A stretch of 64,000 nt of DNA from Amphiura filiformis (taxonomy: Eukaryota > Echinodermata > Ophiuroidea > Amphilepidida > Amphiuridae), in assembly GCF_039555335.1 (NCBI RefSeq), contig NC_092640.1, forward strand, positions 44,666,099 through 44,730,098. Reading direction: 5' to 3'. Position 1 is the first letter of the stretch. Each line of letters starts with the position of its first letter. This document shows, in pieces, positions 1 to 64,000 of the stretch. A model generated the notes under the pieces. It was not told the origin of the DNA. It was given only the letters and a program-made list of their open reading frames with translations, and did not search any database. A program made the position numbers and the translations under genes.

Positions 1-74
1 AATTCACCATGCCCTTTTAATGTCATTGCTCAAAATTGGTAGTAATCTATCAGATACCTCGTTTCTGCACACAG

Positions 75-317
75 ATATCGATGAATGTCTAGGAGCAAAT
101 GACTGCCATGAAATGGCAACCTGCAGGAATCTAGATGGCTCCTATGAGTGCAACTGCAATGCAGGATGGGAAGGGGATGGCACTGAGTGCTCTGATGTCA
201 ACGAGTGTGATTCAGGAGCAGCAGAATGTGACTCTAGAGCTGATTGTACTAATACAGAGGGCAGCTATACATGTAGCTGTCAAGATATGTTTATGGGAGA
301 TGGAGAAACCTGCACAG
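75..317 (+). CDS. Exon with two calcium-binding EGF modules (block 1, exon a)
   Basis: It starts after acacag with the split Asp of DIDEC and ends in phase 1 before gtaagt. There are 81 codons with 12 cysteines in two EGF modules ([11 protein letters not shown] and [12 protein letters not shown]). Nearly the same exon recurs at 19550-19792, also 243 bases long. Confidence 0.9.
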
Positions 318-3300
318 GTAAGTGTGTACTAGTTGAAAATGGAAAATAGCAGAAAGGGGGGAACAGAGGTGGAATTTTAAGAGAAGTATATTGTGCCTGG
401 ATCTAAAGCTACGTTTTGGATGCAGCTCCTATCAACTCACTTTTAAACTATACATCTAGCAAATCAACAACATCACAAAGGCATGATGGAAAATCTATAT
501 AAAGTTACCACACTGGTATTTTTTGAAGTTTTTCTAACCAAAAACTTCATGCCATATAGATGAGTTGACCTATGATGGACGTCACATGTTTACATTCAGA
601 CCGCCCTCTGTTGTTTCAAGCCAGGCAAAATAACATAGGAGTGTCTATGACAGACCACATAAATCTCGTCAAAACTCAATTTTTAAAAGCCTTTGAAGAT
701 TTGTGTGATATTATGTATATAGCTTGATGCATTTGTGTGATATTATGTATATAGCTTGATGCATTTGTATGATATTATGTATATAGCTTGATGCATTTGT
801 AAACAAGTTTGATAACATTTTTAGCATTATTTGCTTTGATACCAAAGTTAATGAATATAAATCAAATTCTTCCATGTAAACTATAGTGTTTTTTGCCTGG
901 TAGTTTTGATCTCAGACCAACAGAGGGCGTATCAAATGTAAACGCATGTCAACTCATCTATACTTTGTGTTATGTATGGCTTTTAGGCAATTCATTTGAT
1001 TTTAGTCAATCTTGTAATTTATGAAATATCAAGTGATTGTTCAGTGATCCCTTATTAGTTAAACCTGTCATAGGGTATTTTTGAGAAAATTGGCAAAAAA
1101 ACAAAAACAAGGAAAAGACACTTGAAGCCCCATTCAAATACATATAGCTAATTTCTCTACTTAAGTATAGATTTTACAGTTTCATGTAAAATGTTCTATT
1201 TTGTCTTTGACACACGTCTCTCTGAATCTGAAGAGTTACTGCATAACACTCCTAGTGGAGTCAGGCAGCAGGATAGTTCATTAATAAAAAGTATCGAAGC
1301 AACATCGACGGTCATGAGTCCCAAGATCGAACAAATTTGACTTTTGTTACTATGTGATAATATGTTACAATAATACAATACAATAAACGGAATTTAGATA
1401 GCGCCTTAGCATAAGTATGAACAAAGCGCTTTACAATGATCTTAAAAGTACAACTTACACTACATCTTAGGCTACAATAAAATGTACCACTTAATTAAAA
1501 ATAAAAAACTTAGTTTGGAAACAAATGGGTTTTCAGATTAGATTTAAAAGTGGCCAGACTAGGTGAAGTACGAAGTTTTACAGGTAATTGGTTCCAGAGA
1601 GCTGGCACAGAATTGCAGAAGGCATTATCCCCATATGTTGTGTGAGTTCTATTACTTTCAAGCAGACTGCCATCAGCATGTGATCGTAGTAACATACCAT
1701 CAGAAAATGTGTGAGATTTTAGGAGATTTTGTTATTAGCGATTCCTTTGTATTCCTTTTATAAACAAAGGGAGATGTTACAATATATAATATATTATTAG
1801 CGATAACACCCAACAATTGTGTCGCCAGGTTATGTGTATCAATAAACACCCAAGGCTAATTGGATACCAAAATGTCGGACTACAGTACAAACCACGTCTG
1901 CCATAGCTCATGATTTACTGATAGATATGCAGAAAAGAATATCGTTACATGCCTATTATGATTTCTTGTTTCAGATATTAATGAATGCGAGACACAAACT
2001 GATGACTGTGAACAAGTGTGTATGAATACAGAGCCTGGATATGAGTGTGGCTGCAATGATGGATTTGAACTAAGTGATGACACAACATGTGATGGTAAGT
2101 ACCATATATCAGGCAGCAAATGTTGTATTGTAATAAAAACCTTGTTTATTCTGTGAGTGGTGTATCCTTAGATCGACTACAACTGCTGTGTTTAAGACCT
2201 TCATATCTAAATGGGAAAGTATATTTTGAAAAAAGCTGTTAATGACATATTCTAGCCTTATCTTTCTTCCTATGCAGTTCAACAAGATCGAGCATGTGTT
2301 GATGCTACCATTACCTGTGGACCATATGGCCAATGTGTACGCAGTAGTGATGGTACTACTGATGAGTGTGTATGCAATCAAGGAGCAGAACTCAGTGGAA
2401 CATCATGTAATGGTAAGATGCACACATGCATGCATGTCCTGATGCATGCACCACCATTAAACACTTGCACATATTCCTACATGTAAGCACTCCTAAAACG
2501 AGGATATGAAATTTTCACATTGTGGGATGTGAAACTCATTCCCTAAGTCATTTGCCATACGTTGCATGGACATGGCTTCACACACATAAAGTTACACTAT
2601 CTAATCATGGCATATTTTGTAGAGTGCCTTACCTGCAAGTTCTGGGGATTTCGTACCAATTGGAACTACAAACTTATGTTTGCAAATATAAACTACAGAA
2701 CAACATCTTAAGACTAAATACAGTGAAAATAACAATAAGTGAGTAAAAATTGTTCATGAGAACACAGAAATAAATATGAGTAGTCACACTAACCATATCC
2801 CTGCACTAACACTGGTGCCTGTTGTCATATTTTTGACTGATGTCAGACTTTCAAATTGTCACAGACAAACAAAAAGACATGGATATGCTTTTACCTTGCA
2901 CAGCACATACATTTACTGTCTGTATTATAGCTTATTATGGTGATGTTTACCAAGCAAAATAATTCTTGTTTTCCTTGTCTTTAAGATATTGATGAGTGTG
3001 CAGCTGATGTTACCAATGTTTGCGATGGAACATGCACCAATGATGGCCTTGGGTATAGCTGTAGCTGTGCAGATGGCTATGAACTAGATAATGATCGCAG
3101 AACTTGTATAGGTGAGTATATGGGTGTGTAGATAAACAGACTCACACCAATGAGGAACTAGGATATAGCTGTAGCTGTGAAGATGGCTATGAACTAGATA
3201 ATTATCAGAGAACTTGTAGAGGTGAGTATAATAGGTGTGTAGATAAACAGACTCACACCAATGAGGAACTAGGATATAGCTGTAGCTGTGAAGATGGCTA

Positions 3301-6300
3301 TGAACTAGATAATTATCAGAGAACTTGTAGAGGTGAGTATAATAGGTGTGTAGATAAACAGACTCACACCAATGAGGAACTAGGATATAGCTGTAGCTGT
3401 GAAGATGGCTATGAACTAGATAATTATCAGAGAACTTGTATAGGTGAGTATATGGGTGTGTAGATAAACAGACTCACACCAATGAGGAACTAGGATATAG
3501 CTGTAGCTGTGAAGATGGCTATGAACTAGATAATTATCAGAGAACTTGTAGAGGTGAGTATAATAGGTGTGTAGATAAACAGACTCACACCAATGAGGAA
3601 CTAGGATATATCTGTAGCTGTGATGATGGCTATGGACTAGAAAATGATGAGAGAACTTGTAAAGGTGAGTATTATATGGGTGTGTGTAGAAAGACATGCA
3701 CCCAGCACCAATGAGGAAGCTGGGTGTAGGTGTAGCTGTGATGATGGTTGTGAACTAGATAATGATCCGAGAACTTCTATGGGTGATTATATGGGTGTGT
3801 AGGTATGCAGAACCAGGGTATAACTGTAGCTGTGAAGCTGTCAATGATAATGATCAGAGAACTTCTAAAAGGTGAGTGTATGTAAGTAGAAGACGGATGG
3901 ACAGCCAGAAAATAGTGATCATAACATTCTTGTAACATATATAGGACTGGGTCCAGTTCCTCACATCCTCAGTGGCAGTTAAGATTGGATTTAAGCACTT
4001 CCTTTCTCTTGACCCAAAGGCTGACAGTAAAATTGTTAACTTGATTGTTGGGAGTGGCCTTCTTTTCCTTGTTCTTTGTCATCAAATCTGTTTCTCACTT
4101 CTCTTTCCATACAGGCCAGCATGCTTATGTAGGCTTTTTAGCTGGGAAGCGGCCTTCAAGCGTGCAGGACTGGTGGATTTTGTAATGTCGGAGAGGGCCT
4201 GTCATGGTCCCCGCGGCACTGAACAGTGAACAAGTGCCAGCAGCATTAAGTGCTAACATGGGGGGTCAAGGAATCAGGACTTAATACTTTCTATGACTGG
4301 AGCTTCCAAGTACTTTTCCTTCCCATTGGTAACTTTGTAACCCACTTTGCCATTTTTCTCCCACCATCCAGACATTGATGAATGCAGCCTGACAAATGAT
4401 TGCCATACAGCAGCATCATGTACCAACACAGATGGGTCACATACATGTACTTGTGATACAGGCTACACAGAAGATGGGACTGTCTGTACAAGTAAGAAAT
4501 CAATAAGAGTGTCCGGGGTGTGTGCTGGGGTTGGAAGTGTGTAGGGGTGAGTTTGTAATACATGTGCATGCAATTAGGACATTGGTCCATTCATTATTTC
4601 ATGGAACTGGTGAATCACCAGTATTTATTGTAATAAATAGGTCCCTGTATCACCAGTGGTGATACAGGGACCTATTTATTACAATGATAGATGGATTAAG
4701 TTGTCGCTGGGCAGAAAAAACCTATGTAAATTTTCACTGTTGCTCATTTGGCAAAACAGGGAATGGTCAAAATGTCAAATATGAAAGTATTTTCATTTCA
4801 CATTAGACATCAAACAACATCTTTGAAAGTGTCCCCTGCAAACTGACAATACCTTCAAATTTGACATTTGTAGTGTTCCTTGTTTTGCCAAATGAGTATA
4901 ATAGGGACAATTTACATAGAAGGATTTTCCCGCCCAGTGAAGTAATGCGACCTCTATAATAGAGGGTGAAAAATACATTAGTAGACAGAAGGGATACATG
5001 TAGCTAACATCACCTGTGGCAAGAATCAGATTTGAATAGTGGATGCTGATATTGGATCATGGGCATCGCCATTGGACAATAATAATGATGCCATGGGGGA
5101 AGCTACATAAAAATTATGCATATTGCTATATAAAGACTTAGTCAAAATGATGTCACATAAAAACATGGTGGACCAGCCTCATAATAATTAATTACACAAA
5201 ATACTGCTACCATCAGCATAGGCGGCTATGAAGACTCACACATATTGATATTGAAGATTTATGTTCCAAGTGTCCTCCGATCGATATGTGAAGTTACCTC
5301 TCTCTCCCTTGCACCACATACTCTTCATTCATCCATGATTAAGAATAACAATGCAGTAAGAAAACTTGTCAAACTTGTTGTTTCATATCCTCAGATATTA
5401 ATGAGTGTACTACAGACCCATGTGCAGAGAATGCAGAATGCACTGACACCCCTGGATCATATCAATGTGTCTGTATTACTGGTTTCCAAGGAGATGGGTA
5501 CAACATCTGTGATGACATCAATGAGTGTAATATTGCTGGCTGTGATGTGCAGGCTGTATGTAGTAACACAGATGGATCATATCAGTGTGAATGTAATCAG
5601 GGTTATTTTGGAGATGGTGCAACATGTGAAGGTATGTAGGTTGTAACAAAAATACAGATCTCAATGAACTAAAATTAGTGTGTTCAGAGAGCATTATTTA
5701 AGGAATTCTATCTATTACTATAATATCTGTTGCTGCACAACCCTTCATGATAGTCAGTCAGGGTTGGCATTTTACTGGAATGTACCTGGGAGCATTCAGC
5801 ATTGTGGCAGCGATACAGGCTCTGCCTCGCAATTTGTGCACTAGCAGTGCCATCGTGTTATGCACTTGGGCAAGGTGCTTTACCTCACTTGCCTCTCTCT
5901 ACCAAGGGGTAAAATGGGGAGCTGTTATGAATATTGCCCATTTGAGCACCCAAAAGGTATGAGCATGCATTGGACACGGTATGGCTGCTGACATAATTTT
6001 AACAACAACAGTATAAATGTCAAGTGTTTTGATACACATAAAACTAGGCACTGTATAAGTGTCAATATTTAGTTTCATTTATTTATCCAGTCTGGTGGGA
6101 AAGAAGCTGAAATACTGCATGAAATAGCATGAAGTGAAAATAAAGTCAGCTAAATAAGCCCATTACATTTTGTATACCCTTCTCAACAATCAACATAAAA
6201 GACTGTAAAAAAGTAGCAAACAGGATATTAAATCAGTCTGTAATTATCCAAGTGCAACTTGTTTGTTTCAAATCTGATTTTCACTAAGCTATAGTTGAAA

Positions 6301-9300
6301 TTTAACTCCCGGTATAAGTCTATAGTAACATGTAATACAAGATATTTTCTTTTCCTGGATCCAGATATCAATGAATGCACAAGCTTCATCAACCCTGACA
6401 ACTGTCCAGCAAACTCCCTATGTATCAACATTGCTGGGTCATTCAGGTGTATGTGTAATATGGGCTATGAGGAGTCTACAGTTGCCAATGAGGAGTTCAT
6501 GTGTCTAGGTAAGTGCTACAAACTCCCTATGTATCAATATTGCAAGGTTATTCAGGTGTATGTGTAACACAGGCTATGAGCAGTCTACACTGGTTGCCAA
6601 TGAGGAGTTCATGTCTAGGTAAGTGATACAAACTCTTTATGTGTTAACAATGCAGGATCAGACAGGTGTATGTATGTTCCGAGATGGCACTTTTTGATCT
6701 GTATATATATAAAATATTGAACTATTATTACCTACTTCCAGTAGGTTTCTTTCCAAGTGGAAAGCGAAAATATTAAAATTTGATTAGGATCCCTATGTCC
6801 GAGAAGGTCCAGTTACCCCGGGTAAACTAAATCCGAGTAGGCATATTGCTTGCCAAAGGCAAGCATGGCTCGCAAATTGAGCCTAGCTACTTATGCCAAT
6901 GTTGAGCAAGTAAGACCACTGTCTAGAAAAGCCACCATAGCTTGCAAAGCGAGTTTAGAAGTAAAGACCACTATCTGCTCTCAATGGAAGCCAAGTTGAA
7001 GTAAGACCAATATCCAGAAAGCTCACTCACTGAGCTTTCTTTTGCCAGAATCAGAGAGGATATGTCATGGTTTTTCATCTCAGTTGTTATTCTTTTCTAT
7101 TGGTTGGAAAATTTAAGGTCGGCTATGGAGCCAAGCTACAATTCCTATAAGATATATGCAATTTTATCAGTGTAATATACATGATATATCTATGTTTCAG
7201 ATGTCAATGAATGTGAGGAAATGTTTGATAACTGCCATGTGTATGCTGCCTGTACTAACACTGATGGAGGGTTCACATGTGAATGCAACAGTGGTTTTGA
7301 AGGGGATGGAATCACCTGTGCAGGTATGTAATAGAGTTTGATAACTGTCATATGAATGTACAAACATAGATTGGAGTATCACCTGTGAATGCAATAATGA
7401 GCAATACTGCTTTTAAAGGGGATGGGGCACCTGTACAGGTATATAACATGTTAGGAGAAGAGCAAGGGTGTAGCCAGCCTACGTAGTGTGTGTGTAGGGG
7501 AGGGGGGGGGGGTAACATCAAATGTTCATCACCACTGACAGTGTGCAGTGTGAATAGAGCATCAATGTAGTAGCTATATCTGTAACATCTCCTTCACATG
7601 TATGTTAAAATTACCTAGGGTAGTCATGTCATCAATAGTGTTGTGCCAAATTTTGTATTCCGATAGGCCTATCTATGACTTGTTCTGATCCACATGTGTT
7701 TTGGTGATTCCCTGTATCTTTCAGATATCAACGAGTGTGCAACAAGTATTCCATGTTCCACATCAAACTATGAGAAGTGCGAGAACCGAATTGGTGAATA
7801 TAGATGTACTTGTCAGACGAACTTCTACAGACAGGGAAGCAGTCAAACTTGCCAAGGTTAGTTATCACACAAGTATTCCATGTTCCACATCAAGCTATGA
7901 GAAGTGTGAGAACCAGGTTGGTGAATATAGATGTACCTGTCAGACAAACTACTATAGACAGGGAAGCAGTCAAACTTGTCAAGGTTAGTTATCACACAAG
8001 TATTCCATGTTCCACAGCAAGCTGTGAGAAACGTATTGGTGAATATAGATGTACCTGTCAGACAAACTAAACACAGCCAAATTAAAAAGTCGCCACTAGT
8101 TCCATCCCCATTTAATCAGAGTCTGATGACTTTATGGCAAAATAATTTATATAATAATTTTCTATACACTTTCCTTCGAAGGTTGATACCAAATTTGATA
8201 TCAAAAGTTTAATCATTGTGAGCATGGGAACAGTTATTTGGAAATTCGTGCAATTTTAAAAATGACATAGGGAGTTGTATCACGCGGCGGAGCTAGCGTG
8301 AGTGCCAAGAATTACGTCACCTGAATAGGCCGGCAGGTTTACACATCTACACGCAACTGAGAGGTCTAATTTCATTGCCATTAAAGGTTTACCCATGCAT
8401 GTCAAAATGCAAATCAAATACCCCGCTCTTTTAATTGTTTCAGGCCACACAATAAGCTGATACCATGCATTGGCTTTTGCGTGGTCAATTTGTAATTTGT
8501 CATTTTTAAAATTGCACCAATTTCCAAACAACGGTTCCTATGCTCAAAATGATTAAACTTTTGATATCAAATTTGGTATCAACCTTCGAAGGAAAGTGTA
8601 TAGAAAATCAAATAAACTCATCAGACTCTGATTCAATGGGGATGGAACTAGTGGCGACTTTTTAATTTGGCTGTGTTTACTATAGATAGGGAAGCAGTCA
8701 AACTTGTCAAGGTTATCACACAAGTATTCCATGTTCCACAGCAAGCTATGAGAAGTGTGAGAACCGGATTGGTGAATATAGATGTACCTGTCAGACAAAC
8801 TACTATAGACAGGGAAGCAGACAAACTTGTCAAGGTTAGTTATCACACAAGTATTCCATGTTCCACATCAAGCTATGAGAAGTGTGAGAACCAGGTTGGT
8901 GAATATAGATGTACCTGTCAGACAAACTACTATAGACAGGGAAGCAGACAAACTTGTCAAGGTTAGTTATCACACAAGTATTCCATGTTCCACATCAAGC
9001 TATGAGAAGTGTGAGAACCAGGTTGGTGAATATAGATGTACCTGTCAGACAAACTACTATAGACAGGGAAGCAGACAAACTTGTCAAGGTTAGTTATCAC
9101 ACAAGTATTCCATGTTCCACATCAAGCTATGAGAAGTGTGAGAACCAGGTTGGTGAATATAGATGTACCTGTCAGACAAACTACTATAGACAGGGAAGCA
9201 GACAAACTTGTCAAGGTTAGTTATCACACAAGTATCCCATGTTCCACATCAAGCTATGAGAAGTGTGAGAACCAGGTTGGTGAATATAGATGTACCTGTA

Positions 9301-12300
9301 ACAACTAGGGTAGTCAAAATGATTATTATCAGAATCATGTTGTTGAAATATTTTATAGAAATGCATTAGTAAATCTTTAGTTCAGTTACCATCAGATAAA
9401 TATTGCTCAAAGACAGTTTCCTTCTTTTTGCCTGTGAATAATGGCCACTTCCTGATATTGTAGGTTTAGCAGAAACTTCATCATCCATAGGATTTATCTG
9501 GTGAACTTGATCAGAATGAATCCAAAATTTGTTGCCAATGTTTGACTTTATTTCAACTTAAATGATGGAAGTGTTGTTTGAATAATCTACACTAATATAA
9601 TATAAAGATACCGGGTGTCCCAAAAGTCCCTTAACATTGTGAATTTGCCATAACTTGCTGTGGGTTAATAGTGTTGTTACAAAAATTGCACAGTATGTAG
9701 ATAATTTTTTTAGAAATGTTATGATACCAAACATGCCTATGTGGTCATGACCCTTTGGCATGAAATTAATGGATATCTACCGTACCGTAAAACCCACTTT
9801 TATAAACGCAAAATGTGTTATCATTTTAAAATCTGTTTTGTTTAATTTGGCTTTGTTTGTTTGATTGTTTGTTTGTTTATTTTCAATGCGTAATCTTCAT
9901 TTTCTGTTTTATCTGGGTTTTATCTGGAAACTGCTTAAGATCTTTTCTGAGGATTCGATGAACAGTTGTACGCTGTACGTTGTTCTCCATTGAAAGTCGA
10001 CTTACTGATCGCCTTGGGCTTTTCGCCACCGCTCTTCGTATGACATCAATGTTTGTAGCCGATCTTCCTGTTCTTCCACGTCCTGCCCTAAGTAGATCAT
10101 GAACAGATCCAGTTGATAGGAATTTCAGCACTAGTTGTTGGATTGTATTTCGGCTGGGTAGTGCATAATTTACATTAAAATGTTCCTTAAACATTGCTTC
10201 AGTGACTTTGTCCGACTTTGTATCGGCAAAGAACCATACGACCTGAATCCGTTGATCTATAGGAAATTCATCTTCACTTCAACTGTTCTAAAGTAAAGTT
10301 TAATATTGTCAATATATCCTAATTATAATCTTAAACAGCAGTCACGCTTTAAGCTAAGCTGTGTAATCCATGAATGTTCATACCTAAATGTAGCATGTGC
10401 AGTGGGTGAACCAACTTGGGGAAGCACATCATTTCATGTTCTTGAACAAAGAACACATGAGCTTGCTTTTGTGGGTTTGATACACACATATGTACAGTCG
10501 CACAGTAAGGTCAATGGGTCATCAATAATGCTGTTTTTGGTGTCAGAATAATTCTAAAAGATCAATCTATGTGAATATGTTCTCCATTTTGGTATGAAGT
10601 AGGAAATATTTGAGATATGGCCAATTCACAATGTTAAGTTACTTTTGGGACACGCTGTATTTATGTTTTTATTTTAGCTTCATTAACTCGTTCATTGGTA
10701 GCAGTGTTCAACTTGGTGAAGGGTTTCAATCCTGTGTGGTTATTTGACACTGTCAACACACAGGCAAATAGAGATGCATTGACGGAAGATGTAAGTATGC
10801 ATGGTATAGTGATCCAAAGGTTACAGGTTCAATTCCAGGATGGAAGTAATATTCAACTTGGTGAAGGGTTTTAATCAATTGAATATATGAATACAAAAGC
10901 CACCCAAGTCCATACTTAGGCCAAATTGAGTTAAGCATGGGAAAGTGTTGCAATACATAGGCCTGTCATATGTATCAAAGAACAACTCAAATTCATCCTG
11001 TGTGTCTATTGAGCATGTGAAAAATAGCATGTATGAAAGAATCAACCCAGGTCCATGATTTGAGTCTTGTAACACATTGATTGAAATCCAGTATGTATAA
11101 AAGTCCACTTGTAATATCTTCATTGCTGGAGAGTGACTTTTGAAAAAAAAATGGGTTTAATCAAGGAAAGTGTGTGGTTTATATTACATGGCAGAATGCT
11201 TATCAGCATTATACATAACTGTGTGCTTTATTTTGTTTTATCTTACTAGTGGTAATCTCATTCCAACATTATTGTCTTTGTATATGATTCAAAAAACCAC
11301 CCAAGTCCAGAATTTAAAATGAACCCCACAAAGTCCCTGAAATGCTAATCGTCATATCCAATACAGTTTAACCCACCCATTTGCACGTACAACTTACCAT
11401 ATTGACCAGGTAAATCTAACTGAAGGAATTAAAATGATACACAGGTTTTTTTCTCAAAATCACTTCCCATGGACTTGGGTGGGTTTTGGATTCATGTATT
11501 CAATTGTTTAATTATGTTAACACAGAGGCAAATAGAGATGCATGGTATGGTGATCTGAAGTTACAGGTTCAATTCCTGAAGGGCACTAAAAATGCAAGTA
11601 GTATTTTGAACATCATGCTAGGTTTCAACTCTGTTGTGATGTTTGACTATGTCAACACAGAAGCATAATGATGTGGTTAAAGACCCATTCAGTGATCCCA
11701 GCGCAAGTGTGAAAAAAATAAAATTGTTTATAAATTGCTTAAAAGTGAAGGAAAAGTCATTCAAATTGTCATTTAGTATTTTTGAAATGACAAATTTGGC
11801 ACAAAAGAAGAGAACAGCAGTACTGACGAAGTTGAAGCCCCATTCAAATACATGTAGCTAATTTAGATACTGTCAGTATCTAAATTACAGATTCGTGTAA
11901 AATGTCTTATTTTGTCTTAAATACACGGCTTTCGGCTGAACCACTTGCAGGCTATGTTAGCACATCTATGACAATGACAAAAGTACCAAAATCTGAATTT
12001 TAATGATTTTTACGATCGTCCGGATGAGCAAATCACTGAATGGGCCTTTAACTATGTATGACTTGAAAATATACCCGATCACACAACTCAATGTTGTTCT
12101 TAAGCAGTTAGTCGCTAAGGTCAGAGCTTCTGTATATTACACATAAATGTAGATATTTATATAGCGCTTTATGCCGTAAACAGCCTCAAAGCGCTTTACA
12201 TTTATTCCGCTGTCATTATAATATGTTGGAACCACATTTGCAGCCTACAAGTGGCGCAGGGTCCATCAGTACAATGACTGTGACTACCCCTAACAGCTTC

Positions 12301-15300
12301 CCATTGCACCTGGGTGGGGTGAGATAAGCAAGGCAAAGCGCCTTGCCCAAGGGCGCAACACGGTGGTGGGACGGGGAATCGAACCCACACACGTCGAGCA
12401 AGCTCTCAGATTATGAGTCCAAGGTCGTAACCACTGAGCCACCGTGCCCTCACATACCAGGTCATACCACAGCGGCTGAATGTTCTATCCTATTATGCTT
12501 TGCAGTACCATCATAGAACTGCAATAAAACAGCAAAGAGACATAAAAAACTATGTTCTCTACTTCCCAATACAGTTGACATCACTCTTTGAAACAAGTAG
12601 CATTAGTGCCGATTTCCTAGGAGCCGCTGTACTGACAATGACCCCTACATCAGATGGAGCAGAAGTGACCATAAGGCTGGATTTCACAGAGTCTGCTACA
12701 GTTGAGATTTCTGACATTGAACAGGCATTCTTGGATGATGGGTTGAGTGATGATATGTTCCTGGGATCTGATAATAAAGTTATTTCAGCTAGTGTTGTCT
12801 CACCAGGTATGAACCAAATGTGTATGGGGAACAGATACATAGCCAGCATTGTCAATTTTTTCTGATATCTGATAAGTTTTTTTACTTCACCTTAAATTGT
12901 TGGAGGGATCTGAAGGATATTTGAGCTCCAGCAGTGTCAAAATTCTGTTCTCATGGAAAAATTGAGCTAGGTTGAAATTCCAGTGGACAAGGAATTTACT
13001 GCTAATTGCCCCAGTCTACCTTGTTACAAAAGGGAGCTGATCCTGGCTGCAATGGTTATTCTATATGTAGACTGATTAGCAGTGGTGTAGCGTCATAGGG
13101 GCAGGGGGGCACATGCCCCCCAATCGATTGCAAATTTGAGAAAATCCCACAGGAAAATGGTCAGTGCCCCCCAAATCGGATGACCCACACTACGCCACTG
13201 CTGATAAGGGTTCTGCACCTGTTTAGAGATTTGTCCCACAATGATGGTAATGATTTATAAGATTTGTATTGGGCAAAAGTGATCAGAGGCTTCCTGTAAA
13301 GAGCAATGATCTTTGCGTGTTTCCCTCTCTCGACTGAATATACATTTCAGTAACTGAGCTCTTGTCCCCTTGGAATGACAAGGATGTTTACTTGCTTTTG
13401 AAAAGGGATCTGAGTACACAGTGAAAACCAATCAGAACATTATATTCAAGTGAGATCAAAAATGTCAGAATAAAAAATGGTCAGGAGATACCATACCATC
13501 ATCTATGACGTTAAGCATCATACCTTTAACTTTTGTTTCTGTAGTGATGAATCCATGTGAAGAAGGAACCCATGATTGTTATAGCAGAAACTTTGTGAGC
13601 TGTGTGTTTGTAGGTGATGGCCAATTCGGATGTGAGGACTGTGAGACTGGTTATAGAATTAGCACAGATGCCTCAACATGTACAGGTAAGTAATGTTATT
13701 GAACATAATTTTTTCTTTCCTTGAACCAGCCAAGAATACATTTTATCATTGAACAGGAATTGAACTTAGGACCCCCTGTGTATCCAGCTAGTGCTCTAAC
13801 CAATAGAGCTAACATGAAGCTGATTTCTGGACAATTTTTGTGAACTTAAGCTAATGGTATGTTCCAATAACAAAATATTTGGATAAATAAATAATAAATA
13901 CATTTTGAACAATAAATTTTGGATTTATATAGTGCTTTTTCCAGATCTCGGAGGATTCAAAGCATTGTAATTTCACTGCCATGATGAATCATGACAATTA
14001 GATTGTATCAACTAGGCCGGTCGCAGCCAAACCTGGTGCAAATCTATCCACCAATTATCTGCGCAGCTCCCCAACTTTTATTGGGTAAAGCTAACAACTA
14101 ATCACCGATTTTGAAAGCATAAGATCCCAGAGAAAACCTGCGAGAGTGTGCATGAATCAGGATAAACCAAGTGCACATGCAGTCCTTGGGCATGGCCGGG
14201 CTTAAACCAAGGACCTCGTTGGTGCAAGGCAAGCGAACAACTGCTGCACCAACTCGCTCTCCCACGGATTCATCATAATTCCCTCAAAACAAATAATGGG
14301 TAGTCATTAACCTCTTTAACTTGAAAAGTTTGTGTCTAAACAAAAGCAGCAGAAACATCCAGAACATGTTAATATAGAACAAATACACATGGTCTGCACT
14401 TGATCCATATACCAGGGGCATACAGGGGTCAGCCCCGGGGGCCAGCGAGCCAGAATGGGTAAGATTTTGCTACTACAATGACTAAAATGAGACAAAATGG
14501 CATAATAGAGGACAAATGTGGCCTAAAAGTAGGTAGCTCAAATTTTACATTTGAATGTTAAACTGGTCCAGTATTGTGTGACACTTTGTAAGATCTCAGA
14601 CTCGCAAACCAACAACAGGTTTGGTGTCATTATACAGGCCCTGCAAGCCCACAAGGTAGCATAATGGTAGGCCTGCAGAGATTTTCACAGGATTTTGGCA
14701 TGAGGGCCCACCTTATTTCTGGTGTTATAATGTTGAAATCTTTCATTTGATACAGAAATAATGCCATGTCGGGAAAATCCATATATCTGTGTGGATAAAA
14801 ACTTCATTGTCTGTGTTCATGATGGCCCAGGAGACTATCACTGTGAAAACTGTGCTGATGGGTTCAGTTACGAGAAAACAAAAGAGTCATGTGTAGGTAA
14901 GTCACTACTAAGAAATGGTATTCAGTGGTAATCACACCCTTAGTAGGAAGAGGTTTAAATTATTTGTCTTCCTTCTATTTCATTTCTTTCCTCATTTTAT
15001 TTCATCCCATCTTTTCTTTTTTCTGTTTAATTTCCTTCTACATTTCTTTATTTGATCCTATTTTTTCTTCTTTCTTCTTTTATTTCATTTCCTTCCCCTT
15101 TTTTTTATCTTTTCCTTCCTATCAAATTTCCTTCAACCTTATTCAGTTACCATAGGGTATTAAATAAAAGGCACTAAATTTAATGCCCACGTGACTCATG
15201 GGCACCGCCATACCAAGACCACCAAGTGATCAGTAGATCTGCTACGATGCTAAGAGAGAGGAATTTTTCAGACAAATATCATCAAAATTGCTGAAAATTT

Positions 15301-18300
15301 AATATGCAACTTAATTATACATACAGGGATTCTGTTTTTTAGTAAGTTTTGGTTGACGGAAACTCTTACAATAATACTACAAAGTCGCAAAAAAATGACA
15401 AATTTGCTAGAAAAGTTGGACATGCATCGCACGTTTCCAATTGAAATACACAGGAATACCACCCGCTGTGCCAAAGGTCACTTTTCCAGACACCCTGTCT
15501 AGGCGCTGTAATGTCAGCGCCCATCTGGTCACGTGGGCATTAAATTAAGTGCCTTTATTTAAATGCCCTAAGACGACTGTTATTTATTCATTTTGCTGGG
15601 TGCATGGCAAAGCAATTCAGAGGTACACTTCTTTTCCTCTATCAGTATCATAATGATTCATATGCTTGAGTTCTATGGTCTAATTGTATGACAACCTTAT
15701 ATAATATTTTGATATTTGTATTTCTTTCTTTTTGTATTCAGTACCCAGGTATCTGCAGATAGAGTTTTTCATAACATTTATAGAGGGTGTACAAGCTGTG
15801 TATTCTAATGCTCTATCTGATCCAAATTCAGCACAATTCAAACAACTTGCTACATTAGTGTGTACAGAGGTAAGACTACAGCACCTAGAGTCTTGATTTT
15901 TACTGTGTATGTTAGTTTAATAACATACATTATAATCGTGTAAAAAAAACAGAATTTTGAAAAATATTGAGAGCATCCTTGTCAGCCAATGTTACAATAT
16001 GGCTTTAACAATGTGTGCATCAACTTCTTCTTGAAGAGATCACTAAATGCATCACATGTAATGCAGAATAAGGCATGTGTACTTCAGATTTCATTTGAAT
16101 TTTATCCTTTCAGATCATAGCATCATTGAGGGATATCACTGTAGTGCTGTATGACTGTGAAGTCTTAGAGTTTAGACCAGGCAGTATCATAGTAGTATAC
16201 ACCATCAGATTAGGTGAGAATGAATCTACAGCTACTAATGATGAAATCCTTACAGCTACGAAATCATACCTGATGACTAGTAGTACCGTTTTTACAGTGG
16301 ATGAGACGTCATTTAGACTCATAGGTATGTGATTGCATTATCTACAAATACATGTTCCCTATTTCACAAATTTATCTAAAAATGATGAAGTAGCTGTTTC
16401 AGGAATCTAATAACACATTAATAGATGAATCCAATTTCACGCTTTCCTACACCTCAATGGCAGCCATAGCTGGGTCCCCCTTTGGGTCTATCCCACCTGA
16501 AATGTGAAATGATGCATCCTTGGCGGGGATTTTAAACTACATTCCATCACCCGTGTTACACATAGACAAAAGAATGATAAAAGTTTGCAACACAGTACAA
16601 TATAACATTGATTTTTAAGCAGCTTTAATCCACCCAATTGGGCAGTAACAACACCATTTTGGTGCAGAGGAGACCCAGTAATGGCCGACTAAATTCTGAC
16701 CATCACTTGGATTTGTCTATAATTTCAGGGGTGTGAGAGTTCAGATTTAAATCTGAATTCAAGAATTTATTTTTATTTTTAGCTCCTTTTCTGCACTTGC
16801 TCTGTTTAAAAGCATAGGTCTTGGAGCTTTCCATGTTCAGATTTTTTTTCAGACCTGTTTTTTTTTTTTATATCTGTGACTCCTACCTTTTAATAGCTAC
16901 AGGGGTGTGATTTGTCTGGATTTGTCCTGATTTTTATGGCCAAAATTTACGCAATTTGATTAATTTCAGTCCATTTTAGGGTATTTTTCATGCTGTTTTT
17001 CTGGACTTTTTCATGCTATTTTCAGGATATTTCACAAGCTTTGAATCAGTACAACAACATCAAAAATGTTTGTTTTGTCTGTAGAAATGAAATCCCTTCT
17101 ATATTAAAAGAAAGAGGATTTTATCATCTTAAAAGTTGTATTGGTTCACAGCAAAACAGAGATATAAGGAATTAGGAAAATGACAATGCATGTTATATCT
17201 TTCTGCTTTGAACTAAGTAAAGGTCAATAAATGTCATTAATTTATTGTTATACATTTTATATACACGAACATTGTCTTTAGGTTGTTGTTAACTCTGGTA
17301 TTATTGATTATGGACATTTTTGTACCGCATTACTGCTAGATTGCTGGCATTAAGTTTATATTTAGAATGGCAAATGTTTGATGAATCCAACTGATTGATG
17401 TAAAAATGCTCAGTTTGGGAGAAAATGATAAAAAAATACAATTTTGATCCAATAATGTTATGGACAACATTAGTCTGTGTTACATTACTACCCATGACGT
17501 TTAGCTTGGTAATAATTGAATTGGTTTCTGGCTTCACCCTCGTCTCACGCCTTCAGTGTGGACCCCCAAGCCCCACTTTCATGTGGGTCTCTCCTGCGTG
17601 TCTTTGACAAAGAATAGGACAACATAAAAAGTACTTCATCAGTATTTTTTTACTATCTTTTAAAACCTAGATATGAAGATCTAGGAACACATTTTGTTAA
17701 ATTAGCTTTTTTTGACCCAACTTTGAATCAAAGTGACTTGCTGTTTTGATAGGGGCTAATGACTGTCCCTTTAAACATGTCATTACTCCCAATTCCAGAA
17801 AAATACAGCACTAAATTAAAAAATGAAACCTAGCTCAATCCTAATCCTTAACCCCATGAGAAGTTTTCATTATCAATTGGACCAATCGTCAACATTGTTA
17901 GAATAATTTCACCACACAAAGAAATGGGGTGAATTATTTGCAAAGCTCCATTCTGATTGTTGATTAAAGTGAAGATAGCATGTAATTGACCAATCAGAGG
18001 CAATGCTGGATTGGCAGGTAGTGCTCAGGGGGTTAAGTTAGCACTATTAAATAACTGGAAATAATAAAATTCCCTTTAAAAGGGAAAGCCAGCCTCAATG
18101 TAGAAGAGGTCTTGTAATTAGTTTTGGTCAATGTGAAAGGCATTTTTAGGATCACGCTTACATCTACATGACAGTCCACCAAACCATCAACGATGAGAAC
18201 ATGCACACTGAAACAGCAGAAAACATTAATTCCTAATCTCATGTCATCTCTTTTAATTCATTACATGTACTCCAAATTGTTCTGGTCTGTTTGTTTTGTT

Positions 18301-21300
18301 GTTGTTGTTGTTGTCGTTGGTTTTTTTTTGTCTTTTCAGCTTTTTACCCACGATATCTCAATTTCCAATTTTGTAATACCAGAACTTACGAACTCAATAT
18401 CTTCGCTTAGGAATGTCCGATTTCACTGCTTTCGATATATACACTGCCGGTTTGAGCTAACTTACATGTACATGTTATTTTAAAATAACTTAATTAATTC
18501 AATGTATAGTTTAAGCCTACTATATTATAATAGATAGTGGCCAGCACATTTATAAAGGACTGGTTACTCACTACAATCTTCACTCTTAAACTGTGTTTTT
18601 CTGAATGTGCTGATCATGTTGATTGCTAGTCGGAAACTCCTGCGAAGCTATGGACATGGCATCTTACATACTCCATTCTATAACAGTCTGCCTAGTGCCT
18701 TGTGTGTTTTCTCTTCAATCATTTTGTTGAATGTAATTTTATGAATCAAATAGTTATGTGTCATTTTATTTATAATAAAGAAGTTATTAAATTAATAAAG
18801 TAAGACAATTTATTTATCTATAAGTGCATGTCAAATGGGGTACATTGTTCAATACTATATGCATAAATTATGCCCATATTATAGCCAGGCCCTAAAAACT
18901 TTATTTTGCATCGGATCTTTCCCGTTGAAAAGACAAAACTGATGTTTATGATAGCAACCATTTCATCAATAACATTTTGAGTCATTTTTATCCATAAAAC
19001 GACACAGGATATGATAGATAACTACTTTCACATCAATATGGTCCATATGATCACAGATTGTTGAGAATCTGTGATATGATCCGGAGATATGATGAAGATT
19101 TTGATTCTATAGATCTGTTATCAACATGATATCACGCTGTTCAGTGGTCAAGGAGTAAGGAACCCCGGTCAAGGACACTGATATGACATCATAGGTGATG
19201 TCAGATTTTCTTCTGCTGACCATATGATGCTATATATATTAACTATTATTGTTACATTTAGGCCTTTAAACTTTTAAAGTCATAATTAATTAGTTCAAAC
19301 ATAACTTTGGTAATACTCACTGCGTTTTAGCTTCGTTGAAACTGCAAAACATACTTACTTTTCCTTACAAATCGAATTAAAATATTTAAAAAAAATTCAA
19401 CCACAAAAGTTTTAAACAAAAGTCATTCCAATACCAATAAAAAATAATCTCTTGAGCAAACTGACCCCATCCCAGAAATAGGTACCAGCCCGATGGGCTG
19501 GCGAAAAAGCAATAGTATATCATATCAGAGTACTTGTTTCTGCACCCAGATATCGATGAATGTCTAGGAGCAAATGACTGTCATGAAATGGCTACCTGCA
19601 GGAATCTAGATGGCTCATATGAGTGTAACTGCAATGCAGGATGGGAAGGGGATGGCACTGAGTGTTCTGATGTCAACGAGTGTGATTCAGGAACAGCAGA
19701 ATGTGACTCGAGAGCTGACTGTACTAATACAGAGGGCAGCTATACATGCAGTTGTCAAGATGGGTTTATTGGTGATGGAGAAACATGCACCGGTTAGTAT
19801 TAAATAAAATAAAAGTGAGAAAGTGCCATTTGGCACTTTCTTTACTACAGGGTGCACACCAGTAAATAGTCCCCTTTGACTTTCTGTACAAACAGATTCT
19901 GGAAAACCATTTTTTTTACCTGAGGGCAATTCAGTTCTTCTAAACTTACACTTTCTGCAAGTTGAAGGTCAGATAGAGACATCCAGTGTAGAGAAAATAT
20001 ATGGAATCCACTGACTTTTGCAGAGAAATGCCGACTAGATCACCCTATAGCCCATACAGCTTACACCACCTCACAAATAGCTTGGTGTTTCTGAAATGTA
20101 ACACATTTTGAAAGCTTAGGCAAATCTTCATAAAAAGTAGGATCCTGCTCATTCTTCCGAAATTTTTGACCAAAATATCATGCTAGAAAGTGCTATTTAT
20201 GGCTTTTATGTATATGCTTTCTTGTTTCAGATATCAATGAATGTGAAATTCAAACTGATGACTGTGAACAAGTGTGTATGAATACAGAGTATGGATATGA
20301 GTGTGGTTGCAATGATGGATTTGAACTTAGTGATGACAATTTAACATGTGATGGTAAGTGCCATATATCAGACACAGAAATGTGTTGGAATAGAGACCTT
20401 TTCCCTTTTCAACCTGCCCAAAAACTGATTCTTGCCCCCCCCCTTTTTACCATACCCTCAGAGTTCATAATTATTGAACAACCCCTTACAGCCATAACTA
20501 TACTGAATGTGGCACTAAGGTATAAGGACTATGTTGTTGATGATAACAATTATTTAACAGTCTATAATATCGAATTGATTAATTCGAATTAAACAATTCA
20601 TCGAGTGGCCATGGGCAGCGCCATTAGACATGTTACAAGACTACCAAGTGACAGGTGATGGACCATACCCACACAATTGAATAGGCACTTTTTTGATAAT
20701 TTTCATCAAGGTTACTCAAAACTTACCTAGCTAATTTATTATACATCAGGGGTCTCTGCCTTTTTAATATGTTATGAAAAACTTAATTTTAAAAATATCT
20801 ACCGACGGAAATAAAAATCCATCGACGGATAGTCTTGTTATGCTCTCACAAACTTAGAAAAAATCTGAAAAATCCCAAATTTTGGTCTAAAACATGCCCA
20901 AGGTTACTGCTGTTCCATTCAAAAGTACAGGAAGACCACCTACAGCGTTGAGGTCAACCTTCTAGACTTCCTGTCTACTGGCAGTAATGGCTACTATCCA
21001 GTGCTAACATCAATGAATTGTTTAATTCAAATTAATCAATTCGATATTATAGACTGTTTAATATTGGCCTTATATTTCTTATGCAGTTCAAGCAGGTCGA
21101 GATTGTGTTGATGATACCATTACCTGTGGACCATATGGCCAATGTGTACGCAATAGTGATGGTACTACTGATGAGTGTGTATGCAATCAAGGAGCAGAAC
21201 TCAGTGATGATGGAACATTATGCAATGGTAAGACCTGCACTGATAGAGGCATGCTCACATAGACTTGCACACACACCCAAAACTCACTCACACATCCCCA

Positions 21301-24300
21301 TACATTTAAGCACTGCCAAATGAGGACATCAAATTTGAACATAGCATACTATTTCCCAATTGCGGAATGTGGACACACATTCTAAAAGTCATCTGGCATA
21401 ACATAACAAACTTAAGCATTATGCAGAGATATGGCCATGGGTAGACATACACACTGGTAGCCACTGCTGCCTATTGTATTGCAGCAATAAGAACAGTTTT
21501 GAATGAAGTCCGAATTTCAAATTGCCAAAAGAAGCAGAGAATGGATATGATTTGACCTTGCATTGATTATGCATTTACCAGTTATACTTGTTAAAAGTGA
21601 TGGTTACACCAAGCAAAATATATTTTGTTATCCTTGTTTCTAAGATATTGATGAGTGTGCAACTGATGATACCAATAATTGTGATGCTGTGTATGGAGCA
21701 TGCACCAATAAGGAACCTGGGTATAACTGCAGCTGTTACAATGGCTTTGAATTAGATAATGATCAGAGAACTTGTAGGGGTGAGTATCTGGGTGTGTAGG
21801 CAGACAGACAGACAGACACACAGACACCAATGAGGAACTAGGGTAAAGCTGTAGCTAATGGCTATGAAATAGATAATGATCAACTTATAGATGTCAGTGT
21901 AGGTGTAGATATACATACAGACCCTACACCCCACATCACAATAAATGCATTAAAGAGTACCAGGATAAACTGTATAGATATATGATCAAATAACTTAAAG
22001 TTTAGTAATGATATGAGCTAACAGACAGAAAACTAGAAAAAGGTGATCATAGAGTGGTTCTACCATGGGGGCCATGGAATCAGCATTAATTTCATACTTC
22101 GTCCCCAAAACCGTTAAAGCACAGAGCTTTCTGCTGAGGCTTTTCCTTCCCAAATTTTTTGTTTGCCTTGTATCCCTATCCACTTGAGCAATCTTGATCC
22201 TTTAAATCTTTTTAAGGTACATGTAAGTAAGTAATTTCTTACCATACTTTACTATTTTTCTCTCACCATCCAGACATTGATGAATGCAGCCTGATAAATA
22301 GTTGCCATACATCAGCTTCATGTACCAACACAGATGGGTCATATACTTGTACTTGTGATACAGGCTATACAGGAGATGGGACTGTCTGTACAAGTAAGAA
22401 ATCAAAAAGTGCATTATGATAGGCAGGCCCATCGGAACCGCAGCAGCAAATGCGGTCATGGCCGCACCACTTTCGCTTAAAAAAATAAAAAAACAAATTG
22501 ACACACACACAAAAAAAAAGATTTTTAATGTCATATAGTTTTGCAGTTTAGTTTTATTAATTTACCGTTAAAATAGTATATTTATTTTCAAAAGTACTTA
22601 GGCTTTAAGAGGGCTTTGCCCCCCTTACATCCAGATGAGGGGCTCTGCCCCTTCAAATCTCACTGGAGGGTTTCAACCCCAGACCCCCACTTTCAGCCGC
22701 ACCACTTTCAAATTAGTTTTGACGGGCCTGAAATAGGTATGGGTGTTTATAAACATCAGCAACACACATACATAAGAAATATGTGCCATATTTTCGGCTT
22801 CATGGAATATGGCACCAGATTGTAGATATTTTTTTTGTATTTTGTGAACAACAAGGGGGTAACTAATAGTGTCTTGGGGTGTGTCTGGTCTGTATCAGGC
22901 ACCCTGCAATATGATTTGATTGTAAAGTCCGAATGGCATTGTTTTAGTCAAAATAACAAAAACTAAAATGTTTGTTTCATATTATCCTCAGATGTTGATG
23001 AGTGTACTACGAACCCATGTGCAAGGAATGCAGAATGCACAGACACCCTCGGATCATATCAATGTGTCTGTAATACTGGTTACCAAGGAGATGGGTATAG
23101 TACCTGTATTGACATCAATGAATGCTACAATGCTGGCTGTGATGAGCAGCAAGCTTCATGTAGTAACACAGAAGGGTCTTATCTGTGTGAATGTTACCAG
23201 GGCTATGCTATGAGAGATGGTGGAATGTGTGAAGGTACAAAAAATTCATTTTTTTTCTTACTTGAGCTACACTACAAGATTGCCTGCATAGGTGCATCAT
23301 CGCCAAGGTATGCACAGAGTACCTACACAGTACCAATGCTGCTACTGTGCTACTGACTGGTACACACAGAGTACCTACACAGTACCAATGCTGCTACTGT
23401 GCTACTGACTGGTACACACAGAGTACCTACACAGTACCAATGCTGCTACTGTGCTACTGACTGGTACACACAGAGTACCTACACAGTACCAATGCTGCTA
23501 CTGTGCTACTGACTGGTACACACAGAGTACCTACACAGTACCAATGCTGCTACTGTGCTACTGACTGGTACACACAGAGTACCTACACAGTACCAATGCT
23601 GCTACTGTGCTACTGACTGGTACACACAGAGTACCTACACAGTACCAATGCTGCTACTGTGCTACTGACTGGTACACACAGAGTACCTACACAGTACCAA
23701 TGCTGCTACTGTGCTACTGACTGGTACACACAGAGTACCTACACAGTACCAATGCTGCTACTGTGCTACTGACTGGTACGCACAGATTACCTACAAATGC
23801 TGCTACTCTGCAGGACTCTGCACTGGTAGTACACTGTACCCCCTTGGTACTGCACAGTACCAGTATACCTGAGTATGTAGGCAGCCCAATAGGAATCTTG
23901 TAGTGTAGTATTGTGACAGAATTTTGAATATGTATTATGTGACAATAAGACTGTAATGGGTTTGTATGCAAAAATTTTATTGAAGTTAACTTTTTTGAGA
24001 AATTATAGTGTCAAATCCTACAATCCTGGAAAAAAATGTTGGCAGACTTTGCCTGTCTTTTGGTATATCTCTTGCCCCAACCCCAAATTCAATGTTTGAC
24101 AAAGCCATGAGACCCTCCAATATGGAAAGTGGGAAAGAGTGAGATACAGAGGAGGGGGCAAAGTCTGCACTATATTGTTTATATTAATTTGTTTAGTAAA
24201 TGTGTGCCAACTATATTTCCAGGATTGTAGATTGAGTATTGTCGCACAGGCTTAACGTGCACAGTTTTTTACCTATGCACGATCCTGGAACCTAGGATTG

Positions 24301-26981
24301 ATTGCAGATATCAGAACCGGGGATGGTCCCCCTTCTCAATTCGAATAGCTCTGACACTTAACGTGCACAGGGTTTGACTCTTCCTGTACACAGGACCAAC
24401 AGCTTTACGTGACTTCCGAATCACGGGACGAAGCACATACACTACCTATATCTGCACGTGCTAAGCAGTGTATGGGGGCGCGAAGAAATTCTGAACTTAA
24501 TTGAAGGATTCCCGACCATATAGGTTGTTGTCTAATATAGAAAGATCCATAAAAAAAGGTCTCTATTGTCAATTAAATAAAAAAAACTGGATGTACATTA
24601 ATGATTTGTTACCAGTGGATAGGAAAGTGAATTTCAGGGGAAGGGCAAAAATATGAAGATTGCCTGAAATGTTTGCCCAAATGGTATTTGCAATTTTGCT
24701 CTGCCTTTGACAGGGTGGGAGAAATACCCTTCCACTATCTCAGAAGACACTCATATTGAACTTTATTTACTAACATCAAGTGGAAAATAAAATTAAAATA
24801 CGATGATGATAGATATTTAATTAGGCTTATTTTATAATTCAATGAAATTTGTCTTTGCTTCAGACGTCAATGAATGTAAAGAAGAGTTTGATAATTGCCA
24901 TATGTATGCTGCATGTACTAACACAGATGGGAGTTTCACATGTGAATGCAACAGTGGTTATGAAGGGGATGGAATCATCTGTGCAGGTATGTAATAGTAT
25001 ACAAATATTTTAATATTTAAAACAAATATTAAATATTTAAAATTATCAATGAGTGTGATGATTACAATATAATCACTTGAACATAAATTTCAGAAATATT
25101 TGTTTTATATCACTTAGGCAATTTTTTTTTATTTGATTTGATTTGTTCAGGTTTTGACAACCCTGGATAACCCAAGAAAGCCTCTATTGAAGCTTATTTC
25201 CATTGGGGTCCATTTGAACACCGGGATGGGTTGGGAACAGTCAGGGGTTAACACCCTACTCTTTTTCGAAACTGGCTGCGAGATACATGTACAGGTATGG
25301 CTCTCTGTACACGGGACCGACGGCTTAACGTCCCCTCCGAAGGACGGAGTACTTTCATGATTCATTTACCCAATTCTAAATGAACCATGGGGAGAGCGGA
25401 AGTCTGAATTTAATCTACAGAAGTTGCCAATTCATTTCAGACTTTTTTTTCCAAGTCAATATCCCAGCAAATCGCCACCGCCGGGAATCGAACCCGGGAC
25501 CTTATGCACTAAAGGCAAGTACCCTAACCATTGCGCCATGCTCTCCCAATAGAAACAAATTAGTTTGATCTTTTGATCGACCATAAATGCTTGGTTGATC
25601 CATATTATTTATGAAATCAATTAATTGACCTTTATTAATTCTGATAACATAAATCTTTGCTTGTATTGATATTGAAAAGTATAAATTTAGCATTAATTCT
25701 GATTAATTAGTCGTTAGTTCCTTAATAACAAACATCAAAGCATCATGTACGGTTGATCCAAAGATAGAATAAGTTTGTTTCTGGTGCCTTATATATAAAT
25801 TCAATAACATTTCAAGACATTGAATTACTGTTGAATTGTTGCTATAGTAAAAACATTAAATCGATATACATAGGGGGGAGAGGGCAAATAAAATTGGTAA
25901 TTTTTTTATAAAATGCTAGAGTGAACAATGATAGTGATGTAGCCATGTATCTTTTGTTTCTATTTATTTACAGGTGCATTAACAGCGGGTTCAATTGGAG
26001 CAACAGGTTGGATTGCAATTGGATTTCTTGTTGTCATTACTTTACTGACTTTATCTGCTATTCTAGGTGCATTTTGCTGTATTTATATACGCAATGGGAA
26101 AGTCTCAAGTGAAATTGACATACCTTACATAGCGGAACCTACAATAACGTCGTACAAAGTAGCAGATCTTGATCTTCGTACACCACTGGAAAACTACTCG
26201 GGGGCTGCAAGGCAGCTTAGCCCGACTTTCCCGTCATTATTGGTGAGTATTTTGAAGGCTGTAGTTATAGGTTGGGTTATTGATTTTTAGGGGTGTATTC
26301 GAACTTTTTTGACCACTAGCCAGTCGGGCATGTTAACTCATAAAAGTTACCAGCCCGATATTTGCCTGAGTCAGAGTACTATTAAAAAAGCACAATTTAC
26401 ACAAAAATATAACTTACTCTGACTGTGTTGCGAACCTTTGATTTATTGATGCATGGGAAAAGGAAGATTGATTGATGCATGGGAAAAGGAAGATAAATCC
26501 AAAAATTTATTTATTGTTTCACTTTCACATTGAAAACAGCAATTATATCATGCACATTGTTTTGACGTAGCTCGGGTGGTTTAGCTCAGGATTGCGACAT
26601 TTACCATGGCCAGTGTGTTGCATCCTTGGGCAAGATATAGCTTAATTTCCAAGTGTAAAATGGGGAGCTGCTGGGGGTAATCACAATCTAAGTCGCTGAG
26701 AGTATGTGCGTATCAGTTGCAGACTTAGTGAAGCGGAAATGATACTGATATATTTTTTTAAACATCATGTTTGTACATTGAATTAAGCTTTTGAAACTTG
26801 CTGCTGATTGTAAGGCGCTGTGATCTCTGTAGAGCGCCATATAAGTATTCGTTAATAATAATAAATAATAATAATTGAACAATTACACATTATTTGTTTC
26901 ATGTTTTCTCTGATTTTACAGGAGATGCCCCATAATGGTCAGAGCACCAATGTCTACAAAAGGTATCATTATTATCGGTAA
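75..26981 (+). CDS. EGF/SEA-domain single-pass transmembrane protein, 24 exons, 5' partial
   Basis: The exons are 75-317, 1975-2094, 2278-2412, 2986-3111, 4372-4491, 5395-5631, 6365-6508, 7201-7323, 7725-7856, 10678-10790, 12575-12806, 13545-13685, 14756-14896, 15742-15869, 16114-16324, 19550-19792, 20231-20353, 21087-21227, 21645-21779, 22274-22393, 22992-23234, 24864-24986, 25974-26242 and 26922-26981. Every junction has AG/GT and matching phase, and the total is 3,803 bases (2 + 1,267 codons including the stop). The order is EGF x11, SEA, EGF x2, SEA, EGF x9, TM, tail. Most EGF modules start Asp-Ile/Val-Asp/Asn-Glu-Cys and carry the C-x-N-x4-Y-x-C-x-C pattern, both known from calcium-binding EGF domains. 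SEA domains are known from mucins and other cell-surface proteins. I infer a type I surface protein. Signal peptide and first exons lie upstream of base 1. Two tandem genes instead of one remain possible, but no terminal exon or new start is visible between 16325 and 19549. Confidence 0.85.
559..958. mobile_element. MITE with TA/TATA target duplication and internal 32-bp repeat
   Basis: The ends GATGAGTTGAC and GTCAACTCATC are inverted repeats flanked by TATA on both sides. The inner inverted region includes CCGCCCTCTGTTG against CAACAGAGGGCG. The interior (about 698-800) holds three copies of a 32-bp unit (ttgtgtgatattatgtatat plus agcttgatgcat). The size and TA target suggest a non-autonomous Tc1/mariner-type element in the first intron. 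Confidence 0.75.
698..800. repeat. Three tandem copies of a 32-bp unit
   Basis: The unit contains gatattatgtatatagcttg and repeats three times with little change inside the MITE at 559-958. Confidence 0.85.
1116..1230. repeat. Dispersed repeat, copy 1
   Basis: The segment gaagccccattcaaatacat, then agctaattt, tgtaaaatgt and attttgtctt, recurs in the same order at 11828-11940. I do not know the family. Confidence 0.6.
1370..1800 (-). pseudogene. 3' end of a CR1/Rex-type LINE (RT C-terminus plus tail)
   Basis: On the minus strand, bases 1695-1510 encode a peptide with [15 protein letters not shown] and [11 protein letters not shown], the typical C-terminal pattern of CR1-like LINE reverse transcriptases. 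Its 3' tail (about 1440-1370, minus) contains AAAGCGCTTTG and a second GCGC box, then AT-rich DNA. The same tail plan is seen in the SINEs at 12140, 13917 and 26570. The copy is 5'-truncated and lies in an intron. Confidence 0.7.
1975..2094 (+). CDS. Exon with one calcium-binding EGF module (b)
   Basis: It follows ttgtttcag and ends before gtaagt. Its 40 codons begin [16 protein letters not shown] and contain GYECGC. The paralogous exon is 20231-20353, which has one extra codon. Confidence 0.9.
2278..2412 (+). CDS. Exon with one divergent EGF-like module (c)
   Basis: It follows tatgcag and ends before gtaaga, phase 1 to 1, 45 codons. It lacks the DxDEC start of the neighbours; the cysteines are in [16 protein letters not shown] and [10 protein letters not shown]. 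This is probably an EGF module without calcium binding. The paralogue is 21087-21227, which is two codons longer. Confidence 0.85.
2413..2985 (+). other. Intron, nothing recognised
   Basis: AT-rich unique-looking sequence between a gtaaga donor and a tctttaag acceptor. I see no repeat or exon in it. Confidence 0.7.
2986..3111 (+). CDS. Exon with one calcium-binding EGF module (d)
   Basis: It follows ctttaag and ends before gtgagt. Its 42 codons begin [13 protein letters not shown] and end with [18 protein letters not shown]. Its 3' half is the parent of the repeat array that follows. The paralogue is 21645-21779. Confidence 0.9.
3112..3871 (+). repeat. Tandem array of half-exon d plus splice donor (about 111-bp unit, 7 copies)
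   Basis: GTGAGT/GTGATT donors recur at 3112, 3222, 3333, 3444, 3554, 3665, 3783 and 3872. Each unit carries the last two thirds of exon d ([13 protein letters not shown], then RTC) followed by the first bases of the intron, with no 3' splice acceptor. In the 111-bp units the frame stays open across the donor; the two 110-bp links bring in a TAG. The last two copies are decayed. The units are probably intronic by-products of unequal exchange rather than working exons. Confidence 0.85.
4372..4491 (+). CDS. Exon with one calcium-binding EGF module (e)
   Basis: It follows catccag and ends before gtaaga. Its 40 codons begin [17 protein letters not shown] and contain TCTCDTGY. The paralogue is 22274-22393, of the same length. 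Confidence 0.9.
4627..4685. repeat. Perfect 59-bp palindrome
   Basis: The arms ATTGTAATAAATAGGTCCCT and AGGGACCTATTTATTACAAT are exact reverse complements around a centre of GTATCACCAGTGGTGATAC. It may form a hairpin or be the core of a MITE. It lies in the intron after exon e. Confidence 0.9.
4700..4944. mobile_element. Probable palindromic MITE
   Basis: CTGGGCAGAAAAAACCTATG on the left pairs imperfectly with CTTCTATGTAAA on the right, the latter near ttttcccgcccag. The inner sequences tcatttggcaaaacaggga and ccttgttttgccaaatgag are also inverted. I did not find a clear target duplication. Confidence 0.55.
5395..5631 (+). CDS. Exon with two calcium-binding EGF modules (f)
   Basis: It follows tcctcag and ends before gtatgt. 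Its 79 codons hold [16 protein letters not shown] and [17 protein letters not shown], ending with YFGDGATC. The paralogue is 22992-23234. Confidence 0.9.
5786..5975 (+). repeat. SINE-like fragment in intron
   Basis: cttgggcaaggtgctttacc, cacttgcctctctctacc and aaaatggggagctgttatg are the body of a SINE type related to the one at 26570-26870 (cttgggcaagatatagc, aaaatggggagctgctggg). No intact tRNA-like head is visible. Confidence 0.55.
6365..6508 (+). CDS. Exon with one calcium-binding EGF module (g)
   Basis: It follows gatccag and ends before gtaagtg. Its 48 codons begin [20 protein letters not shown] and include [12 protein letters not shown] see no counterpart of this exon in the second block. 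Confidence 0.9.
   Translation: MSMNAQASSTLTTVQQTPYVSTLLGHSGVCVIWAMRSLQLPMRSSCV
6516..6680 (+). repeat. Two decayed partial copies of exon g with its donor
   Basis: At 6522-6624 the sequence aactccctatgtatcaatat through gaggagttcatgtctaggtaagtg repeats exon g from its middle to its donor, and a third, shorter piece follows at about 6640-6677. Neither has an acceptor. This is the same pattern as the array after exon d. Confidence 0.8.
7201..7323 (+). CDS. Exon with one calcium-binding EGF module (h)
   Basis: It follows tgtttcag and ends before gtatgt. Its 41 codons begin [18 protein letters not shown] and end EGDGITC. The paralogue is 24864-24986, of the same length. Confidence 0.9.
7332..7447 (+). 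repeat. Decayed partial copy of exon h with its donor
   Basis: gtttgataactgtcatatg, cacctgtgaatgcaataatg and ttttaaaggggatgg, ending in cctgtacaggtat, copy exon h from its middle to the donor with frame damage. There is no acceptor or DVNEC start. Confidence 0.75.
7725..7856 (+). CDS. Exon with one calcium-binding EGF module (i)
   Basis: It follows tctttcag and ends before gttagt. Its 44 codons begin [19 protein letters not shown] and contain [14 protein letters not shown]. It is the parent of the 127-bp array that follows and has no visible counterpart in the second block. Confidence 0.9.
7857..9308 (+). repeat. Tandem array of half-exon i plus splice donor (127-bp unit, 7 copies, split by a MITE)
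   Basis: GTTAGT donors begin units at 7857, 7984, 8835, 8962, 9089 and 9216. A copy at 8712 lacks four bases. Each unit joins the first 11 bases of the intron to the middle of exon i ([19 protein letters not shown] and on to the donor). Because 127 is not a multiple of 3, the frame changes at each unit. Copies at 8835-9215 are almost identical, so amplification was recent. Copy 2 is split by the 608-bp element at 8070, and the last copy is cut at about 9302. Confidence 0.9.
8070..8677. mobile_element. 608-bp MITE with about 190-bp inverted repeats, TA target
   Basis: The ends AACACAGCCAAATTAAAAAG and CTTTTTAATTTGGCTGTGTT are exact reverse complements, and the similarity continues inward to about 8270 and 8494. 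TA at 8068-8069 and 8678-8679 is the target duplication; removing the element restores the exon repeat text cagacaaac-TA-ctatag. This points to a Tc1/mariner-type non-autonomous element. Confidence 0.9.
9611..10657 (-). mobile_element. 1,047-bp internally deleted Tc1/mariner-like transposon
   Basis: The ends CCGGGTGTCCCAAAAGTCCC and acttttgggacacgctg are inverted, as are the adjacent TTAACATTGTGAATT and aattcacaatgttaa. TA flanks both sides (9609-9610, 10658-10659). The only coding part is the DNA-binding N-terminus on the minus strand; the catalytic domain is absent, so it cannot move by itself. Confidence 0.8.
9883..10282 (-). pseudogene. N-terminal helix-turn-helix part of a transposase
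   Basis: The minus-strand frame runs from [19 protein letters not shown] through [19 protein letters not shown], a GRGRTGRSA linker and [20 protein letters not shown] to [10 protein letters not shown]. The double helix-turn-helix with an arginine-rich linker is typical of the DUF4817/mariner-like transposase N-terminus. The chain ends just after the second helix, and the DDE catalytic domain is missing. Confidence 0.75.
10678..10790 (+). CDS. Exon for N-terminal half of SEA domain 1
   Basis: It follows tattttag in phase 1 and ends in phase 0 before gtaagt. The 113 bases encode [17 protein letters not shown] and then [12 protein letters not shown]. The phase pattern (1 in, 0 out) and length match the N-terminal SEA exon at 15742-15869. 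It lies only 20 bases from the transposon end at 10657, so the acceptor's pyrimidine tract is short and partly transposon-derived. Confidence 0.75.
10791..11670 (+). repeat. Two decayed tandem copies of SEA-1 exon 3' part, split by a MITE
   Basis: attcaacttggtgaagggtt recurs at about 10850 and continues, after the inserted element, with cacagaggcaaatagagatg at about 11522. A third copy (ggtttcaactctgttgtgat, tgtcaacacagaagc) is at about 11620. The unit is near 143 bp. These are copies of SEA exon 10678-10790 with intron sequence and are not open in frame. Confidence 0.7.
10876..11506. mobile_element. 631-bp MITE, CAATTGAAT ends, TTTAAT duplication
   Basis: CAATTGAATATATGAAT on the left pairs with ATTCATGTATTCAATTG on the right, and ccacccaagtccat pairs with atggacttgggtgg. 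TTTAAT is present at 10870-10875 and 11507-11512. It splits a copy of the SEA exon repeat. Superfamily not assigned. Confidence 0.7.
11828..11940. repeat. Dispersed repeat, copy 2
   Basis: It matches 1116-1230 in order: gaagccccattcaaatacat, agctaattt, tgtaaaatgt, ttttgtctt. Confidence 0.6.
12135..12452 (-). repeat. tRNA-derived SINE
   Basis: Read on the minus strand it begins gggcacggtggctcagtgg (A-box-like) and has gggttcgattcc (B-box-like), then a body, and ends with AAAGCGCTTTG and AGCGCTATATAAAT near 12140. The tail is shared with the LINE fragment at 1370-1800, its likely mobilising partner. Confidence 0.8.
12575..12806 (+). CDS. Exon for C-terminal half of SEA domain 1
   Basis: It follows caatacag in phase 0 and ends in phase 1 before gtatga. 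Its 77 codons begin [19 protein letters not shown] and include [14 protein letters not shown]. The Gly-Ser-hydrophobic cleavage motif expected between the two central strands is replaced by DGAEV, so this SEA is probably not self-cleaved. Confidence 0.85.
13079..13202. repeat. Short palindromic MITE
   Basis: CAGTGGTGTAGCGTC and actacgccactg are inverted ends around G-rich and C-rich runs (ggggggcacatgcccccc). Fragments with the same GGCGTAG ends occur at 29645, 56590 and 57465. Confidence 0.65.
13545..13685 (+). CDS. Exon with EGF-like module between the SEA domains (1)
   Basis: It follows ttctgtag and ends before gtaagt, phase 1 to 1, 47 codons. Cysteines lie in [19 protein letters not shown] and [12 protein letters not shown]. 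It lacks the calcium-binding start. It pairs in style with the next exon. Confidence 0.85.
13725..13818 (-). repeat. tRNA-like SINE head
   Basis: On the minus strand gttagctctattggttagag is an A-box-like region and aagttcaattcctg a B-box-like region, about 35 bases apart. The arms do not pair well enough for a working tRNA. Confidence 0.5.
13917..14264 (-). repeat. tRNA-derived SINE
   Basis: The minus strand starts gagagcgagttggtgcagc, has ggtttaagcccgg as a B-box-like region near 14190-14210, and ends with TGCTTTGAATCC and AGCACTATATAAATCC near 13925, the same tail plan as the SINE at 12135. Confidence 0.7.
14756..14896 (+). CDS. Exon with EGF-like module between the SEA domains (2)
   Basis: It follows tgatacag and ends before gtaagt, 47 codons, phase 1 to 1. 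Cysteines lie in [19 protein letters not shown] and [12 protein letters not shown]. It has the same length and cysteine plan as 13545-13685, so the two probably arose by duplication. Confidence 0.85.
14960..15140. repeat. Pyrimidine-rich stretch in intron
   Basis: Long runs of T and C (ttccttctatttcatttctt and similar). Low-complexity DNA without coding meaning. Confidence 0.8.
15155..15568. mobile_element. 414-bp MITE, TA target
   Basis: The ends GGGTATTAAATAAAAGGCAC and GTGCCTTTATTTAAATGCCC are inverted with one or two changes, and TTTAATGCCCACGTGACT pairs with ggtcacgtgggcattaaa. TA flanks both ends. The inside resembles the element at 20568-21056. Confidence 0.8.
15742..15869 (+). CDS. 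Exon for N-terminal half of SEA domain 2
   Basis: It follows gtattcag in phase 1 and ends in phase 0 before gtaaga, 128 bases. It encodes [19 protein letters not shown] and then [12 protein letters not shown], the first strand and helix of a SEA domain. Confidence 0.85.
16114..16324 (+). CDS. Exon for C-terminal half of SEA domain 2, with self-cleavage motif
   Basis: It follows cctttcag in phase 0 and ends in phase 1 before gtatgt, 211 bases. It contains [15 protein letters not shown]; the GSIIV at 16180-16194 fits the known Gly|Ser-Val-Val-Val autoproteolysis consensus of SEA domains. I infer cleavage of the chain into two associated subunits. Confidence 0.85.
16325..19549 (+). other. Long intron between the two EGF blocks
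   Basis: No EGF, SEA, transmembrane or terminal exon is visible. A short piece at 18348-18425 (tatctcaatttccaattttg, ttacgaactcaatatcttcg) is a fragment of the 423-bp MITE family seen whole at 28519 and 51988. The rest is AT-rich and unassigned. This is the boundary of the internal duplication, so a missed exon here would matter. Confidence 0.6.
19550..19792 (+). CDS. Exon with two calcium-binding EGF modules (block 2, a')
   Basis: It follows gcacccag and ends before gttagt. It has 81 codons like exon a (75-317), with only a few substitutions, for example DSGTAEC for DSGAAEC and CQDGFIGDG for CQDMFMGDG. Confidence 0.9.
20231..20353 (+). CDS. Exon with one calcium-binding EGF module (b')
   Basis: It follows tgtttcag and ends before gtaagt. 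Its 41 codons begin [16 protein letters not shown]. It is one codon longer than exon b (SDDNLTC for SDDTTC). Confidence 0.9.
20568..21056. mobile_element. 489-bp MITE with CAGTC ends, TTTAA duplication
   Basis: CAGTCTATAATATCGAATTG on the left and CAATTCGATATTATAGACTG on the right are exact reverse complements; the arms continue to about 20605. TTTAA lies at 20563-20567 and 21057-21061. Confidence 0.85.
21087..21227 (+). CDS. Exon with divergent EGF-like module (c')
   Basis: It follows ttatgcag and ends before gtaaga, 47 codons. It contains [16 protein letters not shown] and [14 protein letters not shown]. It is the counterpart of 2278-2412. Confidence 0.85.
21645..21779 (+). CDS. Exon with one calcium-binding EGF module (d')
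   Basis: It follows tctaag and ends before gtgagt. Its 45 codons begin [20 protein letters not shown]. It is the counterpart of 2986-3111. Confidence 0.9.
21780..21905 (+). repeat. One decayed half-copy of exon d'
   Basis: After gtgagtatctgggtgtgtag, the text caatgaggaactagggtaaa, then gctgtagctaatggctatg and agataatgatcaacttatag, copies the end of the exon. It is a single, broken unit of the type amplified at 3112-3871, so the first duplication probably predates the block duplication. Confidence 0.7.
22274..22393 (+). CDS. Exon with one calcium-binding EGF module (e')
   Basis: It follows catccag and ends before gtaaga. Its 40 codons begin [17 protein letters not shown]. It is the counterpart of 4372-4491. 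Confidence 0.9.
22424..22731. mobile_element. Possible MITE with CAGGCCCRTC ends
   Basis: caggcccatcggaac on the left is loosely inverted to tttgacgggcctg on the right, and ggccgcaccactttc occurs near both ends. The interior is AT-rich, then GC-rich. Target duplication not clear. Confidence 0.45.
22992..23234 (+). CDS. Exon with two calcium-binding EGF modules (f')
   Basis: It follows tcctcag and ends before gtacaa. Its 81 codons hold [16 protein letters not shown] and [17 protein letters not shown]. It is the counterpart of 5395-5631. Confidence 0.9.
23270..23905. mobile_element. TA-target MITE carrying a 52-bp minisatellite
   Basis: CACTACAAGATT at the left and AATCTTGTAGTG at the right are exact inverted ends, each flanked by TA (23268-23269, 23906-23907). 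Most of the interior is the 52-bp array. It looks like a Tc1/mariner-type MITE whose centre has expanded in tandem. Confidence 0.8.
23305..23812. repeat. 52-bp tandem repeat, about 9-10 copies
   Basis: The unit gtacacacagagtacctaca, cagtaccaatgctgctactg, tgctactgactg repeats at exact 52-base spacing (for example 23360, 23412) with almost no change; only the last copy differs. It is rich in GTAC-centred pairs. Confidence 0.95.
24355..24440. repeat. Decayed SINE body fragment
   Basis: ctgtacacaggaccaacag, acgtgacttccgaatcacg and ggacgaag resemble ctgtacacgggaccgacggc, ttaacgtcccctccgaaggac in the SINE at 25150-25550. Confidence 0.5.
24864..24986 (+). CDS. Exon with one calcium-binding EGF module (h')
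   Basis: It follows tgcttcag and ends before gtatgt. Its 41 codons begin [18 protein letters not shown]. It is the counterpart of 7201-7323. Exon g has no counterpart before it, and this is the last EGF before the membrane. Confidence 0.9.
25150..25550 (-). repeat. tRNA-derived SINE
   Basis: The minus strand starts ttgggagagcatggcgcaat, ggttagggtacttgcc and has cccgggttcgattcccgg (B-box with paired flanks) at about 25484-25500. The body to about 25150 includes ctccgtccttcggagg and gtcccgtgtacagag. Confidence 0.75.
25974..26242 (+). CDS. Exon with transmembrane segment and most of the cytoplasmic tail
   Basis: It follows tttacag in phase 1 and ends in phase 0 before gtgagt. A 27-residue hydrophobic segment ([19 protein letters not shown] to CIYI, coded from 26009) is followed by RNGK, a stop-transfer signal. 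The tail includes [19 protein letters not shown] and SPTFPSLL, with tyrosines that could be regulatory sites. Confidence 0.9.
26570..26875 (+). repeat. SINE with (TAA)n tail
   Basis: The body has catccttgggcaagatatag and aaaatggggagctgctggg. The tail is aaggcgctgtgatctctgta, gagcgccatataagtattcg, then taataataaataataataa. The GGCGC...GCGCCATATAA tail follows the same plan as the LINE tail at 1370. Confidence 0.7.
26922..26981 (+). CDS. Last coding exon, cytoplasmic C-terminus
   Basis: It follows gattttacag in phase 0. Twenty codons encode [19 protein letters not shown] and TAA. The tyrosine-rich end is unusual. AATAAA sites at 28008 and 28092 are possible polyadenylation signals, which would place the MITEs at 27074 and 27601 in the 3' UTR. 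Confidence 0.8.
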   Translation, partial: EMPHNGQSTNVYKRYHYYR

Positions 26982-27073
26982 ACTGGAGCTGGTGCTTATC
27001 TTTTGAGAGGACACCACAACCATATTGTCCAGTGGAAAGTGATCTGCATATTGATGAGCAATAGTTGACTATA

Positions 27074-27383
27074 AGGGACCGTTCACAAACACTTGTTAGG
27101 GGGGCCTGATGCAAAAAAATTTCATCACAAAATTTTTTCGGGCCTCCCCCTTTTCGGGCCTCCCCCTTTTCAGATCTCAAAAATTTCGAGCCCCCCCTTT
27201 TGGGTCAACCCAATAGAAAAGCATATAAACTCAATTTTAGTGGGAAAATTTGGTCAATTTTTTCAGGGCCCCCCTTACGAGGGTCAAAACTTTTAAGGGC
27301 CCCCCATTTTGCATAAGGCCCCCAACAAGTGTTTGCCCCCCATTTTGCATAAGGCCCCCAACAAGTGTTTGTGAACGGTCCCT
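27074..27383. mobile_element. MITE with AGGGACCGTTCACAAACAC ends
   Basis: AGGGACCGTTCACAAACACT and AGTGTTTGTGAACGGTCCCT are exact reverse complements. The interior is rich in G and C runs (gggcctcccccttt, gggccccccat). It probably lies in the 3' UTR of the EGF/SEA gene. Confidence 0.85.
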
Positions 27384-27600
27384 AAAGCCGCCCATATAAC
27401 ATTGCACTCCACAAAGGGGCAGTATGTTGGAATGTCTCATGATCTGATTGAGCCAATCAGACCAAAGTCGGCAATAATGAAATTGAGCAAATTAAGGAGA
27501 AAACATGATTAGAAAATTAACATAAAAAGTTCATTACTTTGTATGCCAAGGACTTAAGGATTTCATAAGCTTAAGTATAATAAGTAAAGAGCAAGTTAAT

Positions 27601-27732
27601 AGAGAGATTGCGATTTCCAAACGTAGCATCGAACGTACGTGGAATCTATATTAGGAATCCCATCACAGGAGAGTGGTTTTGAATAGATTCCATGTACGTT
27701 CGATATGTATGTTTGGAAATCGCAATCTCTCT
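27601..27732. mobile_element. 132-bp palindromic MITE
   Basis: AGAGAGATTGCGATTTCCAA and TTGGAAATCGCAATCTCTCT are exact reverse complements; atcgaacgtacgtggaatct pairs with agattccatgtacgttcgat. Confidence 0.85.
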
Positions 27733-28098
27733 AGTGGATTAGATCATATCACATATGTGACCATCCACCACAAATGGGCTGTAATGTTGGCATTTTCATT
27801 TTTGAGATATTGCTCAAAATGTCCCTGTTGCTTGTTTGCAAGGTAGTAAAACTCAGTAAAGGACAATATCTCAAAACAATCTCTGCTGACATTACCACCT
27901 ATTCGTGGTGGAATGGTCACACATTAATAAGGAAAAGGGCAAAACGACAGGGGCAAACAAATGTATAAAGTTGTCGGCAAAGCAGATGAAACAAAGTTAT
28001 AAAATTAAATAAATATCACTAGGAAATAAAGTCCTTGAAATCTGACATGTATAATGTTTTAACTGTTTTGTCAAATGAAACAAATTTGTAAAATAAAT

Positions 28099-28314
28099 AT
28101 TGCAATGAAGTAAAATCCCTGAAATGAATCGCTGAAAAATCACCGAAACCCCACTGACAATTCTATCATTTAAGTGAGTTTAAGTGTGATTAGTGTCCAA
28201 GGTCATTGCACTAATCGCACTGAAACTTGCTTACCAAATTATCAGTGGTGTTTCAGTATTACTCATTTCATTGTTCATTTCAAATTGCAGTGATTTTATT
28301 TCATAGTGCAATTA
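28099..28314. repeat. Imperfect inverted repeat element
   Basis: attgcaatgaagtaaaatcc and gaaaccccactgacaatt on the left pair imperfectly with attatcagtggtgtttcag and tgattttatttcatagtgca on the right. Confidence 0.5.
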
Positions 28315-28518
28315 TATAAATTGATTTATGATTAAAGGGAAAGAAAACATTAAATCAACATCAACAATTTAATAGTATATTAGCAAAAGCTATAGTAAAT
28401 ATTTGCAAATTTAAATTGTGCTTTCTTTTTTGCCATACCCATTTAAAAGGTTATCACTGATTTCATGTATACATTTTTGGATCATAATAATCATGTGTGT
28501 TGCATAAAACATTTAAAT

Positions 28519-28941
28519 GTGACATGTCATGTCAAAAGGAGACACTTTTGGGCAGGATCGTAAATGGAGAAATAGCCAAAAATCTGCCTGGGGGTGATTT
28601 TTTTCACAATTTGGGTTTGTTGCGAATTTGTAATGTTGTTAATGTTAAAATATTGTCTGATAGTTTCAGACCGGATAGGCCCGGATAACTGGCATCTTGT
28701 ATTTTTTGAGACATTTATCAAGGTAATTCCTACTCTCAACATTGTCAATAATATTTTTAAAGGCCAATATCTCAATTTCCAATTTTATAATACCATAACT
28801 TTCAAACTCAATATCTTCGCTTAGGAATATCCGATTTCATTGGGGAAAACTGCGTTGTGGAGCAAAATATCTTTAAGATATGTAAAAACCTCAAAATTGA
28901 TAACCTGCCCAAAAGTGTCTCATTTTGACATGACACGTCAC
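28519..28941. mobile_element. 423-bp MITE family member, AAAT duplication
   Basis: GTGACATGTCATGTCAAAAG and TTTTGACATGACACGTCAC are the inverted ends; cacttttgggcag pairs with ctgcccaaaagtg. AAAT is on both sides. A second full copy is at 51988-52408 (ATAT duplication) and a fragment at 18348-18425. Confidence 0.85.
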
Positions 28942-29079
28942 AAATACTAACTCTGAGAGCGTAAATTGTATTACTGTCATAAGTGTATACTGCTAGTAAC
29001 GACTATGCTAAAAAAAACGGCACTAATCAACTGAGCAAGAAGAGTGGGAGATAAAAATCTTCCATCTTTCCTTCTTCTT

Positions 29080-29125
29080 TAACATGCCTATGTTGCTCAG
29101 TTGGTTAGAGCGTTGTGCATTAATT
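29080..29125 (+). repeat. tRNA-like fragment
   Basis: tgttgctcagttggttagag and cgttgtgc look like the 5' half of a tRNA (D-arm and A-box). The 3' half is missing, so this is at most a SINE or tRNA relic. Confidence 0.35.
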
Positions 29126-29979
29126 ACTTTTTTTCAAACCTGATCTTTTGGAATATTTGTAATGTTAACACACGTCCGAACTTACACTTAAATGGAATCA
29201 GGCAAATTTGTTGTGTTTTTAGGTCAACAGAGCAATTTTGAGTTTGACATAAAGTAATGTCCGCATAGAACTCCATGTTATACAATAAAAATAGCCAGTG
29301 GGGTTTCTTTCAATATATCCCCTGTTATTTAAGCTTAAAATGGACAGAAAGCCTTCCCGAATTTGGGTAAAATTGGGACTTCTGATTTGAAATTTCAATG
29401 TATTCAGTTTGGGCCAAATTATAGGATGTGGAGCTAAGAAATTCCAAATTTGTCCACATTTTAGTTTTTTAATTCAAGGTGAGGCTAAAGAACAAATGTT
29501 GGTCTTCAGAACTGCTGTAGAGCCTGAAAAGGGGACTCTAATTGCCACACACAAACACCCGTATCACCTTGACATGCGAGTTCTCCCTCCAGGGTACAAC
29601 ACACACACTAAACATGCTAAAGAGAAATAGTATAACTAACGCCGTGGGCGTAGCCAGCTTCCTGGGGGAATAACAATTTGTCCCAGTTTTGGTAGGGGAC
29701 AGAGCAGAGCTCTGGGGACAGAGACTGTGGCGTAGGCCCTACATGTATACCGGGTATTTTGTTAGAGAGATCGTAAAGTCTTCTCATGCTTCAAAATAAT
29801 TTTATTGTTACAAAGTGCAGTAGTAGCATGCAAAACTTTTGGGATTTTACACTATTTTGGCCCCAGATTTTGGCCCATGATCAAAGTGAATTTTGGCAAT
29901 GTTGCAATGTTACTGGTTTTCTAGCACACCATTTTGCAGAAAGCAGTGTATTTGTTAATTACTTTTTTTATAATGTGTC

Positions 29980-30416
29980 TAATGCACAAATCAATTGTAG
30001 TCCCGGCCCCCCGGGGTCCAGGGATAGCGGGGACCTACCCGGGGATGTAATTTTGGAAACTGTTACAAACATGTTACAGTCCCGTCTTAATCCCTGCAGG
30101 GCGGGGCACTATTTCTGTGTACATCCCCGGCCAAGTCCCCGCCCCTAGAGCCCCGGGCACCATGTTCGAAGTCCCCGCTAGTGTTTCCCCCGCATACGAC
30201 CTGGCACAGTTGTGAGTACTCTTCTATTACGTCCCGGGTACACTCCCGGGGTAGATCCCGGTCTGTTTGAGAGGCATTACATAAAAGCACACTCCCCCAC
30301 TATTCCCCGCACTGCGGGGACACATTGAGCTGTTACATTCCCGGCCAAGTCCCGGCTCGGACCCCGCTATTGCCAGGCCCCTGGGGGGGCCGGGACTACA
30401 ATTGATTTGTGCATTA
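29980..30416. mobile_element. GC-rich 437-bp MITE
   Basis: TAATGCACAAATCAATTGTA and TACAATTGATTTGTGCATTA are exact reverse complements, followed inward by gtcccggcccc and ggggccgggac. The interior is very rich in CCCGG and GGGGAC. Confidence 0.85.
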
Positions 30417-30502
30417 AACCTGTGTACATAAAGTGTCAATTGTCTTTTGGAAAAGGACTCGTAATTGATTTATAAAAGTAATTTCTTGGCTATTTAGGCC
30501 TA

Positions 30503-30574
30503 TTGCACTAACACATAATTGTCCCAAAAATACAAACGCATACTTTCGGGACAGCTATGTGTTAGTGCACTATA
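30503..30574. repeat. Hairpin inverted repeat
   Basis: ttgcactaacacataattgt and ccc pair with gggacagctatgtgttagtgca around an AT-rich loop. Confidence 0.7.
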
Positions 30575-31409
30575 GCATAATATAGGCCTAATGTGTCTAA
30601 CACATGTTCGTGTAGCTGTAGAGAAATTTATAATTGAATAAAAACAAAGAAATAAATGAAGAGCTTATTTCCTAACCGTGTTAAGTCCACAAACACGTGT
30701 GTCTGATTTACCTGTGCGATATTGCTATGGGTTGTGATGCTATAGGTATTATAATTTCTGTTGAATCAGAGAAGATGTAAGGAAGAGGAGGGTTAACGGA
30801 ATTATATACTTGAGATAATCCCGTAGGTAATCCGATTACACCTATTCATAGTAGTTAGACATCCACTTGCAGTAGCCTTTGATGTGATGTGTGAGACCGC
30901 TCACGGTCGACCGATTTGCACTCAAGAATTGGAAATATTTCGAATGTTTCTATAGAGAATTTGTTGAAAAGTATGAAACGCGTGTATTAAGGACCTGCTG
31001 CTTGGATGGGATACAACATGTGGATAATACAAGAAAGAAATCGAGTGTTGTAAAAATTTCCCCCCCAAATCCGGCTTTTTTGTTGTTGTTAATATATAAA
31101 TTTCTAAAGAAGACATTTTTAGGATTTTTTAGAGAAGTGATGATTGTTGATCATTTCTATTTTATTTTTTTAATGTATTTTCCGGTCATTTCCTGTAAAT
31201 CTAACAAAGATATTCCGATAATTGAAAACATTCTCTATCACAAATGATAGAGGCTGAAAGTGACAGCAAGCGACGAAAAGTATAATTTGCCATGGAACTT
31301 CAGTCATATTTTATCTGAAATCTGATCGGATGACAGGGCCTGCATGTATGTGTGCATGTTACGATGACATGCAATCGCTGACCTATCCCTAAAAGTAGTT
31401 GCGTGTATC

Positions 31410-32222
31410 CAGAGAAGATGAGAAAAGAGGAGATCGCTCGAACATATAATCCGATTACCCACAGTTATCCTCCATTCACTTTTCTTTGTTTGGGGTACTT
31501 AAAACGCCACTTGAAACTTCCTTTGTGGTAATCTGTTCATCCGCCACACACTCGACTGATTCGATAGTTTTCTTAGTGGAGAAAATATTCCACACACGGA
31601 AGTACATCGTTAAATTCCCAATTTCGCAGTCAAATCATGTTTTTTTTTCTTTAAAAAAAATAATACTAACCAGGGTGACCATGATTTTAAACGAGTGAAA
31701 AAGCATTATATATATCGCAACTCCCATTAAAAAATCAAATATTTTGTTAAGTTATGGAAAGTCAAGCATAATTTATGTTCTGGTAAAATTAATATAAGGT
31801 CAAAGGAAAAGAAATTTAAATGATAAGCATTTGAATATTTGCGGCTATTTACGGAAACTTAAAACGAGTTTAATCAGTAGTTCAAACTCGTGTCAGTTTC
31901 TCCATATACTCCCGTTTTGTGTCCAAACGTGTCCAAAAATGCTATTTGGATCCAAAATGAGGGTCTTTTTCACAGGGATCTCGGGTCAAACTTAGCAGCC
32001 GGTCATGCCAAACAATACAGAAATTATATTTCGCGGTCAACTGACGTAACAAAGTGATATCCGGGCATGCGCCGTTTAGAGCTAGACAGTCGTGACTCGC
32101 AAAGCCACTTATCGTATTAGTTGATCAATCGGATTAGATCATTGTTTCCATCAATAGGCGGATGCACACATTATTTATTTGATGTGGGGAGCGAGCGACC
32201 TCCTCTTTTATCATCTTCTCTG
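31410..32222 (+). mobile_element. 813-bp TIR element, 7-bp duplication GTGTATC (inner copy 1)
   Basis: CAGAGAAGATGAGAAAAGAG and CTCTTTTATCATCTTCTCTG are the ends. GTGTATC occurs at 31403-31409 and 32223-32229. No coding sequence recognised. It is nearly identical to the inverted copy at 32690-33501. Confidence 0.85.
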
Positions 32223-32274
32223 GTGTATCGCACCCGTTCCGGGTTCAAACCCCATTGTAGTATTCTATTGTTAA

Positions 32275-32610
32275 AGGAGTATTTCGTGATCCTAGCATCC
32301 TCTTTTTATGACATTTTTCAGTACATATCCACGAAAAAAGCATATTCCCAAAATTTCAGTTGATTCCGATTTTGCGTTTGCGAGTTATGCATGATGATGG
32401 GTATTACACTGCTCCATAGACAATACGTTGTAATTTCGTTCTGGTGCACCAGAACGAAATTCAAATTTCGCGATATCTTTGCTAAACGAATTAATCTGCA
32501 AGAAATATTTTGTACATAAACATTATGTAGCCAGAGTATTCCAGTGATATAAAAATCTCAACTTTTTTGAGAAAAGTGGGGGATGAGGCTGTGGATCACG
32601 AAATGCCCTT
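32275..32610. mobile_element. 336-bp MITE with TTAA duplication and central palindrome
   Basis: TTAA flanks at 32271-32274 and 32611-32614. The ends are tatttcgtgatcc and ggatcacgaaat. The centre is an exact palindrome, with arms atttcgttctggtg and caccagaacgaaat. TTAA targets are typical of piggyBac-type elements. A decayed second copy is at 42788-43121. Confidence 0.8.
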
Positions 32611-32689
32611 TTAAGCGGCTAAATAGGGTGATTCATCATTTACTTTGAATGAGCGGTCTCACACATATTTTGTTTGAGGATAGCTGGAT

Positions 32690-33501
32690 CAGAGAAGATG
32701 ATAAAAGAGGAGGTCGCTCGCTCCCCACATCAAATAAATAATGTGTGCATCCGCCTATTGATGGAAACAATGATCTAATCCGATTGATCAACTAATACGA
32801 TAAGTGGCTTTGCGAGTCACGACTGTCTAGCTCTAAACGGCGCATGCCCGGATATCACTTTGTTACGTCAGTTGACCGCGAAATATAATTTCTGTATTGT
32901 TTGGCATGACCGGCTGCTAAGTTTGACCTGAGATCCCTGTGAAAAGACCCTCATTTTGGATCCAAATAGCATTTTTGGACACGTTTGGACACAAAACGGA
33001 GTATATGGAGAAACTGACACGAGTTTGAACTACTGATTACACTCGTTTTAAGTTTCCGTAAATAGCCGCAAATATTCAAATGCTTATCATTTAAATTTCT
33101 TTTCCTTTGACCTTATATTAATTTTACCAGAACATAAATTATGCTTGACTTTCCATAACTTAACAAAATATTTGATTTTTTAATGGGAGTTGCGATATAT
33201 ATAATGCTTTTTTCACTCGTTTAAAAATCATGGTCACCCTGGTTAGTATTATTTTTTTTAAAGAAAAAAAACATGATTTGACTGCGAAATTGGGAATTTA
33301 ACGATGTACTTCCGTGTGTGGAATATTTTCTCCACTAAGAAAACTATCGAATCAGTCGAGTGTGTGGCGGATGAACAGATTACCACAAAGGAAGTTTCAA
33401 GTGGCGTTTTAAGTACCCCAAACAAAGAAAAGTGAATGGAGGATAACTGTGGGTAATCGGATTATATGTTCGAGCGATCTCCTCTTTTCTCATCTTCTCT
33501 G
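32690..33501 (-). mobile_element. 812-bp TIR element, 7-bp duplication GCTGGAT (inner copy 2, inverted)
   Basis: The ends are CAGAGAAGATGATAAAAGAG and CTTTTCTCATCTTCTCTG. GCTGGAT occurs at 32683-32689 and 33502-33508. Its sequence is the near-exact reverse complement of 31410-32222, so the two make an approximately 2.1-kb palindrome with a 467-base centre. Confidence 0.85.
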
Positions 33502-33540
33502 GCTGGATCAACCTCCTCTTCCTTACATCTCTGGTTGAAT

Positions 33541-33998
33541 GCACCATTACAAAGCATACAGTGGATGGACGCATAGTAACAATAGTGTGTGAGGCCATTG
33601 ATTCCCAAATGAGTACAATAGTCTGCATATTGTTAACCAGCATTGTGGTAAATAATGGCTTGTTGATGGCACAACTCATTGTTGCTAATGTCAAAGTATA
33701 AATTGTGATTGCATTACACGAAGTAAATGAGAAATTTGTGATTGTGGACTTAACATGGTATGGAAACAAGCTCTTCAAATATATGATCTATTTGTATTGT
33801 GATTTTGTAGCAGAAAAAACTTTTATATTGAGGCTAATTAAGGCATTATAACAGCAGTTTTAGTTCTAAAGGTTGTCACCATGATAGCGACTTACACCAT
33901 ACTTAACATGATATGTTTCCCTTTGCTATTTCATGTTTAATTGTGCTAGTGTGCGATGTGTGATTCTTCTTTCCCCTGTATATTAAGAATAACAATTA
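33541..33998. other. Stretch with nothing recognised
   Basis: AT-rich sequence without a supported exon, RNA gene or repeat. Confidence 0.6.
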
Positions 33999-34293
33999 AG
34001 GGACGCACCAGTAGATTCTCAGGGGGGCATGGGAGTTTGGGTCAGGCAGAATTTTTTTTTGCCTCCGAAGGCAGCAATTTTTTTTCGGCGGCAAAGTATT
34101 TATTTTTCAATTTTAATGTATAGCTTTATACAAAGTTGGGTGGGGGAAATTTTTTTTTTACTCATCAGTGAGGCAAAAATTTTTTTTTCGTCTCACTAGT
34201 GGGTGAAGTTTATTTTTTCGTCTCATTAGTGGGCGAAGTTTTTTTTCCCAAAAAACTACCATGCCCCCCTGGAAATCTAATGGTGCGCCCCTA
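33999..34293. mobile_element. MITE with GGGACGCACCA ends
   Basis: gggacgcaccagtagattct, caggggggcatgg on the left pairs with ccatgccccccttg-like text (ccatgcccccctggaaatct, aatggtgcgcccct) on the right. The interior has repeated tttttttcgtctcactagtg units. Confidence 0.7.
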
Positions 34294-35439
34294 CATGCCC
34301 TAAGCATCATTGTTTGATCTTGTGTGCCAGTTTGTAACGTTTGAATGTTTCTATGTTCCAGTGTATGATGCGTAGGCCTCTTCCCTTGTTTGTATGATAT
34401 ATTAGGCTGACAGGTAAGCATCAATAATTGATCTCGTACACTGGTGTGCTATGTGAACATGTTAGAATGTTTTTCAGCAATGTTGTTGAATGTTATTAAA
34501 AATAACCCAACATAAAATGTTTTGTGTTTGCTGGGATGACATCAGAGGTGACAACCTGCCTGAAATCTAGTATGATAGAATCATGCAGTGCCGCCGAGAG
34601 GCGAGAGCCATTATGGGCCGGGCCCGGGGGCAATGTGAACGCACGGGCCCCTTTGATCAGTGATGATGGTGCAGGACTTCGTAAGTGTGTGTGTGTGTGG
34701 GGGGGGCTAGCAGTGGTGTAAATTATGGTGAAGCTGCCAATAAAATAATCAAATATGAACATTGAAGGAGTAGTATAGGTATTAGGTATTACAGAACCTA
34801 TACTACTGAAGGAGACAAATGCGTGTAAAGCGCGCACAAATTTGCAATTTGAAAGTGGCATTTTGCTCCCAGATTAAGTTCCATTTAATAACTTCCACGC
34901 GAAGTGCAAAGATTTTGCCAATTTTGAGCCAATTTTAAGCTGTTTAAAATAATGCAATTGGACAAATGCGCACGTAGCAGGGCTCTGCGTTGTTTATGCA
35001 CGCGATGGCAAAGTGCGTATTGCTGCATTACGTACGCGGTGTCACGTGTGCGGAGCCACTGGCATAGAAACGGCAGCATTTTAAAACTAAAATTCACCTT
35101 TTCCCCGATTTTGGAGCCAATTCTTTACCGATTTCAACCAAATATATTTTATTGTACTTCTCGTATATTCATTGATCTTTCGTATGAATTTGGTGAGATT
35201 TGGATCCAAACTGAGAGAGCATTTCAATGGACATAAATACATAGGGCCTAGTTCACCACGTAAACTTGTATGGCTCAAAATTCGGACCGTTCGCCATAGT
35301 ATCAGTTTGTGAATGAGGACATCGTATAAGTTCCTTGTACTACATAGAGCCTACCTCCCCCCCCACACACACACCCAAAACATTTCCCTGTCACGGTTTT
35401 CGACGCAAGACGTCGAATGGGATGCCTACACCATCATGA

Positions 35440-36110
35440 CCATGGGGCGATTTAAATGAGTACAAATCCATTTTTAGTCATTTGACCTCAGATGACCCCT
35501 GGGTGACCCCGGATGACTCCAAAATGACATGCCAAAACTTTGGCTCTAAATGTTGACTGGACCCACCAAGTTTCATGCCCATATGACCAATTTTATTAAT
35601 TTGACCTTAGATGACCCCTGGGTGACCCCGAAATGACCATACAAAAATTTGGCTCTAAATGTTGACTGTACCTATCAAGTTTCATGCCCATATGACAATT
35701 TTTAGTAATTTGAACTCAGATGACCCCTGGGTGACCTCGGATGACCCCAAAATGACCTTCCAAAATTTTTGGCTCTAAATGTTGACTGTACCCACCAAAT
35801 TTCATGCTCATACGACAGTTTTTACTAATTTGATATCACATGACCTCTGGATGACCCATGGTGACCCCAAAATTACCTTCCAAAAATTTGGCTCTATGTT
35901 GACTGTGCCCACCAAGTTTCATGCTCATATGACAGTTTGTACTAATTTGACCTTAGATGACCCCTGGATGACCCAGGCTGACCCCAAAATGACCTTCCAA
36001 AAATTTGGCTCTAAATGTTGACTGTACCTACCAAACGTTTGATGCCCATACGACAGTTTTTGCTAATTTGTGCGCAGATGACCTCTGGATGACCTCAGGT
36101 GACCTCAGGT
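35440..36110. repeat. Tandem repeat of about 116 bp, six copies
   Basis: Each unit has ggctctaaatgttgactg, aagtttcatgcccatatgac and gatgacccctgggtgacc; the unit length varies from about 110 to 123. Units are diverged. Confidence 0.85.
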
Positions 36111-36299
36111 GACCTTAACCCACTTACCAATACAAACTTGTTCTGCCTGTGGTCAAGATGCACCCACCCACCAAGTTTGAGGAACGTGCGACCCCTAGCC
36201 TCCGAGAAAAGAGGTAGGCCTAAATACGGAAAATGGGCCCCTGTACTAGTACTACATCCAACAAAGTATAAAAAAGGTCCCCCGATAAATAAATAATGA

Positions 36300-36720
36300 G
36301 GGTTTCCATAGTCCAGCTATGACCCAATGGTTGCATTAGGATTTAAACTGTTCATATGAGACCAAATTTTAACCAAAAGTCTCAAAATAATGGTATTTTA
36401 CAAGTTGAGCTCAAATGACATTTGACCTCAGTATATAACCTTTAATCACCACCAATATATGAGGGTTCACAAAGTGCAGCTATGACTCAAGTTTGGTTGC
36501 AATAGGATTTGAACTGTTCCTATGAGACCAAATTTACAAGGTTACCTTGTTTGACCTCAAATGACCTTTGGCCTCAGTATATGACCTTGAACCCCACCCA
36601 AAAAAAAGTATCCAGAGTTTTTGACCATGACCCATCTATCCTGAAAATCGGAAGTCAATCCGCCCATCCATGCCCGAGATACAGCATCCGGACGGAAGCT
36701 CGGACATTGCAAAACACAGT
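36300..36720. repeat. Two tandem copies of about 180 bp related to the preceding array
   Basis: gcattaggatttaaactgtt, catatgagaccaaattt and tgacctcagtatataacc recur as gcaataggatttgaactgtt, cctatgagaccaaattt and ggcctcagtatatgacc. The TGACCT-rich style continues the array at 35440. Confidence 0.75.
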
Positions 36721-36754
36721 ATGCCTCGCGGTGGAGGCATAAAAAACATATGTC

Positions 36755-36985
36755 TGAAATAATGATTCAAGATTCAAGATTTATTTATTTGATATTCATC
36801 TTACAATAAGATATGATCAAATACATTGTAACAGATACAAATAGGTAAAAATAAACAATATACGGTAGAACAAAATGATTAAATATCATGCATAATACGG
36901 TTATCGAAAGATGAGTTTCCAAACTGAATAACTTGATTGAGTAATCAACTTGATTGATTTTGTAGTAATGTAAGAAGTGTAAAAA
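36755..36985 (-). pseudogene. 3' end of LINE-B, cut off from its body
   Basis: On the minus strand an AT-rich 3' end finishes in aaataaatcttgaatcttga, a LINE-like short tandem tail. The body of a minus-strand LINE begins again at 54409, just beyond the tail of LINE-A. I infer that these are two parts of one LINE split by LINE-A. Confidence 0.55.
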
Positions 36986-39712
36986 AGAATTTTGATTCAC
37001 TCACAGAGTTACTGTCAGAAGTCGACATCAATTTTCAAGTCATTGGACTTGTTGAGACTTGGTTGGAAGACAAGCCTCATGATTATTATCATCTTAAAGG
37101 CTACAACCTTGAAGTATGTAACAGAATTAATAAGAAAGGTGGTGGTGTGTGTATGCATGTTGAGGAGAATATTGTTTATAATATGAGAAATGATATCAAT
37201 GAGCTTAATTGCCTCAAAGACACAGAATCTCTGTTCATTGAAATTGAAAAGCACAAATCACAAAACATTGTCATTGGTGTGATATATAGGCCACCTGACC
37301 AGAATATGAAAGAATTCAACAAATGTGTTGATACGATATTGTCTAAAATCACAGGTCAAGAAAATAAGCTTCTGTATATAATGGGTGACTTTAATATAAA
37401 CCTGTTAAATAATGACGTCCATGAATCAACTGGCGAATTTGTTGACATTTTGTCTTCATATTCCTTGTATCCGAGTATCATCAAGCCAACTAGGATAACA
37501 CGTACGTCAGCAACTCTTATTGATAATATATTTACCAACAATTATGCTAAGCAAACCTCTGGTATCTTAATAAGTGATATAAGTGATCACCTACCTATAT
37601 TTGTATCTACAGATGTAAGTGCCTATGACAGAAATTCCAGTACTGTCGATATAGAAATCAGGGACATGAGTAAACATAATATAGATGTACTTAAAGACAA
37701 ACTGAGCCAGGTTGACTGGGATAATGTGTGTGAAAACGAAAATGCTAATGTGTCATACAACAATTTTATAGATAAATTCCAAGAAGTGTTTGAAGAATGT
37801 ATCCCACAAAAAGTGCTTAAAAAACATAACGCTAAAAACAAGACGCCAAAGGCACCTTGGATAACCTACTCATTGTTGAAATGTATACGCAGGAAGAACA
37901 GGTTGTATAAAAAATCTATGCAAAAACCTACTGAAACTAATGTATCTAAATATAAGATGTATCGAAACAGATTAAACTCCCTATTAAGGAGAGCAAAACA
38001 AAACTACTTCAGTTCTCAACTGGATAAAGAAAGATACAATATGAGGAATACCTGGAAAATCCTGAACTCAATACTCAGAAGTCCAAAAAAGGTACAATGT
38101 CAAAAGTTTGTAAGTAACAATAAGACCTATACTGAGCCTAAAGAAATTGCAAACAATTTTAATGAATTTTTTGCCAGCATTGGACCAACATTAGCTGGAT
38201 CAATCAAACATCAAGGTAAAGATTTTAACCAGTACCTAGCTAATAGTTGTAACTCTACATGTTTTTTCCAACCAACAGATGAAAATGAAATCTTGAAAAT
38301 CATCAAAAACTGGGTAACAGAAAAAGCCCGGGTCATGATCTTGTAAAATCTGACTTAGTAAAATTGGTTGCAGCTGAGATTGTGTATCCGCTTAAATTAA
38401 TATTCAATAAGTCGCTCTCAGATGGAATTGTTCCAGATACCTTAAAAATAGCAAAGGTGGTGCCAATTTATAAGAAAGAATCTCCTGAATCATTTGGTAA
38501 CTACAGGCCTGTATCTGTGTTGCCTTGTTTTTCCAAGATTCTAGAACGAATTATACATGATAGATGTTGTAACTTTTAGATGCCAAAGATATTCTTTACA
38601 ACAGACAGTATGGGTTTAGACATAATCATTCAACATATATGGCGGTATTGGATTTTATTAAAGATGTAAATAATGCTATTGATGATAATATGTACACTGC
38701 TGGTATTTTTATGGATTTATCGAAAGCTTTTGATACCATCAACCATGAAATTTTATTACACAAACTATATCATTATGGCTTTCGTGGTGTATCTCATAAA
38801 TGGTTTGAAAACTACCTGTCAAACAGAAAACAATTTGTATCCTTTAATGGTGCTCAATCATCATATGAAAATGTACTTTGTGGAGTGCCACAAGGGTCTA
38901 TCCTTGGTCCTCTTCTTTTTATTATATATATGAATGATATATGTAACACATCAACACTTTTATCATTTATACTGTTTGCTGATGATACAACAGTATGCTA
39001 CTCTGATAGTAATATACAAAGATTATGTGATACTATGAATGTAGAGTTAAAAGAGGTTGTAAATTGGTTCAAATGTAACAAACTGTCTTTAAATGCCACC
39101 AAGACAAATCTTATGTTCTTTGGAACACCTCATCAGACTAATGATATTACCAATGATTATCAAATATATCTTGATGGATGTAAGTTGACACGTGTATATG
39201 ATGCAAAATTTCTTGGTATTACTCTAGATCATAACCTCACATGGAGGTCGCATATAAATAGTATTTGTAAAACATGCTGTAAGAATATTGGTGTACTAAA
39301 CAAACTCAAACATTTCTTACCAAAACCCAACATGTACCAGTTGTTCTGTACCCTTATCTTACCATTCTTAACTTATGGTATAATATTGTGGGGCAATGCC
39401 AATAAAAATATTTTGGATAGAATTGTAAAGCTTCAAAAAAGAGCTGTAAGGGTCATCTCTAACAGCTCCTATTTGTGTCATACAAAGCCATTGTTTGAAA
39501 AATTTAATATTCTTGATGTGTATCAACTTTATAATAAGGAATTGGGTCTATTTATGTACAAATACCACATGTGTCTATTACCAAGATCTTTTGATAATAC
39601 TTTCATCAATATGAAGTCTATCCACAATTATGATACAAGAGGTAAAAATGATTATCGGGCCGAGGTCCATCGACTTAATAATGTTTTGTCACTTGGCCCT
39701 AGGCTGTGGAAT
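36986..39712 (+). pseudogene. LINE-A (CR1/jockey-type) endonuclease-reverse transcriptase, 5' part
   Basis: It opens inside the endonuclease domain (VIGLVETWLEDK). Metal-binding GDFNINLL is at 37384-37407 and SDHLPIF at 37582. The reverse transcriptase has NYRPVSVLPCFSKILERII, DLSKAFDTINHE, CGVPQGSILGPLLF and the catalytic FADD at 38976-38987, then LGPRLWN where the 14-kb insertion starts. Two frameshifts are visible: near 38306-38312 (the frame then reads KSPGHDLVKSDL) and near 38575 (TTTTAGATG, one T short). It is truncated at the 5' end and dead. The 3' part resumes at 53947. Confidence 0.9.
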
Positions 39713-39759
39713 GGGCTATTCCAGATAAAACATGCACCCCCCCCCCTATAGAGGGCAAC

Positions 39760-40090
39760 GGAAATCCAGATTTTTTTGTGGTCTCTGGGGCTTGGAATTC
39801 CAGCCAATTCTACAATATGCTTGTCAAATTCCAGCCTATTCTGCCTATGCTTGGCGCAAAATTTCCAGATTTTTCCACCGTTTTGTTAGTCTGAAGGCAT
39901 AGAGGGTTTTGGAATTCCAGGTTTATTGTGTTTATCCTTCGTTGGATTTCCAGACTTTTTTTTTTCTTTTCAACAAAATAATCCATATTTTTTTCCATTG
40001 AGGTGCTGGAATTCCAGATCGTTTTGTTAGTAATTTGCCGGGATTTCCAGTCTTTTGTGCAAATAGATATCAGGAATTCCATTCTCTTCC
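39760..40090. repeat. Left subterminal repeats of the giant element
   Basis: ggaattccag or near forms occur at about 39793, 39911, 40009 and 40071, each with T-rich neighbours and spaced irregularly. The other end at 53475-53890 has the same motif. Confidence 0.75.
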
Positions 40091-42783
40091 AGTTCAATGT
40101 AATTTGTCATTATGTATGTACATATGGGAGGGGGTGTGTGGGGGGTGTTTTCTCCCATCCCATACAAGTTGAGTTCACAATACTTGGCGCCTCCAGTTGG
40201 TGGTGGGTACTAGTTATAATCATCATGATTGACAGCCCAAGTTACTATGACAACCAATTTTGTTGTTGAGTAGGCCCTAATTATTTAAAGGGAAAGAAAA
40301 AGAGCAAGGTACACCAACTTGACGTGAAACAAGTCGCAGGGTGGCGAATCAGACCCTCCCTGCTCAGACAGTCGACAGATATGTTGTGACAAAATTTACG
40401 ATTTGCATCTTCCTTTTGGTCTATAGTTTACCCCAGTTTGGCCCACTTAGTATTAAAATGCCAAATTGCTGCGCCTCTCGGTAGGCCTATTCTGTGAGTA
40501 AATCTGCGAGACATCCCTTGGAAATTCTTTTTTTTCTTCTCGAACTTGAATACGAATCTCAAAAATGAGAGTTATAATTCCACCCTTTCTATAATGTAAA
40601 ATCATAAATAATATGAGTGCTAGGGCAGCTCCTCGTTGTAAAAGGCCTATGCATCTCCATCTTCCTTTGGCACATGTTGTCCTCAATTTTGTTCATTCTA
40701 GCATTGAAATTGCAATTTTTTTTCGCGTGGATTTGTCCTGATGTTCTTTTAGTAGCAAATCAGTGGGACGATTTGGAAATTTTGCCCACTGGTTCGGTGA
40801 TTCCGGTACCATCCACCTTTGAATTTTAGCATTGAAATAGCAACTCTGGGGTAAGCTTGGAAAAAAAACCTTGGGTTACAGTTGTGGGGAGGGGTGTCTT
40901 CTATCTGAAGGGCCGCCACTAGAGGTGGCAATCATGTTGCCTTGCCCATGGACCATCAAAAGGTAAATCCAGCCATATACCAGCGATACCAGCAAAATTT
41001 ATATTTCACCCCCACCCCCCCAAGCAAATGCACTAATTAGAAAATATCTGGTACATCATAGGTGTGATAATGGGGTACACTGCCCATTCAACAAGTTCAA
41101 CAAATAAAGTCAATACTATTACGTAATAATTGTTCATGGTACATAGCACACACCATATAGATAGTACACACATACACACAAGGAAAGTCAATATTGTAGT
41201 TCTTGGTCATGCAGTAGCCCTATGTTATCCTGTCATCTGTTGAAAATTTACTGAGTGTGCTTTTAGAATATTCTAGGATAGCTGATTTGGGTTAAGCTCA
41301 AGAAACTGTGTATTAAAAACAAATCAACTCATCATGGCTTTGGGTTTTAATAACAGGTTTACTTTCCGGGATTGATTGATTTTCAATGATGGATATACAT
41401 TTTAAGTTTAGCATCAGTTTTTGTTATTTAGTTAAGTTTTATAAAATGTTACAAAATAAAATAAATTTAATAATAATACATAAAATAGTATTAAACTCTG
41501 ACAAAGGCTACGAAAAAAACCCCTGTCTATGGGCCCAACCGAGTGTTTTTGAGAATGAAAAAAATATGTATTTTGCTTAAATCATAGAAAATATGTTTGT
41601 AAAAATATTTCAGATTTTGGTGATATTTTAGGGTAATTTCAAGTTAGCCTCCCTCTAGAAAAACAAGCACAAAAACACCTGACCCTACTTGAAGTAGAAA
41701 GGTCCGCCTGTAGAACAGGGTGGGGTTTTTTTTCGTCGCCTAAAATACTTTTTAGATTAAATAACATGACACAAAAAAACAGAAATTTTGACAATAATAT
41801 TTTTTTTTCTGATCAAATATAAATTTTGACCAAATTGTCAGAAAATTCATATAGCGATGAAATACAAAGATTACACATAAATATAAAATTTGAAAGAGGG
41901 ACTCTAAATACATTTAAAAATCCAAAAGCATATAAAATCAAGAAGTGCATTATTATTAAAATTAATTTATATTAAATGATGCTCCCCGCCTAAAAAAACA
42001 CCGGACATTGATTTTGTTTTTACATGTTTTGCATCTGGAAAATGCCTCATTACAAACGTCATACGAATTCGTCTCTATGGATTGTCTGAAATTGATAACA
42101 TTTGAAAGAGGGATATATGAATCCAATATCATATTAAAATTCTCATCAATATTAACTGTATATATACTAGCTAAAACTACTGTTCTTTGAATATGGTACA
42201 AAATGCAGATGTTCAATCAAATAGGCCTACATGTTGTATTGGCAATGTATAAATATCACATCATTCATTTGTTTCCCAATTGTAAAACAAGTTATGTTTT
42301 AGAAAAGGAAAACAAAACATCATCAAAAAATAAATCACATTTTTGACCAAACACCTTTTTGACCAAAAACTAAGTTTTTGACCCAAATCATATTTTTGAT
42401 CAAAAATCACATTTTAAGCCAAAATATTACAATGTAGTAAACCAAAAATCACAGTAAAAAGGGAAACGATTTTGCTCTGCTGTTTAGTAAAATTTTGCAC
42501 AATACCGGAGTAAACGTGTTACTCAATCAAGTTGAGTAAAATTTATCTTGCTAGAAGGGTTGTGCCCTAGCTTTTTACCATCCAAAAGAGTATGATTTTA
42601 CCCAAGGTTGAGTTTTTAAGAGTGTACAATTGTGCTAATTTATTTAATCTTTTGAAAATGATGAGTGATTTTTACTTTCAAGTGATGCAAATAAGACTAC
42701 TCAACTGGTTTAAATTCTTTTTTTTTTAATGTCATGTCCCTAATGATAATTGATATAGGTCCTAAATTATTTTAGTTAACATG
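40091..42783. other. Interior of the giant element, nothing coding recognised
   Basis: AT-rich with short homopolymers. The longest open frames are short, have no recognisable motif and are not supported as genes. Confidence 0.6.
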
Positions 42784-42787
42784 TTAA

Positions 42788-43121
42788 AAGGGCATTTCGT
42801 GATCCACAGCCTCATCCCCTCACTTTTCTCAAAAAAAGTTGAGATTTTTATACCACTGGATACCTCTGGCTACATAATGTTTATGTACCAAATATTTCTT
42901 GCAGATTAATTCCATTTAGCAAAAATATCGCCAAATTTGAATTTCGTTCTGGTATACCAGAACGAAATTTACAACAGTGGCCTATGGAGCAGTGTAAAAC
43001 ACATATAAATCATGCATAACTCGCAAACGCAAAATCGGAATCAACTGAAATTTTGGGAATTTTTTCGTGGATATCTACTGAAAATGTCATAAAAAGACTA
43101 TGCTATAAGATCACGTAATCC
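42788..43121. mobile_element. Second copy of the TTAA MITE with central palindrome
   Basis: It begins gggcatttcgtgatccacag after TTAA (42784-42787) and has the central palindrome aatttcgttctggtataccagaacgaaatt split at its middle. It is inverted relative to 32275-32610. The right end is decayed (gatcacgtaatcc). Confidence 0.75.
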
Positions 43122-44927
43122 TACTATGCACAATGCACATATTTATAAAATTCACTGAATTCAGTCACATTAATTTGCTGGTTTGGGGGAAATTGGTTAT
43201 TTTTGCTGCCAAGGTTGCTTAATTCTACATCCTTGGTATTTGAGTTACGATGAATTACGGGATATTTTATATACTGGTAGGCCTACTTGTGAAAAATATA
43301 ATGGAGACTGGAACATAATACACAAAATAATATTTATATAAATTATTGATCAAGTTTCAGCTTGTATGGATTTTGGTGAATTTGTCCTTAAAATGTCAGA
43401 ATTCTGCACCCATGACTGCAGAAATAAGAATTCCCCAAAACTTTTCAGTTCATTTTACTATTTGATGCATAACCCAATAACATTTTAACTCTTGGTTGTG
43501 AAAAAAAAACCACCTGGACTGTTGATCTTGTGCCATGTGGGCCATGATTTTTGGCAAATTCTAAAAGCATGATTTCAATGCAGTGCCTCGGTTTGAAAAA
43601 AATAATTGATATGTTATTGACATATAAAGTGCCATTTCATAAGAAACCCCTTTTATTTGACACTTTCACAATATGCATGTATGAAAAGGTAAATATGTAC
43701 TTGTGTTAATTTTGTTCCTAATTCATGAATTGGTATTTTTGGACTTTGTTATTCAGTTCCAATGACCGGTCACAATGGGACAGTTTGAAAATTCATAATT
43801 CGAAATGTATTTATCCGATTTTGACCATTTAAGCACCAAAATTCTTCTGTTGATGAGTTCTATCCAGAAAACAATCGTTTGCAACAACAGGGGCAATATT
43901 GTACTGTATGAATATGTACTAGAAGTCAGTCTCACATCTTCTTTTTTGGATATTACAAAACATGTACTCTCCCAAAAGCAAGCTTGAGAACAACTTATAA
44001 AAACTACTTGGAAAACATAAATCCAGTTATAAAACAACAAAATATTCTATGGCTTCATGTTATAAAATAAATAACAGTATAACCAAATTGATTTGGGATG
44101 TGGATTTTGTTCAATCTTAAAATACAATATCAGATATCATCCCTTTAATCAGCGTATTATAAATTTGATGAGGAATTTAAATACATACATGTATGCCATT
44201 TTGGGTTTTGTGTAGGGGGTGGAGGAAAAAAGCTTTGAATGTCATTAAAATACCCTGCATCTCTTTTCTACTAGGCTTTATTTAACTTAGCTCATTATAA
44301 TTATCGTTTTGCTTTTGTAAAGCCTACAATATTCTTAGCACGTCTAAAATTCCCCTGCATGCGGAGTGAACATAAAAAGGTTGAATAACACATGGAGATT
44401 AAAAAAACGAAAGTAAACAAAATCAAACGAAACTGGTAACTTGCAAAACTTTAACCACAGAGCAGTACATGTAACAGAACAAGATCTTGTTCATGGTTTG
44501 TTTAACCATGGATAAAGATAATTATGCTCTTCAAACACATTAAAGGTTCCATGACTTGGCAAACAAAGTTATACACACTTGTGTTTATAATACATGCACA
44601 GTCTTCACAGGCACACCAGTCTATGTACACCCAGTGGATCTGGGGGGTTCTGCTTGATCAGCAGAAGAGATGTACGTGTATTTCTCCCGTTCTGGTATTA
44701 CAGTAAATCTATCATTTGCTGCATATTTTGCTCAAATTTGTATGTACTTTTTACATGACTGTAATTGCCCAAGGCTCTCTGAAATACCATGTAAAGGACT
44801 AAGCCTGTTCGAAGTAAAAGGAAGAAGAAGGAGTTTTTATAATAAAACTGGGATCCCCAAAGCTCCACAGTTAAGCGGCTAAGTCGGTTTTTTACTTTTT
44901 ACCTCATTTATTTTCGCTTAGTTAAAA

Positions 44928-44969
44928 CTGAGACTAGTAAACCTGAGACTGTTGGTTTACTAGTCTCAG
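44928..44969. repeat. Perfect 16-bp-arm hairpin
   Basis: CTGAGACTAGTAAACC and GGTTTACTAGTCTCAG flank a 10-base loop. Confidence 0.85.
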
Positions 44970-47776
44970 GTTAAAATGATCAGAAGACCCCCTTGACAGA
45001 TAAAGTGTTACTAGTAGTAGTAATATTATGTAGGCCTAATCATAGTAATTTTTGACAAAAAGAAGAACAAAATTAAAATTTTACCAAAATCATACATTAT
45101 GTCTTTTATCATCAATCTCCAAAATATGAAAGATAAGACATTAGTGGTCCATGGTAAAACCAAATTTATCGAACGTAATCAAAACAATAAAATAATAATT
45201 TGGCCAAAACAACAACAACAAACAAACATTTGATTGTCCCTGCCCCTTTGAGGGATTCTGATTTTCGCCAGCTAAGAGCTGGCTATCTAATTCGGAGATC
45301 GTCTTTGTTTGCTAAAGAGATTACGGGGTACTAGCATTGGTTTGAATTACTTAGCGGAACTTTTTATGGTGAAAATATATGTAAGACCTGTTATTCGATT
45401 TGTAAGAAAAAGAAAGTATGTTTTGCCGTTTCAACGAATGAAAACGAGTGAGAATTTCAAAAGCTATGGTTTGAAGGAAATATAACATTAAAAGTTATAT
45501 GCCAGGCCTATAATAGTTTCCACAGCATATCAACGAAAGAAAATGATAGTATCCTTGTTATCAGGCGTTCTTAGATTTACATTTGCAGACCTCCTGGAGA
45601 TCAGCACAGCATGAGATGTGAGTGTATTGATAACATGATTAAAACCTTTATGGACCTAAAAGTCAAAGTAAAAATATCCTATATCCTGTATCGTTTTATG
45701 GATAAAAATGACTCAAAATGTCATTTATGAAATAATTGATATCTTAAACATCAGTTTTGTCTTTTCAACAGGAAAAATTCGATGTAATTTCAGGGCCTAT
45801 TTTTGATATGGGTACAATTGATATACATGTAGGCCTATTGAACAATATCAGTCTTTATACACTTTATACATTTTATAAAACAACTCGGCTTCGCCTCGTT
45901 GTTTTACTTAAAATAATGATGTCGCCCGTGTTATATGAGATGATAGATACACTCCAGGAGCTAAAAACAATACCTTTATTCTCTAAATTTTGCATTGTAG
46001 AAAAAAATAAAAATAAAAAAGTTCTCCTCTTTTTAAAGTTTTTTTTTCTGTCAGTGTAGTTTTTAGCTGTGGGCCTACTATGGAGTGCAGCCTGTAGTGT
46101 AGAGGTGTATCTTACTGACTTGCTTTTAATACTGACTTTCTAACCTTTTATAATTTTATAATAGTTACCCCTTTGGCTCTAAAATCATAATTACAAGACT
46201 CTGAATTTGTAAAGCTATATAGACCCTACCGAATACTGGCCACTCGTCCTTTATATTTAAATAAAAGTCTCCCCTCCATAAAGTACCACGGGGCAATTCG
46301 CAAAATAATACCATAACACATATGCTGAGGAAGCCTGATTACCTTTTTAAAATAGCTGAGTGGGGGGTTTTCAATGAAATATTTTTTCACATCAGTGAAA
46401 TGATGCCATTTGCCCCCACATCTCATATGCACAGTTTATCCCTTACATATCCTGTGTCTTGAATAGCTATATAACCCAACCCTGTGGTTAAGAGGCTAGG
46501 AAATAATTCCTAATATCTCATACCCTAGTTTGTATGCCTTTATCTAATCTTGCCCCACATGACAACTTACTATTTAGCCCTTAAACCCAGCAAAGTGTCT
46601 GCTCATTGTAGTAATTTTTAACCTTTTTTATAAATATGTTTGCAATTGGCTTATAGCCATCACATGCTGACAATACACATAACTGATTGGTTAATCAAAC
46701 TAGCAGGTCATGGTCAGGTCTAATCACAAAGTTAACATATCATCTGTATAGAAAACTATGCAGCAGGCGACTTACTTCAGAAAAAGTTCAATATAACTAC
46801 ATTGCATAAAACTAAGTCCATTATCTATAGTTAATTGGTCAAATGTTTATTGACTCTTGTAATAACCCATGTGTAGGCCTATAAACCTGTATAATATTGG
46901 TGTTCATAAAAGCAGGACTATGAGACAAATATCCCTGACCCTGACAAAAGCTAGCAAGAGCAAATGGCTGTGTAATTTGTTTACTTTAGTGATAAGGCAT
47001 CTTGCATACATGTACAAATTTCATTTTATTTTATTTATTTTATTTATTTATTAGACTCTATACTTCGTAGTTTATAGCCAAATTTGTTTCCTGTAGGTGG
47101 CTTCATAAAAATTCCTTTAAAAAAGGAATGGGGCGCCCAATGTGAGCTTGGTCGTGATGTATTGAATTTCATGGTGTTTAGATTTGGTATTATTATCTCA
47201 TGAAACCCGGTGACACCTCATTATAGAAATCAGACCTGTTGATAGGTTGTAAGAGGGGAAAGCCTTTTCCAGGCACAAATTGGGCCATATATAAAGAAAG
47301 TTTTGCTACTTTGCAACGCAATAAAAACCTTAAATGCAAAATGAGATCATGTAGGTGGCTTCCGAGGTGGCTTAAAAAACTAAATGCAAAATGAGGTTTA
47401 AAAAAATATTGTTTTTCAGAGTCAAGACACAGGTATCATTATTAAGCCTCATATCATTTATTTATTGTCGAATAAGTGCAGAGTAGGTTACATATGAATA
47501 TTAAATGTTAGACCAAAGTAGCTCAAAGTACATGTACTATACACCTGATCCGTGAACTTCTTGTTTGTGTAAAAACTGAGCATCATATGTGTAAAAGAAT
47601 ATTTGAATATTAACTGTAGGCCTACATCATATATAACGATTCGTGATACCCAATCATGCTTCAGTTTATGTGGTTTAGGAAGCAGAGAATTTTATTTCAA
47701 TTTTATATACGCCAAAATATTTTCTGAATAATAAAAATTAACACTGAATTGATGGCGGAAATTTTATGTAAAATTT

Positions 47777-47860
47777 ACGTAGGTCCCCACTAAAGATTAC
47801 TGTTTCGTCTTTATGGGAATTTAATCTTTTAATATCTGAAAGAACTTTGGGGACCTACGT
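47777..47860. repeat. Hairpin with ACGTAGGTCCCC arms
   Basis: ACGTAGGTCCCC and GGGGACCTACGT enclose about 60 bases. Possibly a small MITE. Confidence 0.7.
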
Positions 47861-48149
47861 GGACTACGAATCAAATGGTAGGCTGACTAGGCTCCCTGCC
47901 TTGCAGAGCACGTGCATGCACGAAATCAATTGTGTATGTAAGCTTATGTATCATAGGCCCCTCGTATTGTTTGTATGCGCCTGAGAATTCAACAATATTA
48001 ATAATGGTAGCTCTACACATTAATGTTTTTAAGCAGATAAAATTCCAAAATATGGTACGTTTTCTGTCTTTGCTTGTCACGTGGTATGTTGAAGTAATGA
48101 AGTAATTGAAGTTGTGATTATATGTTCAAATTTTCAAGATGGCTCCAAC

Positions 48150-48252
48150 AAGTCAGTTGGCCGAGCGGTAAACATGGTAAAGGCGCTGGTAATATGTCGA
48201 TACTGTATACATGATAGCGGTGCAGCGAGGGTTCGAGCCCCACCTCTGCCGA
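48150..48252 (+). repeat. tRNA-like SINE head or tRNA pseudogene
   Basis: ttggccgagcggtaaacatg is A-box-like (Leu/Ser type) and gagggttcgagccccacc is B-box-like with partial stem pairing. The acceptor arm does not pair, so a working tRNA is unlikely. A T-rich run follows. Confidence 0.5.
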
Positions 48253-48839
48253 ACTATTAAAATTTCCTTTTTTTTTTTAAATTTCATATTATGTTAGGGA
48301 AATGTGACTGGGAGAAATTATGTATGACGAAGAGTGGTGTGGGTCTATAGGTTCATCCCCTGCAATGGTGATCCCCAGCCCGACTTGGGTCTTCACTCTT
48401 CATTCTAGCTTGTGCGAAGATTTTGTTTTTATAGGCCTATTTGTTTAAAACAGCATCACACTCACTCCCACAGCCCACACCCCACACACAATAGTATAGA
48501 CATATGATATCCCTATTATCATTGATTAAATATTTTGAGCTCAAAATGTAGAAATATACACTTTGAGCTCATCTTATAATAATAGCTATATAACAGGGCA
48601 AGGAAAGAACTAGGTGTCAATTATAACAAGTACCGTCGGATCCGTAGCGGTCGCTGCGGGACAACAAATTCAATTTTGCAGTGTTGGTGTCTTTGAAGCA
48701 GGTTCAAGTTTGACCCCTATTTTGACCTGTAACCCCTCTGTGAGCTTCACCTTTGAGGGCGCTCATCTTAAAATAATGCCAGAAAGGGTATTTCCATCCA
48801 CACCAAAAAAAAAATCAAAATTTGAAAAATTGTGTTCGG

Positions 48840-49830
48840 AAACCAATTTTGGACACTTTTGATGTCCAAACGATTTTCGGGAAAAAAGCGTCATGACATC
48901 AAAAGTGTTCGGAAACCGATTTCGGACACTTTTGATTTCCAAACAATTTTCGGGGAAAAAGCGTCTTGACATCGAAAGTGTTCGGACACCGATTCCGGAC
49001 ACTTTTGATGTCCAAACGATTTTCGGAAACAAAGCGTCTTGACATCGAAAGTGTTCGGAAACCGATTTCGGACACTTTTGATGTCCAAACGATTTTCGGG
49101 GAAAAAAGCGTCTTGACATCAAAAGTGTTCGAAACCGATTTCGGACACTTTTGATGTCCAAACGATTTTCGGAAAAAGGCGTCTTGACATCGAAAGTGTT
49201 CTTTTGATGTCCCAACTATTTTCGGGGAAAAAGCATCTTGACATCAAAAGTGTCCGGAAACCGATTTCGGACACTTTTGATGTCCAAACGATTTTCGGGA
49301 AAAAGCGTCTTGACATCAAAAGTGTTCGGAAACCGATTTCGGACACTTTTGATGTCCAAACTATTTTCGGGAAAAAAGCGTCTTGACATCAAAAGTGTTC
49401 GGAAACCGATTTCGGACACGTTTGATGTCCAAACGATTTTCGGGAAAAAAGCGTCTTGACATCGAAAGTGTTCGGAAACCGATTTCGGACACGTTTGATG
49501 TCCAAACGATTTTCGGGAAAAAGCGTCTTGACATCGAAAGTGTTCGGAAACCGATTTCGGACACGTTTGATGTCCAAACGATTTTCGGAAAGAAAGCGTC
49601 TTGACATCGAAAGTGTTCGGAAACCGATTTCGGACACGTTTGATGTCCAAACGATTTTCGGAAAGAAAGCGTCTTGACATCAAAAGTGTTCGAAAACCGA
49701 TTTCGGACACTTTTGATGTCCAAACGATTTTCGGAAAAAAAGCGTCTTGACATTAAAAGTGTTCGGAAACCGATTTCGGACACTTTTGATGTCCACACGA
49801 TTTTCGGGAAAAAAGCGCCTTGACATCAAG
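48840..49830. repeat. Minisatellite of about 73 bp, 13-14 copies, internally palindromic
   Basis: The unit contains gatgtccaaacgattttcgg, gaaaaaagcgtcttgacatc and aaaagtgttcggaaaccgat, ttcggacactttt. The last part is nearly self-complementary. Spacing is 71-74 bases. Almost no stop codons occur in any frame on either strand, which produces long but meaningless open frames. Confidence 0.9.
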
Positions 49831-50395
49831 TGTTAAATCCCTAATTTCCCTTAATTCTTGTCAATTTCCTTAATTCACCAGAATTTCCTTAATTCTCTTC
49901 AATTTCCCTTAACTTCCCTCAATGTTCCCAATTTCCCTCAATTTCCCTCATTTTCCCAAATTTCCTTCACTGCCCTCTATTTTCCCAAATTTCCCTTAAT
50001 TCTTGTCAATTTCCCTTAATTCCCCTGAATTTCCCTGAATTTCCCTTAATTCTCTTCAATTTCCCTTAACTTCCCTCAATGTTCGCAATTCTCCTCAATT
50101 TCCCTCATTTTCCCAAATTTCCTTAAATTCCTCTATTTTCCCAAATTTCCTTAATTCACCTGAATTTCCCTTAATTTTCCTCAATTTCCCCACATTTCCC
50201 TTAATTCCGCTCAATTTTCCCCAATTCCCCTCAATTTCCCTTAATTGCCCACAAAATCAATTAATTCACCTGAATTTCCCTAAATTCCCCCAAAATTGCC
50301 CTTAATTTCCCCCATTCCCCGCAATTTCCCTCTTTTCTCTCAATTTCCCCACTTTTCCCAAATTTCCCTTAATTGCCCTATAAGCCCTCTCCCTC
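49831..50395. repeat. TTTCCC/TTAATT-rich simple array
   Basis: Irregular repeats of aatttcccttaattcc and aatttccctcaatttccc run for about 560 bases. The strand is strongly pyrimidine-biased. Confidence 0.9.
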
Positions 50396-50760
50396 ACCAA
50401 GTAGTACCACAGCCATGCGACAAACGATATTGACGTAACAGCATTTTTTAGAAATTGTTGAAAATCGTGTAATGCCCCTTTAATGACCTAATTAGCATAT
50501 TTCAGGACGGAACTCTTTTCCAGTATGGGGCCGGTACCTGCCTTCCCCCTCACCAAGTACCATAGCCATGCGACAAACGATGTTGACGTAACAGCATTTT
50601 TTGAAATTGTTGAAAATCGTGTAATGCCCCTTTAATGACCTAATTAGCATATTTCGGGACGAAACTCTTTTCCAGTATGGGGCCGGTATAGGCCTCCCCT
50701 CACCAAGTACCATAGCCATGCGACAAACGATGTTGACGTAACAGCATCTTTTAGCGTTTG
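50396..50760. repeat. Three tandem copies of about 150 bp
   Basis: agccatgcgacaaacgatat, tgacgtaacagcattttt and gtatggggccggta recur with starts near 50396, 50552 and 50700. The third copy is cut short, and cggacgcacgga tetranucleotide-like repeats follow (50770-50820). Confidence 0.85.
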
Positions 50761-50938
50761 TTAGGCCTACTAACGGACTAACGGACGCACGGACGGACGC
50801 ACGGACGGACTAACGGAGAGACATGGTGACTTATAGAGCTGCTACCCGCAGCTAAAAACCTTGAATATATTTACATAAACAAAGTCAAGTAAAACGCAAG
50901 TGTGGACAACTCAGCTTGGTCGTGTTTACTCAAGAAAA

Positions 50939-51305
50939 CCCCGGGGGGGGGGGGGGGGTCACTCCCATTGGGGCCTGTACACCATCCGCGATAATCAACT
51001 TTTCAAAAGTACCCTAAACAACGATTTAACCCTTGGCTAAAACGATACCCTAAACAAGTGTTTTCACACCCTAAACACGGATTTTCTTCCTTGCATCAAA
51101 TGTCATACCCTAAATTTCATTTCCGCGTATTAGTAATTGCAATTTTGCTACCCTTTTTCCCGCCTTTTTTCCAATATTTCATGTTTTGACACCCTAAACA
51201 CGTTACGCGCGTATCGTGCCTACCCACGAAAAACTACCCTTTTTACGCGTTTTCATTATCGCGGATGGTGTACAGGCCACAATGGGAGTGACCACCCCCC
51301 CCGGG
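50939..51305. mobile_element. MITE with CCCGGGGGG ends
   Basis: tcactcccattggggcctgt, acaccatccgcgataat on the left pairs with attatcgcggatggtgt, acaggccacaatgggagtga on the right, bounded by G17 and C8 runs. The interior repeats accctaaacac. Confidence 0.85.
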
Positions 51306-51987
51306 AAGAAGAAAACTCAAAAACTTCCACATTTTAGAAAGGAAGTTGCATTGCGTTCGAAACACTAGCATTTGTGAGTCAAGTGCAGTAAAAACATGCA
51401 AGTTTCCCAATCCAAAACTTGCAAGTTCTTAAACTTGCATTTTGATTTTTACTAGGGTTAGTGGGGTCAATTTGTGGTCTGAAAGTGCAGTCGTGAACTT
51501 ATTTTCCTTTCAAATAATAATCCCTCACTCAGACATCAGTATGATACGAGTGGTTATTTGTTTTGTTTTATCGAAGAAATTAGCACATGACTTTGCACCA
51601 TTCGATCCATGCAACATGTATTTATTTTTGGTAACAATAAAGGACCATTTCCTCTATACATCTTCCCAATCTGGGTGTTCAATTGATATACCTAGATTTG
51701 GAAGACGTGTGTGCACTTTATTATTACTTTATTTATGTCGTATTTTATTCATACATGTCGTATGTATACGGACGTTGAAACTTTAAAAGTAACAGTCCCC
51801 AACGAATTTAGATATGAGAGCTCTTTGATGTCTACTCCCCAATCAGGGAATTCCCTTTTAACAAAGGAGCACCTGCGTAGTACAAGGTACTGCAGCAATT
51901 AGCATAAGCACCATCGGCGCGACAAGGTCGCACTCGTTCTACTTGCTGTGGCTTTATGTATTTATCATGTAGCCTATTTATAAATAT

Positions 51988-52408
51988 GTGACGTGTCATG
52001 TCAAAAGGAGACACTTTTGGGCAGAGTCGTAAACGGAGATATAGCCAAAAATGCCCAGGGATAATTTTTTCACAATTTGGGTTTTTGCGAATTTGTGATG
52101 TTATTATAATGTTTAAAATATTGACTGATAGTTTCAGACCGGAATATAACTGGCATCTTGTATTTTTTGAGACATTTTCCAAGGTAATTGCTACACTCAA
52201 CATTGTCAATAATATTTTTAAAGGCCGATATCTCTATTTCCAAGTTTATAATACCATAACTTACGAACTCAATATCTTCACTTAGGAATGTCCGATTTCA
52301 TTGGGGAAAACGGCGTTGTGGAGCAAAATATCTCTATATTTAAGATATGTAAAAACCTCAAAATTGATAACCTGCCCAAAAGTGTCTCCTTTTGACATGA
52401 CACGTCAC
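51988..52408. mobile_element. Second copy of the 423-bp MITE, ATAT duplication
   Basis: GTGACGTGTCATGTCAAAAG and TTTTGACATGACACGTCAC are the ends; ATAT is on both sides. It aligns throughout with 28519-28941 (for example tccgatttcattggggaaaa and aacctgcccaaaagtgtctc). Confidence 0.88.
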
Positions 52409-52522
52409 ATATATCTATTTCATTCAAATACAGGTATGTATTTAATATAAAAACAACATTTGAGGCTTTAGGTATTTTAGTCTCAGCTCAAACCAAAGTA
52501 AGAAAGTTTGAATTCTTATGTA

Positions 52523-52742
52523 CCGTAAACGTTCGCCTAATGGCGCACATGGGCTCCTTTGCCTTGGGGTAAATTTCATGTACAAAGAGAGAGCTACCAC
52601 CTCTAAAAATCACAACAAGAATTAAGGATATGTGCATGCCCTTATTTGCTGGTGGGATTTTTGTGGGAGGGCACTTTAAGTTTGTGTCTAATACCAGTTA
52701 TATCAAAGGGGCCCATAGCGCCATTAGGCGAACGTTCTACGC
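52523..52742. mobile_element. 220-bp MITE, TA target
   Basis: aacgttcgcctaatggcgc and gcgccattaggcgaacgtt are inverted, bounded by CCGTA and TACG and by TA on both sides. It is probably a mariner-type element. Confidence 0.8.
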
Positions 52743-53474
52743 TATATCCATTGACAATACAACAATATTCGTGTTGTAAAGTAGGGGAAAAAGATCTAGG
52801 CCTCAAGAAAGAAAGAACAGGAATAACTAAAGAATAATTAAGGACATAAAGAAGAATTTTGCCCTAATGAATTTTTAGAAAGAGCTGAAGCAAGAAACTG
52901 AGTTTCACAATCCAATCCTTTTATAGTTCGAAATGTGTGCTGCCGACAGAGTATGCGTCCCTTTGTGTGGTTCAGTTCATGGACCTAAAGACCCGGTTTA
53001 ACAAGAATGTTAAAATTATGTCACGCCAATCAAACATTTTTTAGGCCTAATATAGAAACTAGTAGGCCTACATACCACATATTGTTATTGAAAACCCGTA
53101 AGGAGAACAGCAACCCTTCACAAAAGAGAAGCTTAATTTTAGTGGTTACCTAGGATACCAACACCAGTGGCGTGCGCAAAGGGGACAGGGGGATGTGCCC
53201 CCCCCCCCCTTTTGTCAAAAGTTCGGGGAAATGCACCCAATCGGGGGGAAACTGGGGAATTAGTTATTAAATTTTAAAACAGTCAGAGAATCGAGACCCC
53301 TGAACCAGACTTTGAAAACCTGCGTATATATACGTTACTGCCAAACACACGCCTTGGTGGTGGGCCTATATTATACATGTAAAACATCATAGATGACTTG
53401 GAATAAAGGCAGATAAAGCAAATATAATGAAACCTTTAGAACAATAAAGGTGCCCCCCAAAAAAAAAAACCTTA

Positions 53475-53890
53475 ACATGGAATTCCAGACTTTTTGGTAG
53501 TCAATTGAAAAATTCCAACTTATTTGTGTAATTTTAGATACCTCTATAGAGGGCGATGGAATTCAGATTTTTTGGTAAGTCAATTGAAAATTCCAACTTT
53601 TTTTTGATAATTTTTAAAAACCCTCTATACCCCTCCATGGAATTCCAGACTTTTTTGCTAGTCAATTGAAAAATTCCAACTTTTTATTTGGGTATTTTTA
53701 GAAACCCTCTATAGAGGGCGATGGAATTCCAGATTTTTTTTGGTAAGTCAATTGAAAATTCCAACTTTTTTTTGACAATTTTTAAAAACCCTCTATACCC
53801 TCCATGGATTTCCAGATTTTACATGCACTAAACAGGCCCGGCAATCCAGGTTTCTTCCTCAAGTATGCTTTGGAATTCCAGACATTTTAG
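53475..53890. repeat. Right subterminal repeats of the giant element
   Basis: ggaattccagactttttggt, gtcaattgaaaaattccaac and ccctctatagagggcgatgg alternate about five times at roughly 70-120-base spacing. They share ggaattccag with the left end. Confidence 0.8.
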
Positions 53891-53946
53891 AAAAACAAAT
53901 TTTTGCCCTCTATAGGGGGTGCATGTTTTATCTGGAATAGCCCAAT

Positions 53947-54408
53947 AGCTTACCAAAGGAAGTCAAAGAAGCAAATTGCATCTCCAAATTCAAAACTGGT
54001 ATTATTAGAATCGTTAAAGGTGATCACTAACTCTTGATTATCGCATTCATGTAATAATTCTGTTTTTACTCTATTGTACAAGTTACTGAAGTTGTTACAT
54101 ATAAACACTTTTTAAAAAAAATTGCATTAATTTGCCTGGTTAATGTATATAAGTGATATTCAAGATGGGTTCCGTGCTGTCTCTTTTTTTCTGTTTTTAT
54201 ACTGATTTTTTTTCTTTCTTGTGTAAATATCTTAACTTATATATTATTTAATGTAAAGGTGATGCATTGTCTTTCAGGCCTTTGGCTTTGTAATGCATCT
54301 ACCTCATCACATCATTATTTTCAACATTGTTTATATCTGTTATGCTGATTATGTATGTATTGATGATGATGAAAAATTAAAATGAATGAATGAATGAATG
54401 AATGAATG
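53947..54408 (+). pseudogene. LINE-A, 3' part: RT C-terminus, 3' UTR and (AATG)n tail
   Basis: Bases 53947-54030 continue the LINE-A frame from 39712 (SLPKEVKEANCISKFKTG, then stop TAA). The 3' UTR follows, and the element ends in at least six aatg repeats (54383-54408). The tail directly abuts minus-strand LINE-B sequence. Confidence 0.85.
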
Positions 54409-56292
54409 GTATCATAGTCCTGTACACTCATAATAAGTATACATATATCTCTATCAGATAGACTGTCAAAGTCATAGATGCTTCTAAAATTATCAAGCAA
54501 TCGTATCCGCAAGTCATTGTAAAAAGAACACTTCATAACAAAGTGAAACTCATCTTCAACATCACATAACTTACAAATCCTATCTTCAGGCCTTTTTCAA
54601 TCATTAGCTGATGTGCGCTAATTCTTAATTTACAAAATAAGACACGAGAGGAACGGTTCATCATCATGACATAATTTTCTATAACGAAAATCTTTTTTTG
54701 AAAAGACAAAAAGTTTAGCCTGGTAACAAGTGATTTGTTTAACCCATAAATCACTGTATACATCTTTAATAATACTGTGTACAATATCATCAAAGTTAGA
54801 TAAAGTAAAAGTAATAACATTGGGTTTATCCCATATATCCAACCATAATCATTTTTAAACTATTAAAGATACCAGATGACCATGAAAATATACCTGATGA
54901 GTGAAGCCTTCTATTATCAATGAATGCATCTGTCACAAGCTCATTACTCCCTTTATGGCATTTAACATTTAATTTCCACCAATATTTAATTGATAAACTA
55001 ATCATATGAATAAGTAAAGGGAAACTACAAAGTTCACCTCTAACAGCATGATTAGTAGATTTTTTATGCACACCCAAAATTCCTTTACAAAATTTAATAT
55101 GAAGAGATTCACCTGGTAGTTTATTACATAATGAAAGACGATTACTATTATTAAGTTTATTTAACAGAAATGGAGACCAAACCTCGCAGCCATATCCAAT
55201 TATTGGCTGCATTAATGTTTGGAATAACTTAAAACCACATTTTGTTGAATTATCAAATAAATTATGACGTATTTTAAAGTAGGTTTTCAAAGCCTTTTCT
55301 TTAAGTCTGTTCATTGCTTTTGTAAATGAGCCAGAAGGTACAAAAATAATTCCAAGATAACAGTATTCATTAGTAACATTAATGTTACAATTACATGTAC
55401 CATATTTAAAACTATGTTGACGAATTAATCTACCACCCTTATTAAAAATCATTACGTTAGCCTTATTGATATTGACTACCAATTTCCACTAGTTACAAAA
55501 AATGTGTAATTTTTTTAGGGGGTACTACACCCCTGGCCAACTTTTTGCCTATTTTTGCATTTTTCTCAACAATTATAGCACATTGGTGACAAGTAAGATA
55601 TGTATATTATAGGGGCAAGGACTACAACTACTGTACTGAAAATTCAGCAACTCAAAGCAAGTAGTTATTGATTTATTGATCAAATATTGGTTTTCCTCAT
55701 TTTTGACTCTAACTCCACAACTGTTGTCTGTGCTGAAATAAAATTTCCAGTGCAGTAGTTGTAGTCCTTGCCCCTATAATATACATATCTTACTTGTCCC
55801 CAATGCGCTATATTTTTTGAGAAAAACGCAAAAATAGGCACAAAACTGGGCAGGGGTGTAGTACCCCTTAAGCGCAATTTGCAACCCAGCAGCACTCTCT
55901 GACATGAGAATCAGATCATCTGCATACATTAGGCAGTTCAAATCAGTATTATTAAGATTAACTGGAGCACAAGTAGAATAAAAAAATTGAGGTAAATTAC
56001 TGAGGAAAATATTATGGGCTCAAAATACATCCCTGCTTCACACCAACGGAAGTACTGAATAAGTCAGACATTATCATGATTATTGTCTTTTTTAACAGCA
56101 AATAAAACTGAAGCATACACATCATGAATTATTTTCAAAAATTTGCCTCCAATACCAATCTGAGTTAATTTATAGAAGAGTGCATTGCGCCTAATGGTAT
56201 CAAAGGCGGAAGTAAAGTCAACAAAACAAATATATACAAATATGATTTACCAATGCGGTTAATGTACTTATCAATAACTGTTTTTAAGACTA
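54409..56292 (-). pseudogene. LINE-B reverse transcriptase, 5'-truncated and split by a MITE
   Basis: Read on the minus strand from 56292: VDFTSAFDTIRRN (56222-56183), GVKQGCILSP, the catalytic YADDLILMS (55926-55898), then AGLQIAL up to the MITE at 55867. It resumes below 55517 with KANVMIFNKGG, CYLGIIFVPSGSFTKAMNRL and IIGYGCEVWSPF, then a C-terminal Cys-His motif (MKCSFYNDLR) and DYDT at 54409. Stops and frameshifts make it a pseudogene. Its end probably lies at 36755-36985. Confidence 0.85.
55518..55867. mobile_element. 350-bp MITE with TTAA target, copy 1 (inside LINE-B)
   Basis: gggggtactacacccctgg and ggggtgtagtacccc are inverted ends; the long arms include aggggcaaggactacaacta and tagttgtagtccttgcccct-like text. 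TTAA is on the right and TTTA on the left. Removing it rejoins the LINE-B frame. Confidence 0.85.
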
Positions 56293-57474
56293 ATGATGCC
56301 CAAAAGTTGAATTTTTGCCAACCCTTAATTTTCAAGAGGTCATAACTAGAACTAGGTCTCAGTTGTCGCAGTTGACTTTTTCATGCAAAAATTCAAACCA
56401 ATACAACGGTATACTTTTTATATCATAAATCTTACGTTTGGAATAATTTACCATGTAAAATTAGCTGTTTGGGTCAAAATTTGACCAAATCACCCAATAT
56501 TGCACCAAGATAGCGTGATTCAATTTTGAATAGTAAAGGGCTATTTCATTTGAAATTCATAGAAGACATGACTTTAATCTCCCACCATAGGCGTAGATCC
56601 CGGAGAGGGGTGGTGGTGGGGGGGATAAATCCCCGATATTAATCCAGGGGATGGTCCATACAATCATCACCCCCAATGTTGACGCCTGTATGTGGGTTTT
56701 TGATCAAATTAACCTCATATTGGACATTTTAGCCCCCAAAGTGCAATTTTTTCGCGGTTCGCGCGAATTTATTCCACTTTTGCACCATATTTCACCACTG
56801 TAGCTTCAATATGGCAAAAAAAATTTCGCGCGCTTCCCGTGCATTTTTACCACAAACGTATTCTTTCGCCAAAAGCTGCTGGATTCACTATACTTTGAGA
56901 AATCCCCCCCCTCCCCCCACACCGACATCGCCTGGCTAATAATTATTTGGTATAGCGGATATACTAAAATAAGTACCCGGGATCGATACACGTGAATGTG
57001 CTATGCACGATGTTGATATTCAGACGAAAATCTTTGGATACCGGGGTAGAAAATGATGAATATCTCCCGTAAATGATTTCGTATAAAGAATCCAGATGTG
57101 GTTCCTTGCACTTGAATATACATGTTGAACAGATATGATAGTCGTTAGCTAGCGTCTTGAGAATGAAGCTTGCGTCTTGAACTCAAAAACTGACAATAAT
57201 TCTGATTTTATATGTGCAGAATTATAATAGCGCAGTGTATAGGTCAATCGTGGAGGTAGTCTAAAAGCAGTGACCTATGGCGTACCATGCTAACTCACAC
57301 CATAGATTTTTGCTCGAGGTCAGTCACCGGGCTATTGTCAGTAGCCTTAGTCAGATGTCCTTCGGCCATGCGTGGCGGTGGATTCGACCTACCATGGCGA
57401 TTTCTGCCATGAAGATATCGGGGGGGGCGATGACACTGTGCCCCCCCCATGTCAAAAAGAAATCTACGCCACTG
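56293..57474. other. Unassigned stretch with repeat fragments
   Basis: aggcgtagatcccggagagg at about 56589 and aaatctacgccactg near 57460-57474 are inverted and are the type of end seen at 13079. They may bound an approximately 890-bp element. No gene is supported. Confidence 0.4.
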
Positions 57475-57559
57475 TCTCCCACACACGGAGTGCAAACTTC
57501 AAATGGAGTTTACCTATTCAGGTAGCTCCATTTGAAATTCACACTCCCTGTGTGGGAGA
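57475..57559. repeat. 85-bp palindrome
   Basis: tctcccacacacggagtgc and caaatggagtttacct on the left pair with aggtagctccatttg and cactccctgtgtgggaga on the right, leaving a loop of about four bases. Confidence 0.85.
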
Positions 57560-59617
57560 TCAAGGCTGTTTTTCCGTAGGAAGTGTATTAATTTCAAGTC
57601 GAATAGTCCAATGTGACATGTATGCTCCACAGCAAATATGAAAATTATTTCATACACTCCTATATATATCAAAGCAGCCAATCAAAAAAGCGGTTAGAAA
57701 AGTACGCGGAGTGCATTGATTGCGTATAATGTGCACTCCATGTATTACGCGCAGTGTTTTCGCACGGGATCGCGTCGAATAGACCTGATTCATTTTTCGG
57801 GCAGGTTGATGCATTTATATTTGGTTCTATTTTCCAACATTTTTAGTGATAATTTGTTATAAAAACAGTACAAATCATGTGGTTTTTTTTCTTCTCGCGT
57901 GGTTTGGGGTTCGTACATTAGACGCATCAACATCAGCGCGCGTCTTTTGCAGCCTTTTGCGATACGACAGTATGTGATGCAGGTGACGACATGTACTCAT
58001 GTTTATTTTTGAAGTTATAGGTCAATGAAGACATTTTAGGTAGGTCAATGAAGACATTTTTGGATTAAATTTGGTCAAAAATCTTAAAATACATTGTTAT
58101 TTTTAAATGCAAGTATCTCAACTCAAGATGGAAAAGAGAAAAAAAATCCAGGTCTGACGGAGCACATATCCTTTATTTTGATACTACTTTCCTATTATTG
58201 ATAAAATGGCAATGGGTTATATTTGGTGACACATTGCCATGCACTACCACTACCAGGCACTCATATCAGTTCATCATTAAAACCATTCAACTAGGTTTAT
58301 GTTTAAGACGTGCATGTATGCCTAAATAAGGCTGTGTATTTTACATAATGTTCTCAAAAAGGTTAACATTGCGCCCATCATAATTTGCACATGAAAACTG
58401 CTACCAGGAAACAGGTGGCTGGTTGGATTTGGACTTGTTATATGAACTTGAATTTGACTTTCCTTACCAACAGTTGCATCTCTGGATCTCAAGAAGTATA
58501 CTCTCCAGTCCCTAGCAATTATATGGTGAGTAAAACAATTATTTTTCATATAGACTTAAAAAATAAGGCATAATAAAGTAAGGGTCGTCTGGTCCGTAAT
58601 TTTTGTTTTGTTTTTGTTTTTTTGCCACATACAGTATTAAAAAAAATCATCACAAAATCACAGGCCTGTACGCGGGATTTTTTTGGGTGCGGATTTTGAA
58701 AAAAGTAGACCCTTTTTTCCAGAGGGAAATACCGATTTTTTTTTAAGTGGACCTTCTTATCAAAATTTGGTCCTTTGGTGACTTTTGGATCAAATATCAA
58801 ACAGGCCCAGGCCACTTTTTGTAGGCCCTACGTTGCAATCCACTGTGATTGCAATCTATACCATAATATAGCCCGTAGTTTGGCCCTCAATACGCGTACT
58901 GTACGGAATCAACAGTCAACATGTCAATAGCCTCAGATTGAGCATGTGATTTCAGGGTTTAGGCCCGGGTTTAGGTGTTCCAAATCAATTTTGTATCCAA
59001 AAGGGCAGATATATAGCTTATGGTCACTTCAGAATTAATTAATTAATCAATTATGTCCACTATTTAAAAAAAAAATAATACAAATATGCATATTTTCTCT
59101 GACAGAATTGTAGGATTTGACAAGAGTCAATCTTTCTTGTAAGTTTTAATCATATTAACTTTTGAAGTTAATTTTTTCATACATTTCTTTTTATTATGCT
59201 TATTATATGAAAACGTGTCGAAATTTGCAATCTTCTTAAAGATGAAAATTTGAGAAAAAAAATGTTGTAAATGGCATCTATCACTTTAATCCAGATTTTA
59301 AATTACATATCAATATGTCCAAAATTATTGCAGTTGCACTGTAACATTACGATCCCGGTCTTTATCCCTGTTCTTTGACAGTGTAATGGCTAGTGCAGGG
59401 CAATACATTTAAAAATAGTGTAAACCCATCGCTTTGAATTGATAATTAATCTTGTTACATCACTACTTACATCATTACTACAGCGAATAGAGTGATTCTT
59501 CCACTCAATCTAGCATCATACTAGTGTGTGATTAACCACTCGCCTTTAAAATCTATACAGCAAGGCTTGTATTACCATATTACCCAAAAACAGATCTCAT
59601 TAAATTTATCTAAACTA
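57560..59617. other. Stretch without a supported gene
   Basis: AT-rich. A fragment gcctgtacgcgggattttttt with gtagacccttttttccag at 58660-58730 looks like a repeat end. I see nothing else. Confidence 0.5.
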
Positions 59618-59878
59618 AACGGTTCCAAAAAATTAAGTCGCCCCCTCATAAATTTTATAAATTTGAGCACAATTAAAAAACTGTTAGGCCCCTTGAGTTG
59701 ACTTAAAGTGTGAAATGTAGCCTGATAAGTTTCACATTACATGCGCTGTACTTTTTTGTCCAACATTTGCCCTTAGCAATGTTAGCCATTTATGAAATTT
59801 GAGGCCGAAAAAGAGTTGCATTTCAAGTAGGCCTACTCACATGACTCACATCTGTGCATTTCTCCTAAACAACTTTAA

Positions 59879-60229
59879 GGGGGTACTACACCCCTGGTCA
59901 ATTTTGTGCCTATTTTTACATTTTTCTCAAAAATTATAGCGCATTGGTGACAAGTAAGATATGTATATTATAGGGGCAAGGACTACAACTACTGCACTGA
60001 AAATTCAGCAACTCAAGGCAAGTAGTTATTGATTTATTGATCAAATATTGGTTTTCCCTCATTTTTGACTGTAACTCCACAACTGTTGTCTGTGCTGAAA
60101 TAAAATTTCCAGTGCAGTAGTTGTAGTCCTTGCCCCTATAATATGCATATCTTACTTGTCACCAATGCGCTATAATTTTTGAGAAAAATGTAAAAATAGG
60201 TACAAAATTGACCAGGGTGTAGTACCCCC
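59879..60229. mobile_element. 351-bp MITE with TTAA target, copy 2
   Basis: TTAA at 59875-59878 and 60230-60233. The ends are gggggtactacacccctgg and gggtgtagtaccccc. It aligns over its whole length with 55518-55867. The target and size suggest a piggyBac-type non-autonomous element. Confidence 0.9.
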
Positions 60230-61075
60230 TTAATGACAAGAATATTGAAAACGAACAAATTGTGGTTTAAAATTAACCAGCACAAAATTTGATCATGGCT
60301 GAGTGATTATTGTTATTGTCAATTGAATGCCGATTATCAGTTTGGATAGAACCCATGACTTTAGTCAACGCTTAAGGTTACACAAAGAGACGTATAAAAA
60401 ACGTATAAAAGACGTATAAAGTTGTTCTCTAAAACAGAGTTTTCTCAGTAATCAAATATCGCAGCGAGTGAAATGTTGGTGCATTGGATGTAGCTTAACA
60501 TTTTGTGTGTGTTATATACAAATTATTAGAATAAATTTTAAAATCCTTCGTTTAAAGCATTTTTACCCACCATGTTCACAAGATCAAAAACACGTTCCAT
60601 GAGGTTTTTTTCAAATGTGCGCTCCGTATAAATCCACACCGAGCGATTGTTTTCTTCTTTTTCCTATTGTATTACAAATCGATCAAAGAAATAATGTTGC
60701 CATGGGGAAGAACCAAATACAGTACCGATTAAATTTTAAAAGCCCGTTTTGGGGGAAAATTTTGGAGAATTTGCTTGAGAAAAAGCTGGTTTGTGAAATT
60801 ATCGATATCTTGATTACGAGACGTTAATTTAGACATCTGAATACCTACATTATTTCTCAACATTCTGCCAATTGCTATTCCATTTGATTTTCACTCCAAA
60901 TTGAAGCTAGTTTTGCAAAAACGAGGTTTTCCTCCATCAGTTCGTTCAAAATTTCAGCGCCGACATGCGTGTTTATTCTAAGAGCCATAATGCGGACGCG
61001 ATTGTAATCATATGTAATTGCATCCAATTATAGTTATATCATCCGCTTTGAGGACAGTCAATTTGTGTAATTTGA

Positions 61076-61152
61076 TCTGTGGCCGAGTGGATAGAGCGTT
61101 GGACTGGGAATCTAATATGAACTATTTTTGTGGGTTCGAGTCTCCGTGTGGC
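61076..61152 (+). repeat. tRNA-like SINE head
   Basis: gtggccgagtggatagagcg (A-box), a foldable anticodon arm TTGGA-CTGGGAA-TCTAA and gggttcgagtctcc (B-box) are in order, but the acceptor arm does not pair. A T/TTTC-rich run begins at once after it. Confidence 0.55.
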
Positions 61153-61345
61153 TGATTTTTTTTTTTTTTTCTCTTTTCTCATTTTTACTTCCTTTCTTTC
61201 CTCTTTTCTTTCTCCCTTTCTTTTTTCATTTTTTTTTTCATTTCTTTCTTTCTTTCTTTCTTTCTTTTTCGTTCATTTTCTTTCTCTCTTTCTCTCTTTC
61301 TCTTTTTCACTATTTCTTTATTCTTTCTTGCTCCTTTCTTTTTAG
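61150..61345. repeat. TTTC-rich microsatellite
   Basis: Runs of ttctttctttctttctttc and related T/C text over about 200 bases. Confidence 0.9.
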
Positions 61346-62235
61346 TTTTATTTGATTGATTCGCTGAGTGCAGTGAATCGTGATTGATTGTTTTTCACTT
61401 TGTAGGCCTGCTAAGTCTGTCTTGTTGATTTTCATCCCAAATTCGATTTACAAATAATTGCTTTTTGATATTGTTGTTGTTGCCTACCCTTACATTGTAA
61501 TCAGGGGAATAGCAGCATTGATTTCATCAAAGATATCAAGGCTATAAATTCAAAATCAACACATTTTCCAGGGCGTAGCTTGACGAAGTGCCCCAATCAA
61601 TTTTAAAATTTATAAAATCCTTGTGAAAATTGCCGAAAATGGCTTGTGCCACCCCCCCGGCATCCGAGCTCCGGGCACGAGCTAAGCCAAGTTTCATAGC
61701 CTTTTCATGTCTTGACCGTGGATCGATATTCTATTGTAAGTAGGCCTACGTCCCGGTACGCTTGTTCATTTTCTGCATGGCTGTTTCTGTTATGAACTTA
61801 CGCCCTCTGAAATCAAGCGCATGAAAAACTCTCGGCTAACCTTAAGGGTAGACGATGTATTGTTGGTCGAAGCAACCTAAAAATCGATTTTCATTATCTA
61901 GATCAATATAGTATTGAAAATTAACACCTTGATGTTTTGCAAAAGTTCATTCTACAAATCGTATACTTTGCAAACTTGCTTAATTTATTGTTGTTAATGA
62001 ATTATGTACGTTTTACAAAAGTGTTGTTGTTTCAGTCCTCTTTACAACGTAACTCAAGAACCGCAGCACCTATAAAAGTATATCTGTGATATTTTAATTC
62101 TTCTACACGCTCGCTATGAATTGAGCAATGCAGTTTTTGCCAAAGCTTACTGCCTTTCGTAAGATGCTGTGAACTACCAAATCACAACAGTTTAAAATTA
62201 TTCAGTGAATTTATTTTCCTGGTCAGAGCAAAGAG

Positions 62236-62590
62236 TCATTCAGGCATCACAAAGTTCTTTCTGTTGCAATAGCAATTAATAACAAAGTAACTTGTGTAAT
62301 GTGAAAGTTTTGTTTTCCGTTTTAGTAAATTATGTGTTGGTCCACCTTCATTCTCAAGAACCTCATTGCAACAATTCTGCATTCTGTTGACAAGGTTTTG
62401 AATGCACCGCTGGTCCAGGTGATTCCATGCACATTGCAGTATTTTCAGCAACCCTTGCAGTGTTGTGTTGTCATTGACTTTCTTGTTTGTAACTTGCGTC
62501 AGATGGTCTCAGAGATGTCCAATGGGGTAACAGTCTGGGGACTTGGCACAAGTTGGCAGTCCATCCCAGTCGTTAAATTCCTGGAATGAC
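62236..62590 (-). pseudogene. Decayed C-terminal part of a Tc1/IS630-type DDE transposase
   Basis: The minus strand reads QEFNDWDGLPTCAKSPDCYP and then IGHL, an internal stop, TLQGLLKILQCAWNHLDQRC and IQNLVNRMQNCCNEVLE with NEGGPTH. This matches the W-PAKSPDLNPIEHLWD and helical C-terminal pattern of Tc1/mariner transposases in decayed form. The earlier catalytic aspartates are not visible. Confidence 0.7.
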
Positions 62591-63008
62591 CAGCAGTGCA
62601 TTCGAAACCTGATCAATAGCATTCAATTGACAATAATCACTCAGCCATGATCAAAACTTTTGCTGGATAATTTTAAACCATAATGAGAGCAATTTCATTA
62701 TATTTCATCATAAATGGCTGTATTTTCTGGTGATGGGCAAATGTTGGACCAAACAAGTAACGCACATGTAATGTGTAACTCACCAGGCTACATTTCACAC
62801 TTTAAATCAACTTAAGGGGCCTAACTGTTTTTTGTTATACCCAAATTTATGAGGGGGGACTTACTTAGAACCGTTTATTGGGTGTACCTATGAGCAGGAA
62901 CTGTAATTTACTTGGAAGTGAGTTGATTAATTGAGCGGAAAAGGTACCCCAATAATACACCAATTTATACTTTCTTTGTACCTTATTGTTTTCATCAATA
63001 ATCAATAT

Positions 63009-63720
63009 TTGTGTCTCGCATTGTCTTACGCCCTGCTAGGGGGAAACATATAGACCGCCTCCTTCTTCACTATTTAATATACAATTGGCCGCTGAGACAC
63101 AATGAGAGATTGCCCGAGTACCGACGGTGAACTCAGGTAGTACAGTGGTAAAGCTCTGGACCGGTAATCCAGCGGCCGGGGTTCAATCCCCGCTGAGTTC
63201 TGATTTTTCTCTCTCAATATTTTCATATGTCAGTTTGCTCGAGCCCCAAACACGTCATTTAAATAATAATTTCTCGGCTTGCATCGTTTATTTCCGATCC
63301 TCGCATATAAATAATATAATTTGTGTCTCGCATTGTCTTACGCCCTGCTAGGGTGAAGCATATAGGCCGCCTGCTTCTTCATTATTTAATATATAATTGA
63401 CCGCTGAGACACAATGAGAGAGTTATCATGGGGACTTAAGTTGAGATTGCCCGAGTACCGACTGTGAACTCAGGTTGTACAGTGGTAAGACTCTGGACTG
63501 GTAATCCAGCGACCACAGTCAAATGCTGATTTTTCTCTCTCAATATTAATTTCATATGTCAGTTTGCTCGGAAACCAAACACTTCATTTAAATAATAATT
63601 TCTCGGGCTTGCATCCTTTATTTCCGATCCTCGCATTTATTAATTTGTGTCTCGCATTGTCTCACGCCTTGCGAGGGTGAAGCATATAGGCCGCCTCATT
63701 CTTCATTATTTAAATAATCA
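63009..63720 (+). repeat. Three tandem copies of an approximately 311-325-bp unit with tRNA-like core
   Basis: tgtgtctcgcattgtcttac, gccctgctaggg starts copies near 63010, 63321 and 63646. Each has ccgctgagacacaatgagag and, in the first two, a tRNA-like segment. The TGTGTCTC start and GAGACACA are inverted within the unit. Confidence 0.85.
63129..63200 (+). tRNA. tRNA-Thr(GGT)-like cloverleaf, probably a repeat-borne tRNA relic
   Basis: Acceptor arms GAACTCA and TGAGTTC pair exactly. The anticodon arm CTGGA-CCGGTAA-TCCAG pairs exactly and would read ACC (Thr), but position 33 is C rather than the near-universal U. The T-arm cggggttcaatccccg pairs only if the loop has six bases. A second, worse copy is at about 63468-63530. 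No CCA is coded, as is normal in eukaryotes. A functional tRNA is possible but less likely than a SINE-like relic. Confidence 0.35.
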
Positions 63721-63854
63721 ATCAATATATCAATATAATAATGAGTTAAAATGACTGAAAATTATCATTAATATGTCATTTTTGCCAATATTTTGCTTAA
63801 AATGAATGACTTTTGCAGACTTTTGCCTTGAAACTTAATGGTCAAAGGGTTTCT

Positions 63855-64000
63855 AACGTGTTCTAATGTATCATATTGTCTAGCTGCCCTAAAATTTGCA
63901 TATTTGCATAATTAATAAGTATTTATGCAAATTAGCTCATTAATTATGCAAATATACAAATTAGAAGGCAGCTAGACAATATAATACATTAGAACACATT
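63855..64000. mobile_element. Palindromic element cut by the window end
   Basis: aacgtgttctaatgtatcat, attgtctagctgcc on the left pairs with ggcagctagacaatataata, cattagaacaca up to base 64000. An AT-rich centre contains ttgcataattaat and attaattatgcaa. The right end may extend past the window. Confidence 0.8.

Follow-up and report, generated by a model that had tools for sequence, protein, structure and literature searches.

The question raised by this locus is how 14.2 kb of DNA came to lie within the coding frame of a LINE, and whether it arrived there as one unit or grew after landing. With a probability of about 0.6, we read the insert as a DNA transposon of the cut-and-paste type, large and non-autonomous, whose 14.2 kb entered the LINE together; it is known from a single copy, on which the evidence given here rests. 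The coordinates of all features within the window, i.e. the whole 64-kb stretch of DNA that was analysed, are collected in Table 1.

Table 1. Features of the interrupted LINE and of the insert, by position in the window.
Feature	Position	Strand	Remarks
LINE 5' part	36958..39712	+	frame for endonuclease and reverse transcriptase, free of nonsense codons, with two frameshifts that by eye fall in homopolymer runs
Left AAT target-site duplication	39710..39712	+	
Whole insert	39713..53943	.	14,231 bp
Left terminal inverted repeat	39713..39758	+	46 bp, poly-C of 10
Left array, ATTCCAG-type motifs	39759..40081	+	inner edge GGAATTCCA
Interior	40082..53478	.	13,397 bp; six-frame scan without a Pfam match
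Nested MITE C	42784..43125	-	TTAA at the start of one end, other end decayed as judged by eye; second copy 32275-32614
Nested diverged repeat D	45262..45846	-	two matching pieces, 18844-19012 and 19269-19507
73-bp satellite	48832..49829	.	
10/20-bp TCCCTTAATT-type satellite	49838..50379	.	
152-bp tandem repeat	50383..50762	.	
Nested MITE B	50948..51302	.	inverted ends of about 50 bp; start 50949 used in coverage sum
Nested MITE A	51986..52410	+	perfect inverted ends, 41 bp including two bases further out; second copy 28517-28946
Right array	53479..53902	+	84-bp tandem units (to 53820); motif and orientation as in left array
Right terminal inverted repeat	53903..53943	-	41 bp, poly-C of 5
Right AAT target-site duplication	53944..53946	+	
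LINE 3' part	53947..54408	+	frame resumes to stop ending 54031; AATG repeat 54381-54408 taken as tail

The host was identified as a LINE by its Pfam matches to Exo_endo_phos_2 (E 2.1e-6), Exo_endo_phos (E 5.5e-6) and RVT_1 (E 9.6e-29). When its flanks were joined without the insert, a single frame containing ...LWNSLPKE... was obtained that was open to the stop, with ...NNVLSLGPRLWNSLPKEVKEANCISKFKTGIIRIVKGDH directly before the stop codon. None of the 945 LINE codons was a nonsense codon, which bounds the neutral divergence at about 2.1–3.2%, and the LINE thus looks young. It was also seen that TGGAATAGC in the LINE is identical to part of the element terminus CTGGAATAGCCC.

The original prediction of a 3-bp AAT duplication around the insert, of exact 20-base inverted ends and of a LINE frame resuming across the insert was borne out on all three points. 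The sequence GGGCTATTCCAGATAAAACA was found at exactly two sites in the window with up to three mismatches allowed, one at each insert border and on opposite strands (39713-39732, plus; 53924-53943, minus), with 0.01 sites expected by chance. The exact inverted match runs for 24 bases, reaches a poly-C of unequal length (10 versus 5 C) and then continues without mismatch to the limit of the 41-bp end, such that the two ends, placed exactly at the insert borders, are identical except for the poly-C length.

Inside these ends, repeats common to both arms were found as had been predicted, but the arms, claimed to be inverted relative to each other, instead repeat one array of GGAATTCCAG-type motifs in direct orientation. 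Aligned directly, the arms inside the terminal inverted repeats (TIRs) scored 119, a value reached by none of 200 randomised pairs (maximum 98), whereas the inverted alignment scored 59, at the level of chance (reached by 42 of 200 randomised pairs). All seven plus-strand copies of GGAATTCCAG in the 64 kb lie within the two arms, and the single site of its reverse complement lies in the left arm as well. Eight array units could be aligned to a common unit, and among 17 motif spacings nine were of 31–34 bp and four of 51–53 bp. From end to end, the element thereby consists of a TIR, a first array, other DNA amounting to 13.4 kb, a second array and a TIR, with the motif array broken at a repeated GGAATTCCA (40073-40081 and 53479-53487), and the two arms put together resemble one short element of about 0.83 kb. 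The matching ends, the 3-bp target-site duplication (TSD), the recovered LINE frame and the direct arrays together support a transposon that moved as a single unit.

The interior had been described as lacking a recognisable transposase and as holding satellites and other MITEs, which agrees with our analyses. A Pfam scan of the insert in six frames, with stops read as X and E up to 1, gave no protein family, and control frames gave matches. Nested repeats that could be recognised, being MITEs and tandem repeats, made up 3,672 bp (27.4%) of the interior. Interior frames of 133, 117 and 103 amino acids had no family, and the first of these runs into nested MITE A. No Pfam domain pointing to a captured gene fragment was found in the insert, and from the window alone non-coding host DNA would not be recognisable as captured.

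With regards to timing, the coding part of the LINE (2.84 kb) has taken one insertion. Later growth of the insert by pieces of 0.4 or 1.0 kb predicts about 20 or 8 insertions in that coding part (P for at most one, 4e-8 or 3e-3), and 23 or 9 over an assumed whole LINE of 3.2 kb, if insertion rates were equal in LINE and insert, one large insertion staying compatible with these figures. Growth by many small insertions after landing is hence unlikely, and of the earlier proposal of a large non-autonomous element that grew by insertions we retain the large non-autonomous element as the best reading and set aside such late, piecemeal growth. The additional DNA may have been accreted or captured ahead of landing, or a single large piece may have entered the array afterwards. 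The K2P divergences of repeat D from its copies in the window (0.15 and 0.28) and of MITE C from its other copy (0.08) exceed the bound for the LINE even when halved, provided that the copies share a source; as the copies may stem from different source subfamilies, this dating is weak. MITE A and its other copy diverge by 0.07, but the inner one has perfect 41-bp ends of its own and is therefore possibly young; its dating was for that reason dropped as support for arrival as a unit. We favour an interior that was captured or accreted before the element arrived in the LINE.

It could be argued that the LINE was first hit only by a short, MITE-like element of about 0.83 kb, whose array later received, at GGAATTCCA, one unrelated piece of 13.4 kb. 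The resemblance of the joined arms to one short element suits this sequence of events, and the GGAATTCCA on both sides of the break is compatible with a 9-bp TSD of such a separate insert, but those nine bases are the array's own motif, whereby the duplication is explicable without any insertion event. When 16,761 border pairs were tried, 25 candidates were obtained, most of which were again the array motif, with the remaining ones being 6–7-bp matches and one 12-base inverted match with two mismatches (40107 and 53430), judged to be about what chance gives for that many trials. Neither a Pfam domain nor the long direct repeat pair that would mark an LTR element was found for the inner piece, and we consider its later insertion rather unlikely. 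An LTR element as such was rejected, direct pairs within the insert among self-matches of at least 60 bases being tandem arrays only. A macrotransposon, in which the transposase would have used one end of each of two short elements about 13 kb apart and moved the host DNA between them, would account for the motif arrays at both sides and for an interior resembling ordinary DNA of the window, with which it has repeats A, C and D in common. Each short element should however leave an inner end, and the window showed neither an inner TIR nor a clear relic of one; besides the ends, three sites (two within the insert) reached a score of 28, as did one of five shuffles. Both inner ends would need to have been lost, which makes this explanation improbable. 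Two separate MITEs were rejected for the same lack of inner ends.

That the insert is instead a giant autonomous or virus-like element, with a transposase outside Pfam or too decayed, is suggested by its size and by the three interior frames without family, and it is opposed by the empty Pfam scan, by the entry of the 133-residue frame into MITE A and by an interior that consists in part of satellites and of MITEs having copies elsewhere. We regard this as very improbable, and the proposal of a giant transposon of unknown type, its cargo unrecognised, found no positive evidence. A misassembly, in which unrelated sequence was placed between the two halves of the LINE, seems equally far-fetched: the inner satellites and repeats are typical assembly traps and the locus is a single sequence, yet a misjoin would not explain why paired inverted ends of 41 bp, a duplicated 3 bp and a restorable LINE frame occur together. 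Misassembly could still have changed the interior.

For the cut-and-paste transposon that we prefer, the ancestor would have been a short element of about 0.83 kb, built of a TIR, one continuous array and a second TIR. Before the jump into the LINE, non-coding genomic DNA of about 13.4 kb would have split this array at GGAATTCCA, for example when a gap was repaired and the template switched at the repeated motif. A transposase supplied from another place in the genome would then bind the inverted ends and the motif arrays, excise the 14.2-kb unit and insert it where AAT had been cut with a 3-bp stagger, and the many motifs resembling binding sites may help so long an element to pair its ends. 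As a more far-reaching and doubtful extension, animals may have a family of cargo transposons, in which short TIR elements with a one-way array of binding sites repeatedly load that array with host DNA of over 10 kb yet keep moving as a unit, the array offsetting the length, possibly with a preference for targets like their own ends (compare TGGAATAGC with CTGGAATAGCCC).

Relatives were searched for in two sequence collections. In viral_contigs, the short TIR pattern gave 15 matches that look like chance (by eye, similarity ended within a base or two of the pattern in all of them), longer TIR patterns and array patterns gave none, and a LINE reverse transcriptase peptide pattern matched four stretches, none of which encoded a relative. 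The TIR patterns had no match in genome_contigs, nor had a nested-MITE end in collections without animal genomes. As viral_contigs and genome_contigs are by their descriptions without animal genomes, these zeros are uninformative on family size. In the literature, none of the articles containing GGGCTATTCCAG was by title on transposons, and none was found with TATTCCAG alongside terms for transposition, inverted repeats and target sites, neither result implying that the family is absent from print. A marine-invertebrate repeat family may have a start similar to the element end, a resemblance not used as evidence; short pieces of such repeats and of the element end gave, by title, no article on transposons.

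Were further copies found to combine the same ends with different interiors, the insert would be a case, occurring naturally in an animal, of a DNA transposon whose load of non-coding host DNA is well above 10 kb. A review states that DNA transposition loses efficacy above a cargo of about 6 kb (PMC6431247); such an element would exceed that limit, and its arrays would supply an explanation open to test. As an isolated oddity, the locus would only be a clear case of a non-autonomous element that has become bloated.

Compared with known systems, the insert has the inverted ends at exact borders, the short TSD and the restorable empty site of cut-and-paste TIR DNA transposons. Like MITEs and other non-autonomous elements of this type, it has no recognisable coding and a presumed mobilisation in trans, and it differs from MITEs in its split one-way array, its long genomic-like interior and its length, by which (14,231 bp) it was rejected as a MITE, those being a few hundred bases long. 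Macrotransposons of the Ac/Ds type have a large host segment between two element ends; unlike in these, a complete element with an inner end was not found at either side. A Polinton/Maverick, with a 6-bp TSD and PolB, integrase and capsid genes, was rejected in view of the 3-bp TSD and the lack of any Pfam family. The AAT of the insert, seen in one copy, does not match the TWA form that is the usual Harbinger target. PIF/Harbinger (PHIS) elements have, in the excerpt concerned, 3-bp TSDs, related lineages making TSDs of 0 or 2 bp (PMC12730594), and Zator is given 3 bp in a passage of PMC10045372; the TSD length of the insert, which contains no recognisable transposase, would fit Harbinger-like or Zator elements. 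EnSpm/CACTA was rejected by the termini, which are GGGC..GCCC in the insert and CAC..GTG in that group, as given in part of PMC12730594. Galileo and Foldback-like elements also have repeated motifs behind each end, and for Galileo these bind the THAP domain of the transposase and were proposed to offset element length, according to a section of PMC3688188. In the insert the arrays are direct, not inverted, inside a 41-bp TIR, and the TSD is 3 bp; with long inverted arms of tandem repeats absent, a Foldback or Galileo assignment was rejected. Pack-MULE and Pack-TYPE elements are likewise bounded by TIRs, depend on a transposase from elsewhere and carry captured host DNA, and the insert differs from them in its 3-bp TSD and in having no recognisable gene fragment; in the same review excerpt, most Pack-MULEs are 1–2 kb, with none above 7 kb, half the size of the insert, in a study cited there (PMC6431247). 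The insert is well above that usual size, which speaks against the reading that we prefer. It looks unusually large for its kind rather than like a new principle.

Joining the flanks of the insert with one AAT gave a LINE frame that reads on to ...LGPRLWNSLPKEVKEANCISKFKTGIIRIVKGDH*, including WN.LP, probably a motif that LINE proteins of this kind conserve close to their C-terminus. Upstream of the insert the frame encodes an endonuclease, matched by Exo_endo_phos_2 (E 2.1e-6) and also by Exo_endo_phos (E 5.5e-6), and a reverse transcriptase (RVT_1, E 9.6e-29). The AAT duplication and the resumption of the LINE frame were as the original prediction had them. Its inverted ends were also found, with their length corrected from 20 to 41 bp, the two differing solely in a poly-C run (10 versus 5). 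When searched at up to three mismatches, the 20-base end had two matches in the window, being the two ends themselves (0.01 expected). No inner copy of the terminal inverted repeats (TIRs) was seen in the window; the best places besides the ends scored 28 (n = 3, two inside the insert, one of these within the right array), as did one of five shuffles.

Coordinates of the insert and of other features in the window
Feature	Position	Length	Remark
Insert	39713-53943	14,231 bp	within LINE coding frame
AAT flanking duplication	39710-39712 and 53944-53946		
Interior	40082-53478	13,397 bp	
tRNA-like stretch	48140-48260		inside insert
73-bp satellite	48832-49829		inside insert
10/20-bp satellite	49838-50379		inside insert
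EGF-type frames	3116-23356		
DUF4817 frame	9883-10278		minus strand
220-aa frame	54826-55488		minus strand
tRNA-Thr (GGT)	63129-63201		ARAGORN

The LINE target (39698-39712 joined to 53947-53960) carries TGGAATAGC, equal to 9 bases of the element terminus CTGGAATAGCCC. Among 63,919 window 20-mers, excluding those overlapping the element's own termini, 12 matched the 12-bp terminus at 9 or more bases, possibly at one place in overlapping 20-mers, and 79 at 8 or more; as a single site noticed post hoc, this cannot show a target preference.

The longer imperfect arms of the original prediction, just inside the TIRs, did not prove to be inverted repeats. Aligned directly, they matched over ~320 bp with a score of 119, equalled by none of 200 randomised pairs (maximum 98), whereas the inverted comparison remained at chance level, its score of 59 being equalled by 42 of 200 randomised pairs. 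Since, in addition, an 8-unit alignment revealed a unit common to both arms, regular in the right and degenerate in the left, the arms are two parts of a single unidirectional array rather than long arms in inverted orientation. All seven plus-strand copies of GGAATTCCAG in the 64 kb lay within the two arms, and its reverse complement occurred once, in the left arm. A looser motif gave 9 plus-strand and 4 minus-strand sites in 39713-40300, and 10 and 2, respectively, in 53400-53943, with four of the six minus-strand sites constituting the second half of a palindromic GGAATTCC. The 17 plus-strand spacings within arms were of 31–34 bp (nine), 51–53 bp (four), or 30, 45, 64 and 78 bp. The array is broken at GGAATTCCA, with copies at 40073-40081 and 53479-53487.

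A Pfam scan of the insert in six frames, with stops as X, returned no family at E up to 1, although split or heavily decayed domains may escape such a scan by Pfam alone; two control stretches treated identically gave RVT_1 and EGF-type domains. This agreed with the absence of a visible transposase noted originally, as did the contents with the satellites and other MITEs then listed: the interior holds MITEs A, B and C and two satellites (73 bp and 10/20 bp), besides a diverged repeat (D) and two tandem repeats, one of 152 bp and a short one of 8/12 bp, the recognised repeats amounting to 3,672 bp (27.4%). Because A, C and D have further copies in the window outside the insert, the interior is similar to ordinary DNA of the host genome.

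The 73-bp satellite unit holds inverted segments, and the 25 inverted pairs listed of 119, having arms of 65–192 nt and 70–80% complementarity, all lay in or near this satellite; the 10/20-bp satellite, with TCCCTTAATT-like units, immediately adjoins it. The stretch that by eye is tRNA-like, with GGTTCGAGCCCC, and possibly a SINE head, was called neither by ARAGORN nor by Rfam at gathering threshold. Elsewhere in the window, several EGF-type frames, some of them near-identical tandem copies (e.g. within 7689-9220), look like parts of a large EGF-repeat gene, which together with the LINE points to an animal genome. Another frame matched DUF4817, a helix-turn-helix domain (E 3.2e-9), and may be a remnant of a transposon. 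The 220-aa frame, which by eye resembles a reverse transcriptase C-terminus from a second LINE, had no Pfam match at E 0.001. The tRNA-Thr, either a gene or a SINE, overlaps an Rfam tRNA match at 63131-63199.

With its inverted ends, target-site duplication (TSD), recovered frame, one-way arrays and no recognisable coding, the insert is probably (at about 0.6) a non-autonomous cut-and-paste element with transposase supplied in trans. Such a transposase would bind the subterminal arrays, and the element would have arrived in the LINE as a single unit. The original prediction had suggested that it could have grown by insertions. Had it been ~0.83 kb on arrival and reached 14.2 kb through 0.4- or 1.0-kb insertions at an equal rate per kb, about 20 or 8 insertions, respectively, would be expected in the 2.84-kb LINE coding part. 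This part, the stretch counted (a further 0.38 kb is assigned to the LINE 3′ end), has a single one, the insert itself; the probability of no more than one is then 4e-8 or 3e-3, respectively. For a length of 3.2 kb, 23 or 9 would be expected (3e-9 or 1e-3). Piecemeal enlargement after landing in the LINE is therefore disfavoured, by an argument that presumes equal insertion rates and bears on piecemeal growth, not on one large insertion. On the favoured reading the interior would have been taken up earlier, at a repeated motif.

None of the 945 LINE codons is a nonsense codon, and there are two frameshifts, both in homopolymer runs by eye; the divergence of the LINE, if neutral since insertion, is below about 2.1–3.2% at 95%, the range reflecting the transition bias assumed. 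Against window copies, K2P was 0.15 and 0.28 for two pieces of D and 0.08 for C, and the divergence of A from its other copy was 0.07, values that date insertion only where both copies have one source; they are in part consistent with the argument against piecemeal growth, D and C more so than A. The inner MITE A copy may be young, since its inverted ends are perfect.

Scans of viral and prokaryotic collections, by description without animal genomes, found no relatives. The usual Harbinger target is TWA, from which the AAT of the insert departs. Its 3-bp TSD is compatible with Harbinger and with Zator, both of which have 3-bp TSDs (PMC12730594 and PMC10045372, respectively). The termini do not fit EnSpm, being GGGC..GCCC in the insert versus CAC..GTG in EnSpm (PMC12730594). 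A length of 14 kb is unusual in a coding-free element, yet has parallels in size: a review (PMC6431247) describes a significant loss of DNA transposition efficacy above 6 kb of cargo, and a cited study with no Pack-MULE above 7 kb, but also red algal En/Spm families of 16–20 kb with 4–5 ORFs and artificial cargoes reported at 100–200 kb. The arrays may be likened, by analogy only, to those of Galileo, in which, according to PMC3688188, repeats within long inverted ends bind the THAP domain of the transposase and have been proposed to offset element length.
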